Of a stretch of 64,000 nt of DNA, positions 1-64,000 are shown piece by piece. Positions within the stretch are counted from its first letter, which is position 1; each line of letters begins with the position of its first letter. The DNA lies in NCBI GenBank assembly GCA_012845835.1, contig JABAKD010000021.1, forward strand, positions 14,076,978 to 14,140,977. The letters run 5' to 3'. The position numbers and the translations under genes were made by a program. The stretch is from Undaria pinnatifida (taxonomy: Eukaryota > Sar > Phaeophyceae > Laminariales > Alariaceae). The notes below the pieces were generated by a model that made no database searches, was not told where the DNA came from, and saw only the letters and a list, made by a program, of their open reading frames with translations.

Positions 1-41
1 ATCGACCATCCCCATTTTCTCTTGATTGCCTCGTAATACAG

Positions 42-131
42 GGGCTTCAGTGGCTGCGGGCTTACCGACGCGGACCTCCCCGACCTCAGGGCGTGTTTCG
101 ACAACATTGGACGCAGCGGCATCACATCCCT
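42..131 (+). CDS. LRR gene, exon a (N-terminal LRR seen in the window)
   Basis: 90 bp, reading GFSGCGLTDADLP then CFDNIGRSGITSL. The acceptor is ATACAG and the donor is GTACGT. Entry is after one base of a codon and exit after two, as in the following LRR exons. It is a little longer than the 24-residue norm and has two cysteines, which suggests an edge repeat of the domain. An earlier exon must exist left of the window. Confidence 0.75.
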
Positions 132-3100
132 GTACGTTTCCCTGTTGTTTCAAGTCTGGCAATCATGTCGTCATCACTAAGACTTGACGATTCAGGGGAG
201 TCTCACGGCAACCGATACTGTTAGCCGAGCAATGCCAGCAAGCCTGTTCAAAAACCTTTTACCGAACACATGGTTAAACCAACGGGGGAAGGAGACGGTA
301 CGATAGGCTTGGGCGTCATTTTCTGAAGATGGCCACCTCAGAATCTCCTTACCAAACCTAGGAGGTCTGGATCAAAACTCAAACCAAACCATGGAAGACT
401 TTTACTAAAAGCATTCCGTTAAAAAAATGCTGGCTCAGTATTAAGTCAACGCACATCTCCTGCGACACACGGTGGCGTTGTCCATCTAAATATTTAGATA
501 CAACAAGATCGATCCATATATGTAGATTGAGATCCATTTCTTTGTTGATTTGCAGTCACTTCACACGGGGAAACTACGCACGTTTGGACGGATTCGCGAG
601 GAAATACACTACGCGGCGAGACTAAGTTTGTTCCTACGCAGCGACGCACTGTATGCAACATATATTTCCGGACGTTGAAAACGATGTCAGATAACAGAGT
701 GGCAGATAGGGAAAACACTGCCCACTTCTGTCACTGCACTTTTCCATCGTTTCGCCACATAAACGTCACTTTCAAACTAATTTCTTCCTTCTTTCTGTGA
801 TGTTATGATAACAGACACTTTGACGCCACCTTTACAACTATAAGCACATCGACAGAGCCTAAAGACGGGTCAGTGTCACACTCACGAGTGTCGTCACGAC
901 GGCATTGGTCCTAAACGTTTAACTCGTTAAAAAAACAGTCGACTGGGTTAGTTGCGGAAGAATATTCAATCCGCGGGTGAACTGCCTCTTACCTGGCTTT
1001 CCTGTTTTAGGATCTTAAGCATGATATATATAATGTTGCTCACTTCAGTAATGAGACAGTGGTTTATCGCGCCTTGTGTGTGGCCAGTCTCCACCGCCAA
1101 CGATTATGTGACCAGCGTCGCTGTCACAGACACAAATATCTAAAAAAGCAGTTGAAATATCTTAGTTGATGTCGAGGACGGGAAAAAAAACGGGTGTCAA
1201 CTCTTGGTACAGTTATGCAAAATAAATGTAGCTGTAAATAACTCCAAAAGTTCTCTGTTGTGACGCATTGTCAACGAAAATCAAAATCGTAACAGCAACA
1301 GGCCGTCGTGTCATTCCGTGGAGAATTCATAAGGAGTGTCTTCTTAAGCACAGATAACCTCTAGAATATGTTTCGGGACGAATAAAATGCGACCTGAGTA
1401 GGATAAAAGTGAGCCCTTATGCTGCATGGAGAAAGGACCGGCAACTGTTCCGAAACCATTAACCTGCGGCACGCGTCGTCCATATCCTTCCTTCCCGCGT
1501 GGGCAGTCCCTGCTTCAGCTGGACGCCGCAGCTATCGTCATGTTGGTATTCCGTGTTGCTTTCCGGAGCCTCAAGAGGTGATATCATAATTGCAAATATA
1601 CCATGCCACGAGAAAAGAAGACAAAAGTGCGTGAAATGTTTCCGGAGACCAGTGGACGACGGTGCGGCCAGACGACTTGTTTACATAGTCTTCGTTGGGC
1701 TAAGGACAAAACTGTGGCCTGGGATCAAGCGTCGGCCGCCCATCCATCAATCGTTTCCCTCGTGCTTACATGTCGCTGGTGTTTCTGCTCCCCGTTTTTT
1801 GCTGCCCCTCGCGCTAATCAAAACGCGATACATGCCGTTCTGCAGGAGCATGAATTACAACAGCTTTACAGCGATACCTGGGGACCTGTTCGAGTCCATG
1901 GGCGCTGTGACGACGCTGTAAGTGTCGCTTCTGGTCTCCCTCTGTAGACTAACATGAAAGACAGCGGCACTTCCATTTCAAAACTCGATGCGAACCGGGA
2001 GTAATTGTGGAAAGAAGGGTTACGTTGCACTCGATGTTCTGGTCGTATATTTGGACTAGGGTCCGACGCTTGCTTTACGTTGGCATCTCAAAGGTTGCTT
2101 GTATGGCATGATCAAATTCTGTGTTGTGCGCTCAGCGTCCCGTCGTAAACCTGTAATACGTAAGGGTAGTCTCTGAAGGTGCGGTAGTGCCGTTAACGTT
2201 GTACTCGTCTCCGGGTGCGAACGGTGACTGAATAACATCGTCCATTATGTACTACCAGGTACTTGGTAAGTACATTGGTTGATGGTGTATGCCCCCAACT
2301 ATTTGACGATAGTTCAGCTTGCCATCCAACTTTAGCCACGACCCTGACGTGTACAGATCAACAACATGTTAGTACCAGGCGAATAAATCGCAAGTCACAG
2401 GGTGCAAAGGAAGTGCAAGCGGTGGACTAGGTTAACTGCCAGCTTAGTGGAAACCGTGCATGCGTCTCGCAAAACCATGTTTCAATCCAAAAGTCTGGGG
2501 GAAACCTCAATGGTACGAACAAAGGTCGGTCGTGGTCAGATTTGTTTTTTTTCGTGAGAAGGCTGGAATAGTGTTATTGTTTTAGATCTGAGGCAAGCGT
2601 AGCCCGAGAACATTCAACATTTCCGCTGCGTGTACGTTTCCTGTCCTGATCAACAATGATGACAAACAAAATCGCCCCGGGAGATCCGCTCGGCTCACAA
2701 GCTGTCAGGGGCTGACGTTCACGTTTTATCCAGTCTGATAACAACCGCCGTAATCCTATTCCTACCCCGCTTCCCCATACGTCACTCTGCAGCAGCACTC
2801 CTGTTTATTTGCCCTGCGACATTCCGTCGGAAAAGACGTTGCTTTTTATAAGATGAATGCTTTGCCTAAGGAATCGTCCTCCGAGGGGGGGGGGTGCATT
2901 TTTCGGGGCCAGACAATTGTGACAGGTTGTTCTCTTCATGCGTGGCTCTATCGTTGAGCATAATTCTTCAACGAGTACTTTGTTTTCGCACTAGCGGAAA
3001 CAAAGCTTGGTCGGATTGCCAAAACGAAAATGTTGTCGAAGTTATGTTTCTGGTAAGACATTGAGTCACCTCATGTCAGGGGCTCAGAAGCTTGTGCCGC

Positions 3101-6100
3101 ACTCATACCGTGGCCTGAGTCTAGAGCAATAGGTTGAGCGGAGAGCGGGTGAACGCGAAACGCCCGTCACCATACCACACGCGAAGAAAAAAAATAAAAA
3201 AAAAAAGTGTGGACACTCTTCTCTTATACCCACGATAGCGACGACGTCGATTGTGTCAAATTGTACACGTTACAGACGTCAATGAACGGTGGCTGATCTC
3301 CTCCAAGGTAACACTGTACATGCTTTATGGTCTCGCTTACCTATGCCTCTCTGTCTGTTGTTCTGTTGACGCTGCAATCGCCACTGGCAGATCCATAAAC
3401 AACAACGAACTCTCGACAATCGACAACGGCGCCTTCCAGCCTTTCGCGTCGTCCCTGGAAATTTTGTGAGTAAAGGGTTTTGTAATGAAGGATATAACCG
3501 GGAGCCTACGTCTTGTCAATGTCGACGGAAAATCGGATTCAGCGTCGCTATACAACACGCTAAACATTACGATGCCGTGCACATGTATCGAACTACTCGA
3601 CTGAAACCAAACGTTGTATGTAGCTACAAGTGCATGCTGTTATATTTCTTCACCAGTGGAAAACCTGAACCACCGATGTTTTGGTCGACCTCAGCCACCG
3701 AAGTTGTGGGCGCTTAAACATGTATCGATTTCCGCGTTACCGTAGCCCCAAGGATACTTCGCCCGTCTGTCGACGGCGGTTGCGTCACTTGGGGTCGCGT
3801 TACAGAACGCCAGGACACCGTAAACGGTCGTAAAACCCCACTTCTGACAAGTACATATGTCGCTGGTGATCAAAAGGGTTACTACACATTCTACAACACA
3901 TATCTATGGGCTAACTGGTCCTTGCTTAGTGATTATCACACCAAGAGTGTCAGCTAAAAACGTTTTGCAGCCGTCAACGTTGAGTCTACCGGGCATAGCC
4001 GACATGCTGAAATTGCGTCAAGTCTAAAGCAAACCTCGTGTGTACCACGAACTGACACTAAGAATGGTTACGCAAAAATGGCCGATACCTCGCCTGCGCG
4101 ATGTCGACCGTTCATTCCAAGCGGTCTCCCGAGCATCAGGTAGTTATCAGCTTGTTCAACGATCTCGCAACGCAATGCACGAACGAAATACGCGGATATA
4201 ATTGACTGCGATCCATGCACATGCTTGCTCAGGGACCTGAACAACAATCTTCTGGAGTCTCTACAAGCCGGTCTTTTCGACAACATGGTATTCCTCGACA
4301 CCATGTGAGTGCTGTGCTTTATATAATGAAAATATATATATACACTTCAGCTGTGTGATCAAATATTTTGTCGAAGCTTATCTTCGCAAGCTGTGTGTGA
4401 TACTCCGATCGCGCGTATTACAGGTTGTGTGTCCTCATTAGTTCAATGGTAAAAATCGCCGACTCCCCTTGCAACTACAGTGGTGCCATAAGGTTCAACA
4501 AGGTGATGTTAGTCAGTCTGTGCGCGGAATCTTTGAACCCGTTTCTGAGGGGAACAAAATATGACAGCTGTGGGAGGAAATGCATCCGTTTATCAAGTGA
4601 CACATGTCATGGTTCGTAATGACACCTGCACCAAGACAGCAGGTCGCCAACTCTCCCTCGTCGTCAGCAGCAATAAAACAGATCGACTCATCCACACCGA
4701 CGCGATGTAGGTTCTGTCGTGCGACCTGTGAGGGCGACACCACCATCACACGCCAGAGGCGATCTCGCTGGTGGCGAGCCATGATTGCGCCAGGCAATAC
4801 TAGGACGCCTAAAATTCGTTGTTTCATGTCTTAATAGGCATCTAGAAATGGAAGTGAAGGCAAGAGAGTAGATACTTTCCCGCATCAGCGATCATATAAT
4901 GTGATGCATTACAGGTCTTCTTGTTGAGTAGCCTGTAACGGCGACTTCACCCTTACGATCTCGCCGCGACTCCACGGCGCCGCGCTTTGTCGGCCGCGTG
5001 GTACAACCATGGCGCACCTGAAAAAATCTGTACGACTACAATTCGTACGTGGCGTCCCAGTATCGTAGGAAAATATGTATCTAGACTGCGTTGATACAGT
5101 AGATATTTGTCACCAACAAGATCAGCTTGCGGTATTAACAGGGCACCGGAGTATAGTTGAAGGTTTAGTGTCCTAGCATTATATGGTAGACTAATCTGCA
5201 CACGTGTTTTGATGGTAGCTTGATTCAGTCATTCAGGAACCAATCCCATGTAGTTGGTGGCCCATAGAGTAGATATCCGCTACAACCGAGGCGGGCTCGC
5301 AGCATGCATGATGCAACATAGGTTCTTTCACCCTAGCCACACTAGTCAATTCGCTAATCACGCGACCAAAGTGTGTTTTCAAGGGGAAGGCCTGCGATAG
5401 CAACCCGTCAGACTGCATATATATTATCAAGCAATATATATATTCAACTGTGAGATCAATTTATTTGTCGAAACTCATCTTTGCAAGCTGTGTGTGATAC
5501 TCCGATCGCGCGTATTACGGTTTGTGTGTCTTCATTAAGGATATAATTCGGCGACTCCCCTTGGAACGACAATGTAGCTATCAGGGTCAACAGGGTGATG
5601 TAAGGCAATCTGTGCGCGGAAACTAAGAAACCCGTTTCTGAGGGGGACAAAATCTGACAGCTGTGGAAGGAAATACATCAGTTTATCAAGTGAATCCTGT
5701 AAAGACGGCATATATATAGTGCAACTAGAATCTCTACTGATGCTGTGGGTGACAACACAGACTGTTATATAGAAGACACATACGCGTGTACAGCTCCCGA
5801 CAAACTCACAGCAGCAGCTTGGAGCTAGGATGTTGTTGGTGTTGATATCATCATGAACGCCATTGATTCAGCACAAGCTCCAACCATCACATAATATATC
5901 ATGTGAGGTAGTCTTGAAGCAGAAATAATAAACAGGTCGAACTTCATGTTTAGGCCATTATCGCCAGGCGCGCCAGGAGGGGCTCCGAATATTACGTACT
6001 CCACAATATACTATATTGGTATGATCCTCATTTATAGTTCACAGCTCCAGCCATACGTAACTACGGCATCACCTTAACAGTCATATCATACGAGTCTACA

Positions 6101-9100
6101 TGACGTACACTGCGATAGATTGCATCACGTACCTGGCAGTAGACTATCGTATTAACGATGTTATACGAGTATATACGTGAGTACAAAAAAAATATGCATT
6201 CTCCCAAAATTGACCGACATTTGTCAGGCGAGAGCCCTTTCACCCCTCGACCGACGGCAACTTTCAATAATTCACCTTGACTGACGGATATATACTAAAT
6301 ATTTGTGTGATACAATCGATTTGACAACCCTTAGGACCGCTGGGCATTCTGCTTTGCTGGCCATCACGTTGTCAAGTGCTGCGCTGGCAGGGCACCAAGA
6401 CCGCAAATGAACCACTTTTTCAAGCAACTGGAGTCCCTAACCTCGCACACCGACGTATACCACACGCACAGCTTCGAACGTGCGGCCAGATGCCCTCGTT
6501 TATCGATTTCCGGATCGTGGGTATGACCTCCCAATTGTCAAATGCCTGGCTTGGCAAGAAGAAAACACTCATGTGACTAGCTTGGCTGGCTACTCCAGGT
6601 ACTATCTTATGTTTCTCCACATAATCGGCCAGAGCCCCAGCTCGCTTGCGCTCAGCGTCTACTCGCGAGCATGAGACGAACTGCACCCGAGACTGGTCCC
6701 GGGGGGCTGTTTTAACATTTTCTACAATTCCCCGAGGTGACCGCGATTCATGACACAGACATGCTTCCTTCTCTACATCAAACACAACGAACGTCGACGT
6801 TGATAAGCGTTCGCGGGTTATTGTTCGGGTCGGAAAAGGTGGTCCAGTAGGGGACTGTCGGAACGGGAACGGGAATCCCGACTCTATTTCTCTCTTGACC
6901 GCGACTTCTCGACCCTGCCTCAACGTCAGCCTCTCTCGCACCGTCTACCGCTCCGGTTTATGGCATCTTGCGACCGTCCCGACTTGTTTCCCGTCACGCC
7001 GTAATGTGTATATCGACGTATCTCGTCGCCCCGTCCGCCTAGTTGTTCCCATCCCATCCCGACTTTCTCACACAATTTCTTCCATGCCGCAACTCACGTA
7101 AGTGGCAGATGTTCCATCCTTCTGAACATGGGTTGCGTCTTTTCCCCGTCATACGACTTTGGATGCAACTGGACTATTCCAACGTGGATTATTCAACCTA
7201 GGTATCATGTAGAGGAGATAGTCTGTTCAATTCATCGGTCCGTTTATTTCATGTATTTTGTAAAGCTTTGCCGCACATCCTCTTGTGATTGTGTGGTGAA
7301 CTTCAGCTTTCAGTCGATTAATATACGTATGCTGAAACTTTTTTGAACAAGTAAATCATACAGGATATATATTATCCGAAAATAATACACTCCAGCTGTG
7401 AGGTCGAATATTTTATCGAAACTCATCTTTGCAATCTGTGTGTGATACTCCGATCACGCGTATGACGGGTTGTGTGTTCTCATCAAGAATACAGGTCGGC
7501 GACTCCCCTTACAACTACTGTGTAGCCATCAGGGCCAACAGGGTTATATTGATCAGTCTGTGCGCGGAAACTATAAACCCAGTTTCTGAGGGGGACAAAA
7601 TCTGACAGGTGTGGAAGGAAATGTATCCGTTTATCGAGTGAATCCTGTAAGTCGGGTAACCGTTGAGGGGAGGGCGGAATTTTGAAGGACGTAGAGCCTG
7701 GTTTCGATCAAAAGCGAGCGGGGTTGGAAGGGGGGGGGGAGGCAGGGGGGCGGACGGGCGGGCAATTTGAGCGTGGAATCGATACATCTTTCAAGGGGAT
7801 GAATCTGACAGTTTTGGAAATAAAATAAGTATATGCATCAGTTTATCTTAGACGGGGGGGGGTTGGGGAGGGGGTGGGACAGGTGGCAGCTCAATCTGTG
7901 CGTGGAACTTATACATTTTTTCAAGGAGATATATGTGACGGTTTTGAAAATAATGCATCAGTTTATCATGTACATGATGGGGTAAGTCGTACAATCAGTG
8001 AATAGAGGGCGGAGTGTTCGAGGGGGTGGGATGGGGTGGGGTAGGGGAAGGGAAGGTTAGGGTGGTGGGGAAGAAGGGGGCGTTCGGGACGGGGGGGATG
8101 GGGAGGAAGGGGGGGGGGGGGGGGGGCAGCGGCATGGATGGCTCTAGAAAGATAATGAGATGATATCCAGTGTATTGTATTACCTTTTTTTTATTAAAGA
8201 TGAAAAAAGCGGCGAAGGCTCGTTTGAGCAATTGACAAATAGCACTTGGTGAATATTTCGACTTCTACACCCTTTGTTGTTCTCTTCAACCAGCGTTCTC
8301 CGTTGTGTCCCAACCATTCCGGACCGCATCTCACGGATATATTTTGATCACGTCCCCGACCAATTTCTCGACTGTGTTGCCGATCGTTTTCCCGACTATC
8401 TATGTACCCGACCGTTCTTGAAATATTCCCGGCCGATTTGCCAACAATTTTCAAGACATATTTTTCGGAACATGCACCAGACAGGTTTCCCGACCTGTTG
8501 CCAATTCATTCCATAGTCCCGTCCGGACAACAAATAGGCATCTCACGTCCCGTCCCGTCAGGAAAATCGTGTTCCGCCTCCCCGTTCCGCTCCCATCCCA
8601 CTGTAATCAAACGGGATCATTTTCCTATGCCGTTGCTTTGGAAGACCAAAAACGAGTTCAGTCTGCGGCGGGCTAACCGGCTAACGTCCCGCACCGACCG
8701 GTGCCGTCGTTACCGCACGTATATTTGGTTCTTGTCTTTATTTGTTATTTTGTTGCAAGCGTTATGAGGACAAAGTTACTATTTTATATTTTTCGTTGTC
8801 CTGAGCATGAAACCTTTACGAAGACGATATGTCGTTAACCCTGCGCCGTTCCAACAAGGCCAGACAAAATATCCACGTGAAGACCCAGGCTACGGTATGG
8901 GGGACCCTTTTTGGGCTTTTTATTTCAGTGGCTAGGGGTCACTCGCGCGAGTAACCCCTTTCTATTTGCGATCCTACGTCTTTTTTACGTTATATATTGA
9001 CGAAATCAATCCGCCATTCAAACGTAATTTAAGTTGTTCCAAAAGAATTGCCTACACCATTTTCAACCGTGAGGTACAGAGTCACTTGTGCGAGTGGCTC

Positions 9101-12100
9101 AAAAACACTAGTGGAAACGGGGGTACCCCCCGTACCGCAGCCTTGGTCTGAACGGTTACGTCCAGCGACGCCCGGATAACATGACGCCTGTTATATAGTT
9201 TGCCGGTTAGTCGACAGAGCTCAAACAACTGCCGTCGGTCAGTGTGGCAAATGATATTATATCAAAACTCGTGTGTCGAACGTTTCCGTTAGAAGCCATA
9301 AACCAAGCACGGACGAGGTCTTGTGTTGGACGATCTTTCTTTCAGACTGGTTGTACGAAAGGATGCCCCCTCATATGTCTGTGTCTCCTCGTGCACTTGG
9401 AGAACCTTTGAGTGTGTTGTCCTAATTCGGCTGTGATGCATGCATACCATTGGGTCCGTGAGCCACACCTTTTCACGGACTGTTTTTACCGCGTCTGTGG
9501 TAATGACGGTTGTTAACTTGAACGCGAACATCATACCCATCCTGACCCGACACAATATCAATATTAGCCGTTCCCAAACATCTTGTTTTCCCGTCGCTGA
9601 ATGCCCAGCTGCTGGCGATCGATGAACCGTGCCCAAGACGTAAAGCGGCTCATATATTCTCTCCATCAAAACGCATGTGTATATATATCAGTGCGTACAG
9701 GAGGCCGAGGAAAACCACAGGAGCACCGTGGAAACCTGAAATGCCAAGTAACTAGACTTACACGCGGACCGTCGAGCGACGTAACCGCAACTATCGCTCT
9801 GTCGCATTTTTTGTTTTTCCAACGTGGGACATGGACATCTGTTACAACGTGAGTGTTGTGAAACGGAAGGCCATCCGGCTATGTGGCGTGCTCAATTCAA
9901 AACATTGCACGCAAAACTTGTTTCATGCACACCGAGAGAAAGGTATATTTCATCGTCAGACAAGTCAGCCAATGACCTCCCCTATCCGTTACAGTGTATT
10001 GTCGCAACCCCCTTGAACACAACATCGAACTACAGCCGTCGAAATATTTTTTCAAGGTTTAACGCCCGTCCCGTTGTTTCTTAACAGCATTTTCTTGAGC
10101 TAGCTCGAGGCCAGCACGTGATAGAAACTCCAATCATCATTTGTCTCCCCCCCAATCGCCGCCCAATCTTGGCCAAATACGTATGGCAACAACCGCACTG
10201 TTGCTTAAATACAGAACCCCAGCAACGCGCAAAAACCCAGAAACAGGAAATATATAGGACCAAGATATTCTGGACTACCCAAAAGAAGAGAAAATGGAGT
10301 TAAAACAGCCTCGTCGTCAGCATTTCTACCGTGCCAACGAGGAAGCTCAGTACCCGCATCATTCTTACGATTTCATGCGCTTGCGTCCAAAAATGAGTTG
10401 CATCTTGAGAAGCCGGCGGCCAGGAGCTTGTTGTGCCCTGCTAAGGCTAAAACGGCCGGGCCTCCGCTTCTGATACCCCTGCAACACTCCCGCCCTCTTT
10501 CCCGCTTAGGGTTCCTCTCCGAGAGGTATCGGTTAAGCGAAGGGACTACTCCCGTACTCGCCTCGGTGGCAGACTCCTAACTGTTTATCAAAAGCGGTAG
10601 TCGGCCTCCCCCCATGTGCGTTGCTTCCTAATACCGATAAATCGAGACACAGGTTCAATCTTAACAAAGTTCGCACTGCATGTAACTCAACGTAGGCGGT
10701 TGGCACGTGTGATGCCTGATATATGTATCAGACCAACCATTTGAGGGGCCATCTACTGTATAACACGGCGAAAACGTCAGGTAAGCAAGATATCACTCGG
10801 TGACCTGGTCTGTCAGGTTTCCTTTTTTTGGCAAGCAGGCTGGGTCTTCTCTCCCGATCACGGATAAAGGAATCACCACCCAACGAGGAACATGTGTAGA
10901 CATTCTGTTCACGTCTCAGCAGGAGCTTTTCTGCTTGCCCTCTGTGGACCGACCGCTCCTGCACCAGCCCTTTAGTCTTACGTGGGGCATTCGATCGTCA
11001 CCCACCCAATTGTAGAAAACACTGCTCGCACGAATGTAACTTGGACTTCCGGCGTACCGACCCCACTTGACATTGAGCTATCACGAACGACACCACATCA
11101 ATGGTACCTGGTAAACAAATGTTGGCGCGTTTTCATGTTTGCCCTCCCATCGTCTCGTTGTCGGTTACGTGCGTCAGGTACCTTAACAACAATCAGCTGG
11201 CATCTCTTCCATCCGACATCTTCGATGATCTGGCAGAGATCACCTCGCTGTGAGTATCACCAGACGACATCCTCAAAAGTTGGCACATGCGATCTTCGCG
11301 GCTAATGTACCATTTCCGAAGTGAAGAATGGTCAGCACATTACAATAGACCGGGCGAACCACCGGGTCGCCTCTTGAGTCATTCAGACTGAACGGTCGAT
11401 GATTTCAGTAGTAATCGAACAGGAAGGGCAAATACCGGCAAAACCGGTGCCACGTCGACTATTGCTAGAGGCCGCAGCTGGTTTCACGGTAAAAATGGGG
11501 TTTTGGATGAATGAGGTGACACAGGTGTATGCATACCGGAACAGGCGGATCCCTCGCCAAAACGAAACCCTCACCATAGCATTGGTCGATCTGCATTACA
11601 ACTGCGTGAGGGAGACGGTTACATAAATCCATGCCCAATGGGCGCGTAAACCCTGCGGGACATGTCGGATTCGCGTTTTTCGTGTACGAGGCACTTGTAG
11701 TGGATGTCTGTCATCCATTACGGGAGAACACGATGCGGGTTAAGGCGGTTCTGATCACTTTGGTTTATACCTTCCGCACCCTCCACCATTTTGTGCCTTG
11801 CACATGCTCTCTTTGGAGTACGTACGGACCTTGATGGAAACGCCTGCTCTACTGCGAACCCTTTGAATTGCCGGCCTCCTGTACTAGACAGACGACACGC
11901 GGTGAACCCTTGCAGCGTTATGTACGGATGTTTCCTGGTATAGACGTTGTTTAGATATAGCGCTGTGTACCGTACACATCGTCGGTTGTCCCCATCTTGG
12001 CATAAATGCGTTGCCCTTCAAAATTATAATGTCGGGGAAAAGTGCACAGTACGCAGAGCGTAAAAATTTCGAGCTAACATTGAACTCGTCTCTAGCTCAA

Positions 12101-15100
12101 TGGGAGTCTTGAAAATAAAGTCATTTAAAATTCTTCCTATAGCGAGGGCCACGCCTGCACCGTATTTTTTCGCGCTGCTAGTTTAACCTTTTTTCCCTCC
12201 TGTTCAACTCGACCCGACAGGTTTCTCAGCGACAATTCCCTGACCACGTTACCTGAAGGCATATTCGATGGCGTAGGGTCGAACGGAGGCTTGCTGACGT
12301 TGTGAGTGCCTCTTGATCGGGTCGTAGATGGATCTTCCTGGCTACAGTACAAGCAGGCAAAAACAACGAAGAACGTGGCTACGTGCCTTTACGCACTCTC
12401 CCAAGTTGTCTCTGTTTCCCCGTCGTTTTTGCGCATGACCCAGACACTAAATCGGTAAAAGCACGACCTAGGTCAGCAACATGCCGTTTGTCCACATGAG
12501 ATGCCAATCACAAACAAGACGACTTCTGTTGCCAACGGCGAGCACGGCCGGGCCTACTGTTCGTCTTCGTTCGTCAATCACAACATATAATCGTGGTAAC
12601 ATCCAAACCTTATGTCGAACGTATCTCCACCTCTGTCGTTACGCAAACGCGCTTTCTCCGCGTTCAGGAATCTGTCTGGAAACTCGGGCCTGCAATGCAT
12701 CCCCGATGCGTAAGTGATGTGGATGGGGCGCGAATGATGATTGTTTTGGTGCTCGCAGGCGTGTGCGTGATATTTTGTATTTTGCTTGCGGCCTCCGGTT
12801 TGGCAGAGATTGCTAGCAATCGTAGAGTGGTATATACATGGGAGGGATAGCCGATTATGACGGAGTTGTTTCACTATCGCTTTTGATTACTTGCTAGAGA
12901 ACACGTATTTATTCAGCTATTATGGATTTCAGACTGATTGAGGCGGTAATCATTCACGGTTTATCCCAGAGATGGCGCGTGCACGCCTTCTGGCTGTCTG
13001 CCCTGAAGTCAAATATGCCCTGGCAACTTCCACCCGTTTCGTGCCGTCATTTGAACTCAGGACCTTCTTGAACACTTTTCTCTCTGTCATCGCTACACTG
13101 GCCGACCCTAATGGCGCGTGCGGTGAGAACCGGCGGGGCATAGGAAACGTGTCGACCTCAATCCTCAGGCTTCGGCGACGAAAAACGTCTACCGGTGTCA
13201 CCGACGGCATGTCGTTACCAACAAACGCTGACAGAGGTGTTGCGTGAAAATGAACGGGGCATCTTTGTTTCATCTTTCGGATTCCATACGTCGAAAGAGA
13301 GCCAACAACGTACCGTATACTGCATTAAGATAATTCATAAGTTGGGTGGTTGTGTCACGTCGGTTGATGTCACCAAGTTTGCTGACGGTTTGATCTTTGT
13401 AGATGACGTACTCGATGATAGCCCTCAATCTTACCGAATATATCTCTGCCCGTCATACCCTCTGTTGTCTGCCGCACGTTTACACTGATGAACAGAATGT
13501 ACGCCAGCCACTGCGGTTTTGTGTGCGGATGGTCAAACGTGTGAGGCTGGAGCAACAGGTTACACCTGCATCGGTAAGGCTTTCCGGGATTACTATCATT
13601 TTAACATCTCGCTACTGACATGGGAGTGTATCGACTGGCGTCGTCGGTTCTCCTGTACTAGTGGAAGAGTTGACGTACAATGCAACGCAAAATTAAGCCG
13701 TAAGTCACAAAAGGAAAGAAGGAAGGAAAAACAGAAACGTTGTTTTTTTGTTTATCATGACCCGATCCGCGTGTCGGGTTGGAAGGCATTTCAAATCGCG
13801 GGACGGGTCGGGTCATTTTTATAAATCTCAAGGGCCGGGTTGGGTCGGGTCGTACGGTTTCGAAATCTTGCGAGGCGGGTCGGGTCGGGTCAGAAGGTAA
13901 AAACCTAAAGCGGGTCGGGTGAGGTCATGACCCGCGAGATACGGGTGGCGCGCGGGTCAAGGCACTAAGACCCGCGCGTCGTTTTCGGCTAACCCGAGGG
14001 TTAAACCTGCGGATCTTGCCCCTTTCAAAATTTTCGGACAAAGGCGTCAGCCGTGCGGGCTCCCCGGGGAACCGTAAATCCTTCAAAACGAACCGCTTTC
14101 TTCCTCTCTTTATGCCGATGCTCTGATCATTTGTCATCACAGCGTGTAGAACAATCAACAGGCAGTACCGCGAACTATTCGCATCAAGGCATACATTGTG
14201 ATGGGAATTCCGTGCCGGCCGAAGTCGTAACACTAATATTAAAACGGCCGTACCAGTACAATATGTTACCAAACGTAAAAACGCAAGGACAGTCGTCTTA
14301 AAAAAGCAGCAGTAGCCCCGGGGGCAGCAAGCACCGGGAGCAGACCCAGGTTTTCTCGCGGATTGTATTCCCTGCGGACAGATCCACCGTCCCAGTTGTG
14401 AACTTGCTGACGGAGGCGGCACTGCTAAGCTGCCTGCAGGGGCTGGAGATTGCATAGATATAAGATGAAAATAGTAGTAGTAAAGCTAGCTCGATAAATA
14501 TCATACCAGTTCGAAATGTCACCAAACGCGGAAAAAACAAGAGGAGTCGTCAAGGAGGCAACAGCAGCCACAGCAAATCAGCAGCAGAATTCTGGCAGCA
14601 GCAAGCACCAGCAACAGACCACGAATGCCCGCAGATCGCAGCCCCTGCTGACAGATTCACCACCCTAGTTGTTGGCTTTTTGCGAGAGGCTGCACAGCTA
14701 GGTTGCGTGCCGAGGCTGGAGACTGCTTAAATGACGATCTCGCTCGTCAGGTCGCTCGTCCGGTCGACACAGTGATATACCGCTAGGGTTGTGGACGGTT
14801 TTCTCATGCGCGCGGGCTGCGGTTTCTTGCTCAATATTCTCGCGCACACCACAACACGCTGCCGCGACTAGTACCGGAACGAAGAAAGAGAAATATAACA
14901 CGACATCCTGGGGAAAGTAAAAGGGCCGACGACCATCCAACCCTCCGACGTATACATGCTTTAACCCGTGACTTTTCGGCCTCGACCCGTGACAAATGTA
15001 ACAAGTCAAGTTAACCTGACCCCCCGCACGAAACCCGCGTCTCGCGCATGATCCAAGTTGTGGCGAGTCGAGTCGGGGCAAGAGGATTTCTAGATCTCGC

Positions 15101-17112
15101 GGGTCAGATCGGGTCAGGTCAGGACATGTTCGAAACCTCGCAAGTCGTGTCGGGTGGGTTCAAGACGTCTTGAACTCGGGTCAGGTCGGGTGGGGTGAAG
15201 ACGTCTTGAAAATCTCACTGATAGGGTCGGGTTGACCGGGTGGGTCGGGTCGGACGCGACCGGACCTGCGAGATATGTCTCCAATCGTCAAAAGACAATA
15301 CGCTTTATATTTTGTCGTCAACGCAGACACGATGTGTCACATGCATGCTGTGTGTCTTCCCTTACTTTGAACGGTGTTCTTGTACAGGGCGGAATGGGAA
15401 TGTTTCAACTAATTGAATCGGCGTATTTGAGTCGTTTCCCGTTGCCCTGAATGAATTGAATTGCTCACGTGTGAGGTTTCTGTGTATCGTCCCCGCATCA
15501 TTGGAGGCAGAATGCGCTCCCGGAACACCGCCAAATAAGGCAGTCGCGATGCTCTTGGCGCTACATCCGTTCGGGGAACGGGGTTAATGTGTCTAAAGCG
15601 GCGCAACGTGGCCAGACATTAGCACTACCAACGCTCGACCCTCCCTGTGGACATCGTTTGTAATGGGCAGATAACTAGTGCCACACCTACCCTGGCGACG
15701 ACAAAATTGTCTCCAGTAGCAACACCAAGTTGGTTTCACGGGGCGCTCGGGAACAATCCAATATGTATGACGAATGATTCTACGCAAGGGGTACGAGCGC
15801 GCGCAATTTATGAGGCGCCTTACTTGTGGACCCCCATACCCCACCCAACACCAGGTATCAAGAAGGTATGGGATTGCAACCCCATGACACAGCCTATGGC
15901 TGACGGAAAAAAACGCAAAAACGCATATGGTGTTGGAACCACAATAGGAATTCCCCCCATCTCAATAAGTCCGGTATTTCCTAAAATACGTTGGCCCAAA
16001 CAATTATACTCACATCGTAGAACACGCCACTCTGAGTCTTTGGGACGACGTATCGATGTCAACAAAGCGTGCGGGTCAACCTCCTGCGTGCAGTTAAACT
16101 GGTTTTCAAGCTGCGCTAATTCCATGGTTTTACTTGTACGTCGTTCGCGTCATCCTGATGCCCTGTCGGCAATCCAAACTATGCAGCGTGCGACCCAGGG
16201 ACCAGCTTGTGCGGTGACCCACACATGCAAGGCCTCCGTGGCCAACAGATTGATTGGTCCGGCATAGACAACAGCTGGTACTGCATGGTCTCTGATGACA
16301 CCGACAGCATCAACGTCAACGTCCGGGTCAACGCTCCTCTACCCGATGATTTCCCTGACCGCCAGCTCATCACAGGCCTTAGCGTCATGTCACAGGGTCA
16401 TTCGCTGGTTATCGAAGTGACGAACCCGTACGATGTCAACACCGACGGCTGCCCCTCCGACATGTCCACCTGCCTTTCCAACGGCGGACTCCGTGCTATG
16501 GTCGACGGCGAGGAGGTAAACGATCTGCTCCGGTTCTCCAGAGACGAATACGTGACGGACAGCATTGCTGTGTCGGCGTCCAACCTACCGGTTGAGTGTC
16601 GGCAGTTCGGAGGAGACAAGATATGGGCTCGGATGTACGACGAGATGCTGCAGGGCCAGCGCGAATTAGTCGTGGAGGAAAGCTTCGAGGACTGGATCCT
16701 ACGTTTCGACCACATGGCCGCCCCCGATTGGTGCGCGCAGTACGTCGCGCAGAACCACCTTGCCGATGTGCAGTCCATCTACTCCGTGTTCAAGATTGCG
16801 ACTTCTTCTGTTACGGTGCGCCTTAACGTCGGCATCAACTCCCAAGGCAATGGGGAACTGGACTGGGATGGTCGTGTCCTCCCCGACCTGGAGTTCTGGC
16901 AGATGGACGTAGGTCTAGACGGTCTGTCTCTGGAGAGCGAGTCGCTCACTGGTATTCTGGGTGAGACGGCCCGCCCGGTGTTGGACAAGGACGGACGCAA
17001 GGTTATGCAAGGGTATGGAGCGATCCGTGGAACTGTCGAGGACTACCGCGTGTCAAGCGCCCTCAGCACTGATTTTGCTCTTAAAACCAAGAAAGAGGAC
17101 AGCTCCACCTAA
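42..17112 (+). CDS. LRR - EGF-like - vWD-like protein gene, 5' end outside the window
   Basis: Multi-exon host gene. Supported exons are 42-131, 1846-1917, 3391-3465, 4233-4304, 11178-11249, 12221-12301, 12668-12709, 13496-13573 and 16187-17112, with a possible extra exon at 13169-13236. Every LRR exon starts with one base and ends with two bases of a split codon, so any of them can be skipped or added without breaking the frame. Each ends at a good donor (GTACGT, GTAAGT or GTGAGT). The LRR exons read like NNxLxxLPxxxFDxL, followed by a cap with one cysteine, a cysteine-rich exon and a last exon with CGDPHMQGL. LRR proteins of this build are usually extracellular or surface recognition proteins; that role is inferred. 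The signal peptide, if any, lies to the left. No transmembrane segment is visible after the last domain, so the product may be secreted. The gene is interrupted by many repeats, all inside introns. Confidence 0.85.
132..1845 (+). other. Intron of the LRR gene, 1.7 kb
   Basis: AT-rich sequence bounded by GTACGT and TTCTGCAG. I see no further LRR-like exon and no repeat copy recognisable from elsewhere in the window. Confidence 0.6.
1846..1917 (+). CDS. LRR gene, exon b (one LRR)
   Basis: 72 bp, exactly 24 codons: SMNYNSFTAIPGDLFESMG then AVTTL. The acceptor TTCTGCAG and donor GTAAGT are both strong. N, L/F, IP and LF fall at the usual LRR positions. The split codon is CT|A, leucine. Confidence 0.88.
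1918..3390 (+). other. Intron of the LRR gene, 1.5 kb
   Basis: Non-coding between exons b and c. A run of ten G (2885-2894) and an A-rich stretch (3186-3206) are the only low-complexity tracts seen. Confidence 0.6.
3391..3465 (+). CDS. LRR gene, exon c (one LRR)
   Basis: 75 bp, 25 codons: SINNNELSTIDNGAFQPFAS then SLEIL. The acceptor is CTGGCAG and the donor GTGAGT. NNNELSTIDNGAF is a standard LRR core. Same split-codon phase as its neighbours. Confidence 0.88.
3466..4232 (+). other. Intron of the LRR gene, 0.77 kb
   Basis: Bounded by GTGAGT and GCTCAG. Nothing else recognised in it. Confidence 0.6.
4233..4304 (+). CDS. LRR gene, exon d (one LRR)
   Basis: 72 bp, 24 codons: DLNNNLLESLQAGLFDNM then VFLDTM. 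The acceptor is CTTGCTCAG and the donor GTGAGT. LNNNLLESL and LFDNM match the LRR core. The next LRR exon is 6.9 kb away, the longest intron of the gene. Confidence 0.88.
4329..4625 (+). repeat. R repeat, head part only (copy R1)
   Basis: Carries the head of the R family: ACACTTCAGCTGTGTGATC, then GTGTGTGATACTCCGATCGC, then CCGACTCCCCTTGCAACTA, then CTGTGCGCGGAA and GACAGCTGTGGGAGGAAAT. It stops after TTTATCAAGTGA. It differs from other copies at about 4438-4455, where TTAGTTCAATGGTAAAAAT replaces the usual AAGGATATAGG. Confidence 0.8.
5433..5705 (+). repeat. R repeat, head part only (copy R2)
   Basis: Starts near ATATTCAACTGTGAGATCAA, contains GTGTGTGATACTCCGATCGC and GTCTTCATTAAGGATATA, and ends at TTTATCAAGTGAATCCTGTA. 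Same extent as R1, so both may be copies of a short form of the family. Confidence 0.8.
6780..7100. repeat. Degenerate CCCGAC/GTCGGG-rich stretch
   Basis: Loose repetition of CCCGAC, CCGTC and their complements (for example GGAACGGGAACGGGAA) without a clear period. A similar stretch lies at 8290-8620, on the other side of R copy R3. They may be two parts of one older element split by R3; this is a guess. Confidence 0.35.
7372..8195 (+). repeat. R repeat, long form (copy R3)
   Basis: Head (ACACTCCAGCTGTGAGGTCG), G-rich spacer, then two further blocks with GTGCGTGGAA and ATCTGACAG, then a G-rich tail with an 18-base run of G at 8109-8126 and the module GGCATGGATGGCTCTAGAAA. Lies inside the large LRR-gene intron. 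Confidence 0.8.
8290..8620. repeat. Degenerate TTTCCCGACC-type stretch
   Basis: Many near-copies of CCCGACC, CCCGTC and TTCCCG over 330 bp. Similar in kind to 6780-7100. No coding sense seen. Confidence 0.35.
8881..9149. mobile_element. Complete short TIR element (T1a), MITE-like
   Basis: The left end GACCCAGGCTACGGTATGGG and the inverse of the right end, GACCAAGGCTGCGGTACGGG, are near-identical terminal inverted repeats. TGAA lies directly outside both ends (8878-8881 and 9149-9152), a likely 4-bp target duplication. Inside the ends are subterminal copies of a dyad: CACTCGCGCGAGTA near 8941 and CACTTGTGCGAGTG near 9082. About 267 bp with no coding capacity, so non-autonomous. Ends of the same family occur at 36276, 41970, 43224 and 47762. 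Confidence 0.75.
11178..11249 (+). CDS. LRR gene, exon e (one LRR)
   Basis: 72 bp, 24 codons: YLNNNQLASLPSDIFDDL then AEITSL. The acceptor is GCGTCAG and the donor GTGAGT. A textbook LRR core with LNNNQLASLP and IFDDL. In phase with exons d and f. Confidence 0.9.
11250..12220 (+). other. Intron of the LRR gene, 0.97 kb
   Basis: Bounded by GTGAGT and a pyrimidine-rich acceptor ending in CCCGACAG. Nothing else recognised. Confidence 0.6.
12221..12301 (+). CDS. LRR gene, exon f (one LRR)
   Basis: 81 bp, 27 codons: FLSDNSLTTLPEGIFDGVG then SNGGLLTL. Three codons longer than the norm because of SNG near the end, yet still a multiple of three. The acceptor is CGACAG and the donor GTGAGT. Confidence 0.9.
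12302..12667 (+). other. Intron of the LRR gene, 0.37 kb
   Basis: The shortest intron of the gene. No repeat seen. Confidence 0.6.
12668..12709 (+). CDS. LRR gene, exon g (C-terminal LRR cap)
   Basis: 42 bp, 14 codons: NLSGNSGLQCIPDA, with the last codon split. The acceptor is GCGTTCAG and the donor GTAAGT. NPxLQC-like capping sequences with one cysteine commonly end LRR domains. It ends in the same phase as the LRR exons. Confidence 0.85.
13169..13236 (+). CDS. Possible linker exon of the LRR gene
   Basis: Exon g ends after two bases of a codon, while the EGF-like exon needs one base from before it, so at least one exon should lie between. This 68-bp stretch has the acceptor ATCCTCAG and takes exactly one base. 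It is open as LRRRKTSTGVTDGMSLPTN and on, and leaves one base at AGAG|GTGTTG. The donor is weak and there is no domain to back it. Another exon in 12710-13495 could do the same job. Confidence 0.3.
13496..13573 (+). CDS. LRR gene, cysteine-rich EGF-like exon
   Basis: Reads CTPATAVLCADGQTCEAG then ATGYTCI. The acceptor is TGAACAG (a second AG at 13506-13507 would keep the frame) and the donor GTAAGG. It leaves one base, which joins to CG at 16187 to make an alanine codon followed by CDPGTSLCGDPHM. The spacing of cysteines (C-x7-C-x5-C-x8-C) is EGF-like, but the set is short for a full EGF module. Confidence 0.7.
13745..14000. repeat. GGGTCGGGTC array, left block
   Basis: Many copies of CGGGT on the + strand up to about 13925, then ATGACCCG and further ACCCG motifs, so the block turns over and could fold into a hairpin. 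Subterminal motif arrays of this sort are known from DNA transposons such as hAT and CACTA elements. No clean ends or target duplication were found. Confidence 0.5.
14220..14735. repeat. Diverged tandem duplication, period about 255 bp
   Basis: Two units share TACCAGTNC...ATGTYACCAAACG, AGTCGTC, GCAGCAGTAGCC or ACAGCAGCC, CAGCAAGCACC and GGCTGGAGA in the same order (around 14262 and 14517). CAG-type triplets are frequent in both. No product recognised on either strand. Confidence 0.5.
14960..15270. repeat. CGGGT array, right block
   Basis: Starts with ACCCG motifs (14965-15060) and then changes to GGGTCGGGT on the + strand (15085-15260). It is the mirror order of the left block at 13745-14000. 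Together the two blocks may bound one 1.5-kb insertion in the intron. Confidence 0.45.
16187..17112 (+). CDS. LRR gene, last exon: von Willebrand factor D-like domain
   Basis: 926 bp ending in TAA, about 308 residues. It begins ACDPGTSLCGDPHMQGLRGQ and continues with DWSGIDNSWYCMVSDD. CGDPH followed by a WYC and a VSD strand is the signature of vWD-like domains, including the plant root-cap type. The end (GILGETARPVLDKDG, GAIRGTVEDYRV, STDFA) fits the conserved GxLGQT end of that family. Six to eight cysteines fit an extracellular fold. The acceptor TATGCAG gives the correct phase from the EGF-like exon. Its codon use is richer in C and G than the flanking introns. There is no transmembrane segment. 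No clear poly(A) signal was picked out downstream. Confidence 0.85.
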
Positions 17113-20100
17113 CGTCGCTGTCATCGAGGTTCTGTGTCCGCACACATCTATTCCATGCGGTACTGAATGCAATGTTTGCAGCCCACTACTGTTCGTCGTT
17201 CGCCGTTTTTGGGTAAACACGACTTGCCGTAAGACGTAAGGGTGTGGACGCGGTAATGACATATTTGCGGGGACAGATGTGTAGTCCCAAAGCCTCTGTG
17301 CTGACCGGAAGAAGAGAGAGTATGTCATGGCATTATTCGTCAAATGGCCGATGAACCCTACCCCTTGCGGCATCATGACGTGGAATTTCTGGCGCGTGCT
17401 GAGTGTGTCTAGTGAGTTGGCGTCTGGGTATGTGGTGCATGTCGCTTCACTCCCTGCCAGGTACAAACGTGCGTTATCACAGCGTCCACGTTGAGTCACA
17501 CCTTTCGCTCAACGTGTCACTGACAATCACAATGACTATATTTGGCGTTCCTTGTAACATATGTTTTGGGATAGGTTGTGTAAAATAGCGGCAATCGATA
17601 TCTGTGTGAAAACCGGCATTTCTGATTAAAGAAGGAGAAAGCGATCTTTGTTAAGTCGCCACTCGTCACGAGCGAATGTGAATGACGACGCAGGATCAAG
17701 CCGAATGTCGTCGAAACATGCTATTGGTTGTAGATCAGTGCTGTCTTCACAAGCAGCGTTCCATGGTGGGCACAACGGCTCTGGGTCATCACGCGTGATA
17801 TTTTGTATGTTTACCTGATGGGTTGGAACCAAGACGTAAATAAATGATTCCGGCTCTTTGCTTCTTTTCCGCTATTCTTGTCTTCACTAACAGAGTCCAA
17901 AACCACGGTACCCGCTCTTGCCAGACCGTCAGTCATTTCAATTTTTGCCCAACATATCGGGCCGGTGGGACCACTCACATAAACCCTAAATTTCCAATGA
18001 TTGCGCAACGTCTGAAAGGTGGGTGTCGAGGATTGTCTCGAACGCGCCACTAGACTATGGCCCGAACCAACGCCTCTGGTGAATTGAACACAAGCGCGGG
18101 ATATAATAAAGCTGTTCGCGAATAAACTTCTGCTGGACCAAACACGCACTTAACGAGCAGGTGTTTGAATGTAGACTCTGGAGCGTCAACGAGGAACCCC
18201 GTGTATACCAACCCAGTCACTTATACAGACGCATCTGTGTCGCGGAGTGGACATCCTTTCAACACGAAAAACACGCCGTCCTACATTGGAAACAATACAC
18301 ACTTTATGGTGCGACGCTGCCGTGCTTATGATTATGAAACTGCCGATATCCGCCATACCAGGGAAAGTCGGAGGAGCACTGAATATCGTTCTCGTGTACC
18401 TGTTGCTTTCCGCAATGGCACTTGAGATAAATCACCTCGGTCATGCTTCTTGTTACCAGTAGTATCGTCAAAGCCCTCCACACCAGAGCTAATATTAGTG
18501 TCGTGAACTCTAGTGCACCACGCACGATGACTAGAATCGTCTTCAGCACTGACCTGTGAATGCCTTGTGTGTACCGTAGCGCAATTCTGGTAGAGTACTG
18601 GCAAGTAACATTCATGTCAATCGTGACACGTGGTGTGGCATGGGTAACGGGATGACAATTGCCTTTCGTGCAGTGGTTTTGGCCATGCTCTCTATGTCGT
18701 CGACCAGAAGCTTCCTATCCGCGACCTCATTTGCGCGTTATTTTCGGTCTGCCTAGGTTTTAGTGGTTACACAAAAAGTTGAGGCGTGCCACGAGAGAGG
18801 TGGCACCTTTTGTGTGTATAACATGATCTTGGAATGACGGAAATTCTTGCCCCAAAATCCTCGAGAAGAGCTTTTTCGGTGTGCGTGATTCCCTTTGTGT
18901 ACCTCAGGCATGGAATGTTTCACGCGGTATAAGCTTTGATTTCCTCCAAATCAGTTTTTGCGAGAGATCGCCAGCTCCCAAAATTAAGGAGGCCCCTGAA
19001 ACAATGTGGTGCACCCTCATCGTAGCACGGGCCTTTCGACACGAGTTGTTCCATCCATATTCGTAGTACCGCAATCTTTTTCATTTTCGTGCATTAATTC
19101 CGTTCTCCATTCCAAGCGTATTCTGATTTTTTTTCTACGCTAAGTATTGCGAAACATCTCGTGCGCTGTCGTTTCCAGCCCCTGCTTGTGCTTATTTCAT
19201 CATTATTTTTTGTGGTGACCTACGTTGTGTATATTAGTGCGAAACCTTCATTGAATTACTTCAACATGGCTATATTTTTCATTGATTGCTATGTCATGGA
19301 ACATAAGGATGTTTCGATCAGGTTTAATTCCACAATGCAGTACATACTTAACCATTTGTAATCAAAGTCAAGGATAGCACCAACAAACGACCGAGTCCCG
19401 CAAAGGACTCTTGCACATCGCCCATCGCTCCAAACCCAGTTCCTATGCGGAGCAATTCGTAAGGTGCTACCTCGCCGATATTGTTTTGTCACCCACACGA
19501 CATCTGAACGCCATGATGTTTCCCGCGGATGCTCGCGTACGTTGAGGCGCGCACAATTGTATGCTCGTTTCGCCATGTCGATGTAGAAAGAAGCTCTCGG
19601 TCAACCGCGTCGGTTTGTCTCTGAAGCGGACGTTCCCTTTTGTGCAACTTGTCCTCTGTAGACGAGTGTCATGTTTTTGAAGTAATAGTAATGTCGGTGC
19701 CTTTTCCGCGTATGGTATTACATGACCGATACCGCCCTTGTGTATGCGAGCACATTAGATGTCTGTCTCGCCATGATATCAGTTACGTTCGTCATACGTG
19801 GGTGACATGTCACTCGATCCAACCACCCTGTCCCGTAAATGGACGGCGGGGCATTGCAACACCATGCACGAGCGACCCTCTTCGCAAACATAGTCGGTGG
19901 GGGAGGGCTTGCTGGCCCCGGCGGTGAGCTGGTCTATGGCAAGGGTCTCTTTCTGTGTCGCTCGGCTTGTCTCATAGGGATGTGGAGAGCCTGTGCCTGG
20001 ATAGTTCATCGGTAGACGGGTAATAAACCAATAGCTAAATGCGTACGCTTAAACGTGGTGCGCTGAATGCGAGAGCACGGGCAGATGCGAGGGGGGGAAT

Positions 20101-21243
20101 CCATCGTGACAAGACATGGCTCCACAAATAATCGGTAAAGGCGATGTGGCGGATGAGGTTGACAAACCATCCCAGGTAGCTAGCTCAGTCTAAACGCTGT
20201 TGGCTGGTATCCTTACGTAGGATAGATAACACATTGTGCACGTAAAACATTTATATTAGATTGAGGCCGTCGGTGGAAATAACCGGTCCGTCCCAAAGCA
20301 GACGTTCCAAACGTTTCAGCATTTCCATTATCGCGAACGCTCTTCAAGAGTGGGCCACATCGACTTGGAAATATTCGAAGCCTCACTGACAAAGCCTAGC
20401 GGATCGTGCAATATGTCCGAAGGGTCGAGCCAAGCCCTGAGATCCACATTAGAAACTTGTGTCACCATGGCTGCGTTTGGATGACGAATTATTATGTGAG
20501 CTTCTGCAGGCGCGCTCACGTGGTCCCACACTCGGTGTTTTCGTCCCCTAAAATAGCAGCTCTGTTGGCCACGCGCTTTGCGGGACGGTTGAAATTTAGA
20601 AGCAACGAATCCATGACGATCCGCAGCGGGGCTACAATGAGTAGAAGCCTTTACCAGCTTTGACCCATAAATCGTACAGGATAACGTACCGTATATATTT
20701 CACTTTGTTGAGGTGTTTGGGCTGTTTGTTGAGTTTTGGTGTTTTTGCAAATCGTGTCAGAGAGTGGAGGCCCAACGCAAACTTAGCCCTAACCCCAACG
20801 CAGGAGAAGGCTCACGTTCGAAATAGAATGGGTGCTTTATGTGGTATGATTGTAGGGTGAGACTTCGCGAAGGATACTTGCTGGTGTAGCCAACTCCGGC
20901 AGATGAGTGTTCATCCTACAAACGCTGCTGTTTGCCGCCGGTGTCAGGACGGCGGAGAGGTTGAGCCCACATATCCTCGCTTGGTCGTTACGCACGGCCA
21001 ATGCATAACGCAGGTTGCCACACCAGTTTACTTCTGTGCTGTAGAAACCCTTTTCTCCGCCGACGCGTACATATCATGGCGTTGGAGACGCCGAGGGACC
21101 ATCCGCTCGCGTTGCAACAATTGTTTTTGTGTTCATCGAATAGTATCACGAGTTCGTCCACGCATAAACAACAGATGTTCACAATGCGGGAACAAAGAGC
21201 GTACGTAGTACATCACGGCCACAAAGTGGTCGGTGGCGTTAGG
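17113..21243. other. Gene-poor stretch, 4.1 kb
   Basis: Nothing supported on either strand. Open frames are short, lack domains and have no good splice context. No copies of R or T1 were seen here. Confidence 0.5.
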
Positions 21244-21496
21244 TCAATCTTGCGGCCTCCCGGTGGGCTTCCATAGGCCTCCCGGATCGATGATCTTGAA
21301 CATCTCTTTGGAATATACATGCAGCGGGATCCGCCAGATACCTTCGTAAATGTCGAGAAACATAGGAAAAGCGGAACCGTCATAGACAACGTCTTGCAGA
21401 AGCATGACAAGGTGCAGGTCAAGCTCTGTGCACGCGTTCACAGCGCTGTAACCGATGAGCAGGCGGCATTCACCGGGGTGTCCTCCCCCAAGTTCC
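21244..21496 (-). CDS. Exon-like protein piece of unknown function
   Basis: On the minus strand an acceptor TTGCAG at 21497-21498 is followed by an open frame to a TGA at 21244-21246. It includes GECRLLIGYSAV, HLVMLLQDVVYDG, AFPMFLDIYEGIWRIPLHVY and EMFKIIDPGGLW. The composition (aromatic, balanced, few low-complexity runs) is protein-like and unlike chance frames nearby. It takes one base from an upstream exon. I could not find that exon with matching phase: a CAG|GTAAAT site about 100 bases upstream leaves the wrong phase. It could be the last exon of a minus-strand gene or a gene fragment. I do not recognise the family. Confidence 0.35.
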
Positions 21497-21839
21497 CTGC
21501 AATGGAAGTAGGCTGTGCGTCTATTTCACATTTTTTTCCAATCGCCCGCGGGTTCGTGCATGATACCAGAACGATCCCAAGCTCATGCACGATTTACCTG
21601 AACTTCCACTTCGACGGACAACGGTTTGATACCTGCCATAGCAGGGCTTGCAAACAGGGGTCCCAACGCCGCTACAACCATGCCCTCAGTCATCAAAGTA
21701 TTTTAAAGAATGTGCGAGGAACGTGTTTTGTTAAGGCGCACCTCGCCACGAACGCGCTTGGACCGGAGGCGAGGCCGGCCGAAGCTAAAATTTTAATTGC
21801 GGGACATAGGCCGGCCGGTTTTCTCAGCCGGAAAAAGGT
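21497..21839. other. No supported feature
   Basis: Lies between the exon-like piece and the Ty3-like fossil. It would hold the intron and next exon of the minus-strand candidate if that is real. Confidence 0.4.
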
Positions 21840-23510
21840 CCGCATACGCGACTAGACCAACATAGACAACTTTACCCAAAAACAATATCCTCGTCCATGC
21901 TTGCCTGGGCGGATTTTTCGACATCGTTTTTCTGGAGCTCATGGGGGATTTGGACTTCCACCTCCGGCTCCAGAAAAAGAGCTGGCGTGCTGTCGATGAG
22001 GAGGAATTCGGTGGCTTCCTGATCCACAGGGGCTCCCCGGGCTTTCGCCAACTACGGCCGGGCAGACTGCCGACGTGTCACTTTTGGCCGATAAACGGGT
22101 AAATATTCTCTAAACATCAATACATAATTCAGCCTTCATAGTTAGGTGTAAAGGCAACAGGAGATTTTCCACCCATTCCAGAATCTCAAACGTGATACCA
22201 CCCACACGCAAAGGACCAGCAACTGTACGAGTTATAAAAATGATCAAGATTTCTGTTTGCCCCACGGCCTTCGCGACAGGTTGGTCAGCCATCGTTACGG
22301 GAAATACAAGGGTAAAAACAGAGGCTGTCGTGGAGAAGGTGTTATGCAGTTTGTCAAGCAAACCACGACCGATTACATCGATTTGGTTCCCCGTCACTAG
22401 GAGAATGCGATACTCGACTTTGTGACCATCAATATCTCCTGCTGGACAGATGTAACCCGCACCATGCAAGCCACCGGAACCGGATATACCCCCGTCCAGA
22501 GCAGAAACAACTTTACTTGCCGATATCCTTTTAGAGTTTCTTCTTTGGGTGGTTTCCTCTACCGGTTGTTGCTGGGTTATGGCTGGACGGTTTGCACGAC
22601 CAGGCGTGGACACACCGCTGTCGCAAGTGTCGGGCGCAGAAGGCTCTTTGTAGGCGACGTTGCAGGAAACAGGAACCCCACGAACAGTACTGTGGGCTGG
22701 TGTCCTCCATCCTCGTCCCGAATTAGTGCGGGCGTCACTCGAGGGAAGTTTATCATGCGGGGTAGATGGGACTCCTGGAGTCTAGCCACCTGAACGTGAC
22801 CGTTAAGGGCGTCATCCGCCACTATATCGGGTATCCGGTTGTGCGAGGGCAGGTCCTCTGCCCTGCACTCCGGCACGTGCAAGTGTAGGTGGAGAAAATT
22901 GCATCCTAACTCTCGCTGGCGAATGTGGCCTAATGCCTGCTGCCGACGCGCCCCGCTTCGGGCACAGGTACGGGTATTTGGTCCAACACTGGGGATCTAC
23001 GTGACCATATTGGGAGCCGCGGATGAAATCTTTGTTGTAGTCTTCGAATCGTCCGCTTGCTTGGAGTGTGCGATCCGACGCAGCCGAAGACGCGTACGAC
23101 GACATAGATCGGTAGCACGTTTTGTCTTGAATGCTTTCTGAATGACTGGTGGTGCTCCTTAGCCTCCAAATTGGTCGTTAAGACGATAGTTTGTTTTGAT
23201 GGCTGTCGTCGTGTACTTAGCTCATGACATTGTTTCATCCGGTTGTATATAGCAGGTTGCATGTTCCCCATAATATAGAGTTTGGGAGAGGTCTTCATCT
23301 CCCAATTTGAGGAAACCTCAGAACAAAAGTGTTGGATCGATATCGTAGCACGCGTCAAACAATACTTTTTCCTGTGTGGCTGGTATATCATGTCCGCCGT
23401 GGTGACCACGCCCATCCTCGTGAGTTCGAACACGAGTGCTTCGGCCCAGATAAGAAACCGCGTCTAGTACCAGCTGGGTGTCCAGCCAGTGGAGTCCTTA
23501 GATCCGGGTG
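21840..23510 (-). mobile_element. Ty3-like LTR retroelement fossil (gag and protease part)
   Basis: Minus strand. From right to left: a gag-like part, with a zinc-knuckle-like stretch GHVDPQCWTKYP near 23000, then an aspartic-protease-like part (about 22110-22480) with IDVIGRGLLDKL, VFPVTMADQPVAKAVGQ and AGPLRVGGITFEILEW, a pattern typical of retropepsins in algal and oomycete Ty3 elements. A weakly coding region continues to about 21840. No LTRs, reverse transcriptase or integrase adjoin it. It is broken in many places and looks old. The family call rests on the protease pattern. Confidence 0.55.
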
Positions 23511-24715
23511 AGCTTCACTAAATCACTCGGGTCCTTCAAAGTTGAAGTGTCCACTACGAACAATGATCGACAACTCTCCCGAAATGTGACTGACTGCGGC
23601 GCTTCTAGCATAATGCCGCTATAGGTGTTAGCTGCAGATGGTCTGCATTCGCTAAACATGTTGCCGTCCACTTTGTAACTATCCCATTTTCTTGTCATAT
23701 CCAATACTTAACATATATCCCTCCGAAGATTGAAGACATGCTGGTGTGCTTCATTGAGACCTGCTGTTCGGCGTATCGCACGGGTTGCTTGTTGTAGCCG
23801 TGAAATGATGGCCATTGCACAGAGGGTACCAGATGACTGACACGAGTGCTGTAGACAGACCAAAAGTTCATAATCGACGATCGACCGCACTCGATATTGG
23901 GATTATTTTTCTATGAGGCAAAAATCTACCAACACCGGCGACGTGATGCAAGATCGTACCCTTCGTCGCCAGCTTTGGTGCTGTACTCGGGGATATTCTG
24001 TTCGAATTCGTCGCACAGTTATGAGGCCGGACTGGTCAGGCGTGGAAGGAGGGCTTTTATACTGCTGGATTGCAGTCCTCACAAAACAGCAGTAAGATCT
24101 GCTCTAACCTCCAATGTCCCAGGAGAAGGCTGTTTCCCTCGAGGAGCAGGGAGCGTATGGTGCTGTATTCTATGAAATCTGTCGAAAGTCAATTTGTGTG
24201 TTTTTCTTCTCAACGTAGTACGCTCCATTATTGTTGTTGGTCGTATCATTTTTCCTGCCTACCGTGGTGCTTGTGGGCGTCGACTCGACTCCCACAGCAG
24301 GAATATTAAGACGAGCATCGCTTGATGGTGACCGGGCAGATGAGCTGTCCCGCCATTCTCACTGCCACATTTCTCGGGCAAAGTGGTCCTGTGAGATGGA
24401 GCGGAGGCAATGCCAAACACACCGATGTACGAAAGGGCGAGGGTGTAAAACCGACGATGCGATTCTTGTACTGCACTGGCGAATGTACAGGGAAACCATG
24501 ACACATTATAGTCGTGTTGCTTGCCCGGGCGGGCCGTGTAGTGGGGGCCCGCACACCAGCAACAATGCGTTTTCCACCGCTAAACACTGTGTTTGTGTGT
24601 GCCACGGTGGAAGGCCGCATTTCGCGCCCATGTCGTTTGTCACAGGGGGAAAGTTAGCGGAAAAACAATCAACAAACACGAAATTCGACATATATTATCT
24701 GTAGACAAATAGAAA
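23511..24715. other. No supported feature
   Basis: 1.2 kb without recognisable gene or repeat copy. Open frames here are short and overlap on both strands. Confidence 0.4.
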
Positions 24716-25355
24716 AGTACACTTCAGCTGTGAGCTTAGATCTTAATTTGTCCGAGTATGAATCCAAATTCATCCCTGCAAGCTGCTTGTGATACTTCGA
24801 TCGCGTATATTTTGAAACGAAAATGCACTCCAGCTGTGAGATCGAAGCTTTTGTCGAAATTCACATTTGAACGCTGTGTGTGATACTCGATCGCGCGTAT
24901 TACGGGTTGTCGGTCCTTATTTGAAATATGGATCGGTGATTCCCGTTGGAACTACAGGGTAGCTTGTAATAGTCAACAGGGTGATGTTAGTCAATCTGCG
25001 CGCATACGCTATAAGAGACCTGCTTTGAGGGGGACCAAGTCCGACAGCTCTGGAACAAAATGTATCAGTTTATCAAGTGTATCCTGCATGTTGTGTAACC
25101 CGTGCGGGGAAGGCGGAGCTTTTCAAGGGTGTGGGGGGCCGGGTTTGAACAATAGGGAGCTTGGACGGAAGAGGGGGGGCGAGGCAACTCAATCTGTGCG
25201 TGGAAACTGTAAGTCTTTTACAGTGACAAATCTGACGGTCGTGGAAGGAATGCACCAGATTATCGTGTATATCCTGCAAGTCGTACAACCAATGAGGAGA
25301 GCCCGGAGTGTTCGAAGGGGTGCGGGAGCCAAACGGGTTTTTAACAAGTTATATA
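24716..25355 (+). repeat. R repeat with doubled head (copy R4)
   Basis: The first about 100 bases of R occur twice in a row: ACACTTCAGCTGTGAGCTTA at 24720 and CACTCCAGCTGTGAGATCGA at 24826, each followed by GTGATACT and GATCGCG. Blocks with ATCTGCGCGC, CCGACAGCTCTGG and ATCTGACGGTCGTGG follow. R is cut at about 25355 by the 0.4-kb repeat. Confidence 0.75.
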
Positions 25356-25747
25356 TGAAGCCTGGCCTCTTACGGGGTCCCGGTGTCGAAGGAGAGAGGG
25401 CGGTTCCGGAAGTCTGGTGATCGTCGCGGAGCGGAAGTCGAAGCAGAGAGAGAGCATCGCGGTGCTGAAGTCTATTGATTATCGTCTTCACAACGGGCGC
25501 ACGCTGAAATCTTTCATTTTTAGATGTAGCAAAGGGATGCTAAAGCTAGAGTGACGGTGGGCTTATGCACTCTCGCCATGCGGCGGGATCATCTTTCAGT
25601 TGCTGACCTTCCGGGGACGGGTCAAGGCCGTCTATGACGGGTGACACCGCTCTCGACCCTGGGTCGTGTATTGCCTGACCGGTGACGTGTCCTCTTGCGC
25701 ATGCGTGCACGCGATCTACGAAAGGTATTACGACCGTGTCTTCCACA
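25356..25747. repeat. LTR-like repeat, copy 1
   Basis: 392 bp, about 80 percent or more similar by eye to 28166-28587. Shared blocks include ATCGTCTTCACA, GTAGCAAAG, CATGCGGCGGGATCATCTTT, CTTCCGGGGACGGGTCAA and TGCCTGACCGGTGACGTGTC. It starts TG and ends CA, as LTRs do. Both copies sit inside an R repeat, and retroelement-like sequence lies between them. No target duplication was seen, so a solo LTR remains a proposal. Confidence 0.5.
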
Positions 25748-26162
25748 TCACTCTCCTCTGTACTCGCTGCAAGCTCATCTCAGCTAGGGATAGTATTGTA
25801 GCGGTGATCGTAAAGATGAAAGTTTAGGAAACGGGGTGCTGATTTATTGGATCGAGACACAGCAGCTGTTATATGCGTGAATCCACTCCTTATAACCCAC
25901 GTGTTTGGTAAACACGGGTGGGAAACACCGGTCCAGCGAAGATGCTTACATGTTGACAGCATATACTGGAGTTTTATGAGGTGTCCGAATTACTATCGCA
26001 ACGCACGTATCCCGTGTGGACACACGTACTGGTGCGCCCGTCGTGGTTGCTGTTCTGGGAACCACGGGCAGCCTGCTTCGTCGTGAGGGCCACCAGGGGT
26101 GCAATGATACCGGTAGCTAAATTGGGTATTCACTTGCGTACAAAGTTAACTTTTTCTAGCTC
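25748..26162. other. No supported feature
   Basis: About 0.4 kb between the LTR-like repeat and the reverse-transcriptase fragment. It may be more of the same decayed element. Confidence 0.35.
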
Positions 26163-26459
26163 TCACCGCAACTCATTGATGGTTTTAGGGGTCGGCAAGT
26201 CAACTATAGCTTTTGCGCGATCCTCACCGATTCGAATGCCGTCGGCCGTCAGTATGTGTATCAAGTATTTTACTTCTCGGGGCCAAACTGTCATTTCGAT
26301 GGTTAGAGCGTGAGGCCGTCTGCTTGCAAGGCTTTGAACGTATTTTCTACTAGCTATAAGGTGGCTGTCTAGGTGGATGAACAACCTATAGTCTATACAA
26401 TCGTCCATATAAACCAAGAGTCCACGTTTTGGACCAAAATGAGCAAAAGCTAGGGACAT
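26163..26459 (-). mobile_element. Ty3-type reverse transcriptase fragment
   Basis: The minus strand reads AFAHFGPKRGLLVYMDDCI, the active-site YMDD block of Ty3-type reverse transcriptase. After a weaker stretch it goes on to PREVKYLIHILTADGIRIG and AIVDLPTPKTINELR, the conserved connection region towards RNase H. A fossil fragment of about 300 bp with no neighbouring domains found. It is not placed to continue the element at 21840-23510, because it lies on that element's 5' side. It may belong with the LTR-like repeats at 25356 and 28166. Confidence 0.75.
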
Positions 26460-26720
26460 AATTCGCGAGAACAGAAACAGCGCGTTAGCTATACCGAATA
26501 TCGCAGCTTTTTTTCGTTGTCAGCTCAAGCGCTAGGTAAATATACTATGGCCGAAGCAACGCTCCCTTTTGAACCAGGAACAAGGCCTGTAAATAGTACT
26601 CCGTACCGTGCAAATCCATGCGTACAGGAGACTACCGACAAGTGCGTGAACCAGGTGGAGCAAGATGGAATCATTGAACAGCGCTCTAGTACCTGAGCGA
26701 AAGGAACACGTCAGAATTTT
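26460..26720. other. No supported feature
   Basis: Short spacer between the reverse-transcriptase fragment and the two-exon gene model. Confidence 0.4.
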
Positions 26721-27467
26721 TCATTGAAAGTTTGCATGTTCGTTTATGTTGTGGTGTGCGCCCGTGGGTGCTACAGCAGAGGTTGTACGTGCTGTGGGAC
26801 GTGCTTCTACAGCAGAGATCGTACGTGCTGTAAAGGGGTCTGTGGGAAGTGCTTTTACAGCAGAGGTGGTACGTGCTGACAGGGGGGCTGTGTGAAATTT
26901 GTCAGGCGGAGAGGTACTGCTGCTGTCAGAGCTACTCGACTGTTGTTGGATACGCTTGGCAGGTTTCGGAGGGTTGTGCACGCGTTCGAAAACAAATTTC
27001 GGTGTTCTGCTGCAGTTGTGGTACTCCTCTTACCTCTTCAATCTGCTTGTCAAAATCCCCACTCACAGGCTTCCTGCCGCCAGGCAGCAACAGCCTCAAG
27101 ACCCACGCTGGCGGCAGCGTGGGGATGCCGAGTATGCACTTCCGCTGGTAGGCCGCCGTCTGGATGCGGACGGGGTCATGGACGGGGAAAGTGCTCGGCG
27201 CGGCGAAGATGTCTTCCACCAGGATCGAGACTTCCCAAACGGCTCCCGCAGATGATGCAGGCGTCGTGGCGGCAGCGATGTCAGGTGTCGCACTAAGCGA
27301 TTCAGCATCATCTGCAGCGATCGGCTGCTCCTCGTCGGTCTCGGCCGGTCCGATGTAGTCGGTGGGTGTGTGGGCCGCAAACGAGTTCCCCGCCAGTGCA
27401 GAAATCGACTCCTCGGGCGTGGTCGATGCCTTGCGGGCCTTTCTGCGGCTTTTATCGGAGCGAGCTC
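26721..27467 (-). CDS. Two-exon gene model of unknown function
   Basis: Minus strand. Exon 27467-27034 (434 bp) runs from an acceptor CGCTTAG to a strong donor GAG|GTAAGA. A 94-bp GT-AG intron follows, then exon 26939-26721 from the acceptor CAACAG to TGA. The phases match (codon boundary at the intron). The first exon starts GARSDKSRRKARKAS, is acidic and Ala-rich in the middle, then holds VSILVEDIFAAPSTFPVHDP and YQRKCILGIPTLPPAWVLRL, which look like a folded domain. The second exon is SSSSDSSSTSPPDKF followed by three near-repeats of ARTTSAVxAxPT. No known family was recognised. A TATATATAG box on the minus strand near 27510 might be a promoter, in which case the acceptor would be false. 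Reverse-transcriptase remains lie 260 bp downstream, so a retroelement gag origin is possible. Confidence 0.45.
26770..26882 (-). repeat. Coding minisatellite in the second exon
   Basis: About three units of 36-48 bp around TACAGCAGAGRTSGTACGTG (+ strand), giving the peptide repeat ARTTSAV on the minus strand. Spacing between units varies by multiples of three, so the frame is kept. Confidence 0.6.
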
Positions 27468-27534
27468 CTAAGCGGGGCTATTTTTTCTTGCTTTCCGACG
27501 GCGGTCTATATATAGGGTTATATATAAAAAAACA

Positions 27535-29330
27535 AAAATAAACTCCACCTGTGAGATTTGTCGGAACTCATCTTTGCAAGCTGTGCGTGATACTCCGATC
27601 GCGCGTATTACGGCTTATGTGTCCTCATTTGGGATATAGGTCGGCGACTCCCCTTGCAACTACAGTTCAGCTATGAGGGTCAACAGTGTGATGTTAGTCA
27701 GTCTATGCGCGGAAACTGTAAAACTCGCGCGTATTACGGGTTGTGTGTCCTCATTTGGGATATAGGTCGGCGACTCCCCTTGCATCTACAGTGTAGCTAT
27801 CAGGGTCAACAGTGTGATGTTAGTCCGTCTGTGAGCGGAAACTGTAAAAACTGTTTCTGACGGGGACAGAATCTGACAACTGTAGAAGGAAAGTCATCCG
27901 TTTATCAAGTGAATCCCATAAGTCGACTAACCGGTGAAGTGGGGGTGGAGTTTTGAAGTACGTGGGGGCCTGGTTATTATCAATAGGGCGCGGGGTTGGG
28001 GGGGGGGGGGAGTGGCGGAGGGGGGGGGGCGGGCGGGACAGCTCAATTTGTGCGTCGAAACTTTGAATCCTTCAAGGGGAAGTGTCTGGACGGTTTTAGG
28101 AAGAAAAAGTATATATAGAGATTATACATACATAGGTTTTGTTGATCCGACGGTGGTCACCACTATGGAACCTGACCTCTAACGGGTTCCCCGTGTCGAA
28201 GTGGAGAGGGCTGTACCGGAGGTCTGGTGCTTGTTGCGGAGCAGAAGTCGAAGCGGAGAGTGCGTCGCGAAGCTGAAGTAGAAGCGGAGAGGGCGTCGCG
28301 GTTCCGAGGTCCTTTGATGATCGTCTTCACAGCAGACGCACGCTGAAATCGTCCTTTCTTATATGTAGCAAAGAGATTCTAAAGCTAGAGTAACGGTTGG
28401 ATTATGCCCTCTCGTCATGCGGCGGGATCATCTTTCGGTTGCTGGCCTTCCGGGGACGGGTCAACGCCGTCTATGACTGTTAACACCACTCGTGACCCGG
28501 GATCGTTTATTGCCTGACCGGTGACGTGTCCTCTCGCGCATGCGTGCACGAGATCTACGATAGGTATCTACGATCCTGTCTACCACGTTAAGGCCGAATA
28601 AATGTAGGGGCTTGCTATACGAGTGATGCTAGGTCTAGACGAGACGGGTGGTGAAGAAGGGGGGGGCGTCAGAGGTGGGGGCGGATGAATTGGAGCAATG
28701 GCATGGATGGCTTGAAATATGATCAGACGATATCAACTGCGTGGAAGTGTTTATAACTTTGGCAGATTTGTTTAAGGTGGGGCGTTTGAACGAAAGGGAG
28801 AGGGCAAAAGAGATGAGATGAGGGGGCTGGGGGATGTCGACAGGTTTAAGTAGATGTAGGGGTTTGCATTCAACGTTATGCTAGGTGTTGGCGATGGTGC
28901 GGGTGGTGGGGAAACAGGGGGCGTTTGGGGCGGGGGGGGCGGGATTTGAGCTACTTTACTAATGTTTAGCAATAAAACGAGGTGGTATCAATTGCGTGGA
29001 AGTGTTTATTACTCTGAACAAAAGGGAACGGGGGAAAAAAATAAAAAGGGGGTGGGGGGGTGGAGGTGGGGGAGCGCAAATGAAATGGAGCCACGGCATG
29101 AATGGCTAGAAATATGACGAGGTCAAGTATTATCTGGCTGGTAATGTGTACTTTTCTGGCAGATTTCAATTTTTGGTGAGGCGTTTGAACAAGAGGGATC
29201 GGAGGGGGGGGCGGGGACGGGCGGGACTATTCAACATGTGCGCGGATACCAAAAGTCCTTGAAAGGGACATATCTGACGGTTGTAGCAAGAATACATCAC
29301 TTTGTATCACCTACCTGGTATTGATTGTTT
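27535..29330 (+). repeat. R repeat, long form with an insert (copy R5)
   Basis: Head at 27541, with an internal 126-bp tandem duplication (27599-27724 and 27725-27850), G-rich spacer, second block, then the LTR-like insert 28166-28587. R resumes at ATGTAGGGGCTTGCTATACG (28602). At least three tail modules with GGCATGGATGGCT, ATCAACTGCGTGGAAGTGTT and GTGGGGCGTTTGAACG follow at about 28690, 28970 and 29090. Runs of G separate the modules. Confidence 0.75.
28166..28587. repeat. LTR-like repeat, copy 2
   Basis: 422 bp, the counterpart of 25356-25747. R sequence flanks it on both sides, so it was inserted into an existing R copy. Starts TGGAACCTGACCTCTAACGG and ends GTCTACCACG. Confidence 0.5.
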
Positions 29331-30100
29331 TTCCTGCAAACTTGACGTTTGGTGTGGTGTACAACACAGGTTTTGTGTGTGTGGTATACAATGTGTTATA
29401 GCTTCATAGTTTGTTATTGTACGTGGATCGCACGGCGAGATATTTCAATCAATAGGCACGACCATATAGTTACCATTTTTTACCGTGCCGGTGTGGGGCT
29501 CTGGCGTCGCCACTTAGAAGAAAGATATACATATTGCAAAAAAAAACAGGCTAGGTGATGTGGTCATGAAATGCCACCAACATTAAGCACGAGGGAGGGA
29601 AGTGCAAATCGTCAGTGTTTTGAAATGAACGCTTAGTGTAGCCGGGCTCAATGACGATACTTCGTTAGTCGGTTTTCGTTTGGCAACGGTTGGGGGGCGA
29701 TCGTGCAAAAGGCAGGTATGTACAAAACACCCTACGTAATAAGTTGGTTTTACTACCGCAATATAACACATCTTCCTGTAATATTTTCAAATTTAGATTA
29801 GCTGGTGTACGACTATACGTCCAGGATTGATACCGTGCCGATGTGGTCGGCAATCACAAGATAGAGAAACATATATATTGCAAATGAAACAAGCGAGGTG
29901 ATGTGGTTACGCAATGTCACCACTTTTGAACACGAGGGGGAGAGGTGCAAATCGTCAGTGTCCTGGACGGACTGCTTGATGTGCCCGCGCTCAATTACGT
30001 CACTTTGTCAGGCAGATGATAATTCGTTTGGTACATCATTCAGGCAGCAGGTAGGCACGAAATACGCGGCGTAGAAGGTTGGCAGTGTGGTCCAGTTTTA
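29331..30100 (+). repeat. Tail region of R with a diverged tandem duplication
   Basis: 29488-29750 and 29826-30090 share TACCGTGCCG, ATATTGCAAA, AGGTGATGTGGT, GTGCAAATCGTCAGTGT and GCTCAAT in the same order. The first unit also matches the stretch beyond R10 at 39240-39460 (TTGTTATTGTACRTGGATCG), so this sequence belongs to the repeat family rather than to unique DNA. Confidence 0.6.
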
Positions 30101-30348
30101 AGATATCTGCATGTATTTCCTTCTGAAGTTCATGGTATTCTCGCGTATGTATGTTACATCGGTATTGAACATACGGTTGCGTTGAATTTAGCGCAGGACA
30201 TTCCCTCAAAAATAAAGTCTCAAAAACAAAGTCTGCGTGGACAACAAAAATATTTCATCCAAGAGACCGTAGGAACTAAAGTAGTATACCACGACTCGCA
30301 TGTGCAACCACTGTAACAAAAGCGTTGTTGCTGTTGGTGTACGAGTGA

Positions 30349-31040
30349 CTATAGCACGAGTTGTTTCGTGGACAGACACCAAGCGGGCACCTGATGTTTC
30401 CAGGAGAAGCTCGGATGTCGCCGTGTGCCAGACAGATGAGTATGTTTGCCTGTCGTCGGTATCCAAACCACCTGGTGCTCAAACATGTCGCTTGCCAATC
30501 TTAGCTCCTGCTTCATGTCCTGTACCGACCCTGACGCCGGGAATCGAGCTCCGATCATTTCGGCGAGCTCTGTCATTCTCGCGTCGCGCCCGTTCGTGTC
30601 GACGTTGTCGGGCACTCTATCGCTGGCGAGAGGGAAGTCAATCGCCGTTGCTGGCCCGATTCCGATTATTTTCAGGTCATCGTTTCACCGGCAAAACATC
30701 ATAAGTCAAATAACCTCTCGACAACGATGCCCGCCGAAGGAAGATTTAGATGTTCGTTCTGCAGCTCGCCGTTCAGCCCTAGTCCATGCAAAAAAGGCCT
30801 TACACGGCCTCTGCTTGCATCTATCTGCGAACACGGCCGGCGAAGGACGGTGTATGCTGTCTGCATAGATGACCTGGCCGCCGGGGATCCCGCCTGGGCT
30901 CGACACTTCCCGGCATACTGATCTTGCCCCGAGGACGAGAAGATCAGAGTATGTACCGTAGACCAGGCACTTTTCTCTTCCGTCCGCATAGAAGTCTTTC
31001 CCCCGGCGCTTTGCCGTTGGCTGATATTTACCGTATGAAC
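30349..31040 (-). pseudogene. Coding-like remnants, family unknown
   Basis: On the minus strand two protein-like stretches lie close together: one around 30750 ending EHLNLPSAGIVVERLFDL, and one at about 30670-30450 with DDLKIIGIGPATAIDFPLA, NVDTNGRDARMTELAEMIGA and RFPASGSVQDMKQELRLASD. They have balanced composition but are not in one frame and show no clear splice sites. Possibly a decayed transposon protein or gene fragment. Confidence 0.3.
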
Positions 31041-31179
31041 AAATGAACATCACACGGAAACAAAAGCAAGAACGAAAAAACAATGAAGCCGATCTCAAAC
31101 AGGCTCACATTTCAATATTAAAACAACAAAACCGATTATCCAACCTCAGACACATTTCGTGCAATACCATTCCGATCCC

Positions 31180-31583
31180 GATGCCCCAAACACTACTGCT
31201 GTTGGTTGTCCCTCTACCGCGGCTGCCCCCTTCCGGTCTCATGACGCCGCCGTAGCTCGGGAACTCCTCCAGCTTATCACTTTCTTCAAACTTGGTGAAA
31301 CAGCCGCCTTTGCCGCAAAATTGACTTCATACAAGCAGGGTATGGCCACGCCATCGAGCCATTAGGTCGGGGCAGAGTCTGTGTTGCTATATTCATGCAC
31401 TCATCCTCAGCTCGGACGACGTTCCTGTTTTCCACTGCTCGTAGTCTAGACTATAGTTTGGTTTTATCTGTCGACATAAATATTTGACATCGCATCGTAT
31501 CCATACACGCCAACCCTTATATTATAGGCGTTCTTACTGCTGTAGTCGCAATCATACGGTATGATGTACTACATTCTGCAAGG
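31180..31583 (+). repeat. Segment D, first copy (with short coding-like end)
   Basis: From about 31278 this stretch is repeated at 32262-32596 (shared GGTCGGGGCA, CAGCTCGGACGAC, TTGACATCGCATCGTATCCA, TACACGCCAACCCYTATA). Just before and across its start, the + strand is open as AVARELLQLITFFKLGETAA, a helix-like protein stretch ending near 31365. Its function is unknown. Confidence 0.55.
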
Positions 31584-32013
31584 ATCTGACCGAGGACCAA
31601 CGCCCGAATGGGTAGGATGGAACGTAACAGGACCAAGTCCGGCGGAAGGCCATCTCCCATGGCCAGGGGTTTTGTTAGTGGGTGAGCTTACGCAAGTCCC
31701 ACACTACCCGGAAAGATGACATTCCGGGTGGCTATCTCCACCGAAGCTGACCCTCTTGGGACAGGCCGGGTCGACATACACACGCATCCGCATACCACGG
31801 CAGCTTGCGCTGCCGGGGTTGTAACGAGGACCACTGATGGGGACCGCTCACGCTACTTCTACAGTGGGGTCCGAAGGGTGCGCCAGCTAGCGTCGGGCTG
31901 CGAAACAAATGAGTTCAATCGACACACACACGACGCGCATGAAAATACGTGGAAGTGTGGTGAGCTTGAGCTTTATTTTTCCCCATCCGCCGGAGAAAAG
32001 AAAAGAAAAAAAA
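31584..32013 (+). mobile_element. 430-bp insertion with A-rich tail (SINE or truncated LINE)
   Basis: Present in the first copy of segment D and absent from the second, so both sides of the insertion are seen. It is flanked by TCTGCAAGG (31575-31583) and TCTTCAAGG (32014-32022), a likely 9-bp target duplication with one change. The element ends CCCCATCCGCCGGAG plus an A-rich tail (about 31995-32013). The same 15 bases plus an A run occur at 40108-40140. No clear Pol III boxes were seen, so a 5'-truncated LINE is as likely as a SINE. Confidence 0.65.
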
Positions 32014-32044
32014 TCTTCAAGGTAGATCGTATCTAAGCGTATCA

Positions 32045-32262
32045 CATTATCAAGTTAAAAATACACTGCAGCTGTGAGATCGAATCGTTTGTCGAAACTC
32101 ATCTTTGCAAATTGTGTGTGATACTCCGATCGCGCGTATTACGGGTTGTGTGTTCTCATTAAGGATATAGGTCGGCGACTCCCCTTGCAACTACAGTGTA
32201 GCTATCAGGGTCAACAGCGTGATGTTAGTCAATCAGTGCGCGGAATTTATAAAACCCGTCCT
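32045..32262 (+). repeat. R repeat, head only (copy R6)
   Basis: Starts ATACACTGCAGCTGTGAGAT and stops abruptly after GGAATTTATAAAACCCGT, where segment D begins again. The sharp end marks the joint of the D-R tandem duplication. Confidence 0.8.
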
Positions 32263-32596
32263 TCAAACTTGGTGAAAAATTGACCCTATACAAGCAGGGT
32301 ATAGTCACGCCATCGGTCGGGGCATTGTCTGTGTTGCTCAATTCATGCATTCATCTTCAGCTCGGACGACCTTCCTTTCGCCACTGACCGTATAATTTCA
32401 ATTAATTAGCAATTTCCCTCTAAACAATCGATTATCGGTGGACCTAAATATTTGATTCCACGGAATGAAACTTGACATCGCATCGTATCCATACACGCCA
32501 ACCCCTATAAATGCGTTTTTACTGCTGCAGTCGCAACTATACGGTATGACGTACTATATTCTTCAAGGATATGCAAGGTAGATGGTATCTGGGCGT
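32262..32596 (+). repeat. Segment D, second copy
   Basis: Matches 31278-31583 plus 32014-32050 and lacks the 430-bp insertion. It runs straight into the next R copy, as the first copy does. Confidence 0.75.
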
Positions 32597-32983
32597 TTCA
32601 TATTGTGAAATAAAAATTCAATCCAGCTGTGAGATCGAATATTTTGTCGAAACTCATCTTTGCAAACTGTGTGTGATACTCCGATCGCGCGTATTACGGG
32701 TTGTGATTCCTCATTAAGGATATAGGTCGGCGACTCTCCTGCAACTACAGTGCAGCTATCAGGGTCAACAGGGTGATGCTAGTCAGTCTGTGTGCGGAAA
32801 TTGTAGAACCCGTTTCTGAGGGGGACAAAATCTGACAGCTGTGGAAGGAAATGCATCACTTTATCCAGTGAATACTGTAAGTCGGATGACCGGTGAGGGG
32901 AGGGCGGACATATTTAGGCCGTGGGTCCTGGTTTCACTCAAAAGGGAGCGAGGGTGGAGGCGGGGGAGGCGGTTTGCAGGGGG

Positions 32984-33021
<38 letters not shown>

Positions 33022-33960
33022 GCTCAATGTATGTGTGCGTGGAAACTATAAATCCTTCAAGGGGATAAATCTGACGGACTTGCGAACAATGCACCAGTTT
33101 TTCATGGGAAGGGGGGTGGGGCGATGGGTCAGCTCAAACTCTGCGTAGCAACTATACATCCTTCAAGGGAAGGAATGTGACGGTTTGGGAAGAATGCACA
33201 AATCAATCATATATATTTAGTAAGTGATACAACCAGTTAGTAGAGGGCGGAGTGTTCGAGGGCGTGGGGGGTGGGGGAGGGGGGTGGGTAGGTGGGGGGA
33301 AGGACACTAAGTCACAAAGATGTAGCTGTTTGCTTTACGTGTGGTGCTAGGTCTAGGCGATAGTGCGGGTGGTGGGGAAGGTGGGGGCGTTGGGGCCACA
33401 GGGGGGATAGGAATTGCAGCAGCGGCGTGAAGGGCTCTTGAAGAATAATGAGGTGATATACAGCGCGTGGAAATGTTTATTACTGTGTCAGAATTCGATA
33501 TTGGGGGGACGTTTGAGCAGAGATAACGGAAAGAAAAAAGTAAGGGGAGGGGGGGGGAGGGGGGGGGAGGGGGGGGGGTTTATGAGGTTTAGGTCACTCA
33601 TAATTTGAAGATACACTCCAGCTGCATGATCAAAGTTTTGATCGAAGCTCATATTTGCAAGAGCGTGTGAGGTACACAGATCGCGCGGATTAATAATACA
33701 TCTAGGGGCTTGCTATACGCGTGGCGCCGGGTCAAGGCGATTGTGCGGGTGGTAGGGAAGGAGGGGGCGTTGGAAAAGGGCGGGGGTGACGGGGGGGGGG
33801 GGTTAATGAAAACAATGTCGTAGATGGCCCGAAAGATGATGACGTGATATCAATTGCGTAGAAGTGTTTATTACTCTGGCCGATTTTGATTGTATGTGGG
33901 GCGTTTGGAACAACAGGGCGGGGATAATATATGTATGTGTATTCTGGTAAACAAGTCAAC
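32597..33960 (+). repeat. R repeat, long form (copy R7) with a 36-base poly-G run
   Basis: The head (AATCCAGCTGTGAGATCGAA), blocks and tail modules are in the usual order, with a second head-like stretch at about 33613. The spacer at 32985-33020 is 36 uninterrupted G. More G-rich tracts occur at 33540-33580. Confidence 0.8.
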
Positions 33961-36204
33961 GTACAGTAGATGGTGCTTGTAAATCATTCGTACTCGAGCC
34001 TTGCTGTACCGACATCTAACAGCAGAAAGCAGGAGTTTTGCTGTACTGCGTGCGGTTTCGACGCAGCATGCGGGGCACGCGACACGTCCAATACATACCG
34101 GGTACATCAGTTGATGGTATTCATGCCCCTTGACAGACAGTTGTCAAGAATAATCACCAATAATAAAACTACAGCAGTAGTCCAAATATACCTTGACGGT
34201 ACAAAATTGCTCGTAGACTGCTTACACAAGTACAAAAACGAATTGTAGGGAAATAACCCCAAATCGACGCGAAATTCAGCAAACGCATCACAGCATTGAC
34301 GGGAATATCCGACGGTTCGATACACCAACAACGTGTGTTTCGCTCGTACATCATACCATCATCTCAGCAGAACCACACGCCACACACTAATCGAACGCAA
34401 AAGGAAACACTAGCAAGGCATATTACATATCTCCTGCACAGGTTCATCATGCATACATAGTCTTCAAGAGGCGCACATATACGTACAGCATTGCTTGGTC
34501 AAGGGGTTCGTTGACAACTTTGTCAAATTTGCGAGCAGTTCCATCTCCACAAAAAAAGGCCTGCTGTGAAGTATGAGTACGTACATAGAAAAAAAAAGCG
34601 CGTACGATATCATCGTTTAACTTTCCATTTCCCCTATCTATGACATCAACCTCAACTCCGCCGTGTTGTGCATTGCCTGGGTGCTCAGCCAGGCAGCCAT
34701 AACACGTAATCAGACGCCAGTGTCCGGCAGTACCGCTAAAGATCAATTAATTGAGTGAAGCTGCGAATATTTTACGTCAGTGGATCATACCGTCTACTCT
34801 CTCCAATCCAAAATATAATCAACCTCAATCAATCTCACAATGTAAATCAATATGAAATCAAACCGAAAACCGAAGTCATCAGCAGTCCGAAAATCAAAGG
34901 TAATACGTGCCTGACGCAGGTGTAAAAGTGCCGATGGGCCGTTGATCCTGTGGCTTTTTCTGGATTTCGTTTCTGCCATCGACGTCTCTTTCTTGCGCCC
35001 GTGCCCTGCCGATGCAGAACCCTACACCGGAGCCCATAATTGCTCCATCAATCTACTTCCTGTACTCGTACGCATGATATATCGCTCTCTCCTCCACTTC
35101 TTTCTCGGCGCTTGCCGGCCAACTATTCCATTTTCTCTTGCTCCCCTTAGCAGCCGCTGCTGGACCATTTTCGTTTTATTCTCGGCTTCCAGCGCAAAGC
35201 AGACCTCCGGCCCCATGCCTCAGGTTAACCTGCTGTTGCATTTGGGGCCACTGCACTTCGCCATCCCACAAGCCTTTACAATTTCCCTGCGGTTGCAGCC
35301 TCTGCTGCTGGTATGCTGACGACGTGGCTGCATTTCATCGTTGGGCCGGGTGTAGCAACCCCCGAACCTCTGCTGTTTTGGTTACCGATGGAGATGCTGT
35401 GCCTGTTGGTTCTGCTTCCCCTCAGCGCCTTCGCTCAAAAGGTCCACGCGCACCTTGCTGCTGCGATTATTATTAAGGCGGCATCGCCTCGTTCCTCTCT
35501 TTCTCTCATGTGCTACTCACCAATTCTCTCTCTCATCTCACTCTCTCCTCGCTCGCGAACAGAGCCACTTTCTAATCCACTTTACCCATCACTTCCCCTT
35601 GAAGTCAGTGGTAGCATGTATCGCCGACACCACTTCTGCATACGAAGCTCGCAGGCCTGCCTCAGCGAGTCCGACCTCTCATTCACTATCTGCAACGTAT
35701 CCTGTATCTTGACTTAACTTTACTTCTTCGACCTTGTATTTCAGGCTTGCCTTGTGCATGCCAACATCATTTTGAGCTGACATGACCTAAATTTCTCATC
35801 TCTTTGGGCTGCACTCCGCCGTCGCTCACCAGTGGAACTCAAAAGTCTAACTCACACACTAGTGTGTTGATTGGTCTTCAACGTTTTACGCGTAGCTGGC
35901 GTGGAGGGAGTGGTGGTGACTCAAGACGGCGACACAGAGCTCTCTCTTGTGTTGTCCCGAATTCGAGCCTGAGTCGTCCTCATAAAGAGTTAACAGCTCG
36001 ACCTAAACTACGAGTGAGGGGTCACAGCCAATCACAGAGAAAGGAAAAAAATAGGAAAATCAACCTCATCCCGCCGCGTGTCCCCTTACGCCTTATACAT
36101 GAATCCCCTACCAACATATGGAACTGCCTGAAATAATGTGCCAGAATCGTCGTTTTCGTGAAGACAACTAACAAAAATATTAACGCCACAAATGAAAAGA
36201 TGGA
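33961..36204. other. No supported feature, 2.2 kb
   Basis: No domain, repeat copy or RNA gene recognised. 35040-35720 is rich in pyrimidines on the + strand, which opens several frames without protein sense. Confidence 0.4.
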
Positions 36205-36276
36205 TCCCTCGCGCGAGTGGGCCAGACCCATGAAAGGGAGAGGCCGCAGATATGCCTCCCGTTACCGCAGCCTTGG
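36205..36276. mobile_element. T1 element, right end only (T1d)
   Basis: Has the subterminal dyad CTCGCGCGAGTGGGCCAGAC and then CCGTTACCGCAGCCTTGG, matching the right ends at 9149 and 43224. No matching left end was found nearby. Confidence 0.5.
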
Positions 36277-36629
36277 TTTTGGATGGTACCGATTCTCCTC
36301 GAAGTGTGTGTTCCCGATTTTATGGGCAGTGTTTCTTCGGTCGGAGTTCAGCACGAGAAGAGCGTGAAGCCCGGCATGTCTAAGGGGCAGTTTCTCCTGT
36401 CTACCACACGTTGAATGTCAGACGGAGTAATCTTGGAGGGCGGTCCGCTCCGTGACACAGCGTTGCCTACAAAAAAATGTTAACTGCATAATGGTTCCTA
36501 TCAATTGAAATATTCTATCGTTCGATTCATGAACAATAACAAATTATGAAGCTTGAACACGTTGTTTACTACATCATAAAGCTGGGTTGCATACTACATG
36601 TAACATCAAACCTTCTACAATATAAACAT

Positions 36630-37850
36630 TACCAGGCGGGTAATATACAGGGGTGTCTTCTTGCTACAACCGTCAGATTCGTCCCTTTTGAGGGCTTACA
36701 GTTTTCTCCCACATATTGAAATGCCTTTCCCCGCCCGATCCCTCCTGTTCAAACTCCCCATCTAAAATATAAATTTACCATAGCAGTAAACACTACCAGC
36801 CAGCTGATATCATCTCATTATCCTTCTAGCCATCCATGCCGTAGCCCCACCTCATCTCCGCCCTCTTCTCCCCCGCCCTTCCTACTTGTTGTTCCCCGCT
36901 CAGTTCTTTCAAACGCCCCACTTGCAATCGAAATCAGCTAGAGTAAAAAACAGTTGTAAACAATTGATATAACTTCATTATCTTTTTGGCCATTCATGAC
37001 GTCGCTTTCTTTCATCCCCCTCCCCCCCTCCAACGTCCCCTCCTTCCCCCACACTCCCCACGATCGCCTAGACCCAGCACCGCGCGTATAGCAAGCCCTT
37101 ACATATATGATTGAAACGCGCGATCGGAGTATCACACACAATGTTGCCAACATGAGTTTCTTCTAAACCCTTGCTCTCATAGCTAAAATGATTTTTTTTG
37201 TTTTTATACAAATTGAAATACACCATATTTTATGTGGCCTAAACGTCTTCAACCCCCCCCCCCCTTGTCTTTATATTCGCTCTCTCTTGCTCAAATGCCG
37301 CACCAAATATCGCAACCCGCCATGCTAATAATCACTTCCACGCCCTGGACATCACCGCATTACCTTTTTTCAGCCGTCCATGTCGCTGCTCCCACCCCCG
37401 TCCCTAACGCCGCCTCCTTCCCCACCATCCGCACCATCGCGTAGACCTAGCACCACGCGTATGGCAAACGCCTACATATATGCGACCTAAAACCCTCCCC
37501 CCTCCCCCTCACCCCCCCCCCCCCCCCCCCAACACACACCCATTCCCCAAGATTAGAATTTCTAGTTGATACCAGCAAATCGAGGTGCCTCACCTCTCCT
37601 CCCCCCCCCTCCCCCCTCCCCTTTTCCCCGCTTCCCTCCCCACCCCCGCTGCTTTTTGATTCAAGGCAGGTCCCCACGTCCTTGATATAATCCGCCCTCC
37701 CCTCACCGGTTACTCCACTGGAAAGTTTTTACTTCATAATAAACTGATGCAATCCTTTTTACAGCCGTCAGATTTTGTCCCCCTCAATAACAAGTTTTAT
37801 AGTTTCCGCGCACAGACTGCCTAACATCACTCTGTTTACCTTGATAGTTA
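36630..37850 (-). repeat. R repeat, long form in reverse (copies R8/R9)
   Basis: The reverse complement shows R blocks in the usual order from 37850 down to 36630: GTGATGTTAGGCAGTCTGTG, GGACAAAATCTGACGGCTGT, G-rich spacers, GCTATACGCG-like sequence, a second head (GTGTGTGATACTCCGATCGC at about 37140) and the tail module with GGATGGCTAGAAGGATAATG. It contains a run of 19 C at 37512-37530. It is head-to-head with the + strand copy R10. Confidence 0.8.
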
Positions 37851-37917
37851 ACGAATTCAGCGTCAATGCTCATCTTCGGCAGCTGCGTTGTTCGTCCTTG
37901 ATACAATATTCTAAAAA

Positions 37918-39240
37918 TTAAAATACACTCCAGGTGTGAGATCGAATATTTTGTCGAAACTCATCTTTGCAAGCTGTGTGTGATACTCCGATCGCGCGCA
38001 TTACGGGTTGTGTGTCCTCATTGAGGATATAGGTCGGCGACTCCCCTTACAACTACAGTGTAGCTATCAAGGTCAACAGGGTGATGCTAGGCAGTCTGTG
38101 CGCGGAAACTATAAAACCCGTTTCTGGGGGCGACAAAATCTGACAGCTGTGGAACGAAATCCATCAGTTTATCAAGTGAATTCTTCAAGTCTAATGAATA
38201 TTCGGTGAGGGGAGGGCGGAGTTTTGAAGGACGTGGAGGCCTGATTTTGATCAAAAGGGGGGCGGGAGGGGGAGAGGGGGGGGAGGGGACGGGTTGGGCA
38301 GGTTTATTTGTTCGTGGAAACTAAAAATATTTCTTGTGGGGAGGGGGAGGAATGTGGCGGGGGGGGCCGGGGGCGGGGGGGGAGGACTTTAGGTCGCATA
38401 GATGTAGGGGTTTGCTATACGCGTAGTGCTAGGTCTAGGCGATTGTGCCGGTGGTGGGTCAAGGAGGAGGTGTTGGGGACGGGGGTGGGTGGGAAATGCG
38501 GCAGCAGTATGGACGGCTCTGAAGCGATAACGAGGCAATATCCAGGGCGTGGAATTGTTTATTACTTTGCCGGATTTCGATAGTTGGTGCGGCGTTTAAG
38601 TTACAAGAAGCGAGGGGAAAAAAAAATAAACAAAGGCGGCGGGGGGGGGGGGGTTTAGGTCACATATAAAATAAAAATCAAGGATTTGCTCGACACTGAT
38701 GTTCGCAACATTGTGTGTGATCCTCCGGTCGCGCGTATTAATCATATATGTAGGGGCCTACTATACGCACGGTGCTGGGTCTAGGCGATCGTGCGGGGTG
38801 TGGGGGAGGAGGGGGCGTTGGGGAGGGGGAGGAGGGGATTTGAATGAAAGCTACGGCATGGATTGCTAGAAAGATAATGACGTAATATCAATTGCTTAGA
38901 AATGTTTATTACTCTGGCCGATTTCGATTGTAAGTGGGGCGTTTCAACGAACTGGGGCGGGAACAAAGGGGGCGGGGGGGAGATGAGTTGGAGCTACGGC
39001 ATGGATGGCTAGATGGATAATGAGATGATATCACCTGCCTGGTAGTATTTACTACTCTGGCAGATTTTGATTTCAGGTGGTGCGTTTAAACAAGAGGGAT
39101 CAGGGGCGGCGGGGGCCGGGGGGGCGAGCATTTTAATATGTGCGCGGAAACTATAAACCCTTGAAAGGGACGAATCTGACGGTTGCAGCAAGAAGACACC
39201 ACCTTATATCACCCGACTGGTAATGTTTATTTTTCTGAAA
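37918..39240 (+). repeat. R repeat, long form (copy R10)
   Basis: Head ACACTCCAGGTGTGAGATCG at 37925. All blocks follow, including a second head near 38680 and three tail modules (about 38515, 38860 and 38995). With 36630-37850 it forms a palindrome of about 2.6 kb. Confidence 0.85.
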
Positions 39241-40519
39241 GGTTTGATGTAACATGTAGTATGCAACCCAGTTCTTAGGTGTAAAAAACTTCATCATTTG
39301 TTATTGTACATGGATCGAAAGCCAGAAAATTTTAATCGATAGGTACCATCATGTAGAGATACCATTATTTTCTGACATCGCTAAGTATAAGGAGATGCAT
39401 ATTGCCAAAAACAACAGGCGAGGTGATGGTCATGCAATGTCACCGCATTATATGTTGGTGGGGAGGGCTCCAGGTATTTTGTTTTCGTTATTATTTTTTT
39501 TCAATAGACATACGTTTTGTTTGTATCCACTAAAATGGTTGGTGTTCTGGTATTTTATACTCTAGGTGGGGAATTTTCTTCCAAATTCAACATTTAGTCT
39601 ATAATATAATTTTATAAAATCTATAGTTTCCACTATAGACTACTGCTCTATCATATGTGTGGTGGGTGGTTAATGTTGTTTTTTCTCCGCTTTACCAGCG
39701 GGAGGAGTCCGCATAAGGAGTATTACTAGTTATCTAGAACTTCGAGGTATGCCAATAGAAGTACGGCTTTAAAGAGTAAATGATATTTGCATGATCACGA
39801 ATAAGTTCTCTATCGTTGAGAGTGGGATGTTCTGCTCGTCGCAAATAGAGGTATCGCACATATATGTGCACAGCTGGAGTGTATTTTCATTTTTTATATT
39901 ACATGCAAGGCTCGTCATTCATTCTTGCTATTAATAACGCGAAAGCCTTCTTTGTCATACATCATTTGCTAGATTCATGCCAAAACGAGTAATTAGAGGT
40001 CATGGCGTGGTATCCAATCAACAACAGCAAGCAAAGAGATCTATTCAGACCAGCAGATAGGTCCTTCTAGCGCAATTACTCGGTCGTCCTACATTACCGA
40101 CATTCCCCATCCGCCGGAGGATAAAAAAAAAAAAAAAAATCCAACGTGCTCGCACTGTGTTGACACGTCTGCATCCTGAAGGTCCTATTGAATTCGCCAA
40201 CCATAGTCTAATGTATTCGTTATAGTCTAGTCTATATGTTTAATTATTATATTATTTTGCAGCGTCAGATAATCCAAAATTTATCTACATCCGCCCCTCG
40301 GGTGTTTTGTACTGCGTGTCAACATTCATCCTGCCCCCCAAAGCTTAAGGCGTGTCACGTAGGAGCCGCCACCGGCCGTTCTTCAAATTACGGTACGCGA
40401 CGGTGGCATCACTATATGTGTGTCTGCGATCTATTGCAAATTGTGACCATCAAACAATTGCAGGCGTGATTGATGCTTAATTACCAGCCATCCCAACTCT
40501 AGAGAAAATACTAAAAAAA
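39241..40519. other. Repeat tail, then AT-rich stretch with an A-tail
   Basis: 39241-39460 matches the tail region after R5. The rest is T-rich and AT-rich without genes. At 40108-40140 the sequence CCCCATCCGCCGGAG plus about 17 A is the same 3' end as the insertion at 31584-32013; its 5' limit is not clear. Confidence 0.5.
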
Positions 40520-41540
40520 AGTAAAAATACACTCCATCCAGCTGTGCGATCGAATATTTCGTCGTAACTCATCTTTGCAGAGTTGTATTGTGTGTGATAC
40601 TCCGGTCTCGCGTATTACGGGTTGTGTGTCCTCATTAGGGATCTAGGTCGGTGAATCCTCTTGCAACTGCTACAGTGTAGCCATCAGGGTAAACAGGGTT
40701 CTGTTAGTCAGTGTGTGCGCGGAAGCTATGGAACCCGTTTCTGAGAGGGACAAAATCTGACAGCTTAGAAAGGAAATGCATCGATGTATCATGTGAACCC
40801 TGTAAGTCGAATGACCGGTGAGGGAAGGGCGCAGTTTTAACGGGCGTGGGGGCCTGGTTCTGATAAATAGGTAGCGGGGGTGAGGCGGGGAGGAGGGGAG
40901 GGACGGATGGGGAAGCTCAGTTTGTGCGTGGAAACTATAAATCCTCTAAGTAAGGGGATAAATCTAAGGGTTTGGAAATAATGCACCAGTAAATCTTGGC
41001 GGGAGGCAGCAAGTCTGTGCGTGGAAACTACAAATTCTTCAAGGAGAAAAAACGGACTGTTTTGGAAAGAATGCACCATTATATCATTTATATCCTGTAA
41101 GTCGTACAACCAGTGAATAGAGGGCGGCGCTTTCAAGGGGGTGGGGGTAGGGTGAGGGGGTGAGGACGTACGGGGTGGGGTAGAGGGGGGGGGGGGGGTG
41201 AAGGGGGCGGGAGCGAAAGGGTTTCAAGTCGCATATATGTAGCGGTTTGCTATACGCGTGGAGCTAGGTCTAGGCGATGGTGCGGGTGGTAAGGAAGTAA
41301 GAGGCGCTGGGGGCGGAGAGGAGGTGGGAATTGCAGGAGCGGCATGTTTGGCTTTAGAAGGACAATTAGGTGATATCCAGTGCGTGGAAATGTCTATTAC
41401 TCTGGCACATTTCGATATTAGGTGGGGCATGTGAGCAAAAGAAAAACAAAAGGGGGTGGAGGTGGGGGGAGATATTTCAAGAGGTTTAGGTCACATAATA
41501 TTATATAATACACTCCAGCTGTGAGATCGAAGATTTGGTG
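40520..41540 (+). repeat. R repeat, long form (copy R11)
   Basis: Head at 40527 (ACACTCCATCCAGCTGTGCG, with a small duplication of CATC), all blocks, a G-rich spacer at 41186-41200, one tail module (41335-41430) and a second head (ACACTCCAGCTGTGAGATCG at 41509) that is cut short. Confidence 0.8.
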
Positions 41541-41969
41541 CGTACAGAATATATTGTTTTGCATCGACAAACTACTGTGACGTGGGTGAACAGGACGATG
41601 GTACGAAGCGCCCCGACGCCAGAAGTCCCAAGGCGTGATCCTGCATTGAGTGGACGGGGGGTCATCGGCCATCTGAGGTGGAATGCGAACAGACACTCTA
41701 CCTCCTGCCTCTCAACACTTCAATTTTCACGACTACACGCTTTTTCTCTTATCTATGCCATCAATGCAACCGCCCCCTTCCTCTACCGACAAATCGTCTG
41801 TACCTACAGCACGACGAAGAAAACACACTGGAGTGCTGAAATAGTTTTAGTCGTGGTAGTATGGAGTAGATTGTGTCGATACATATCCCCGTGAATATCA
41901 ATATTAGGTGGAGCTGCCCTGTCTCTTGGTTGCGAGGGCAAAGTCGGTGCTGAGGGGAATCGACACACG
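41541..41969. other. No supported feature
   Basis: About 0.4 kb between R11 and the next T1 element. Confidence 0.4.
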
Positions 41970-43224
41970 GAGCCAGGCTACGGTAGGGGGTACCGCCCCA
42001 GTTATACCACAATTTTAGGGGTTTCGCTTCCGGGTTGCAAGTAGATCTTACACATGATTGTAGCCAGAGTAAAAACCGTACTGGTACGAGGACATCTAGG
42101 AAGGATTTCCACATCCGGGTTTACACCTCAATCGCCAGCGGGGGGACTTCAAGGGTGGACATTGGTGAACGGAATGGCTGCTGAAATTTCGTGGCTACCC
42201 GAGCCCTGGTACCCCCTCCGGAGTAGACGTGGAGAAAGAAGGGGGAAGAAGACGTGAAGAATAAGATCGCTGATCGTCTGAGAAGGCGAGGAAGGAAGAA
42301 AGTTCACAACACCCATATTTATATATATATATTATGTTACATATATGAGTTAGGGTTAAACCCCGGGAAAAATCGCTCTGAAACCGACCGACCGACCACC
42401 GTTGTATCCGCTACTCACACTCTAGACTCTAGTCCTCAATGAATGCGTGTATGCTGAAACTCGTGAAATTATAGTTATTATCAGATTAACGTCGCTATTT
42501 GACCGCATGTAACGTCGGAGTCCCGTCTCCGGCCCCGTACAGTGCTACGCAGTATGATTTTAAATAGTAATGGGGAAAAGTGTGTCGAGCGATTATTTCT
42601 CTCTCAACCTTATCAACTTCTCCGAACGTTAACCACTTTCTTTCCAAAAACCATTTTTCGAAACTCAGAATAGAAGCCGGAAAAATGTTTGGAGCCTCAA
42701 CTTTAAAAGAAATAAGCGCCAGAAAAAATGACTAAAAACATTTCCCCAGTTCGTGTCTCAATCCTCATACGCCCCCTTCTAGGCCACCCCCACCACAGCA
42801 CGTTTCCCCCTACCACCGCTTGTTTGGAGGTTTTGACACCACCTTATGTGCCCCTTGACATTAACCGCACTAAACGAAGGAAACAGGCCACAGGTACGAG
42901 TAACCTTCGTAAAAAGTAACCCAACAATGTTCCGACAGTAACAACGGCCACTCGGGCGAAAAACCATACCGCCGTGCGGGACGTAATAAGTGCCGCTCGA
43001 GGGAGTTACCACCCTCCCCCAGCTTCCTGGACCGGAAAAAACAAAAAATGCTCCGACGATATAGACTAGCTTACCCCAGAGAACTTGGATGCAACACTAG
43101 CTGCGCCGAAACAAATGCTTAAAACCGTTCTCATCCGTGACGTACAGCGTCACTCGTGCGACTGGCTCAAACACACCACTGAAGAGCGAAAAAAGAGAGG
43201 GATCCCCCTACCGCAGCCTTGGTC
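41970..43224. mobile_element. T1 element, long form (T1b), about 1.25 kb
   Basis: Left end GAGCCAGGCTACGGTAGGGG; inverse of the right end GACCAAGGCTGCGGTAGGGG. The right subterminal dyad CACTCGTGCGACTG is at 43152. No transposase is encoded; inside frames are short and without domains. The target duplication is not clear, so two half-elements in chance order remain possible. Confidence 0.5.
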
Positions 43225-44520
43225 GAAACACTATTAATGAGTCGTTCTATGGTAGCCCCCCCAACTTTTCTTCAACGAAATCGCAGGTTTCAAAACCAGC
43301 TCCCGGTCGTATCCCCTGAAACTCGGTTCCCGTCGACACCCCGACGTCATCGACCGATAGGCCTTTGCACACAAGAAACTATACGGATGCTCTGTTTTCA
43401 ATTGTATCCTTCCTAGTGTCTGGCAGCCATGAATCGTTCGTTAGAGAAAATCGCTGGTTTTGGGGGGGGGCTATCGTAGAATCACTCTAATAATAGGGAA
43501 CAATGCGACTGCTACGGCATGGATGAGGCGGGTTGTAACGGGCGGGGCAGGGTCGCTGGGCGAGAGGAAGGGGGAGACGGAGCGGGGCAAGGGGACACTA
43601 CAAAGGCATTTATATATATATATGCGTATACATTTTCAAAACAAGGGATCAAGGGCGTGGGGGAGGAAAATGGTGCCGATTTAGGTCATTGTGTCTAGGA
43701 CGGACGTGACGAGCAGGATAGAGTTCACAATCAATACGTCGGGCCCGGTTCCGGTGTTGTAAATAAGGGGCGTCCGATAGGGTTAGGTTCAGGAAAAATA
43801 AACAAGCCAACACATAGAAAAAAAAAGAGGGAGCGAGTTAAGAAGGGTAGGCCGGAACGGTAGATAGGGGCATACCGCGGGCTATAGGGGTCCTGGCCAA
43901 CTTCAGGTGTGGTAAATGGGGGCAGAGGGGGCGAGGTGGTGTAGGAAGCGTCTATCAGCCCGTTGAACTCAGGTCAAGACGCAGAGGGGGAAGGAGGAAG
44001 AGGTTGCAGGGTACTTGGCAAAAGGAAACTCGTCAACGGGGCCCCGCATAGGGAGGCGGGGGAAAAGCGCTTGACGGAGGTAGATGGGTACGGAAAAGAG
44101 GCAACAAGAACAAAGGGATCGAGCCGGGAAGCGCGCGGTGGGACGGTGCACGTAACGGGGGAAGCTAGCACATGGCGGCGGCCGTGCGCAGAGCACGTAG
44201 TACCGGGGGTGCTACTTCGCGATGTCAGTCCGCAACGCGATGCCACGCACCGTTTTGCCGTTTAATTTCATCCCATTAATTATCCTCGCTCTTATCTCGC
44301 GCTCCTTCCCAATAGTATCCCAGACCCGGGGTCGCATATCGGGTCTTTCTCCTTGCCCCCCACTACGGTTGCGGCCTTGATTTTAATAGGGAGAATAAAT
44401 TAGCATAATTCCTTCCCTCGTCGACCCTCGGTCGACTAATGCGGGTGGTCCTACTGCTGCTAGGCGCTCTCAACAGATTTGGTCATTTTTTTTGTTTTAT
44501 TTTCGCAAACACATTCAAGG
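43225..44520. other. G-rich stretch without genes
   Basis: Contains a (TA)n run near 43612 and purine-rich sequence at 43540-44180. GCTACGGCATGGATG at 43512 recalls an R tail module, but the surroundings do not align. No coding region supported. Confidence 0.4.
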
Positions 44521-44595
44521 TCTCGCCAGGGTGGGAATTGTAACCAATGACCATCGCTAGTAGCGTTCGAGAGAAACCACTACACCAGCGAGAGC
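44521..44595 (-). tRNA. tRNA-like sequence (pseudogene or SINE head)
   Basis: The minus strand starts TCTCGC and ends GCGAGA, a possible acceptor stem. It has an A-box TGGTGTAGTGG at the right place and a B-box-like GGTTACAATTCCC. The anticodon arm does not fold into a normal 5-bp stem with a 7-base loop, and the T-arm lacks its 5' strand, so it is not a working tRNA gene as read by eye. Downstream on the same strand is AAAATAAAACAAAAAAAA (44486-44505), as in a short tRNA-derived SINE. Confidence 0.35.
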
Positions 44596-44599
44596 AAGA

Positions 44600-47500
44600 C
44601 CGGCTGTACGTTATGTCTGAAAAATATCCGAAAGCAATTAAGTTATCCAGGTACGGTGTCACTCCTGCTCGTGTTTCCAATGCAACGGTGGCAGTGAAAC
44701 CCGACCCACTGCCAGAGAACTGGTCCGGCGCTGTGGGTCAATATCCACCGGAGGCCACGCTGGGACTGCGTTGTTATTCTGACAGCCAAAAACGGCCGGC
44801 GTACTGGTGAGCTTTAGTCCTTCTCCGAAGGGTGTGCCACCGTCTGCCTGACTGTAACAAAATCTGCTCTGCTTTTTCGGTGCCGGTACTAAACTATGTG
44901 GAAGCCGAACAAATCATCCATGGGCGTAGCAGCTCGAAGGACATCTGAACATTCAAAAGCTAAAAAAATATAACCAGGGTTTTACTACCGTGCCCACCTT
45001 CGCACAAGATGAGGAGTAGAGATTCAACATACAGAATGTTTTCTGTTTTGCGGTTTAATACATTCTCGTACCGGTTTACTAAAAGACGATTGATTAACCT
45101 ACCTGTAGCTTTTAGTTCCATCTTCTTTGGTCTTAGCCCCCAAAACTCCCGCTTTTACCCCCACCAAGAAGCGTGAAGATGTCGAGGGGTAATGGGGTCG
45201 GCACTCGTAACTGATAAGAACCAGCAGGCCTATCATAGACGTAGGAGTTTTTCCTGGAAATATAGAGGAGCATTTTGTCGAGGTATAGATCAGTCCCTAC
45301 CAACCGCAGCGGGAATTTTCTACGAGCACCCAAAGAAGGTAGGGTTCCCAACATTTTCGTGTACCACAGGTTACACCCTTGTATACGCGTCTGCGACTAG
45401 ACGCCGTTATTACGCATCGCAGGTTACGGTACCTGATGCAAACCGTTGAAATATGAAGAAAGCTTTCGTACGAGTAGTTCTGCTCGTATTGTACGGGAAA
45501 AAAAATAAATATATACAAATATATATGTCATGACCCGAGAAACATCGCGTAGAAACATTTTCAAATCACACGAACGCAATGTCTTTTGATGTATCCTAAC
45601 GTAGTAAGAAGCAAGACGGCAAATATTTTTCGGGGCATGAAAAAATGGGGGGGGAGGGGTTGAGGTGGGGAGGGGGGTAAGGGGTGTTGAACTGGGTTGC
45701 TGTGCGACATTGCACCCAACTTCGCCGTACACCCGCTCAACAATTAGATGCGGTTGTCAATATAACCCGCCGGAATAAGCATTTCAAGTCATGCCGTGCT
45801 ACCTCCGGAACTGCTTGCCGATTTTAGACAAGAACAAAACCCTCTTGCAGTGCGTGAACTCCTCGAGTGCATTCGGAACGGTCGGCATACACCAACACCC
45901 CCTGTTGCGTTTGTTGGCATGTCGGGCGTCAGAACAGTAGAAGCGGCATGGACATAGCGGGTGCTCCAGCGCCGACACGTCGCCCCCCTAGTCCCAATGC
46001 CGAAGATAGCTAGCAAGCGTATGGCGAAGAAAAATCAGGTTAGTGCACACCTGTAAACATCAAGATAAGCGTCGGATGAATATTGTTTTACTCCCCAGGT
46101 ACATAATATTTCGTTTCGTCTCCACATGGCTACTTTTCATTAGTGAGCATAGTACCTAAACGATATACGCGAGACATGGACTATTTCAAATTGCAGACAA
46201 AGCCCGGAATTGCCTTGCGCACCCCTCTGGCGTCTACCTTGCCACCTTATGCCATCTGAATAGGACTCTAGGTTAGGGAAAATGCGGCGCATGCTTGGCG
46301 GTGCTTTCGTAGACTTGTTCTTCGTGAAGTTCTCCCCCCTGCACTAGACACGGGATGATGGCGTGACTGTCGCGATAGAAAGCAGGCGAGATCTTCCGGC
46401 GGACATGATGCGATGCGCGAGTTGTATTAGGCCTGCTTACTTGGACCTACTGGGACACCTGTCGCAAAAGGTGGCGAACAATCAAGCAAGAGAGCATTTG
46501 CAAGTATGTCCGGTGGACTCCAACTACCCCAATAGAGCGGAGACGATGGCCGTTATTGTTTTTTTTCACTCTTCGACAACACCGACAAAAGTAGCGAAAC
46601 ACCCTAATCGCGTGAAACACGTACCCCTAGCCAACCACACACGATATAACCCCAAATGCTGATGTTTGTAGATGATGCTGCTTGAAAGACTTATACCGAC
46701 GACAAAGAAGAGCGGACAGTTTTGCCAAAACGTCGACAAACGTTTTTTTGAGATATTTTGCCTAAAGATTTCGGGTACCGTAGCTGTGGTCACCCCAATG
46801 CTTAACAAACTAAAATTGCGTCTCTTTTCTTGTTCATGCGTTCGAACAAGTCAAACTGTCTATTCGTGATGAAAACTTGACGAACGTAGTCCACCAAACA
46901 TGATCGATATTCAATGTCGAGAAGGAGGAAACCCATCGTCATCCCGCTTTCTTCCTCCCAAGGTCACCAAAGTGTAGCGCAGGGTGACATAGAATTCCGA
47001 TTACTCGATACAATGCCTTCTATCGTGATGGATTGCTTGTGGTGACCATGTCGTCTTCCGTCACATCTTCTCTAAGTTGAGGTTCTCGTCTCGTGCGCGA
47101 CCATGTAGTGTTCGTCCTCATTTTCCACACAATTTGTTCGTATCATAAACCCGATCGCGGCCCGTCACAAAACACCGGTAATAGACTGAGTGCTGTACAC
47201 CGTTAAGAGGTGGTACCCCCCCGACGAGCTATTAAAGAATCAGTCGGCGACTGTCACATGGGCAATTAAAGAATCAGTCGGCGTTGACTTCTTGCAACGA
47301 AGTATTTTATGGAGAACACAAAATTACGCCGCGTTCTATCCAAGATTTAATCTTCAAACAGATATTGGCCAAAATGGTCGAAAATACTATTTTTTTTTGC
47401 GGGAGAAGCGGACTGTAAAATTAGAAAATGTACAAAGCAGGCCCATCTAAGACCGCCCAGGCAAAGTTTGGCTGAAATCTCCGGGAATTTCGAGCGTTTG

Positions 47501-47761
47501 GTCTTTTACTGTCGCCGGTCTTGCAACTGTGTTTGAAATGTATAATCCATACCGGGGTTGCAAACACATATTTCGCTTTCGCACGTACGAGCCTAGCACG
47601 AAAGGCTACCGATCGATGCGCACTACCTGTGAATTGGCATGTTTATAACTCATCGGAAGCACATATATTTTCAAACTTAAGCGCAGGAAATATGGCGCGC
47701 TTCGCGAGCCTTTGTACTTGCGTTTGGCCTGTTAAACATCAACATCAACCCAAAGTACCGA
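44600..47761. other. No supported feature, 3.2 kb
   Basis: The only structure seen is a short direct repeat, ATTAAAGAATCAGTCGGCG at 47231-47249 and 47265-47283, and a G-rich tract near 45640-45690. No gene is supported. Confidence 0.4.
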
Positions 47762-47830
47762 CGGAGGCAGGCTACGGTAGGGGGTACCCCTTTTCAGCCT
47801 TTTATTTCACGCCCTTTTCTTAGTGAGCGA
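47762..47830. mobile_element. T1 element, left end only (T1c)
   Basis: GGCAGGCTACGGTAGGGGGT, then TTTTATTTCA, as in the left end of the element at 8881. An inverse subterminal dyad (GAGCCACTCGCATAAGTGAC) lies at 48965. No right end was found. Confidence 0.45.
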
Positions 47831-47989
47831 CCCGAAGGAAAACTATATAGGTGTTTCTTTCCGGCGATTGATCGTGGATAGTGATATTATCGCGTGTTGT
47901 CATCTTACAGTCAGTGCTTCAAACTCGAAAGCAAGGTAAAGCTCGCTTTTAAAGTGATCCCAAACAAGACGGCAAACAACAGCCAAAAT

Positions 47990-48830
47990 GCATTAGTGCT
48001 CCCGGCGGTGATCAAGTCTCTGTCGAAAACGATACCGTTCCACGAACCCCTCGTCCACCTCGCGCGGAACTCTTGCCACGGCCAGGGTGGTGGCACCTCT
48101 CTCCCACACCAGCTGGTACATATGTCTTCTCGACGCTGTATACGTACGGATATCAACTACTTCAGCCTCAATTCGTTTCATTCCACGCCAGTCCTGTGCT
48201 TCCCACTGTCTATCAGGGAATCCAAACCCTGTGGAGATGACGGTCCCAGAAACAAAAATTGTTTTTCCTGACGTATGCCCGGTTGTAATCTTGTCCATCA
48301 AGAACAGCAGGCCGGGTAGGCGGAAAAGCTTTTATAGGGCACATCGACATGAGTACCAGGATGGATCGGGTGTCCTCAACCACGCCGCAACGTAGTCTAT
48401 ACCGCGTCCTCGACTCAGAACGAGTGTGTACCGCTACCTGCTCCATGTACTCTGACATCGTTCTACCTACTCCCGCTAAAGACTTAAGGGGGACCGCTCG
48501 CTGTTCTTCTTCATCCAGCTCAGCAGGAACCTCATACTCCGCACCCTCTTCTCCCCCACGTACTTGACGGATGTCATGAATTCACACAATTATGCCCCCG
48601 GTGTTGAACATGCGTTCCTGAGAGAATTGGTTGGACTAAGGTCAAGGTGTTTTCCCCCGACAAACACGGGGACAACATTTTCGCCACCGTACGAGGCTGG
48701 GTCTAAAAGCAGAAGAGCCGTCGAGCCAAACTGGAGCTGGAGCTGCACACGTCTGAAAACATATCTTGGATGTCTACTCCTCTGTCGCTTCCGTCTTCGA
48801 CGCCACGTGTATTCTTCCTCGACCACTTCG
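47990..48830 (-). pseudogene. Decayed protein fragment with chromodomain-like end
   Basis: Minus strand, read from 48830 down. It includes LLLLDPASYGGENVVPVFVG, an acidic part EEGAEYEVPAELDEEEQRAV, KSLAGVGRTMSEYMEQVAVH and, near 48030-48200, RQWEAQDWRGMKRIEAEVVD followed by a stretch resembling the YLVKW...TWEPRE...FVERY pattern of chromodomains. Protein-like over most of its length, but not one open frame. A retroelement integrase tail or a transposon protein are both possible. It looks old. Confidence 0.35.
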
Positions 48831-49544
48831 TCGGCGCTGTGAATATAGCCTTTCTAAAGAGGGGGCACATCTACGGCTCATTGCGCAGACAAGCGCCACA
48901 ACTGCAACGGGGATTGAGATGGGGGAGCGGAAGGCAGGGGGGTAAAAGAGTCTTCACTGCCGACTTGAGCCACTCGCATAAGTGACTACGCAATGGACAT
49001 GAATGCCTAATATTTTTTTCCTTGGCGTAGTGCAGAGTTATATCGAGAATGATAACTGCACGGACCGCAACGTAAGCGACACTTGCGCGCGTAACACCGA
49101 CCAAAAAGGAACTTACAAAATACAATAAAGCCCCCCCCCCACGGTAGACTGAGCGGACTCGAGATTGTCTTGTGTAACTTGTGGCGCGCATACCAACAAG
49201 CCAGCGTGTAGGCGACAAGGACCCCAGGAGTACCAGAGGCTGCCGTCCTGCTGATGGACTGACAGCGCGAGACCCTAATCTCCTTCGCGGCCGATCTTGC
49301 ACTCCTTCACAGGGCATCCGTAACATTGTTGTTGCGCCAACAAATATATACGTTTTGCCAAGGAGAGTGTTTCGCTTCTTGGTGACGAGGAATGTCCTCC
49401 GTCGCCCGCCACCCCATGCCTGTGGTGCACCCAAGCATAGGAAAACAGTCGGGTCTCTAAGACAAGGTCGAAAGCGAACGGTAGTTAATAGTGTGAAACA
49501 GATCATTGTCAATGGCCAACGGTTTCGAAAAACTCGCTTTGGAC
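48831..49544. other. No supported gene
   Basis: A 226-codon frame on the minus strand covers this stretch (48871-49551) but has no domain and starts inside the satellite. It is most likely a chance frame. Confidence 0.4.
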
Positions 49545-51735
49545 CACGCAAGCGCCACTCGTGCGAGTGACATTTCTACCACCAAAACTGCTTAGACAAA
49601 CTCGCCGAGGACTATGCAAGTGCCACTCGTGCGAGTCACTATTCTAATAGGTCTTTTCACAAAAACTCGTTTGACCATGCAAATGCCACTCGTGCGAGTG
49701 ACTCCTGTAAATCAGTTCTCCCTTCAAAACTGTTTAGACAAACTCGCTTTAGACAATGTAAACGCCACTCGTGCGAGTGACTGTTCTTAAGTATTTTTTC
49801 ACCGTAACCGCATCGAAAACCTTAATTTAAATATTTAAATGCCGCTCGTATTAGAGACTATTTTAAATAAGTGTTTCCACTAAAACATATTGACAAACTT
49901 GTTTTCGACGACTATGCAAATGCCACTCGTTCGTGTGAGTATTCTAATCGATCTTTTCACTAAAACTCGTTTGATGATGAATGCAAACGCCACAGGTGCG
50001 AGTTGCTCGTCTACATCAGTTTTTCCACGAAAACTGTTTTGTCAAACTCGCCGAGGACTATGCAAATGCCGCTCGTGTGAGTGACTCTTTTAAATAAGTT
50101 TTTCCACTAAAACTGTATTGACAAACTTGTTGCCGATGACTATGCAAATGCCACTCGTTCATGTGAGTATTCAAATCGCTCTTTTCACTAGAACTCGTTA
50201 GATGATGCACACGCCACAGGTGCGAGTTGCTCTTCTACATCAGTTTTTCCGCCAAAACTGTTATTATATTGACAAACTCGCCGAGGACTATGCAAATGCC
50301 GCTCGTGTGAGTGACTCCTTTAAAAAAAGGTATTTCCACTAAAACTGTATCGACAAACTTGTTTATTGAGGACTATGCAAATGCGACTTGTGCGAGTGAG
50401 TATTCAAATCAGTCTTTTCACTAAGCCTCGTTTGACGATGCAAACGCCACTCGTGCGAGTGACTCTTCTGAATCAGTTTTTCCACCAGAACTGTTTGAAC
50501 AAACACCCTATCTACCATGGAAACACCACTCGTGCGAGTAACTTTCTAAATTAGTTTATTTAACGTGACGGCGCTTCGAAAAACTCACTTTGGACAATGC
50601 AAAATGACACTCGTGCGAGTGGTTCTTCTAAAACAATGTTTCCGACAAAACTCGTTTGACCATGCAAATGCCACTCGTGCGAGTGACTCCTATAAATCAG
50701 TTCTTCCACTAAGCTGTGTTGCTACAAACTCGCTTTGGACAATGCAAATGTCACTCGTGCGAGTGACTTTTCTTAATCAGCTTTTCACCGCAACAGAATC
50801 GAAAAACTCAGTTTGAATGTGGATATGCCAACTCTTTATATAAAAAGTGTTTCCACTAAAACTGTATTGTCAAACTTGTTTTTGACCATGCAGACGCCAC
50901 TCGTGCGAGTGATTATTGAAAATGAGTGTTTCCCACTCAAAACCTTTTTCGACATACTCGGTTTTAACAAGGCAAATACGCGAACTGAGAGTGACTTTTC
51001 TAAATCAGTTTCTCTACCGTAGCTGAGTTCGAAAAACTCGCTTTTGACCATGCAAACGTGAGTGGCTCTTCTGACTCGGTTTTTCTAACGAAATTCGTTT
51101 GACCATGCGAATGCCACTCGTGCGAGTGACTCTTCTTACTCAGTTTTTTTACGAAAACTCGCTTTGGACGATGCAAACGCCACTCGTGCCAGCGACTCTT
51201 TTGAGACGTCTTTCCACCATCAAGCTGTTTTGAATAACTCGCTTTGGACCATGCCAACGCCACTCGTGCGAGTGGCTTGCAGAAATGAGCTCACCCACAG
51301 CAACTGCTTCGAAAACTCGCTTTAAACTATGCAAACGCCACTCGTGCGAGTGATTTTGTAGAAATCAGCTTCTCCACAGCAACTGCTTCCAAATCTCGCT
51401 TTGAACCATGCAAACGTCACTCGTGCGAGTGACTCTTCTATATCATCAGTTTTTCCACCAACACACTGTTTCGAAAAACCCTTTGGACGATGCAAGGTGC
51501 CACTCGTGCGAGTGTTTTTTTTTAATCAGCTTTTTCTATCAAAACTCGTTTGACGATGCAAACGCCACGCGTGGGAGTGACTCTTAAAATCAGCGGTTCG
51601 ACCAAAACTCGTTTGACGATGCGTATGCCACTCGTGCGAGTGACGCATCAAATTCAGCTTTATCAAAATTTTGGTAAAAATCACTTTCGACCATGCAAAT
51701 TCCACTCGTTCTAGTGATTCTTCTAAATGTGTGCT
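49545..51735. repeat. Satellite array, unit 61-88 bp, about 29 units
   Basis: Each unit holds a near-copy of GCCACTCGTGCGAGTGACTC and the spacer AACTCGTTTGACCATGCAAA. About 14 of 29 units have the exact dyad CACTCGTGCGAGTG (6-base arms around TG). Distances between dyads are not uniform: short (61-67) and long (77-88) steps alternate, mostly as one short and two long, giving a period near 226-232 bp between about 49920 and 50750. The units are diverged, so the array is not recent. No open frame of meaning. Confidence 0.85.
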
Positions 51736-51907
51736 CCACCGACTGACCGTTTCGTGTGACAAGGTACGCGCTCTACACGCATGCCTTTGGTAACAAGTAG
51801 AGGGAAGGATGTTGTTAGATGCACGCACATGTGTTGCGTACGACATCCACGGCACGAGGGAACCTTATGCCTGCATAAAAAAACATTCCAAATCGAACCC
51901 ACTTGCG

Positions 51908-52589
51908 TCAGTCACCCACCTTGGTCATCAGTAGAGTTCCTGTCCCTCTGACGTGTATTGGGTCCGAGTCGAAGGCAACGTGCTCTTCGTGCGTAGGTTC
52001 CATCAACATGAAGATGAGGTCTTCGCCGAGCTTGTCGCCCAGGATTCTCTCGAGCTTTCGACTCTCCACGACATGTTGGTGACGTTTACCGCTGCGTGGG
52101 TCTTGGTCACCCCACACCCTCACTGTCCGACTTGTTTTTTCCGAGGCACGCTCCGAAGTAGTGATGTTCGAGGTGAACGTTCTGCCGGGTAACGTCTCTA
52201 TCATTGTCTACTATCTTCACCCCGCTGCCCGCCACCCACCCAAAATAGAATTTGCACTTGAACTGTTCACCGCAGTTGTCCGTGAAGATCGTGGCACGGG
52301 TCATGGTTCCCCCGCCTATCTCCCGCAGCAACGCGGGAATATTATCGCGCAACAGCTTGAACAGCACATACCGAACCCAAGTGCTATCTTGAGACATGTC
52401 ATCGCTCTGAACCTGGAACGAGTACGCCCAAACACACTCTTCCCGCCTTGCGAAGATGGGGCAGGGGAAAATAGTTGTTTCCCCGTGATTCCAGTGCTGA
52501 GATTGCACTTCGTCTTGCTCGCGAAGAGACAATCGCTCCAGGAAGTCGGCGACCAGGATGACGTGACCTGGCTCAAGCGTCATTAACAT
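51908..52589 (-). pseudogene. Transposase-like protein remnant
   Basis: Minus strand, best part 52589-52107. Reads HVILVADFLERLSL, EVQSQHWNHGETTIFPCPIF, then QSDDMSQDSTWVRYVLFKLL, TRATIFTDNCGEQFKCKFYF and EHHYFGACLGKNKSDSEG. This order (QSQHW, SDDxxxD, FTDxxxxQFKC, FGxxHGKxxxDxxG) matches a multicopy protein type found in many algae and animals that is probably a DDE or RNase-H-like transposase. The frame changes after SEGVG: the continuation GDQDPRSGKRHQHVVESRK and EHVAFDSDPIHV is in another frame down to 51908. A plain DNA transposon relic is the best reading; the family name is uncertain. Confidence 0.45.
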
Positions 52590-53022
52590 CTCATTGAAGA
52601 CGGCCTGCAGCGTGTCGTACTGCCACCGGTGTTTACCCCTGTACCGTCAAAGTATCCCTCCAAACTCCTTGACGTATTCGTCCACCGTTCCTTCATTCAA
52701 AACGACAGCCTACTCGTCAAGAGCGTGACGGAAAGACAGCACACGGAACGAGGTGTTTGCCGAGCTCATTTGACATGCAGACTGGTATTCTGGGCCAAGT
52801 TGCGGCAGCGAACATCATAGGTTTCAGGGATACCCGAGGAGGTACTCGTACTCACTTGCGAACTGCGTGGAAAATATGGTTTCCGACAGACCCTACATGT
52901 AGAAATGGGGTTTCTTCGTATAACCTTTCAATAAGTAATGTTTCGCTCATTTATGGAATGTGTGAGAGACACTAACTTACATTTTCACACTGATCAAGGG
53001 AGGTTTCCGGGTATGTCAGAGG

Positions 53023-53313
53023 TTAGAACTGACATGAGCGGGTCGCTGCTCCGAAATCTGCGTGTCTTGACGTGATTGCTCGTCGAATCCGCGATATATC
53101 CCACCCGTCCAAATGACGTCCTAGTATCGCGACGGGATACCAAGGCATATTGCACGTAACATTCGCAGATAAATATCCGTTAAAAGTGACCGTATTGTTC
53201 GCGTCGCATTTGAGGTGCCCACATTTTACGCGGTTCAGATCCTCTCGGCAGAGTGGCTCTTCATCTGAACACTTCCTCCCTTTTTCCAACTCCCACGAGT
53301 TGCTACAAAACAC
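53023..53313 (-). pseudogene. Cysteine-containing piece upstream of the transposase-like remnant
   Basis: The minus strand reads LNRVKCGHLKCDANNTVTFN, then NVTCNMPWYPVAILGRHLDG and RRAITSRHADFGAATR. KCGHxKC and the later C are zinc-finger-like. Being on the same strand and about 430 bp upstream, it may be the N-terminal part of the same transposon protein. Confidence 0.35.
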
Positions 53314-53609
53314 TACATATAAAAGCCCCCCTCCCTCGGGAAGTGCCTAGGGGAGTGGCGCAAGAACACATGATTGTTATCACTACCGGACGCAACGGCC
53401 ATTTGTTTGTACATACAAGAAAAAAAAATCTCGGAAACATAATGAATTCGCATTTTACACGCAGCACTTACTGGGTGTACTCGATAGCAGCAGTACTTTT
53501 AGCACTTAGGGGGTACTCGCGAGATATATGTGCCCACGACTGATCTGTTGTTGAGAAAATACACACAACACACAAACAAATATTTACAACGTATGATATT
53601 GTAAAAGTA
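53314..53609. other. No supported feature
   Basis: Short spacer between the transposase-like remnant and R12. Confidence 0.4.
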
Positions 53610-54268
53610 TAAACATACACTTCAGCTGATTGATCGACGATTTTTTTTCGCAACTTATCTTTGCAGGCTGTGTATGATGCTCCGATCGCGCGTACTACGG
53701 GCTGTGTGTCCTCATTTAGGACATAGGTCGGCGACTCCCCTTGCAACTACAGTAGTGTAGCTATTAGGGTCAACAGGGTGATTTCAGTTAGTCTGTGGGC
53801 GGAAACTATAAAACCCGTTTCCGAGGGGAAGAAAATCTGACAGCTTAGGAAGGGAATGCATCAGTATATCAAGTGAATCATATTGTCGAATAACCGGTGA
53901 GGGGAGGTTACGATAGTTTTCAAGGGCGTGGGGGCCTAGTTTTGATCAAAAGGGGGGCGCGAGTTTATCATGGGGGACCCCACAGTTCGGGAAACTATAC
54001 ATTCTTGTAGGGAATAAATTTGGCCGTTTTGGAAAGAATGCACCAGTTTTTCATGAGTATCGTGTGAGTCGTACAACCAGCGAATAGAGGGCGGAGTAAT
54101 GATAAGGATGGGGGTGGGGAGGGAGGTGGGATGGGAGGGTGAGGAGGGGGAGGGGTGAAAAGGCTTTTGGGGGCATAGATGTATGGGTTTGCCATACGCG
54201 TGGTGCTAGATCAGGGCGATGGTGCGGGTGGTGGAGAAGGTCGGGGCGGGGGGCGGTGGGAAGTGCAG
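53610..54268 (+). repeat. R repeat, left part of copy R12
   Basis: Head ACACTTCAGCTGATTGATCG at 53623, blocks CTGACAGCTTAGGAAGGGAA and GTCGTACAACCAGCGAATAG, then GGTTTGCCATACGCGTGGTG. R is cut at GTGGGAAGTGCAG, where the Copia element begins, and resumes at 61829. Confidence 0.85.
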
Positions 54269-55061
54269 GTTGATGATAATATGGCGTGAACACCTATATT
54301 TCTGATTAATGTCAATCGTCACTGCTGTTGCCTGGGGCAGCAGTAGTTAGCACCAGTACTGCTATAGCAAAGGAGAGCAGGTAGCTGTAGCCGGGGGAAG
54401 CAGTACGTAGCACTACTGTAATACTGCTGTAAACAAAGAGCCGCAGTCACGATACGTAACGAAGTACCACTCGATTGCTTTGGGATTGCGACGAGTCATG
54501 AAGCAGGTTTACTCGAGCTACGACCGGCCAGAACTGGGATCGGCTAACCGCCATTCGTCGGCCAACGTAGGTAGCACTGGGTTGCTAATAGCGTGTTGCA
54601 GTAGCCGAGCTCAACAGTAGTAGCATCGGTGATGTTTAGGCAGCTATAGAAAAACACGGTGTGTTAAGTTACGGTTCCACTAAAATGCGGCGTAACTACG
54701 ACCAGTTCTTTTGGGGACCCCGACGAGTTGTTGTTGTTTGTTTGTTTTTGTACACGGGGTCCTTCAAGTACTATTGCTGTAGCAAACGAAGGAGCGGGGT
54801 CTGAGTACGTATCTACGAGAGAGAGAGCGCGGGCGTGCCCCACCCTCTCTCACTTCTCTCACCACCACCAATAGACTCCGAAGTCTATTGTTCTCTAAGT
54901 TTTTTTTTGCCCACCTAAGCGGCCCACTACACAACGTCAATCTTGTGGGGGTTATATATTCTGTGGAACATCGTCCAGCCAATACCAGCAAGGTAGCATA
55001 CTGCTGCCCGTGACCGCCTGTGCGACCACCTGTCGAGGGTATACCAATTATACCTGAATAG
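54269..55061 (+). repeat. 5' LTR of the Copia element
   Basis: About 793 bp. Shares TCTGATTAATGT, GCTGTTGCCTGGGGCAGCAG and the end GGTATACCAATTATACCTGA with the 3' LTR. It contains two imperfect copies of a CAGTACTGCTATAGCA-type stretch and a run of GA repeats (54808). The first 35 bases are the most different between the LTRs. Confidence 0.9.
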
Positions 55062-55078
55062 GTTATGAGCCTCGGTCT
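55062..55078 (+). promoter_or_regulatory. Likely primer-binding site of the Copia element
   Basis: Directly after the 5' LTR stands GTTATGAGCCTCGG. Its complement, CCGAGGCTCATAAC, holds CTCATAA, the anticodon loop of a methionine tRNA, with part of its stem. Copia elements are known to prime from a methionine initiator tRNA cut in the anticodon loop, so this fits family practice. Confidence 0.55.
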
Positions 55079-55733
55079 ACAGCAAAGTGCACACATCTAA
55101 GGGTTCTCAAGACGACGTTCACGACGGATCCTAACTGAAAGTTGGCCTGGACAAGGGTTGAAATCGAACAAAAAAGTGAGTTTACGTCAATACTGCACGA
55201 CTGCGTACGAGTACGAGTACGAGTACGAGGAAGGCATCTGCAAATCAGTGTACTGCTCGTCAGAATAGCAACACATAACGCGTCGATTCACTCTGTGTCG
55301 GGGCGTGTGTGTGGTTGCATTTGCGATCCTATCGGGTCGAGTGATCAAATCATCTGGTAACAACAGGTGGCTCGGGGCGAGAGAAATTGCACTACATCCA
55401 AACGTCCGCTATTAACAACTGTAGCGACAGACCGCAAAAGGCGCAATTGCGGCTAACGGCAACACCAATTGTAGCAAAGGAAAAAACCTCGAGAAGTCTA
55501 AGCTAATCACCAGTTGAAGGCGAAATTGAAAACACATCCGCAATATACTGTTGCGGTAAACGAAGAGAGTCAAAGCTAATAACAGGTGAAGGCGAATTCG
55601 GAAATATACCCGCAATATACTGTTGTTGCGGTAAAGGAAGAGGGTCAAAGCAAATAAAGGCGGCAGGTGAATTCGAAACCAAACCCGCAACCTACTGTTG
55701 TGGTGAAGGAAAAAAGGGGAAAAAAAAAAGAGT

Positions 55734-58700
55734 ATGCAAGACCCCAACAAAGAAACGATGGTAGCCAAAAGCCTCCCACGTTTCGACGGGAAGGACAAGC
55801 ACGACTTTATCGACTTCGCGGACAAGCTTAAGGCCATCCTCAACAAGTCAGCCCCTGCTATCTACAACATCTTGATGGGGGAGGAGAGGCCGACCCCGAC
55901 CGAGGACGACACTTTGACCAAGTGGAAGCGAAACAACACCCACCTCTACTCCATGCTCTTTCTGGCTACAATCGGGGGAGCCGCCATGGTGGTGGAGCGC
56001 TACGCCGGCAGCACAGCGAGGGAGGGACTCGGAAACGGACAGAAGGCTTGGAAGGCACTGGAGAAAATGTACAACGCCAGCAGCAACGGCACTCGCCCCC
56101 GAGGAGCTTTACGACTGCTTGAACAGCACAAAGCTCCAAAGGGGGCAGAACCCCGACGAGTTCCTGTCCCGCATGGAGACCGGCCAGAACCGCCTATACG
56201 AGATGGGGGAGAAAATCACAGACGGCTACTTCAGCGACATGATCATCACCGCTTTCCTCCGGAGTACGAGTTCGTGCGGAACATCAGCTTTCGAGACCGT
56301 GAATTTTCACTTGAGGATATCATGTTTACACTGAGAAACATGTACGCTGACCTCCTTTCCCGTCCTTCGAGCACACCGTCTGTTGCGGGCCGCGGGGTAG
56401 CCATGCATGTGCAAGATGACATGAGCGGGATCACGTACCACATCTGTAAAGAAAAAGGTCATTACCAAATGGATTGCGCAAGGTACGAACCTAACTACCA
56501 GAAGAAGAACAACAACAGGAGGCAGTTCGTGAAGAAGACACAAGGCAGCGGCGCAGGCGGGACTAAGTGGTGCTCCCTCCACAGATCCGTGACTCACAGC
56601 GACGCCGAGAGCAAAGTACAGCAGCAGCAGGCTAACAACGGTAGTGTCAACGCCGCCAGCATCCAGCACCAGTGCCAGCACGCGAACTTCGTCAGCATGC
56701 CGCACCCGTGTCAGCAGGCCTCCCTCGCCAACGTACAACAACCGTGCCAGCACACCAACGTCATCAACGTTCCGCAGCAATGTCAACACGAAAATTTCGT
56801 CAACGTGAGCCACCCTTGTCTATTCAACCCTTGTCTATTCAACAACAGCGGCCAACAACAACGCGAGCCTACGTCGTCGCCAGGCCCGACGGGGGCAGCA
56901 GGGCGGTTCCAGGGAGGTCTTCCATACATGACAACTACTGCTGCTGCGGACGACACCGCGCCTACCATATCTTCCGACGAGACATCCGACGACGCGCGGC
57001 GAACCAAGCCGCTTTTTATGCTCGGGAGAGATCATCCGCTGGATGGGCCGTCAGCAGCAACGGTGAGAATTTTCGGAGAACCGCTCGACTTCTCGGCATC
57101 GATGGCCGTGGTTGAACCATACAACAATGGCGGGGTGGTCACCGCTAGTAGCATCTTGGTCCTTGCGAACAGCGGGGCATCCGAACACTACTTCGACGAC
57201 TGCATCACCTCTGGACTCCGGGGCCGGCTGTCCAACTACAAGACTTTATCCGTACCACGCAAGATCACCACGGCAGGCAACCAAAAGCTAATGGGGGACG
57301 CCACCGGAGTCATCAGTGGCACCGTTCTCGACACGCATGGGCAGAGGCAGAGCGTAGGACTATCAATCGTGGAAGTAAGCGGACTGGGAAAAAATCTGTT
57401 CTCGGTCCCAGAAGCAGCATCAGAGGACATAGTCACCGTCTTCGCACTGGATGATTCGCGCATCGAGACCAGCCGCTTTAACCTCCCGCCCCAACAAGTC
57501 GCCAAGTCGCGGGTACCCGCAACCTTTTCTCGTTCAACTTGGAGGTGGACGCGCCGAACGTGGCACTACCGGCCAAGGCGGACGCGGATACGGGGCACCG
57601 CCGCATGGGACACATGAAAGGAAGGAGTTTGGAGCTTCTGAACAAAACCGACGACAACGACGTGAGCTTCAAAGGAGGAGTGTCGCCCTGCGATGTCTGC
57701 GCCATCGGGAAGAGCACTCGGCAAGCTCACCCGAAGACGGTGACACCCGGCATCCAACAACCCTTTGAGCTGGCATACACGAAACTCTTGGGACCCGTCA
57801 CACAGACTGCACTAGGAGGCTTTCAGTACGTAAGAGTTCATCGACGAGAAGACCAAGTGGAATGGAACCCTTCTTCTCAAATCGAACACAGAGGCAGCCA
57901 AGTCCCTGCGGCCTTTCACACAGGGGGTGGTGGCGCCGCTAGGATATCGCATCCAGCGATGTCGTGCGGACAGGGGCAGCGAGTACACCGGAGAAGAGTT
58001 TCGGAGTTACTGTCTTCAAACCGCCATCAAGTTGGAGTTTGCTGCAACCAACACGCCGGAACAGGTGGGCGCGTCGGAGCGTCAGGGCCGCACACTTGCG
58101 GCGATAACTCGATGCCTGCTGGTGGACAGCGGGCTGCCGAAGTTTCTCTGGGCAGAGCTGATGTGGGCTGCCACCTACCGTGCGAACCTGACACCACACT
58201 CGGTGCTTGACATGGCAACCCCGTAAAAGGCACGTTTCGGCAAGGAGGCGGATTTGTCGCGTCTCGGAACCATCGGCGCCGGAGCGTTCGTCCATATTGA
58301 GACATGTACTAAAAATCTCGATGGAAAGGCTTGAGAGGGAGGCTGTGCGGCCACAGTCAGGACAGCAAGGCGTACCGCATCTACAACCCTGCAACACGCA
58401 AGGTTGTGGAAAGCAGGAACGTGATTTTTGTGGAAACACCATCACAGAGGGTTCCACCGCCGGGAAGCTACTACTTCGAGTGCGTAGATCCTACCTGGGG
58501 TAGCAACAAGACCATGACGGACGACAATCTACTGCGGGATGTTCGTGACCTCACACAACGCCTCGACTTCAACGTTCTTCAAGACGACGACACCTCGCCG
58601 ATCGTGCAGTCCATCAGCCCGGAACTAGCCGAGATCCTTTCAAGGTTTCGCCAACTCACCCACAGTGACCTTCAAGGAGGACAACTGCTACGCGGTGGAC

Positions 58701-60675
58701 CGCAGTCGCAGAGCGGACAACAACCACTGAGCGGACAGTAGTCACCTCCGCCGTCGTCTGCTGACGACAACTGCCCGCTTCCGGAGGCAGGCGGCGCCGA
58801 AGGGGCGCCCGCCGCAGGGACTGGAGGAGCGACGCCCGAGGAGAAACCAGAGGCTGGTGGAACACTGGAGGTTACGCCTGCCGTGACGCACCGAGCGGCG
58901 GCTGCTGCCGGGGGACTCAGTTCCTTGGTGACCGAGTGTACTTTGCGCGAGCTACAACAGCTCAATCTTTACACCGGCGCAGATCTACCGGACATGGCTC
59001 ATAAGCAGGAACTGTTCACCTTCGCGGAGTACGCATATGCCACCACTAACACGCAACTTCAAGTGCGTTCGGAGGGGGAGACGAAAGCGAAAATAGTTCC
59101 GAACATATTTACAAAGGCGGGGAAGCTGCCGGAGGCTGCTCTGTGGAAGGCAGCCGAAGCCAAGGAGATAGCGAGCCTGATCAAGCACCAGGTCTACGAC
59201 CTCGTCCTCCTCACCTCGGTACCTCCGGGATCCAAAATTATCGGCTCACGGTGTGTCTACAAGGTGAAGGCTGATGACTCACACAAAGCTAGAGTGGTGG
59301 TGCTCGGTTAGGGGGATGGTAGCAGGGGTTCACTGCGGGACCACGTTTGCTCCTGTGAGTCGTCTTCAAAGCATCCGCATGGTATTGGGTCTAGCGGCGG
59401 AGAAAAACCTCGAGGTGTTACAGTACGATGTCCCCACGGCATTTCTCAACTCTGCTGTCGACGAAATGATATTCGTGAAAATGGCGCCAGGACGCGAGAA
59501 GACAGACAACAACGGAGTCCACCAAGTCATGAGGCTTCGCAAGAGCCTCTACGTAATCCCGCAAGGACCATCGACGACTTCGTGGTCACCATAGAGTTCA
59601 AGCCACTCAAGTCCGACCTCTGCATCTACACCTACACGCACAAGAATGTAATCTACAACCCCGGAACCAAGAGAGAGCCAATGCTTCCAAGCTGGAACAA
59701 GGACACCGTCATTCTCACCATCTACGTCGATGATCTTCTACTGGTGGGGCAGAACCAAGTGCTGCTCAAGCAGCTGGAGGAGAAGCTGATGCGGCGCTTC
59801 GACACGAAGTGCATGGGGGACGTCTTGATGGTGCTCGGAATGCAAGTAACTCGCGACCGCGAGAAGGGGACATTCATTATCTCACAAGCGCACTATACCA
59901 AGTCGGTACTCGAGACATACGGCAATGGGGGAGTTGAAACCGGTGTACACGATCGGAGCCGGGCCGGAGCTATCGATCAACCAGAGGGAATGGGACCTTC
60001 TGAGCAAAGCAGACACGCAGCGGTACCAGTCCATCGTCGGCAGCGTCGGGTACCTGGCTCAAGTAAGCCGCTACGACATCTCCTACGGCGTCTACCAGCT
60101 AGCGCGGGCAATGTCGAAGCCATCGAAAGCGCACATGTGCGCAGCTAAGCATCTGCTTCGATACCTCGCCGGCAGCATCGACTTCAATATCACCTACAAG
60201 CCAGGAGGGTTCAAGCTGACAGCGTTCTCAGACGCCAACTGGGGCAACAACCCGGACAACGGCAAGTCAACTTCATCGTACGTCATGATGATGTGCAACG
60301 GGCCTGTGAGCTTCAAAGTCGCCATGCAAGGGCTGACGGCCCAGTCAACGACGGAAGCCGAGCTTGTGGCAGCAGCACTGGCGAGAAAGGAAGCAGTATA
60401 CTGTGCCGGAGCTAGGATTCGAGGAGGCATTCAAGTGCATCCCGGTCCACATCGAGAACACTTCGGCTCTGCACGTGGCCGGAAACAAGACCTACAGCTC
60501 GCGTGTGAAACACGTGGTACTGAGGCTGTTCTATGTGCGTGAGATCATACAGGAGGAAAAAATCAGCATCCACTACGTCCCAAGCGAGCTCAACATAGCC
60601 AACATCGGGACAAAGTTCCTCAGCAAACACCGCCACCGATACCTCATTGGGCCGATCAACAACTTCAAGGCCTAA
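55734..60675 (+). pseudogene. Gag-pol region of the Copia element (fossil)
   Basis: Approximate parts: gag from 55734 (KSLPRFDGKDKHDFIDFADK, KAWKALEKMYN); a zinc-knuckle region near 56440-56480 (KEKGHYQMDC); a cysteine and histidine-rich peptide repeat, 56660-56820; a protease block near 57170 (NSGASEHYFDDC); GAG-pre-integrase near 57590-57720 (GHRRMGHMK); integrase core about 57760-58230 (DRGSEYTGEEF, NTPEQVGASERQGRTL); reverse transcriptase about 59080-59950 (FAPVSRLQSIR, YDVPTAFLNS, IYVDDLLLVG); RNase H about 60000-60450 (SDANWGNNPDNGKSTSSYV). It ends at a TAA near 60675. Copia order (integrase before reverse transcriptase) is clear. Broken at roughly ten places. Confidence 0.9.
56660..56820 (+). 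repeat. Cys/His-rich peptide repeat in gag
   Basis: Tandem near-repeats of a 14-17-residue unit such as CQHTNVINVPQQ, CQHANFVSMPHP and CQQASLANVQQP, that is CQxxNxxNVxxP. About five units. Not a usual part of Copia gag. Confidence 0.7.
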
Positions 60676-61017
60676 GGACAGTCTGGAAGCAGCACGGAAT
60701 CGCTCCTGGTGCGACAAAGGCGGTAGGCATCATTTGTTTGACATTTATAGGACCATGAGCGGTCTGGAAAACATACATTCTACTGTGCGGTGTGCTTGTT
60801 TGGACCCTGTTTCACGACGTCGATGATTGTTTGATGATCGGGCAGAACCCTAGTTGCGACGGCGTTTAGTTGATTATCGGGAATATGTTGGAGCTACAGC
60901 CAGTGTAGTTTAGAAGTGTGTTTTCGCTTACTTGACTTCGTAGACACTTAAACCGAGTATCGACAATCGACAGGGTTAACATTAGGTGGTGCTTTCAGTG
61001 CCCACAGCAGTGCGATT

Positions 61018-61032
61018 TACATTAAGGGGGAG
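61018..61032 (+). other. Polypurine tract of the Copia element
   Basis: ATTAAGGGGGAG directly before the 3' LTR, the usual place of the plus-strand primer. Confidence 0.7.
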
Positions 61033-61823
61033 TGTTGAAGATATTACACGACACCTACATCTCTGATTAATGTTAATCGCCACTGCTGTTGCCTGGGGCA
61101 GCAGTAGTTGGCACCAGTACTGCTATAGCAAAGGAGAGCAGGTACCGGTAGCCGGGGGAAGCAGTGCGTAACACTACTGTAATACTGCTGTTAACAGGGA
61201 GCAGCAGTCACGATACGTAACGAAGTACCACTCGATCGCTTCGGGATCGCGACGAGTCAAGCAGCAGGTTTACCCGAGCTACGACCGGCCAGAACTGGGA
61301 TCGGCTAACCGCTATTCGTCGGCCAACGTAGGTAGCACTGGGTCGCTAATAGCGTGTTGCAGTAGCCGAGCTCAACAGTAGTAGCATCGGTGATGTTATA
61401 GGCAGCAATAGGAAAACACGGTGTGTTAAGTTACGGTTCGACTAAAATGCGGCGTAACTACGACCAGTTCTTTTGGGGACCCCGACAAGTTGTTGTTGTT
61501 TGTTTGTTTTAGTACACGGGGTCCTTCAAGTACTATTGCTGTAGCAAACGAAGGAGCGGGGTCTGAGTACGTATCTACGAGAGAGAGAGCGCGGGCGTGC
61601 CCCACCCTTTCTCACTTCTCTCACCACCACCACTAGACTCCGAAGTCTATTGTTCTCCAAGTTTTTCTTTGCCCACCTAAGCGGCCCACTACACAACAGC
61701 AATCATCTGGGGGTCTTATCATCTGTGGAACATCGTCCAGCCAATACCAGCAAGGTAGCATACTGCTGCCCGTGACCGCCTGTGCGACCACCTGTCGAGG
61801 GTATACCAACTATACCTGAATAG
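61033..61823 (+). repeat. 3' LTR of the Copia element
   Basis: About 791 bp, starting TGTTGAAGATATTACACG and ending CTATACCTGAATAG. Aligns along its whole length with the 5' LTR. Confidence 0.9.
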
Positions 61824-61828
61824 TGCAG

Positions 61829-62515
61829 CAGCGGCGTGGGTGGCTCTAGAAAGATATTGAGGGGATACGCAGTGCGTGAAAGTGTTTATTACTCTGGCGG
61901 ATTTCGGTATTGTGTGGGGCGTTTGAGCAAGGGGGGGAAAAGGTGGGGGGAAGGGTTTGCAAGAGGTTTACGTCACATTTAATATTAAAATGGACTCCAG
62001 CTGTGAGATCAAAAGATTTGTCGGAACTCATATTTGCAAAATTGTTTGTGATACTCCAATCGTGCATACTTATCATACATGTTGGGGATTGCTATACGCG
62101 TGGTGCTAGGTCTAGGCAATCGTGCGGGGGGTGGGGAAGAAGGGGGCGTTGGAGAGGGGGGGGGGGGGGAGGGATGAATGAAAGCTGCGTCATGGACGGC
62201 TGGAACGATAATGACATGTTAACAGTCGCGTCAAAGCGTTGATTACTCTGATCGATTTCGATTGTAAGTGAGGCGTTTAAATAAACTGGGCAGGGGGGAA
62301 AGAAAAATTGAAGGGGGGCAGAGGGCGGAAATTAGTTGCAGCTACGGCATGAATATCTAGAAAAATAAAATGAGATGATATCAGCTGGCTGGCAGTGTTT
62401 ACTACTCTGGTGGAGATCTTCATTTTAGTTTGGGCGTTTGAACAAGAGGAATCGGGCGGGGGAGGCGAGAGCCGGGGGGGGGACATTCCAATACGAGCGC
62501 GACATGCATGATTTC
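61829..62515 (+). repeat. R repeat, right part of copy R12
   Basis: Resumes with the tail module CAGCGGCGTGGGTGGCTCTA, then a second head (GGACTCCAGCTGTGAGATCA at 61991), GCTATACGCGTGGTGCTAGG and two more tail modules (about 62180 and 62345). It completes the copy begun at 53610. Confidence 0.85.
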
Positions 62516-63084
62516 GAGAACGGCGTCATACTTCGTCCTCCAGGTTAGGGACCGCCAGGATGCAACAAGGGCCACGTGTTGCGTGGAATGCGGCTTTTAC
62601 TGCAGAATTCGACGTAAATAGCACAAATTGAGTACGTGGGAGCAAGAGGACAATACGTGACAGACTATAGCAAAAGAAACTCACCGCCGTAAGGAGAGGA
62701 TACGGCACGCGCACATGGTCCTACCACGTTAGTAGCGTTTTGCTGTTAACGTTTTGCTCTACGCACGCTGTCTGCTGCTGTTTGTGATCTGCGATATGCG
62801 CAAAGCAAAAGGATTGTTATCGAGGCACGAGAAAATAGGGGTTTTGTGTGTGCGGAAAGGAGAAGCTTGAAGATATTGCACGTTGACCAATGACATCAAC
62901 GCGGGTGGTTACTTGTACTTGAAGATATGAGATCAACGCGGGTGTTCCTGGTAAAGCGAAGGGAACCTTACATCAGTCTGCCTGTTTGACTATTATCAAG
63001 AAAATGCCGCAGAGAAGAGAGAAGAATCGTCAGCGAGACAGGTTCAAGGTGTGATAGCCTGGCAGAAAAACTAAGGAAAATAAA
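62516..63084. other. No supported gene
   Basis: Contains a short direct repeat, TGAAGATAT...ATCAACGCGGGTG, at about 62870-62905 and 62920-62945. Otherwise nothing recognised. Confidence 0.4.
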
Positions 63085-63519
63085 TCAACGACCCGCGGTG
63101 ACGCAGGCATTGGCGATGACGCTGGCGGTGCGACCGCCTACGATGACATCGGTGACGCCAGTTGTGCGGCCGCCGACCATGACCACGGTGGTGCGGGTGC
63201 AGAATATGCTGGCGGTGACCGTGGTTGTGCGGCCGCAGACGATGACGTCAGTGACACCCGTGGGGGACGCAACGATGACAGTGCTGACTCCGGCGGTGCG
63301 TGAGGTTACGATGATGCGAGTGACGCTGGTAGTGCGGCCTATGACGATGGCGGTGGTGACGCCGGTGTTTCGTCTTCCCGAGGCGACTATGGCGGTGATC
63401 ATGACGGAAGTGACGGCGGTGATGTCGGCGGAAAGGATGGCGATAGTGAAGGCTTTATTTCCGGTGGGTCCGACGCCTACGGTGACAATGACGAGCGTCG
63501 ATCCTCTCATCGAACTAAG
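63085..63519 (+). repeat. Coding-like GC-rich minisatellite
   Basis: Degenerate units of about 30-40 bp around GGTGACGCCGGTGGTGCGGC and TACGATGAC. In one + frame it gives Gly-Asp-Ala-rich peptides (GDDAGGATAYDD, GGDVGGKDGDSEGF) with one stop; another + frame (63098-63523) and a minus frame (63085-63510) are open throughout. At 63519 AACTAAG|GTGAGA is a good donor, so it could be the exon of a + strand gene with a repetitive acidic tail. Whether it is translated cannot be decided. Confidence 0.5.
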
Positions 63520-64000
63520 GTGAGATGTATTCTTTTGTCGACTTTTTTAGGTGTTTCATGCACGGACCGGTCCGATCTTCGCTACTCGTGTAGTGAGAGG
63601 CGACGTCTAGTCACTAGTGCCGAGTAACATCCCCCCCCCCCCTCTATTTTTGGCTTAGAACTACTAGGCGGAGTTCGTTCAACTCTCCCGCTAGTGGCCA
63701 AAAATGCACTCGCGAGTGGCTAGTTTATTTCAACAGATGTGGATTTTTTTTTTTTTTTGCTGTATCGGCAATTCAGTTCATTTCAGTGTCGGTGGTTTTG
63801 TCCTGCCGCGGGCACCAGCTCTAACCCCACGTCGGTTGGATCAAGTGATTTTAACTTCATCGGGCACTTAATGCACTTAGATAACGGTCCTCATGGCCTC
63901 CCCCAGTCTACCTCTTAAGCCCACGTCGATGTCACCCTTCGGAGTATAGTCATCGGAGTCTTCACGCGTTTATTTTGCACGCTACACAAGTATCCACACC
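63520..64000. other. Window end, little to see
   Basis: Includes a 12-base run of C at 63630 and a 16-base run of T at 63744. At 63880-63970 the minus strand is open as EDSDDYTPKGDIDVGLRGRL then GEAMRTVI and stop, which may be the end of a coding piece entering from the right. Too short to name. Confidence 0.25.

Follow-up and report, generated by a model that had tools for sequence, protein, structure and literature searches.

Introduction

The closest described counterparts of the gene analysed here are the ROCO (LRR-ROC-COR) genes of brown algae, in which leucine-rich repeats (LRRs) are encoded by shuffled 72 bp phase-2 exons (Teng 2024, PMC11378527; Zambounis 2012, as cited therein). That study reports positive selection at ROCO sites 14, 16, 18 and 19 on the concave face and, in Ectocarpus, multiple splice variants involving ROCO exons of this length and phase, and states that no somatic recombinant ROCO loci have been reported so far (PMC11378527). 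In other accounts, a family of Tetrahymena LRR genes with 90 bp phase-2 exons is organized in tandem exon-plus-intron units for which unequal crossing-over has been proposed (PMC6564038), gonadotrophin receptors carry one LRR per exon with all introns in phase 2 (PMC11378527), and LRR receptor kinases of unknown ligand are mentioned (PMC8307928). Among the matches listed in a literature search whose reach excluded most subscription journals, no publication on a family combining LRRs with a CGDPHM domain was found. The variable lymphocyte receptors (VLRs) are capped extracellular LRR proteins with a variable concave face, and are assembled somatically from flanking cassettes.

Here, we describe a gene located at the start of a 64 000-nucleotide stretch of the genome of the brown alga Undaria pinnatifida (hereafter the window), whose family, non-ROCO and, judging from its sequence, probably secreted, shares the layout of 72 bp phase-2 LRR exons known from the ROCO genes. 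The EsV-1-7 family gives the genome a brown-algal look. Positions are numbered from the first nucleotide of the window, negative values lying upstream of it.

Organization of the gene

The window gene, which belongs to a set of 41 close copies identified in the genome, comprises 12 exons on the forward strand and a frame of 558 residues. A signal-peptide-like exon (-1343 to -1280; G000:C28:14075634-14075697) and a 43 bp adaptor exon, N2 (-497 to -455), lie upstream of the window and are followed by the 90 bp N-terminal LRR cap exon E1 (42-131), the LRR exons E2 (1846-1917, 72 bp), E3 (3391-3465, 75 bp), E4 (4233-4304, 72 bp), E5 (11178-11249, 72 bp) and E6 (12221-12301, 81 bp), and the 42 bp exon CAP (12668-12709), which encodes the last LRR strand and a GLQCIP cap; all seven exons from E1 to CAP are of phase 2-2. 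The 62 bp adaptor exon X (13061-13122; phase 2 in, 1 out) and a small cysteine-rich exon (13496-13573, 78 bp, phase 1-1) precede the last exon (16187-17112, stop codon at 17110-17112), with which the frame ends and which encodes a 307-residue C-terminal domain with the CGDPHM motif. An earlier sequence-only reading had recognized the six exons of 90, 72, 75, 72, 72 and 81 bp and the cap as multiples of three in phase 2-2, and their lengths and splice positions were indeed identical in all three close paralogues compared; the signal-peptide-like exon, N2 and X had been missed. The donor of E3 is GC instead of GT in two of these paralogues. Frames of 558 residues, interrupted by the terminal stop alone, were found in all four C28 genes read (the window gene and the three paralogues). 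Exon X forms a conserved island, with acceptor and donor kept in 4/4 aligned genes, and is also present in gene E22 (C22:22800674).

The spliced protein matched the Pfam family LRR_8 at 6.3e-22, and its three best PDB sequence matches were LRRTM, variable lymphocyte receptor A and LRRC15, all LRR proteins of extracellular type. By sequence, E2-E6 constitute five LRRs between an N-cap and a C-cap strand. An exon profile run over the whole window (default filters, E<=10) matched E2-E6 only, and no dead E5 copies were found with it in the 6.9 kb intron at 4305-11177.

The family resembles the ROCO genes in having one LRR per exon, the 72 bp length, phase 2 and a variable exon number. However, no ROC-COR tandem follows the LRRs, nothing beyond four LRR families and a weak match to DUF7630 (E 0.8) being recorded in Pfam; the family instead possesses signal-peptide-like, adaptor and cysteine-rich exons and the CGDPHM C-terminal domain. 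Similar-sized LRR exons with introns all in phase 2 are also shared with the gonadotrophin receptors (PMC11378527). These receptors differ from the window family in receptor body and copy number. The likeness to lamprey VLR-A, the second-best PDB match (5.6e-40), extends to a capped LRR of extracellular type with a variable concave face. In contrast to VLRs, complete frames are already present in the assembly, in the four C28 genes and in one array gene (see below).

The N-terminal and C-terminal regions

A hydrophobic N-terminal exon was present in all five genes read, the signal peptide being judged by eye, and the family is probably secreted. The C-terminal region had been described as EGF-like and vWD-like. 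The former label could not be upheld: the cysteine-rich exon, which by eye contains four cysteines within about 26 residues, gave no EGF match in Pfam at E<=10 (the filters of HMMER remove most matches weaker than about 0.1). As for the latter, no vWD match was obtained in Pfam, whether for the spliced protein, the last exon or the alignment members, nor in PDB sequences, a weak PsaS row being the only one returned, in 3/16 alignment members (best E 0.14, Pfam). The predicted model of the C-terminal domain has a mean pLDDT of 52 and no confident fold, and a fold search with it gave 469 matches, none with E<=0.001; among the 50 matches listed, Cypridina luciferase alone exceeded a probability of 0.5 (0.93, E 0.24, TMq 0.29). 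Cypridina luciferase carries vWD domains, and the term vWD-like thereby finds weak support from the predicted model.

The last exon has at least 132 matches in the genome. No LRR exons were found in two C23 relatives, and the C-terminal domain is therefore not always coupled to LRRs.

Variable positions and possible role

When the LRR exons were compared in 300 pairs, the fraction of pairs that differ was 0.85-0.87 at codons 3, 4 and 23 and 0.69 at codon 1, whereas pseudo-codons taken from introns gave 0.44; the bootstrap interval of the excess over introns lies above zero for codons 3, 4 and 23 and is borderline for codon 1. Codon 8, which is off the concave strand, likewise exceeds the intron level. 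The spacing of codons 23, 1, 3 and 4 (x L x L x x N) is like that of ROCO sites 14, 16, 18 and 19, and the two registers would appear to match. The predicted concave surface, the expected ligand face, is hypervariable. The dN/dS ratio is 0.72-1.07 for E2-E6 versus 0.15-0.25 for the last exon, reaching about 1 at most for the LRR block as a whole. Over the 24 codons of the concave face, dN is higher than dS in 5/6 pairs, the exception being A13560-C13771, the sites being few. Other small exons also evolve fast, with dN/dS of 0.35-1.28 for CAP, X and the cysteine-rich exon together, and of 0.39-0.86, where defined, for the signal-peptide-like exon and N2.

The earlier suggestion of a secreted recognition protein is in keeping with the signal-peptide-like exon and this putative hypervariable ligand face. 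We consider it fairly probable that the window gene is a germ-line member of a large brown-algal, probably secreted LRR family whose likeliest role is that of an inherited recognition repertoire facing microbes. That it is expressed, and that its product is secreted and has a ligand, is what we infer. The concave face of the LRR horseshoe would bind external ligands and may diversify by point mutation under positive selection, while the conserved C-terminal domain might anchor the protein or signal in the cell wall.

Rapidly evolving binding faces also occur in LRR proteins of self or gamete recognition or of adhesion, and the hypervariable face would suit a role in self/gamete recognition or cell-wall adhesion rather than against microbes, with sexual conflict or species recognition leaving the same evolutionary signature. 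To our knowledge, however, known gamete-recognition systems usually have fewer copies than the 41 close copies and multi-unit arrays (see below) found here, and we regard such a role as unlikely. A study of Ectocarpus describes LRR proteins, ROCOs included, as expressed in gametes, which would favour it, with the authors themselves suggesting immunity (PMC3879662). Such an LRR family, large and probably secreted, built from cassette exons and hypervariable on its binding face, would supply an extracellular candidate.

Intron phase and adaptor exons

In each of E1-E6 and CAP the first base completes a codon begun in the preceding exon and the last two bases open one finished in the next, and the eight consecutive introns from N2|E1 to CAP|X are in phase 2, for which chance would be about 5e-4 if phases were independent and equal, a weak null because the LRR exons descend from one another. 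Outside the LRR block phase 1 prevails; N2 switches from phase 1 to 2 and X back to 1. The claims that all introns share a phase and that any exon can be left out therefore hold for E1-CAP, each of which can be skipped singly in frame, but not for the adaptors N2 (43 bp) and X (62 bp), which confine such skipping to that block. The exon joints of the block fall within a structural leucine codon, and all 35x35 exon joins yield Leu or Val. Since the LRR exons are 2-2 cassettes with a scar-free Leu/Val joint, an exon together with its intron can be duplicated or lost with no harm to frame or repeat.

A direct splice from CAP to the cysteine-rich exon (13496-13573, phase 1-1) was considered and rejected on phase, the difficulty being solved by the conserved 62 bp exon X; in the window gene the frame of such a direct join would run into a stop. 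This stop is absent from paralogue A13560.

Two groups of loci

Two groups of loci were defined by contig position and exon content. The window's own group comprises 26 loci, in which the detected LRR exons are collinear and unduplicated: no duplicate occurs in the 24 loci with any match, and the 21 loci with at least two detected exon types all show the same order, and hence no sign of reordering, in a scan for the exon types other than E4, which diverged exons may escape and in which 12 matches lacking a family last exon in the neighbourhood were dropped. This lack of exon duplication distinguishes the group from the ROCO genes. Loci counted as family include broken ones with stops or in pieces (C28:14406361, 9175250, 12979932 and 13787209, and C22:21758851). 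Genome-wide, 64 of 65 exact matches to the E5-type core are followed by a family last exon at most 30 kb downstream, and no exchange with unrelated genes was seen among these matches.

In the second group (C22, C26 and C30 at 8 Mb), on the other hand, all 18 loci contain tandem LRR exons, of which 3-9 were detected per locus; they are of two types and differ in number and order, the E5 type being tandemly multiplied. The array exons of four loci read in letters show the 2-2 cassette layout. The repeated unit is an exon plus its intron of about 1 kb in total, E-to-E spacing commonly being 979-1061 bp, and the units of E22, introns included, are 75-84% identical. Tandem exon-plus-intron units in phase 2 and paralogues differing in exon number recall the Tetrahymena genes, which differ in their 90 bp exons, 30-residue repeats, thousands of genes and lineage (PMC6564038). 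The proposal that the layout is suited to making new LRR combinations is sustained between loci of one genome by the 3-9 units of the second group (18/18 loci), but not by the window's own collinear, unduplicated group (21/21).

In a tree of 35 units, in which no more than 10 of the 32 inner branches have strong support, units at equivalent positions of different genes group together, such as E22_5 with G22_5 (the last E before the first F; 95/88) and E22_7, G22_7 and H22_5 with one another (the E that follows the first F; 100/98), while the grouping of H22_3 with G22_4 (97/84) fits loss of a unit. Within-gene pairs also occur (E22_1/2, 95/89; I30_2/3, 100/99). Units of E22 and H22 cluster by gene no more than shuffled labels, and those of I30 do so more. 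The second group may diversify also by unequal crossing-over of the ~1 kb units, and the family would show cassette LRR evolution outside ROCO genes in the brown-algal lineage, its arrays being a clean natural experiment in gain and loss of units in repeat proteins.

The constant order and number of exons in the 21 informative own-group loci would also be expected if the common phase were a relic of the origin of LRR genes by exon duplication, unused today in the window gene, and phase-2 LRR exons recur in gonadotrophin receptors, in ROCO genes and in the LRR genes of Tetrahymena (PMC11378527, PMC6564038). We find this rather doubtful, given the 3-9 units in differing orders in a second group of the same gene plan and the within-gene pairs in the unit tree.

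Alternatively, the arrays, with 3-9 exons joined without scars, could serve a somatic repertoire in which one gene gives many horseshoes, either through varied splicing of its 2-2 exons or through their recombination in body cells. Unusable-looking exons are tolerated: E22 has an E2-like exon of 73 bp that would break the frame, its omission giving a frame of 677 residues, and exon 1 of I30 has lost its donor. The ROCO genes of Ectocarpus, whose LRR exons agree in phase and 72 bp length and have multiple splice variants, point the same way, although no somatic recombinant ROCO loci have been reported according to the same study (PMC11378527) and the five LRR exons of the window gene stand in the order common to its group; we judge a somatic repertoire quite unlikely. 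That the 3-9 scar-free 72 bp cassettes are used combinatorially within one individual, by splicing or somatic recombination, as an anticipatory, VLR-like extracellular repertoire, seems to us improbable. The inherited repertoire is preferred.

Counting of array exons

The array counts rest on 100 listed pattern matches (0-2 mismatches), 40 BLAST rows and 17 further rows, assigned against 47 last-exon loci, three C56 loci having no match. The arrays of G22 and H22 were read only within the extracted stretches of sequence. Letter reading gave nine exons in I30 versus eight by the scan; the ninth is outside the unit tree and codon counts, and I30_1, with the lost donor, is inside both. A three-mismatch E5 pattern performed at chance level (309+316 matches versus 262+272 for the reversed control). 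Five array matches lying more than 30 kb from any family last exon were dropped, three of which (C1, C18 and C22:12.28 Mb) carry two mismatches.

Gene architecture and exon joints

Set against three close paralogues, the LRR gene at the start of the window resolves into a model of twelve exons, the first two of which lie upstream of the window: a signal-peptide-like exon of 64 bp ending in phase 1 and an adaptor exon of 43 bp (N2) that switches phase 1 to 2. These are followed by the LRR-block exons E1–E6 (90, 72, 75, 72, 72 and 81 bp), a cap exon (CAP; 42 bp), a second adaptor exon of 62 bp (X; phase 2 to 1), a Cys-rich exon of 78 bp (phase 1-1) and a last exon of 926 bp, stop codon included, which codes for the C-terminal domain. 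The resulting 558-amino-acid frame is free of stops, except for the terminal one, in all four genes. The one-LRR-per-exon, common-phase layout is real and beyond chance. Exons and phases are as described in the sequence-only reading, which had placed all introns in phase 2, but the phase-2 run ends at the two adaptor exons; contrary to what had been proposed, not every exon can be skipped in frame, since the phase switch makes single skipping of N2 or X impossible. In two of the four genes (A13560 and C13771, on contig C28), the 5′ splice site of E3 is GC (gcgagt) rather than GT.

The joints between LRR exons are neutral to exchange. Among 35 exons of the E5 type (E) or of a second LRR type (F), the first base is G in 32 and A in three, and the last two bases are CT, TT or GT; as a consequence, every join encodes Leu or Val, and the 35 × 35 possible joins yield Leu 1050 times, Val 175 times and nothing else. 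The codon at the joint is a hydrophobic position of the LRR repeat.

A family with two groups

The window occupies positions 14076978-14140977 of contig C28 in a genome of 511,146,479 bases and 68 contigs. A search of this genome returned at least 132 matches to the last exon, 41 of which (counting the window) are at least 82% identical and nearly full length; 39 of these 41 lack stops, and all sit on contigs C28, C22, C30 and C26. Remoter copies include genes on C23, where several CGDPHM domains cluster at 6.2–6.4 Mb; no LRR exons were detectable in the two C23 genes with this domain that were searched (C23:6275100-6289500).

Two groups were set by contig position and exon content. The window's group consists of 26 loci, of which a few are broken, located on C28 and in the first 3 Mb of C30; it was searched with patterns for E2, E3, E5 and E6 and with BLAST for E1, and reversed-pattern controls gave no matches. 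At least one LRR exon was detected in 24 of the 26 loci; 21 loci yielded two or more, always in the same order and with none of these five exons duplicated. The second group comprises 18 loci, of which 15 are on C22, one is on C26 and two are on C30 near 8 Mb; each has 3–9 detected exons of type E or F, commonly spaced by about 990 bp, in orders that include EEEEEFEEF, EEEEEFEF, EEEFEF and EEFEEEEEF. Four arrays read letter by letter contain 9, 8, 6 and 9 exons. The sequence-only reading, which saw a layout suited to exon shuffling or alternative splicing in a secreted recognition protein, is borne out in part: cassette numbers differ among related genes, and no reordering was seen in the window's group.

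At C28 13.64–13.73 Mb, matches to E1, E2, E3 and E6 occur more than 30 kb from any listed last exon of the family; these may be gene fragments or a reservoir of LRR exons. The EsV-1-7 family, a hallmark of brown algae, is also large in this genome, with 150 matches scored among 2,167 first-look candidates and none in 14 control genomes.

Probable gain and loss of array units

Units (exon plus intron) within one gene of the second group are 75–84% identical over aligned stretches. In a tree of 35 units, with strong support for just 10 of 32 inner branches, types E and F are fully apart. Some units group by position across genes E22, G22 and H22: E22_5 pairs with G22_5, each being the last E before the first F, and G22_7, E22_7 and H22_5, which group together, are each the E that follows the first F. 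H22_3 is placed with G22_4, which fits the loss of a unit. Within-gene pairs are E22_1/E22_2 and I30_2/I30_3. Clustering by gene is absent for the units of E22 and H22, with 8 and 6 label changes versus shuffled means of 8.2 and 5.7, and present for those of I30 (2 versus 7.4). The pattern fits arrays that would have been inherited, with units gained and lost later, for which unequal crossing-over would be the simplest route. Single exons seem able to die while the gene survives, since the 73-bp E2-like exon of E22 (last exon at C22:22800674) would disrupt the frame and its omission leaves a 677-amino-acid frame; in I30, the GT donor of the first exon is gone.

Probable selection on the concave strand

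In pairwise comparisons of 25 E-type exons from the arrays (300 pairs), the amino acid differs at codons 3, 4 and 23 in 0.87, 0.85 and 0.86 of pairs and at codon 1 in 0.69, compared with a baseline of 0.44 for aligned intron triplets; structural codons 2, 5, 7, 10, 11, 15 and 18 differ in at most 0.08. Bootstrapping over units places codons 3, 4 and 23 above the intron level, together with codon 8, which is not part of the concave strand, while codon 1 is borderline (interval 0.00 to 0.43). Codons 23, 1, 3 and 4 lie beside the two Leu residues and the Asn of xLxLxxN, the motif of the concave strand. A study of brown-algal ROCO LRRs reports positive selection at concave-face sites 14, 16, 18 and 19 (PMC11378527), which are spaced like codons 23, 1, 3 and 4 here, and we infer that the two registers correspond.

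Among four C28 genes, dN/dS is 0.72–1.07 for E2–E6 versus 0.15–0.25 for the last exon. On small counts, dN exceeds dS in five of six pairs at the 24 concave codons and in none of six at the remaining LRR codons. Fast evolution is not restricted to the LRRs, since the neighbouring small exons (CAP, X and the Cys-rich exon, taken together) are also fast (0.35–1.28).

Domains and relation to known systems

The protein certainly contains LRRs; in a PDB sequence search, LRRTM, VLR-A and LRRC15 rank as the top three matches, with intracellular SHOC-2 and designed LRRs lower down. The EGF-like domain of the sequence-only reading found no support in the Pfam scan. The C-terminal domain starts with CGDPHM, as vWD domains do, and gave neither a vWD row in Pfam nor a PDB sequence match. 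Its structure model is poor; a fold search with it returned Cypridina luciferase (probability 0.93, E 0.24), which carries vWD domains, as the sole match above probability 0.5 among the 50 listed. We therefore refer to a CGDPHM domain, possibly vWD-related. An extracellular recognition repertoire would be the likeliest function of the family.

Arrangements of this kind are already known, since cassette LRR exons are described in reports on brown-algal ROCO genes (PMC11378527) and on Tetrahymena LRR genes, whose logic equals that of the present layout (PMC6564038). The former describes 72-bp, phase-2 ROCO LRR exons with shuffling, diversifying selection and splice variants, as well as 15 non-ROCO sequences of Saccharina japonica with 72-bp phase-2 LRR exons, most with LRR motifs only (PMC11378527). 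Among the literature matches listed, none describes an adaptor-framed, CGDPHM-tailed, probably secreted LRR family.

Other elements in the window

By eye, a run of plus-strand ORFs at 55707-60675 resembles a Ty1/copia-type retrotransposon, and a 179-amino-acid minus-strand ORF at 52107-52646 appears transposase-like; neither the three ORFs scanned in the former nor the latter had a Pfam match at E ≤ 0.01. An element of ~250 bp, possibly a small mobile element, was seen by eye to recur in the large intron at about 4330-4620, 5420-5710 and 7380-7660, and a tandem pair at 27599-27849 partly shares its text. Units of 79 to 457 bp are repeated in tandem at 49837-50707 and 51152-51514.
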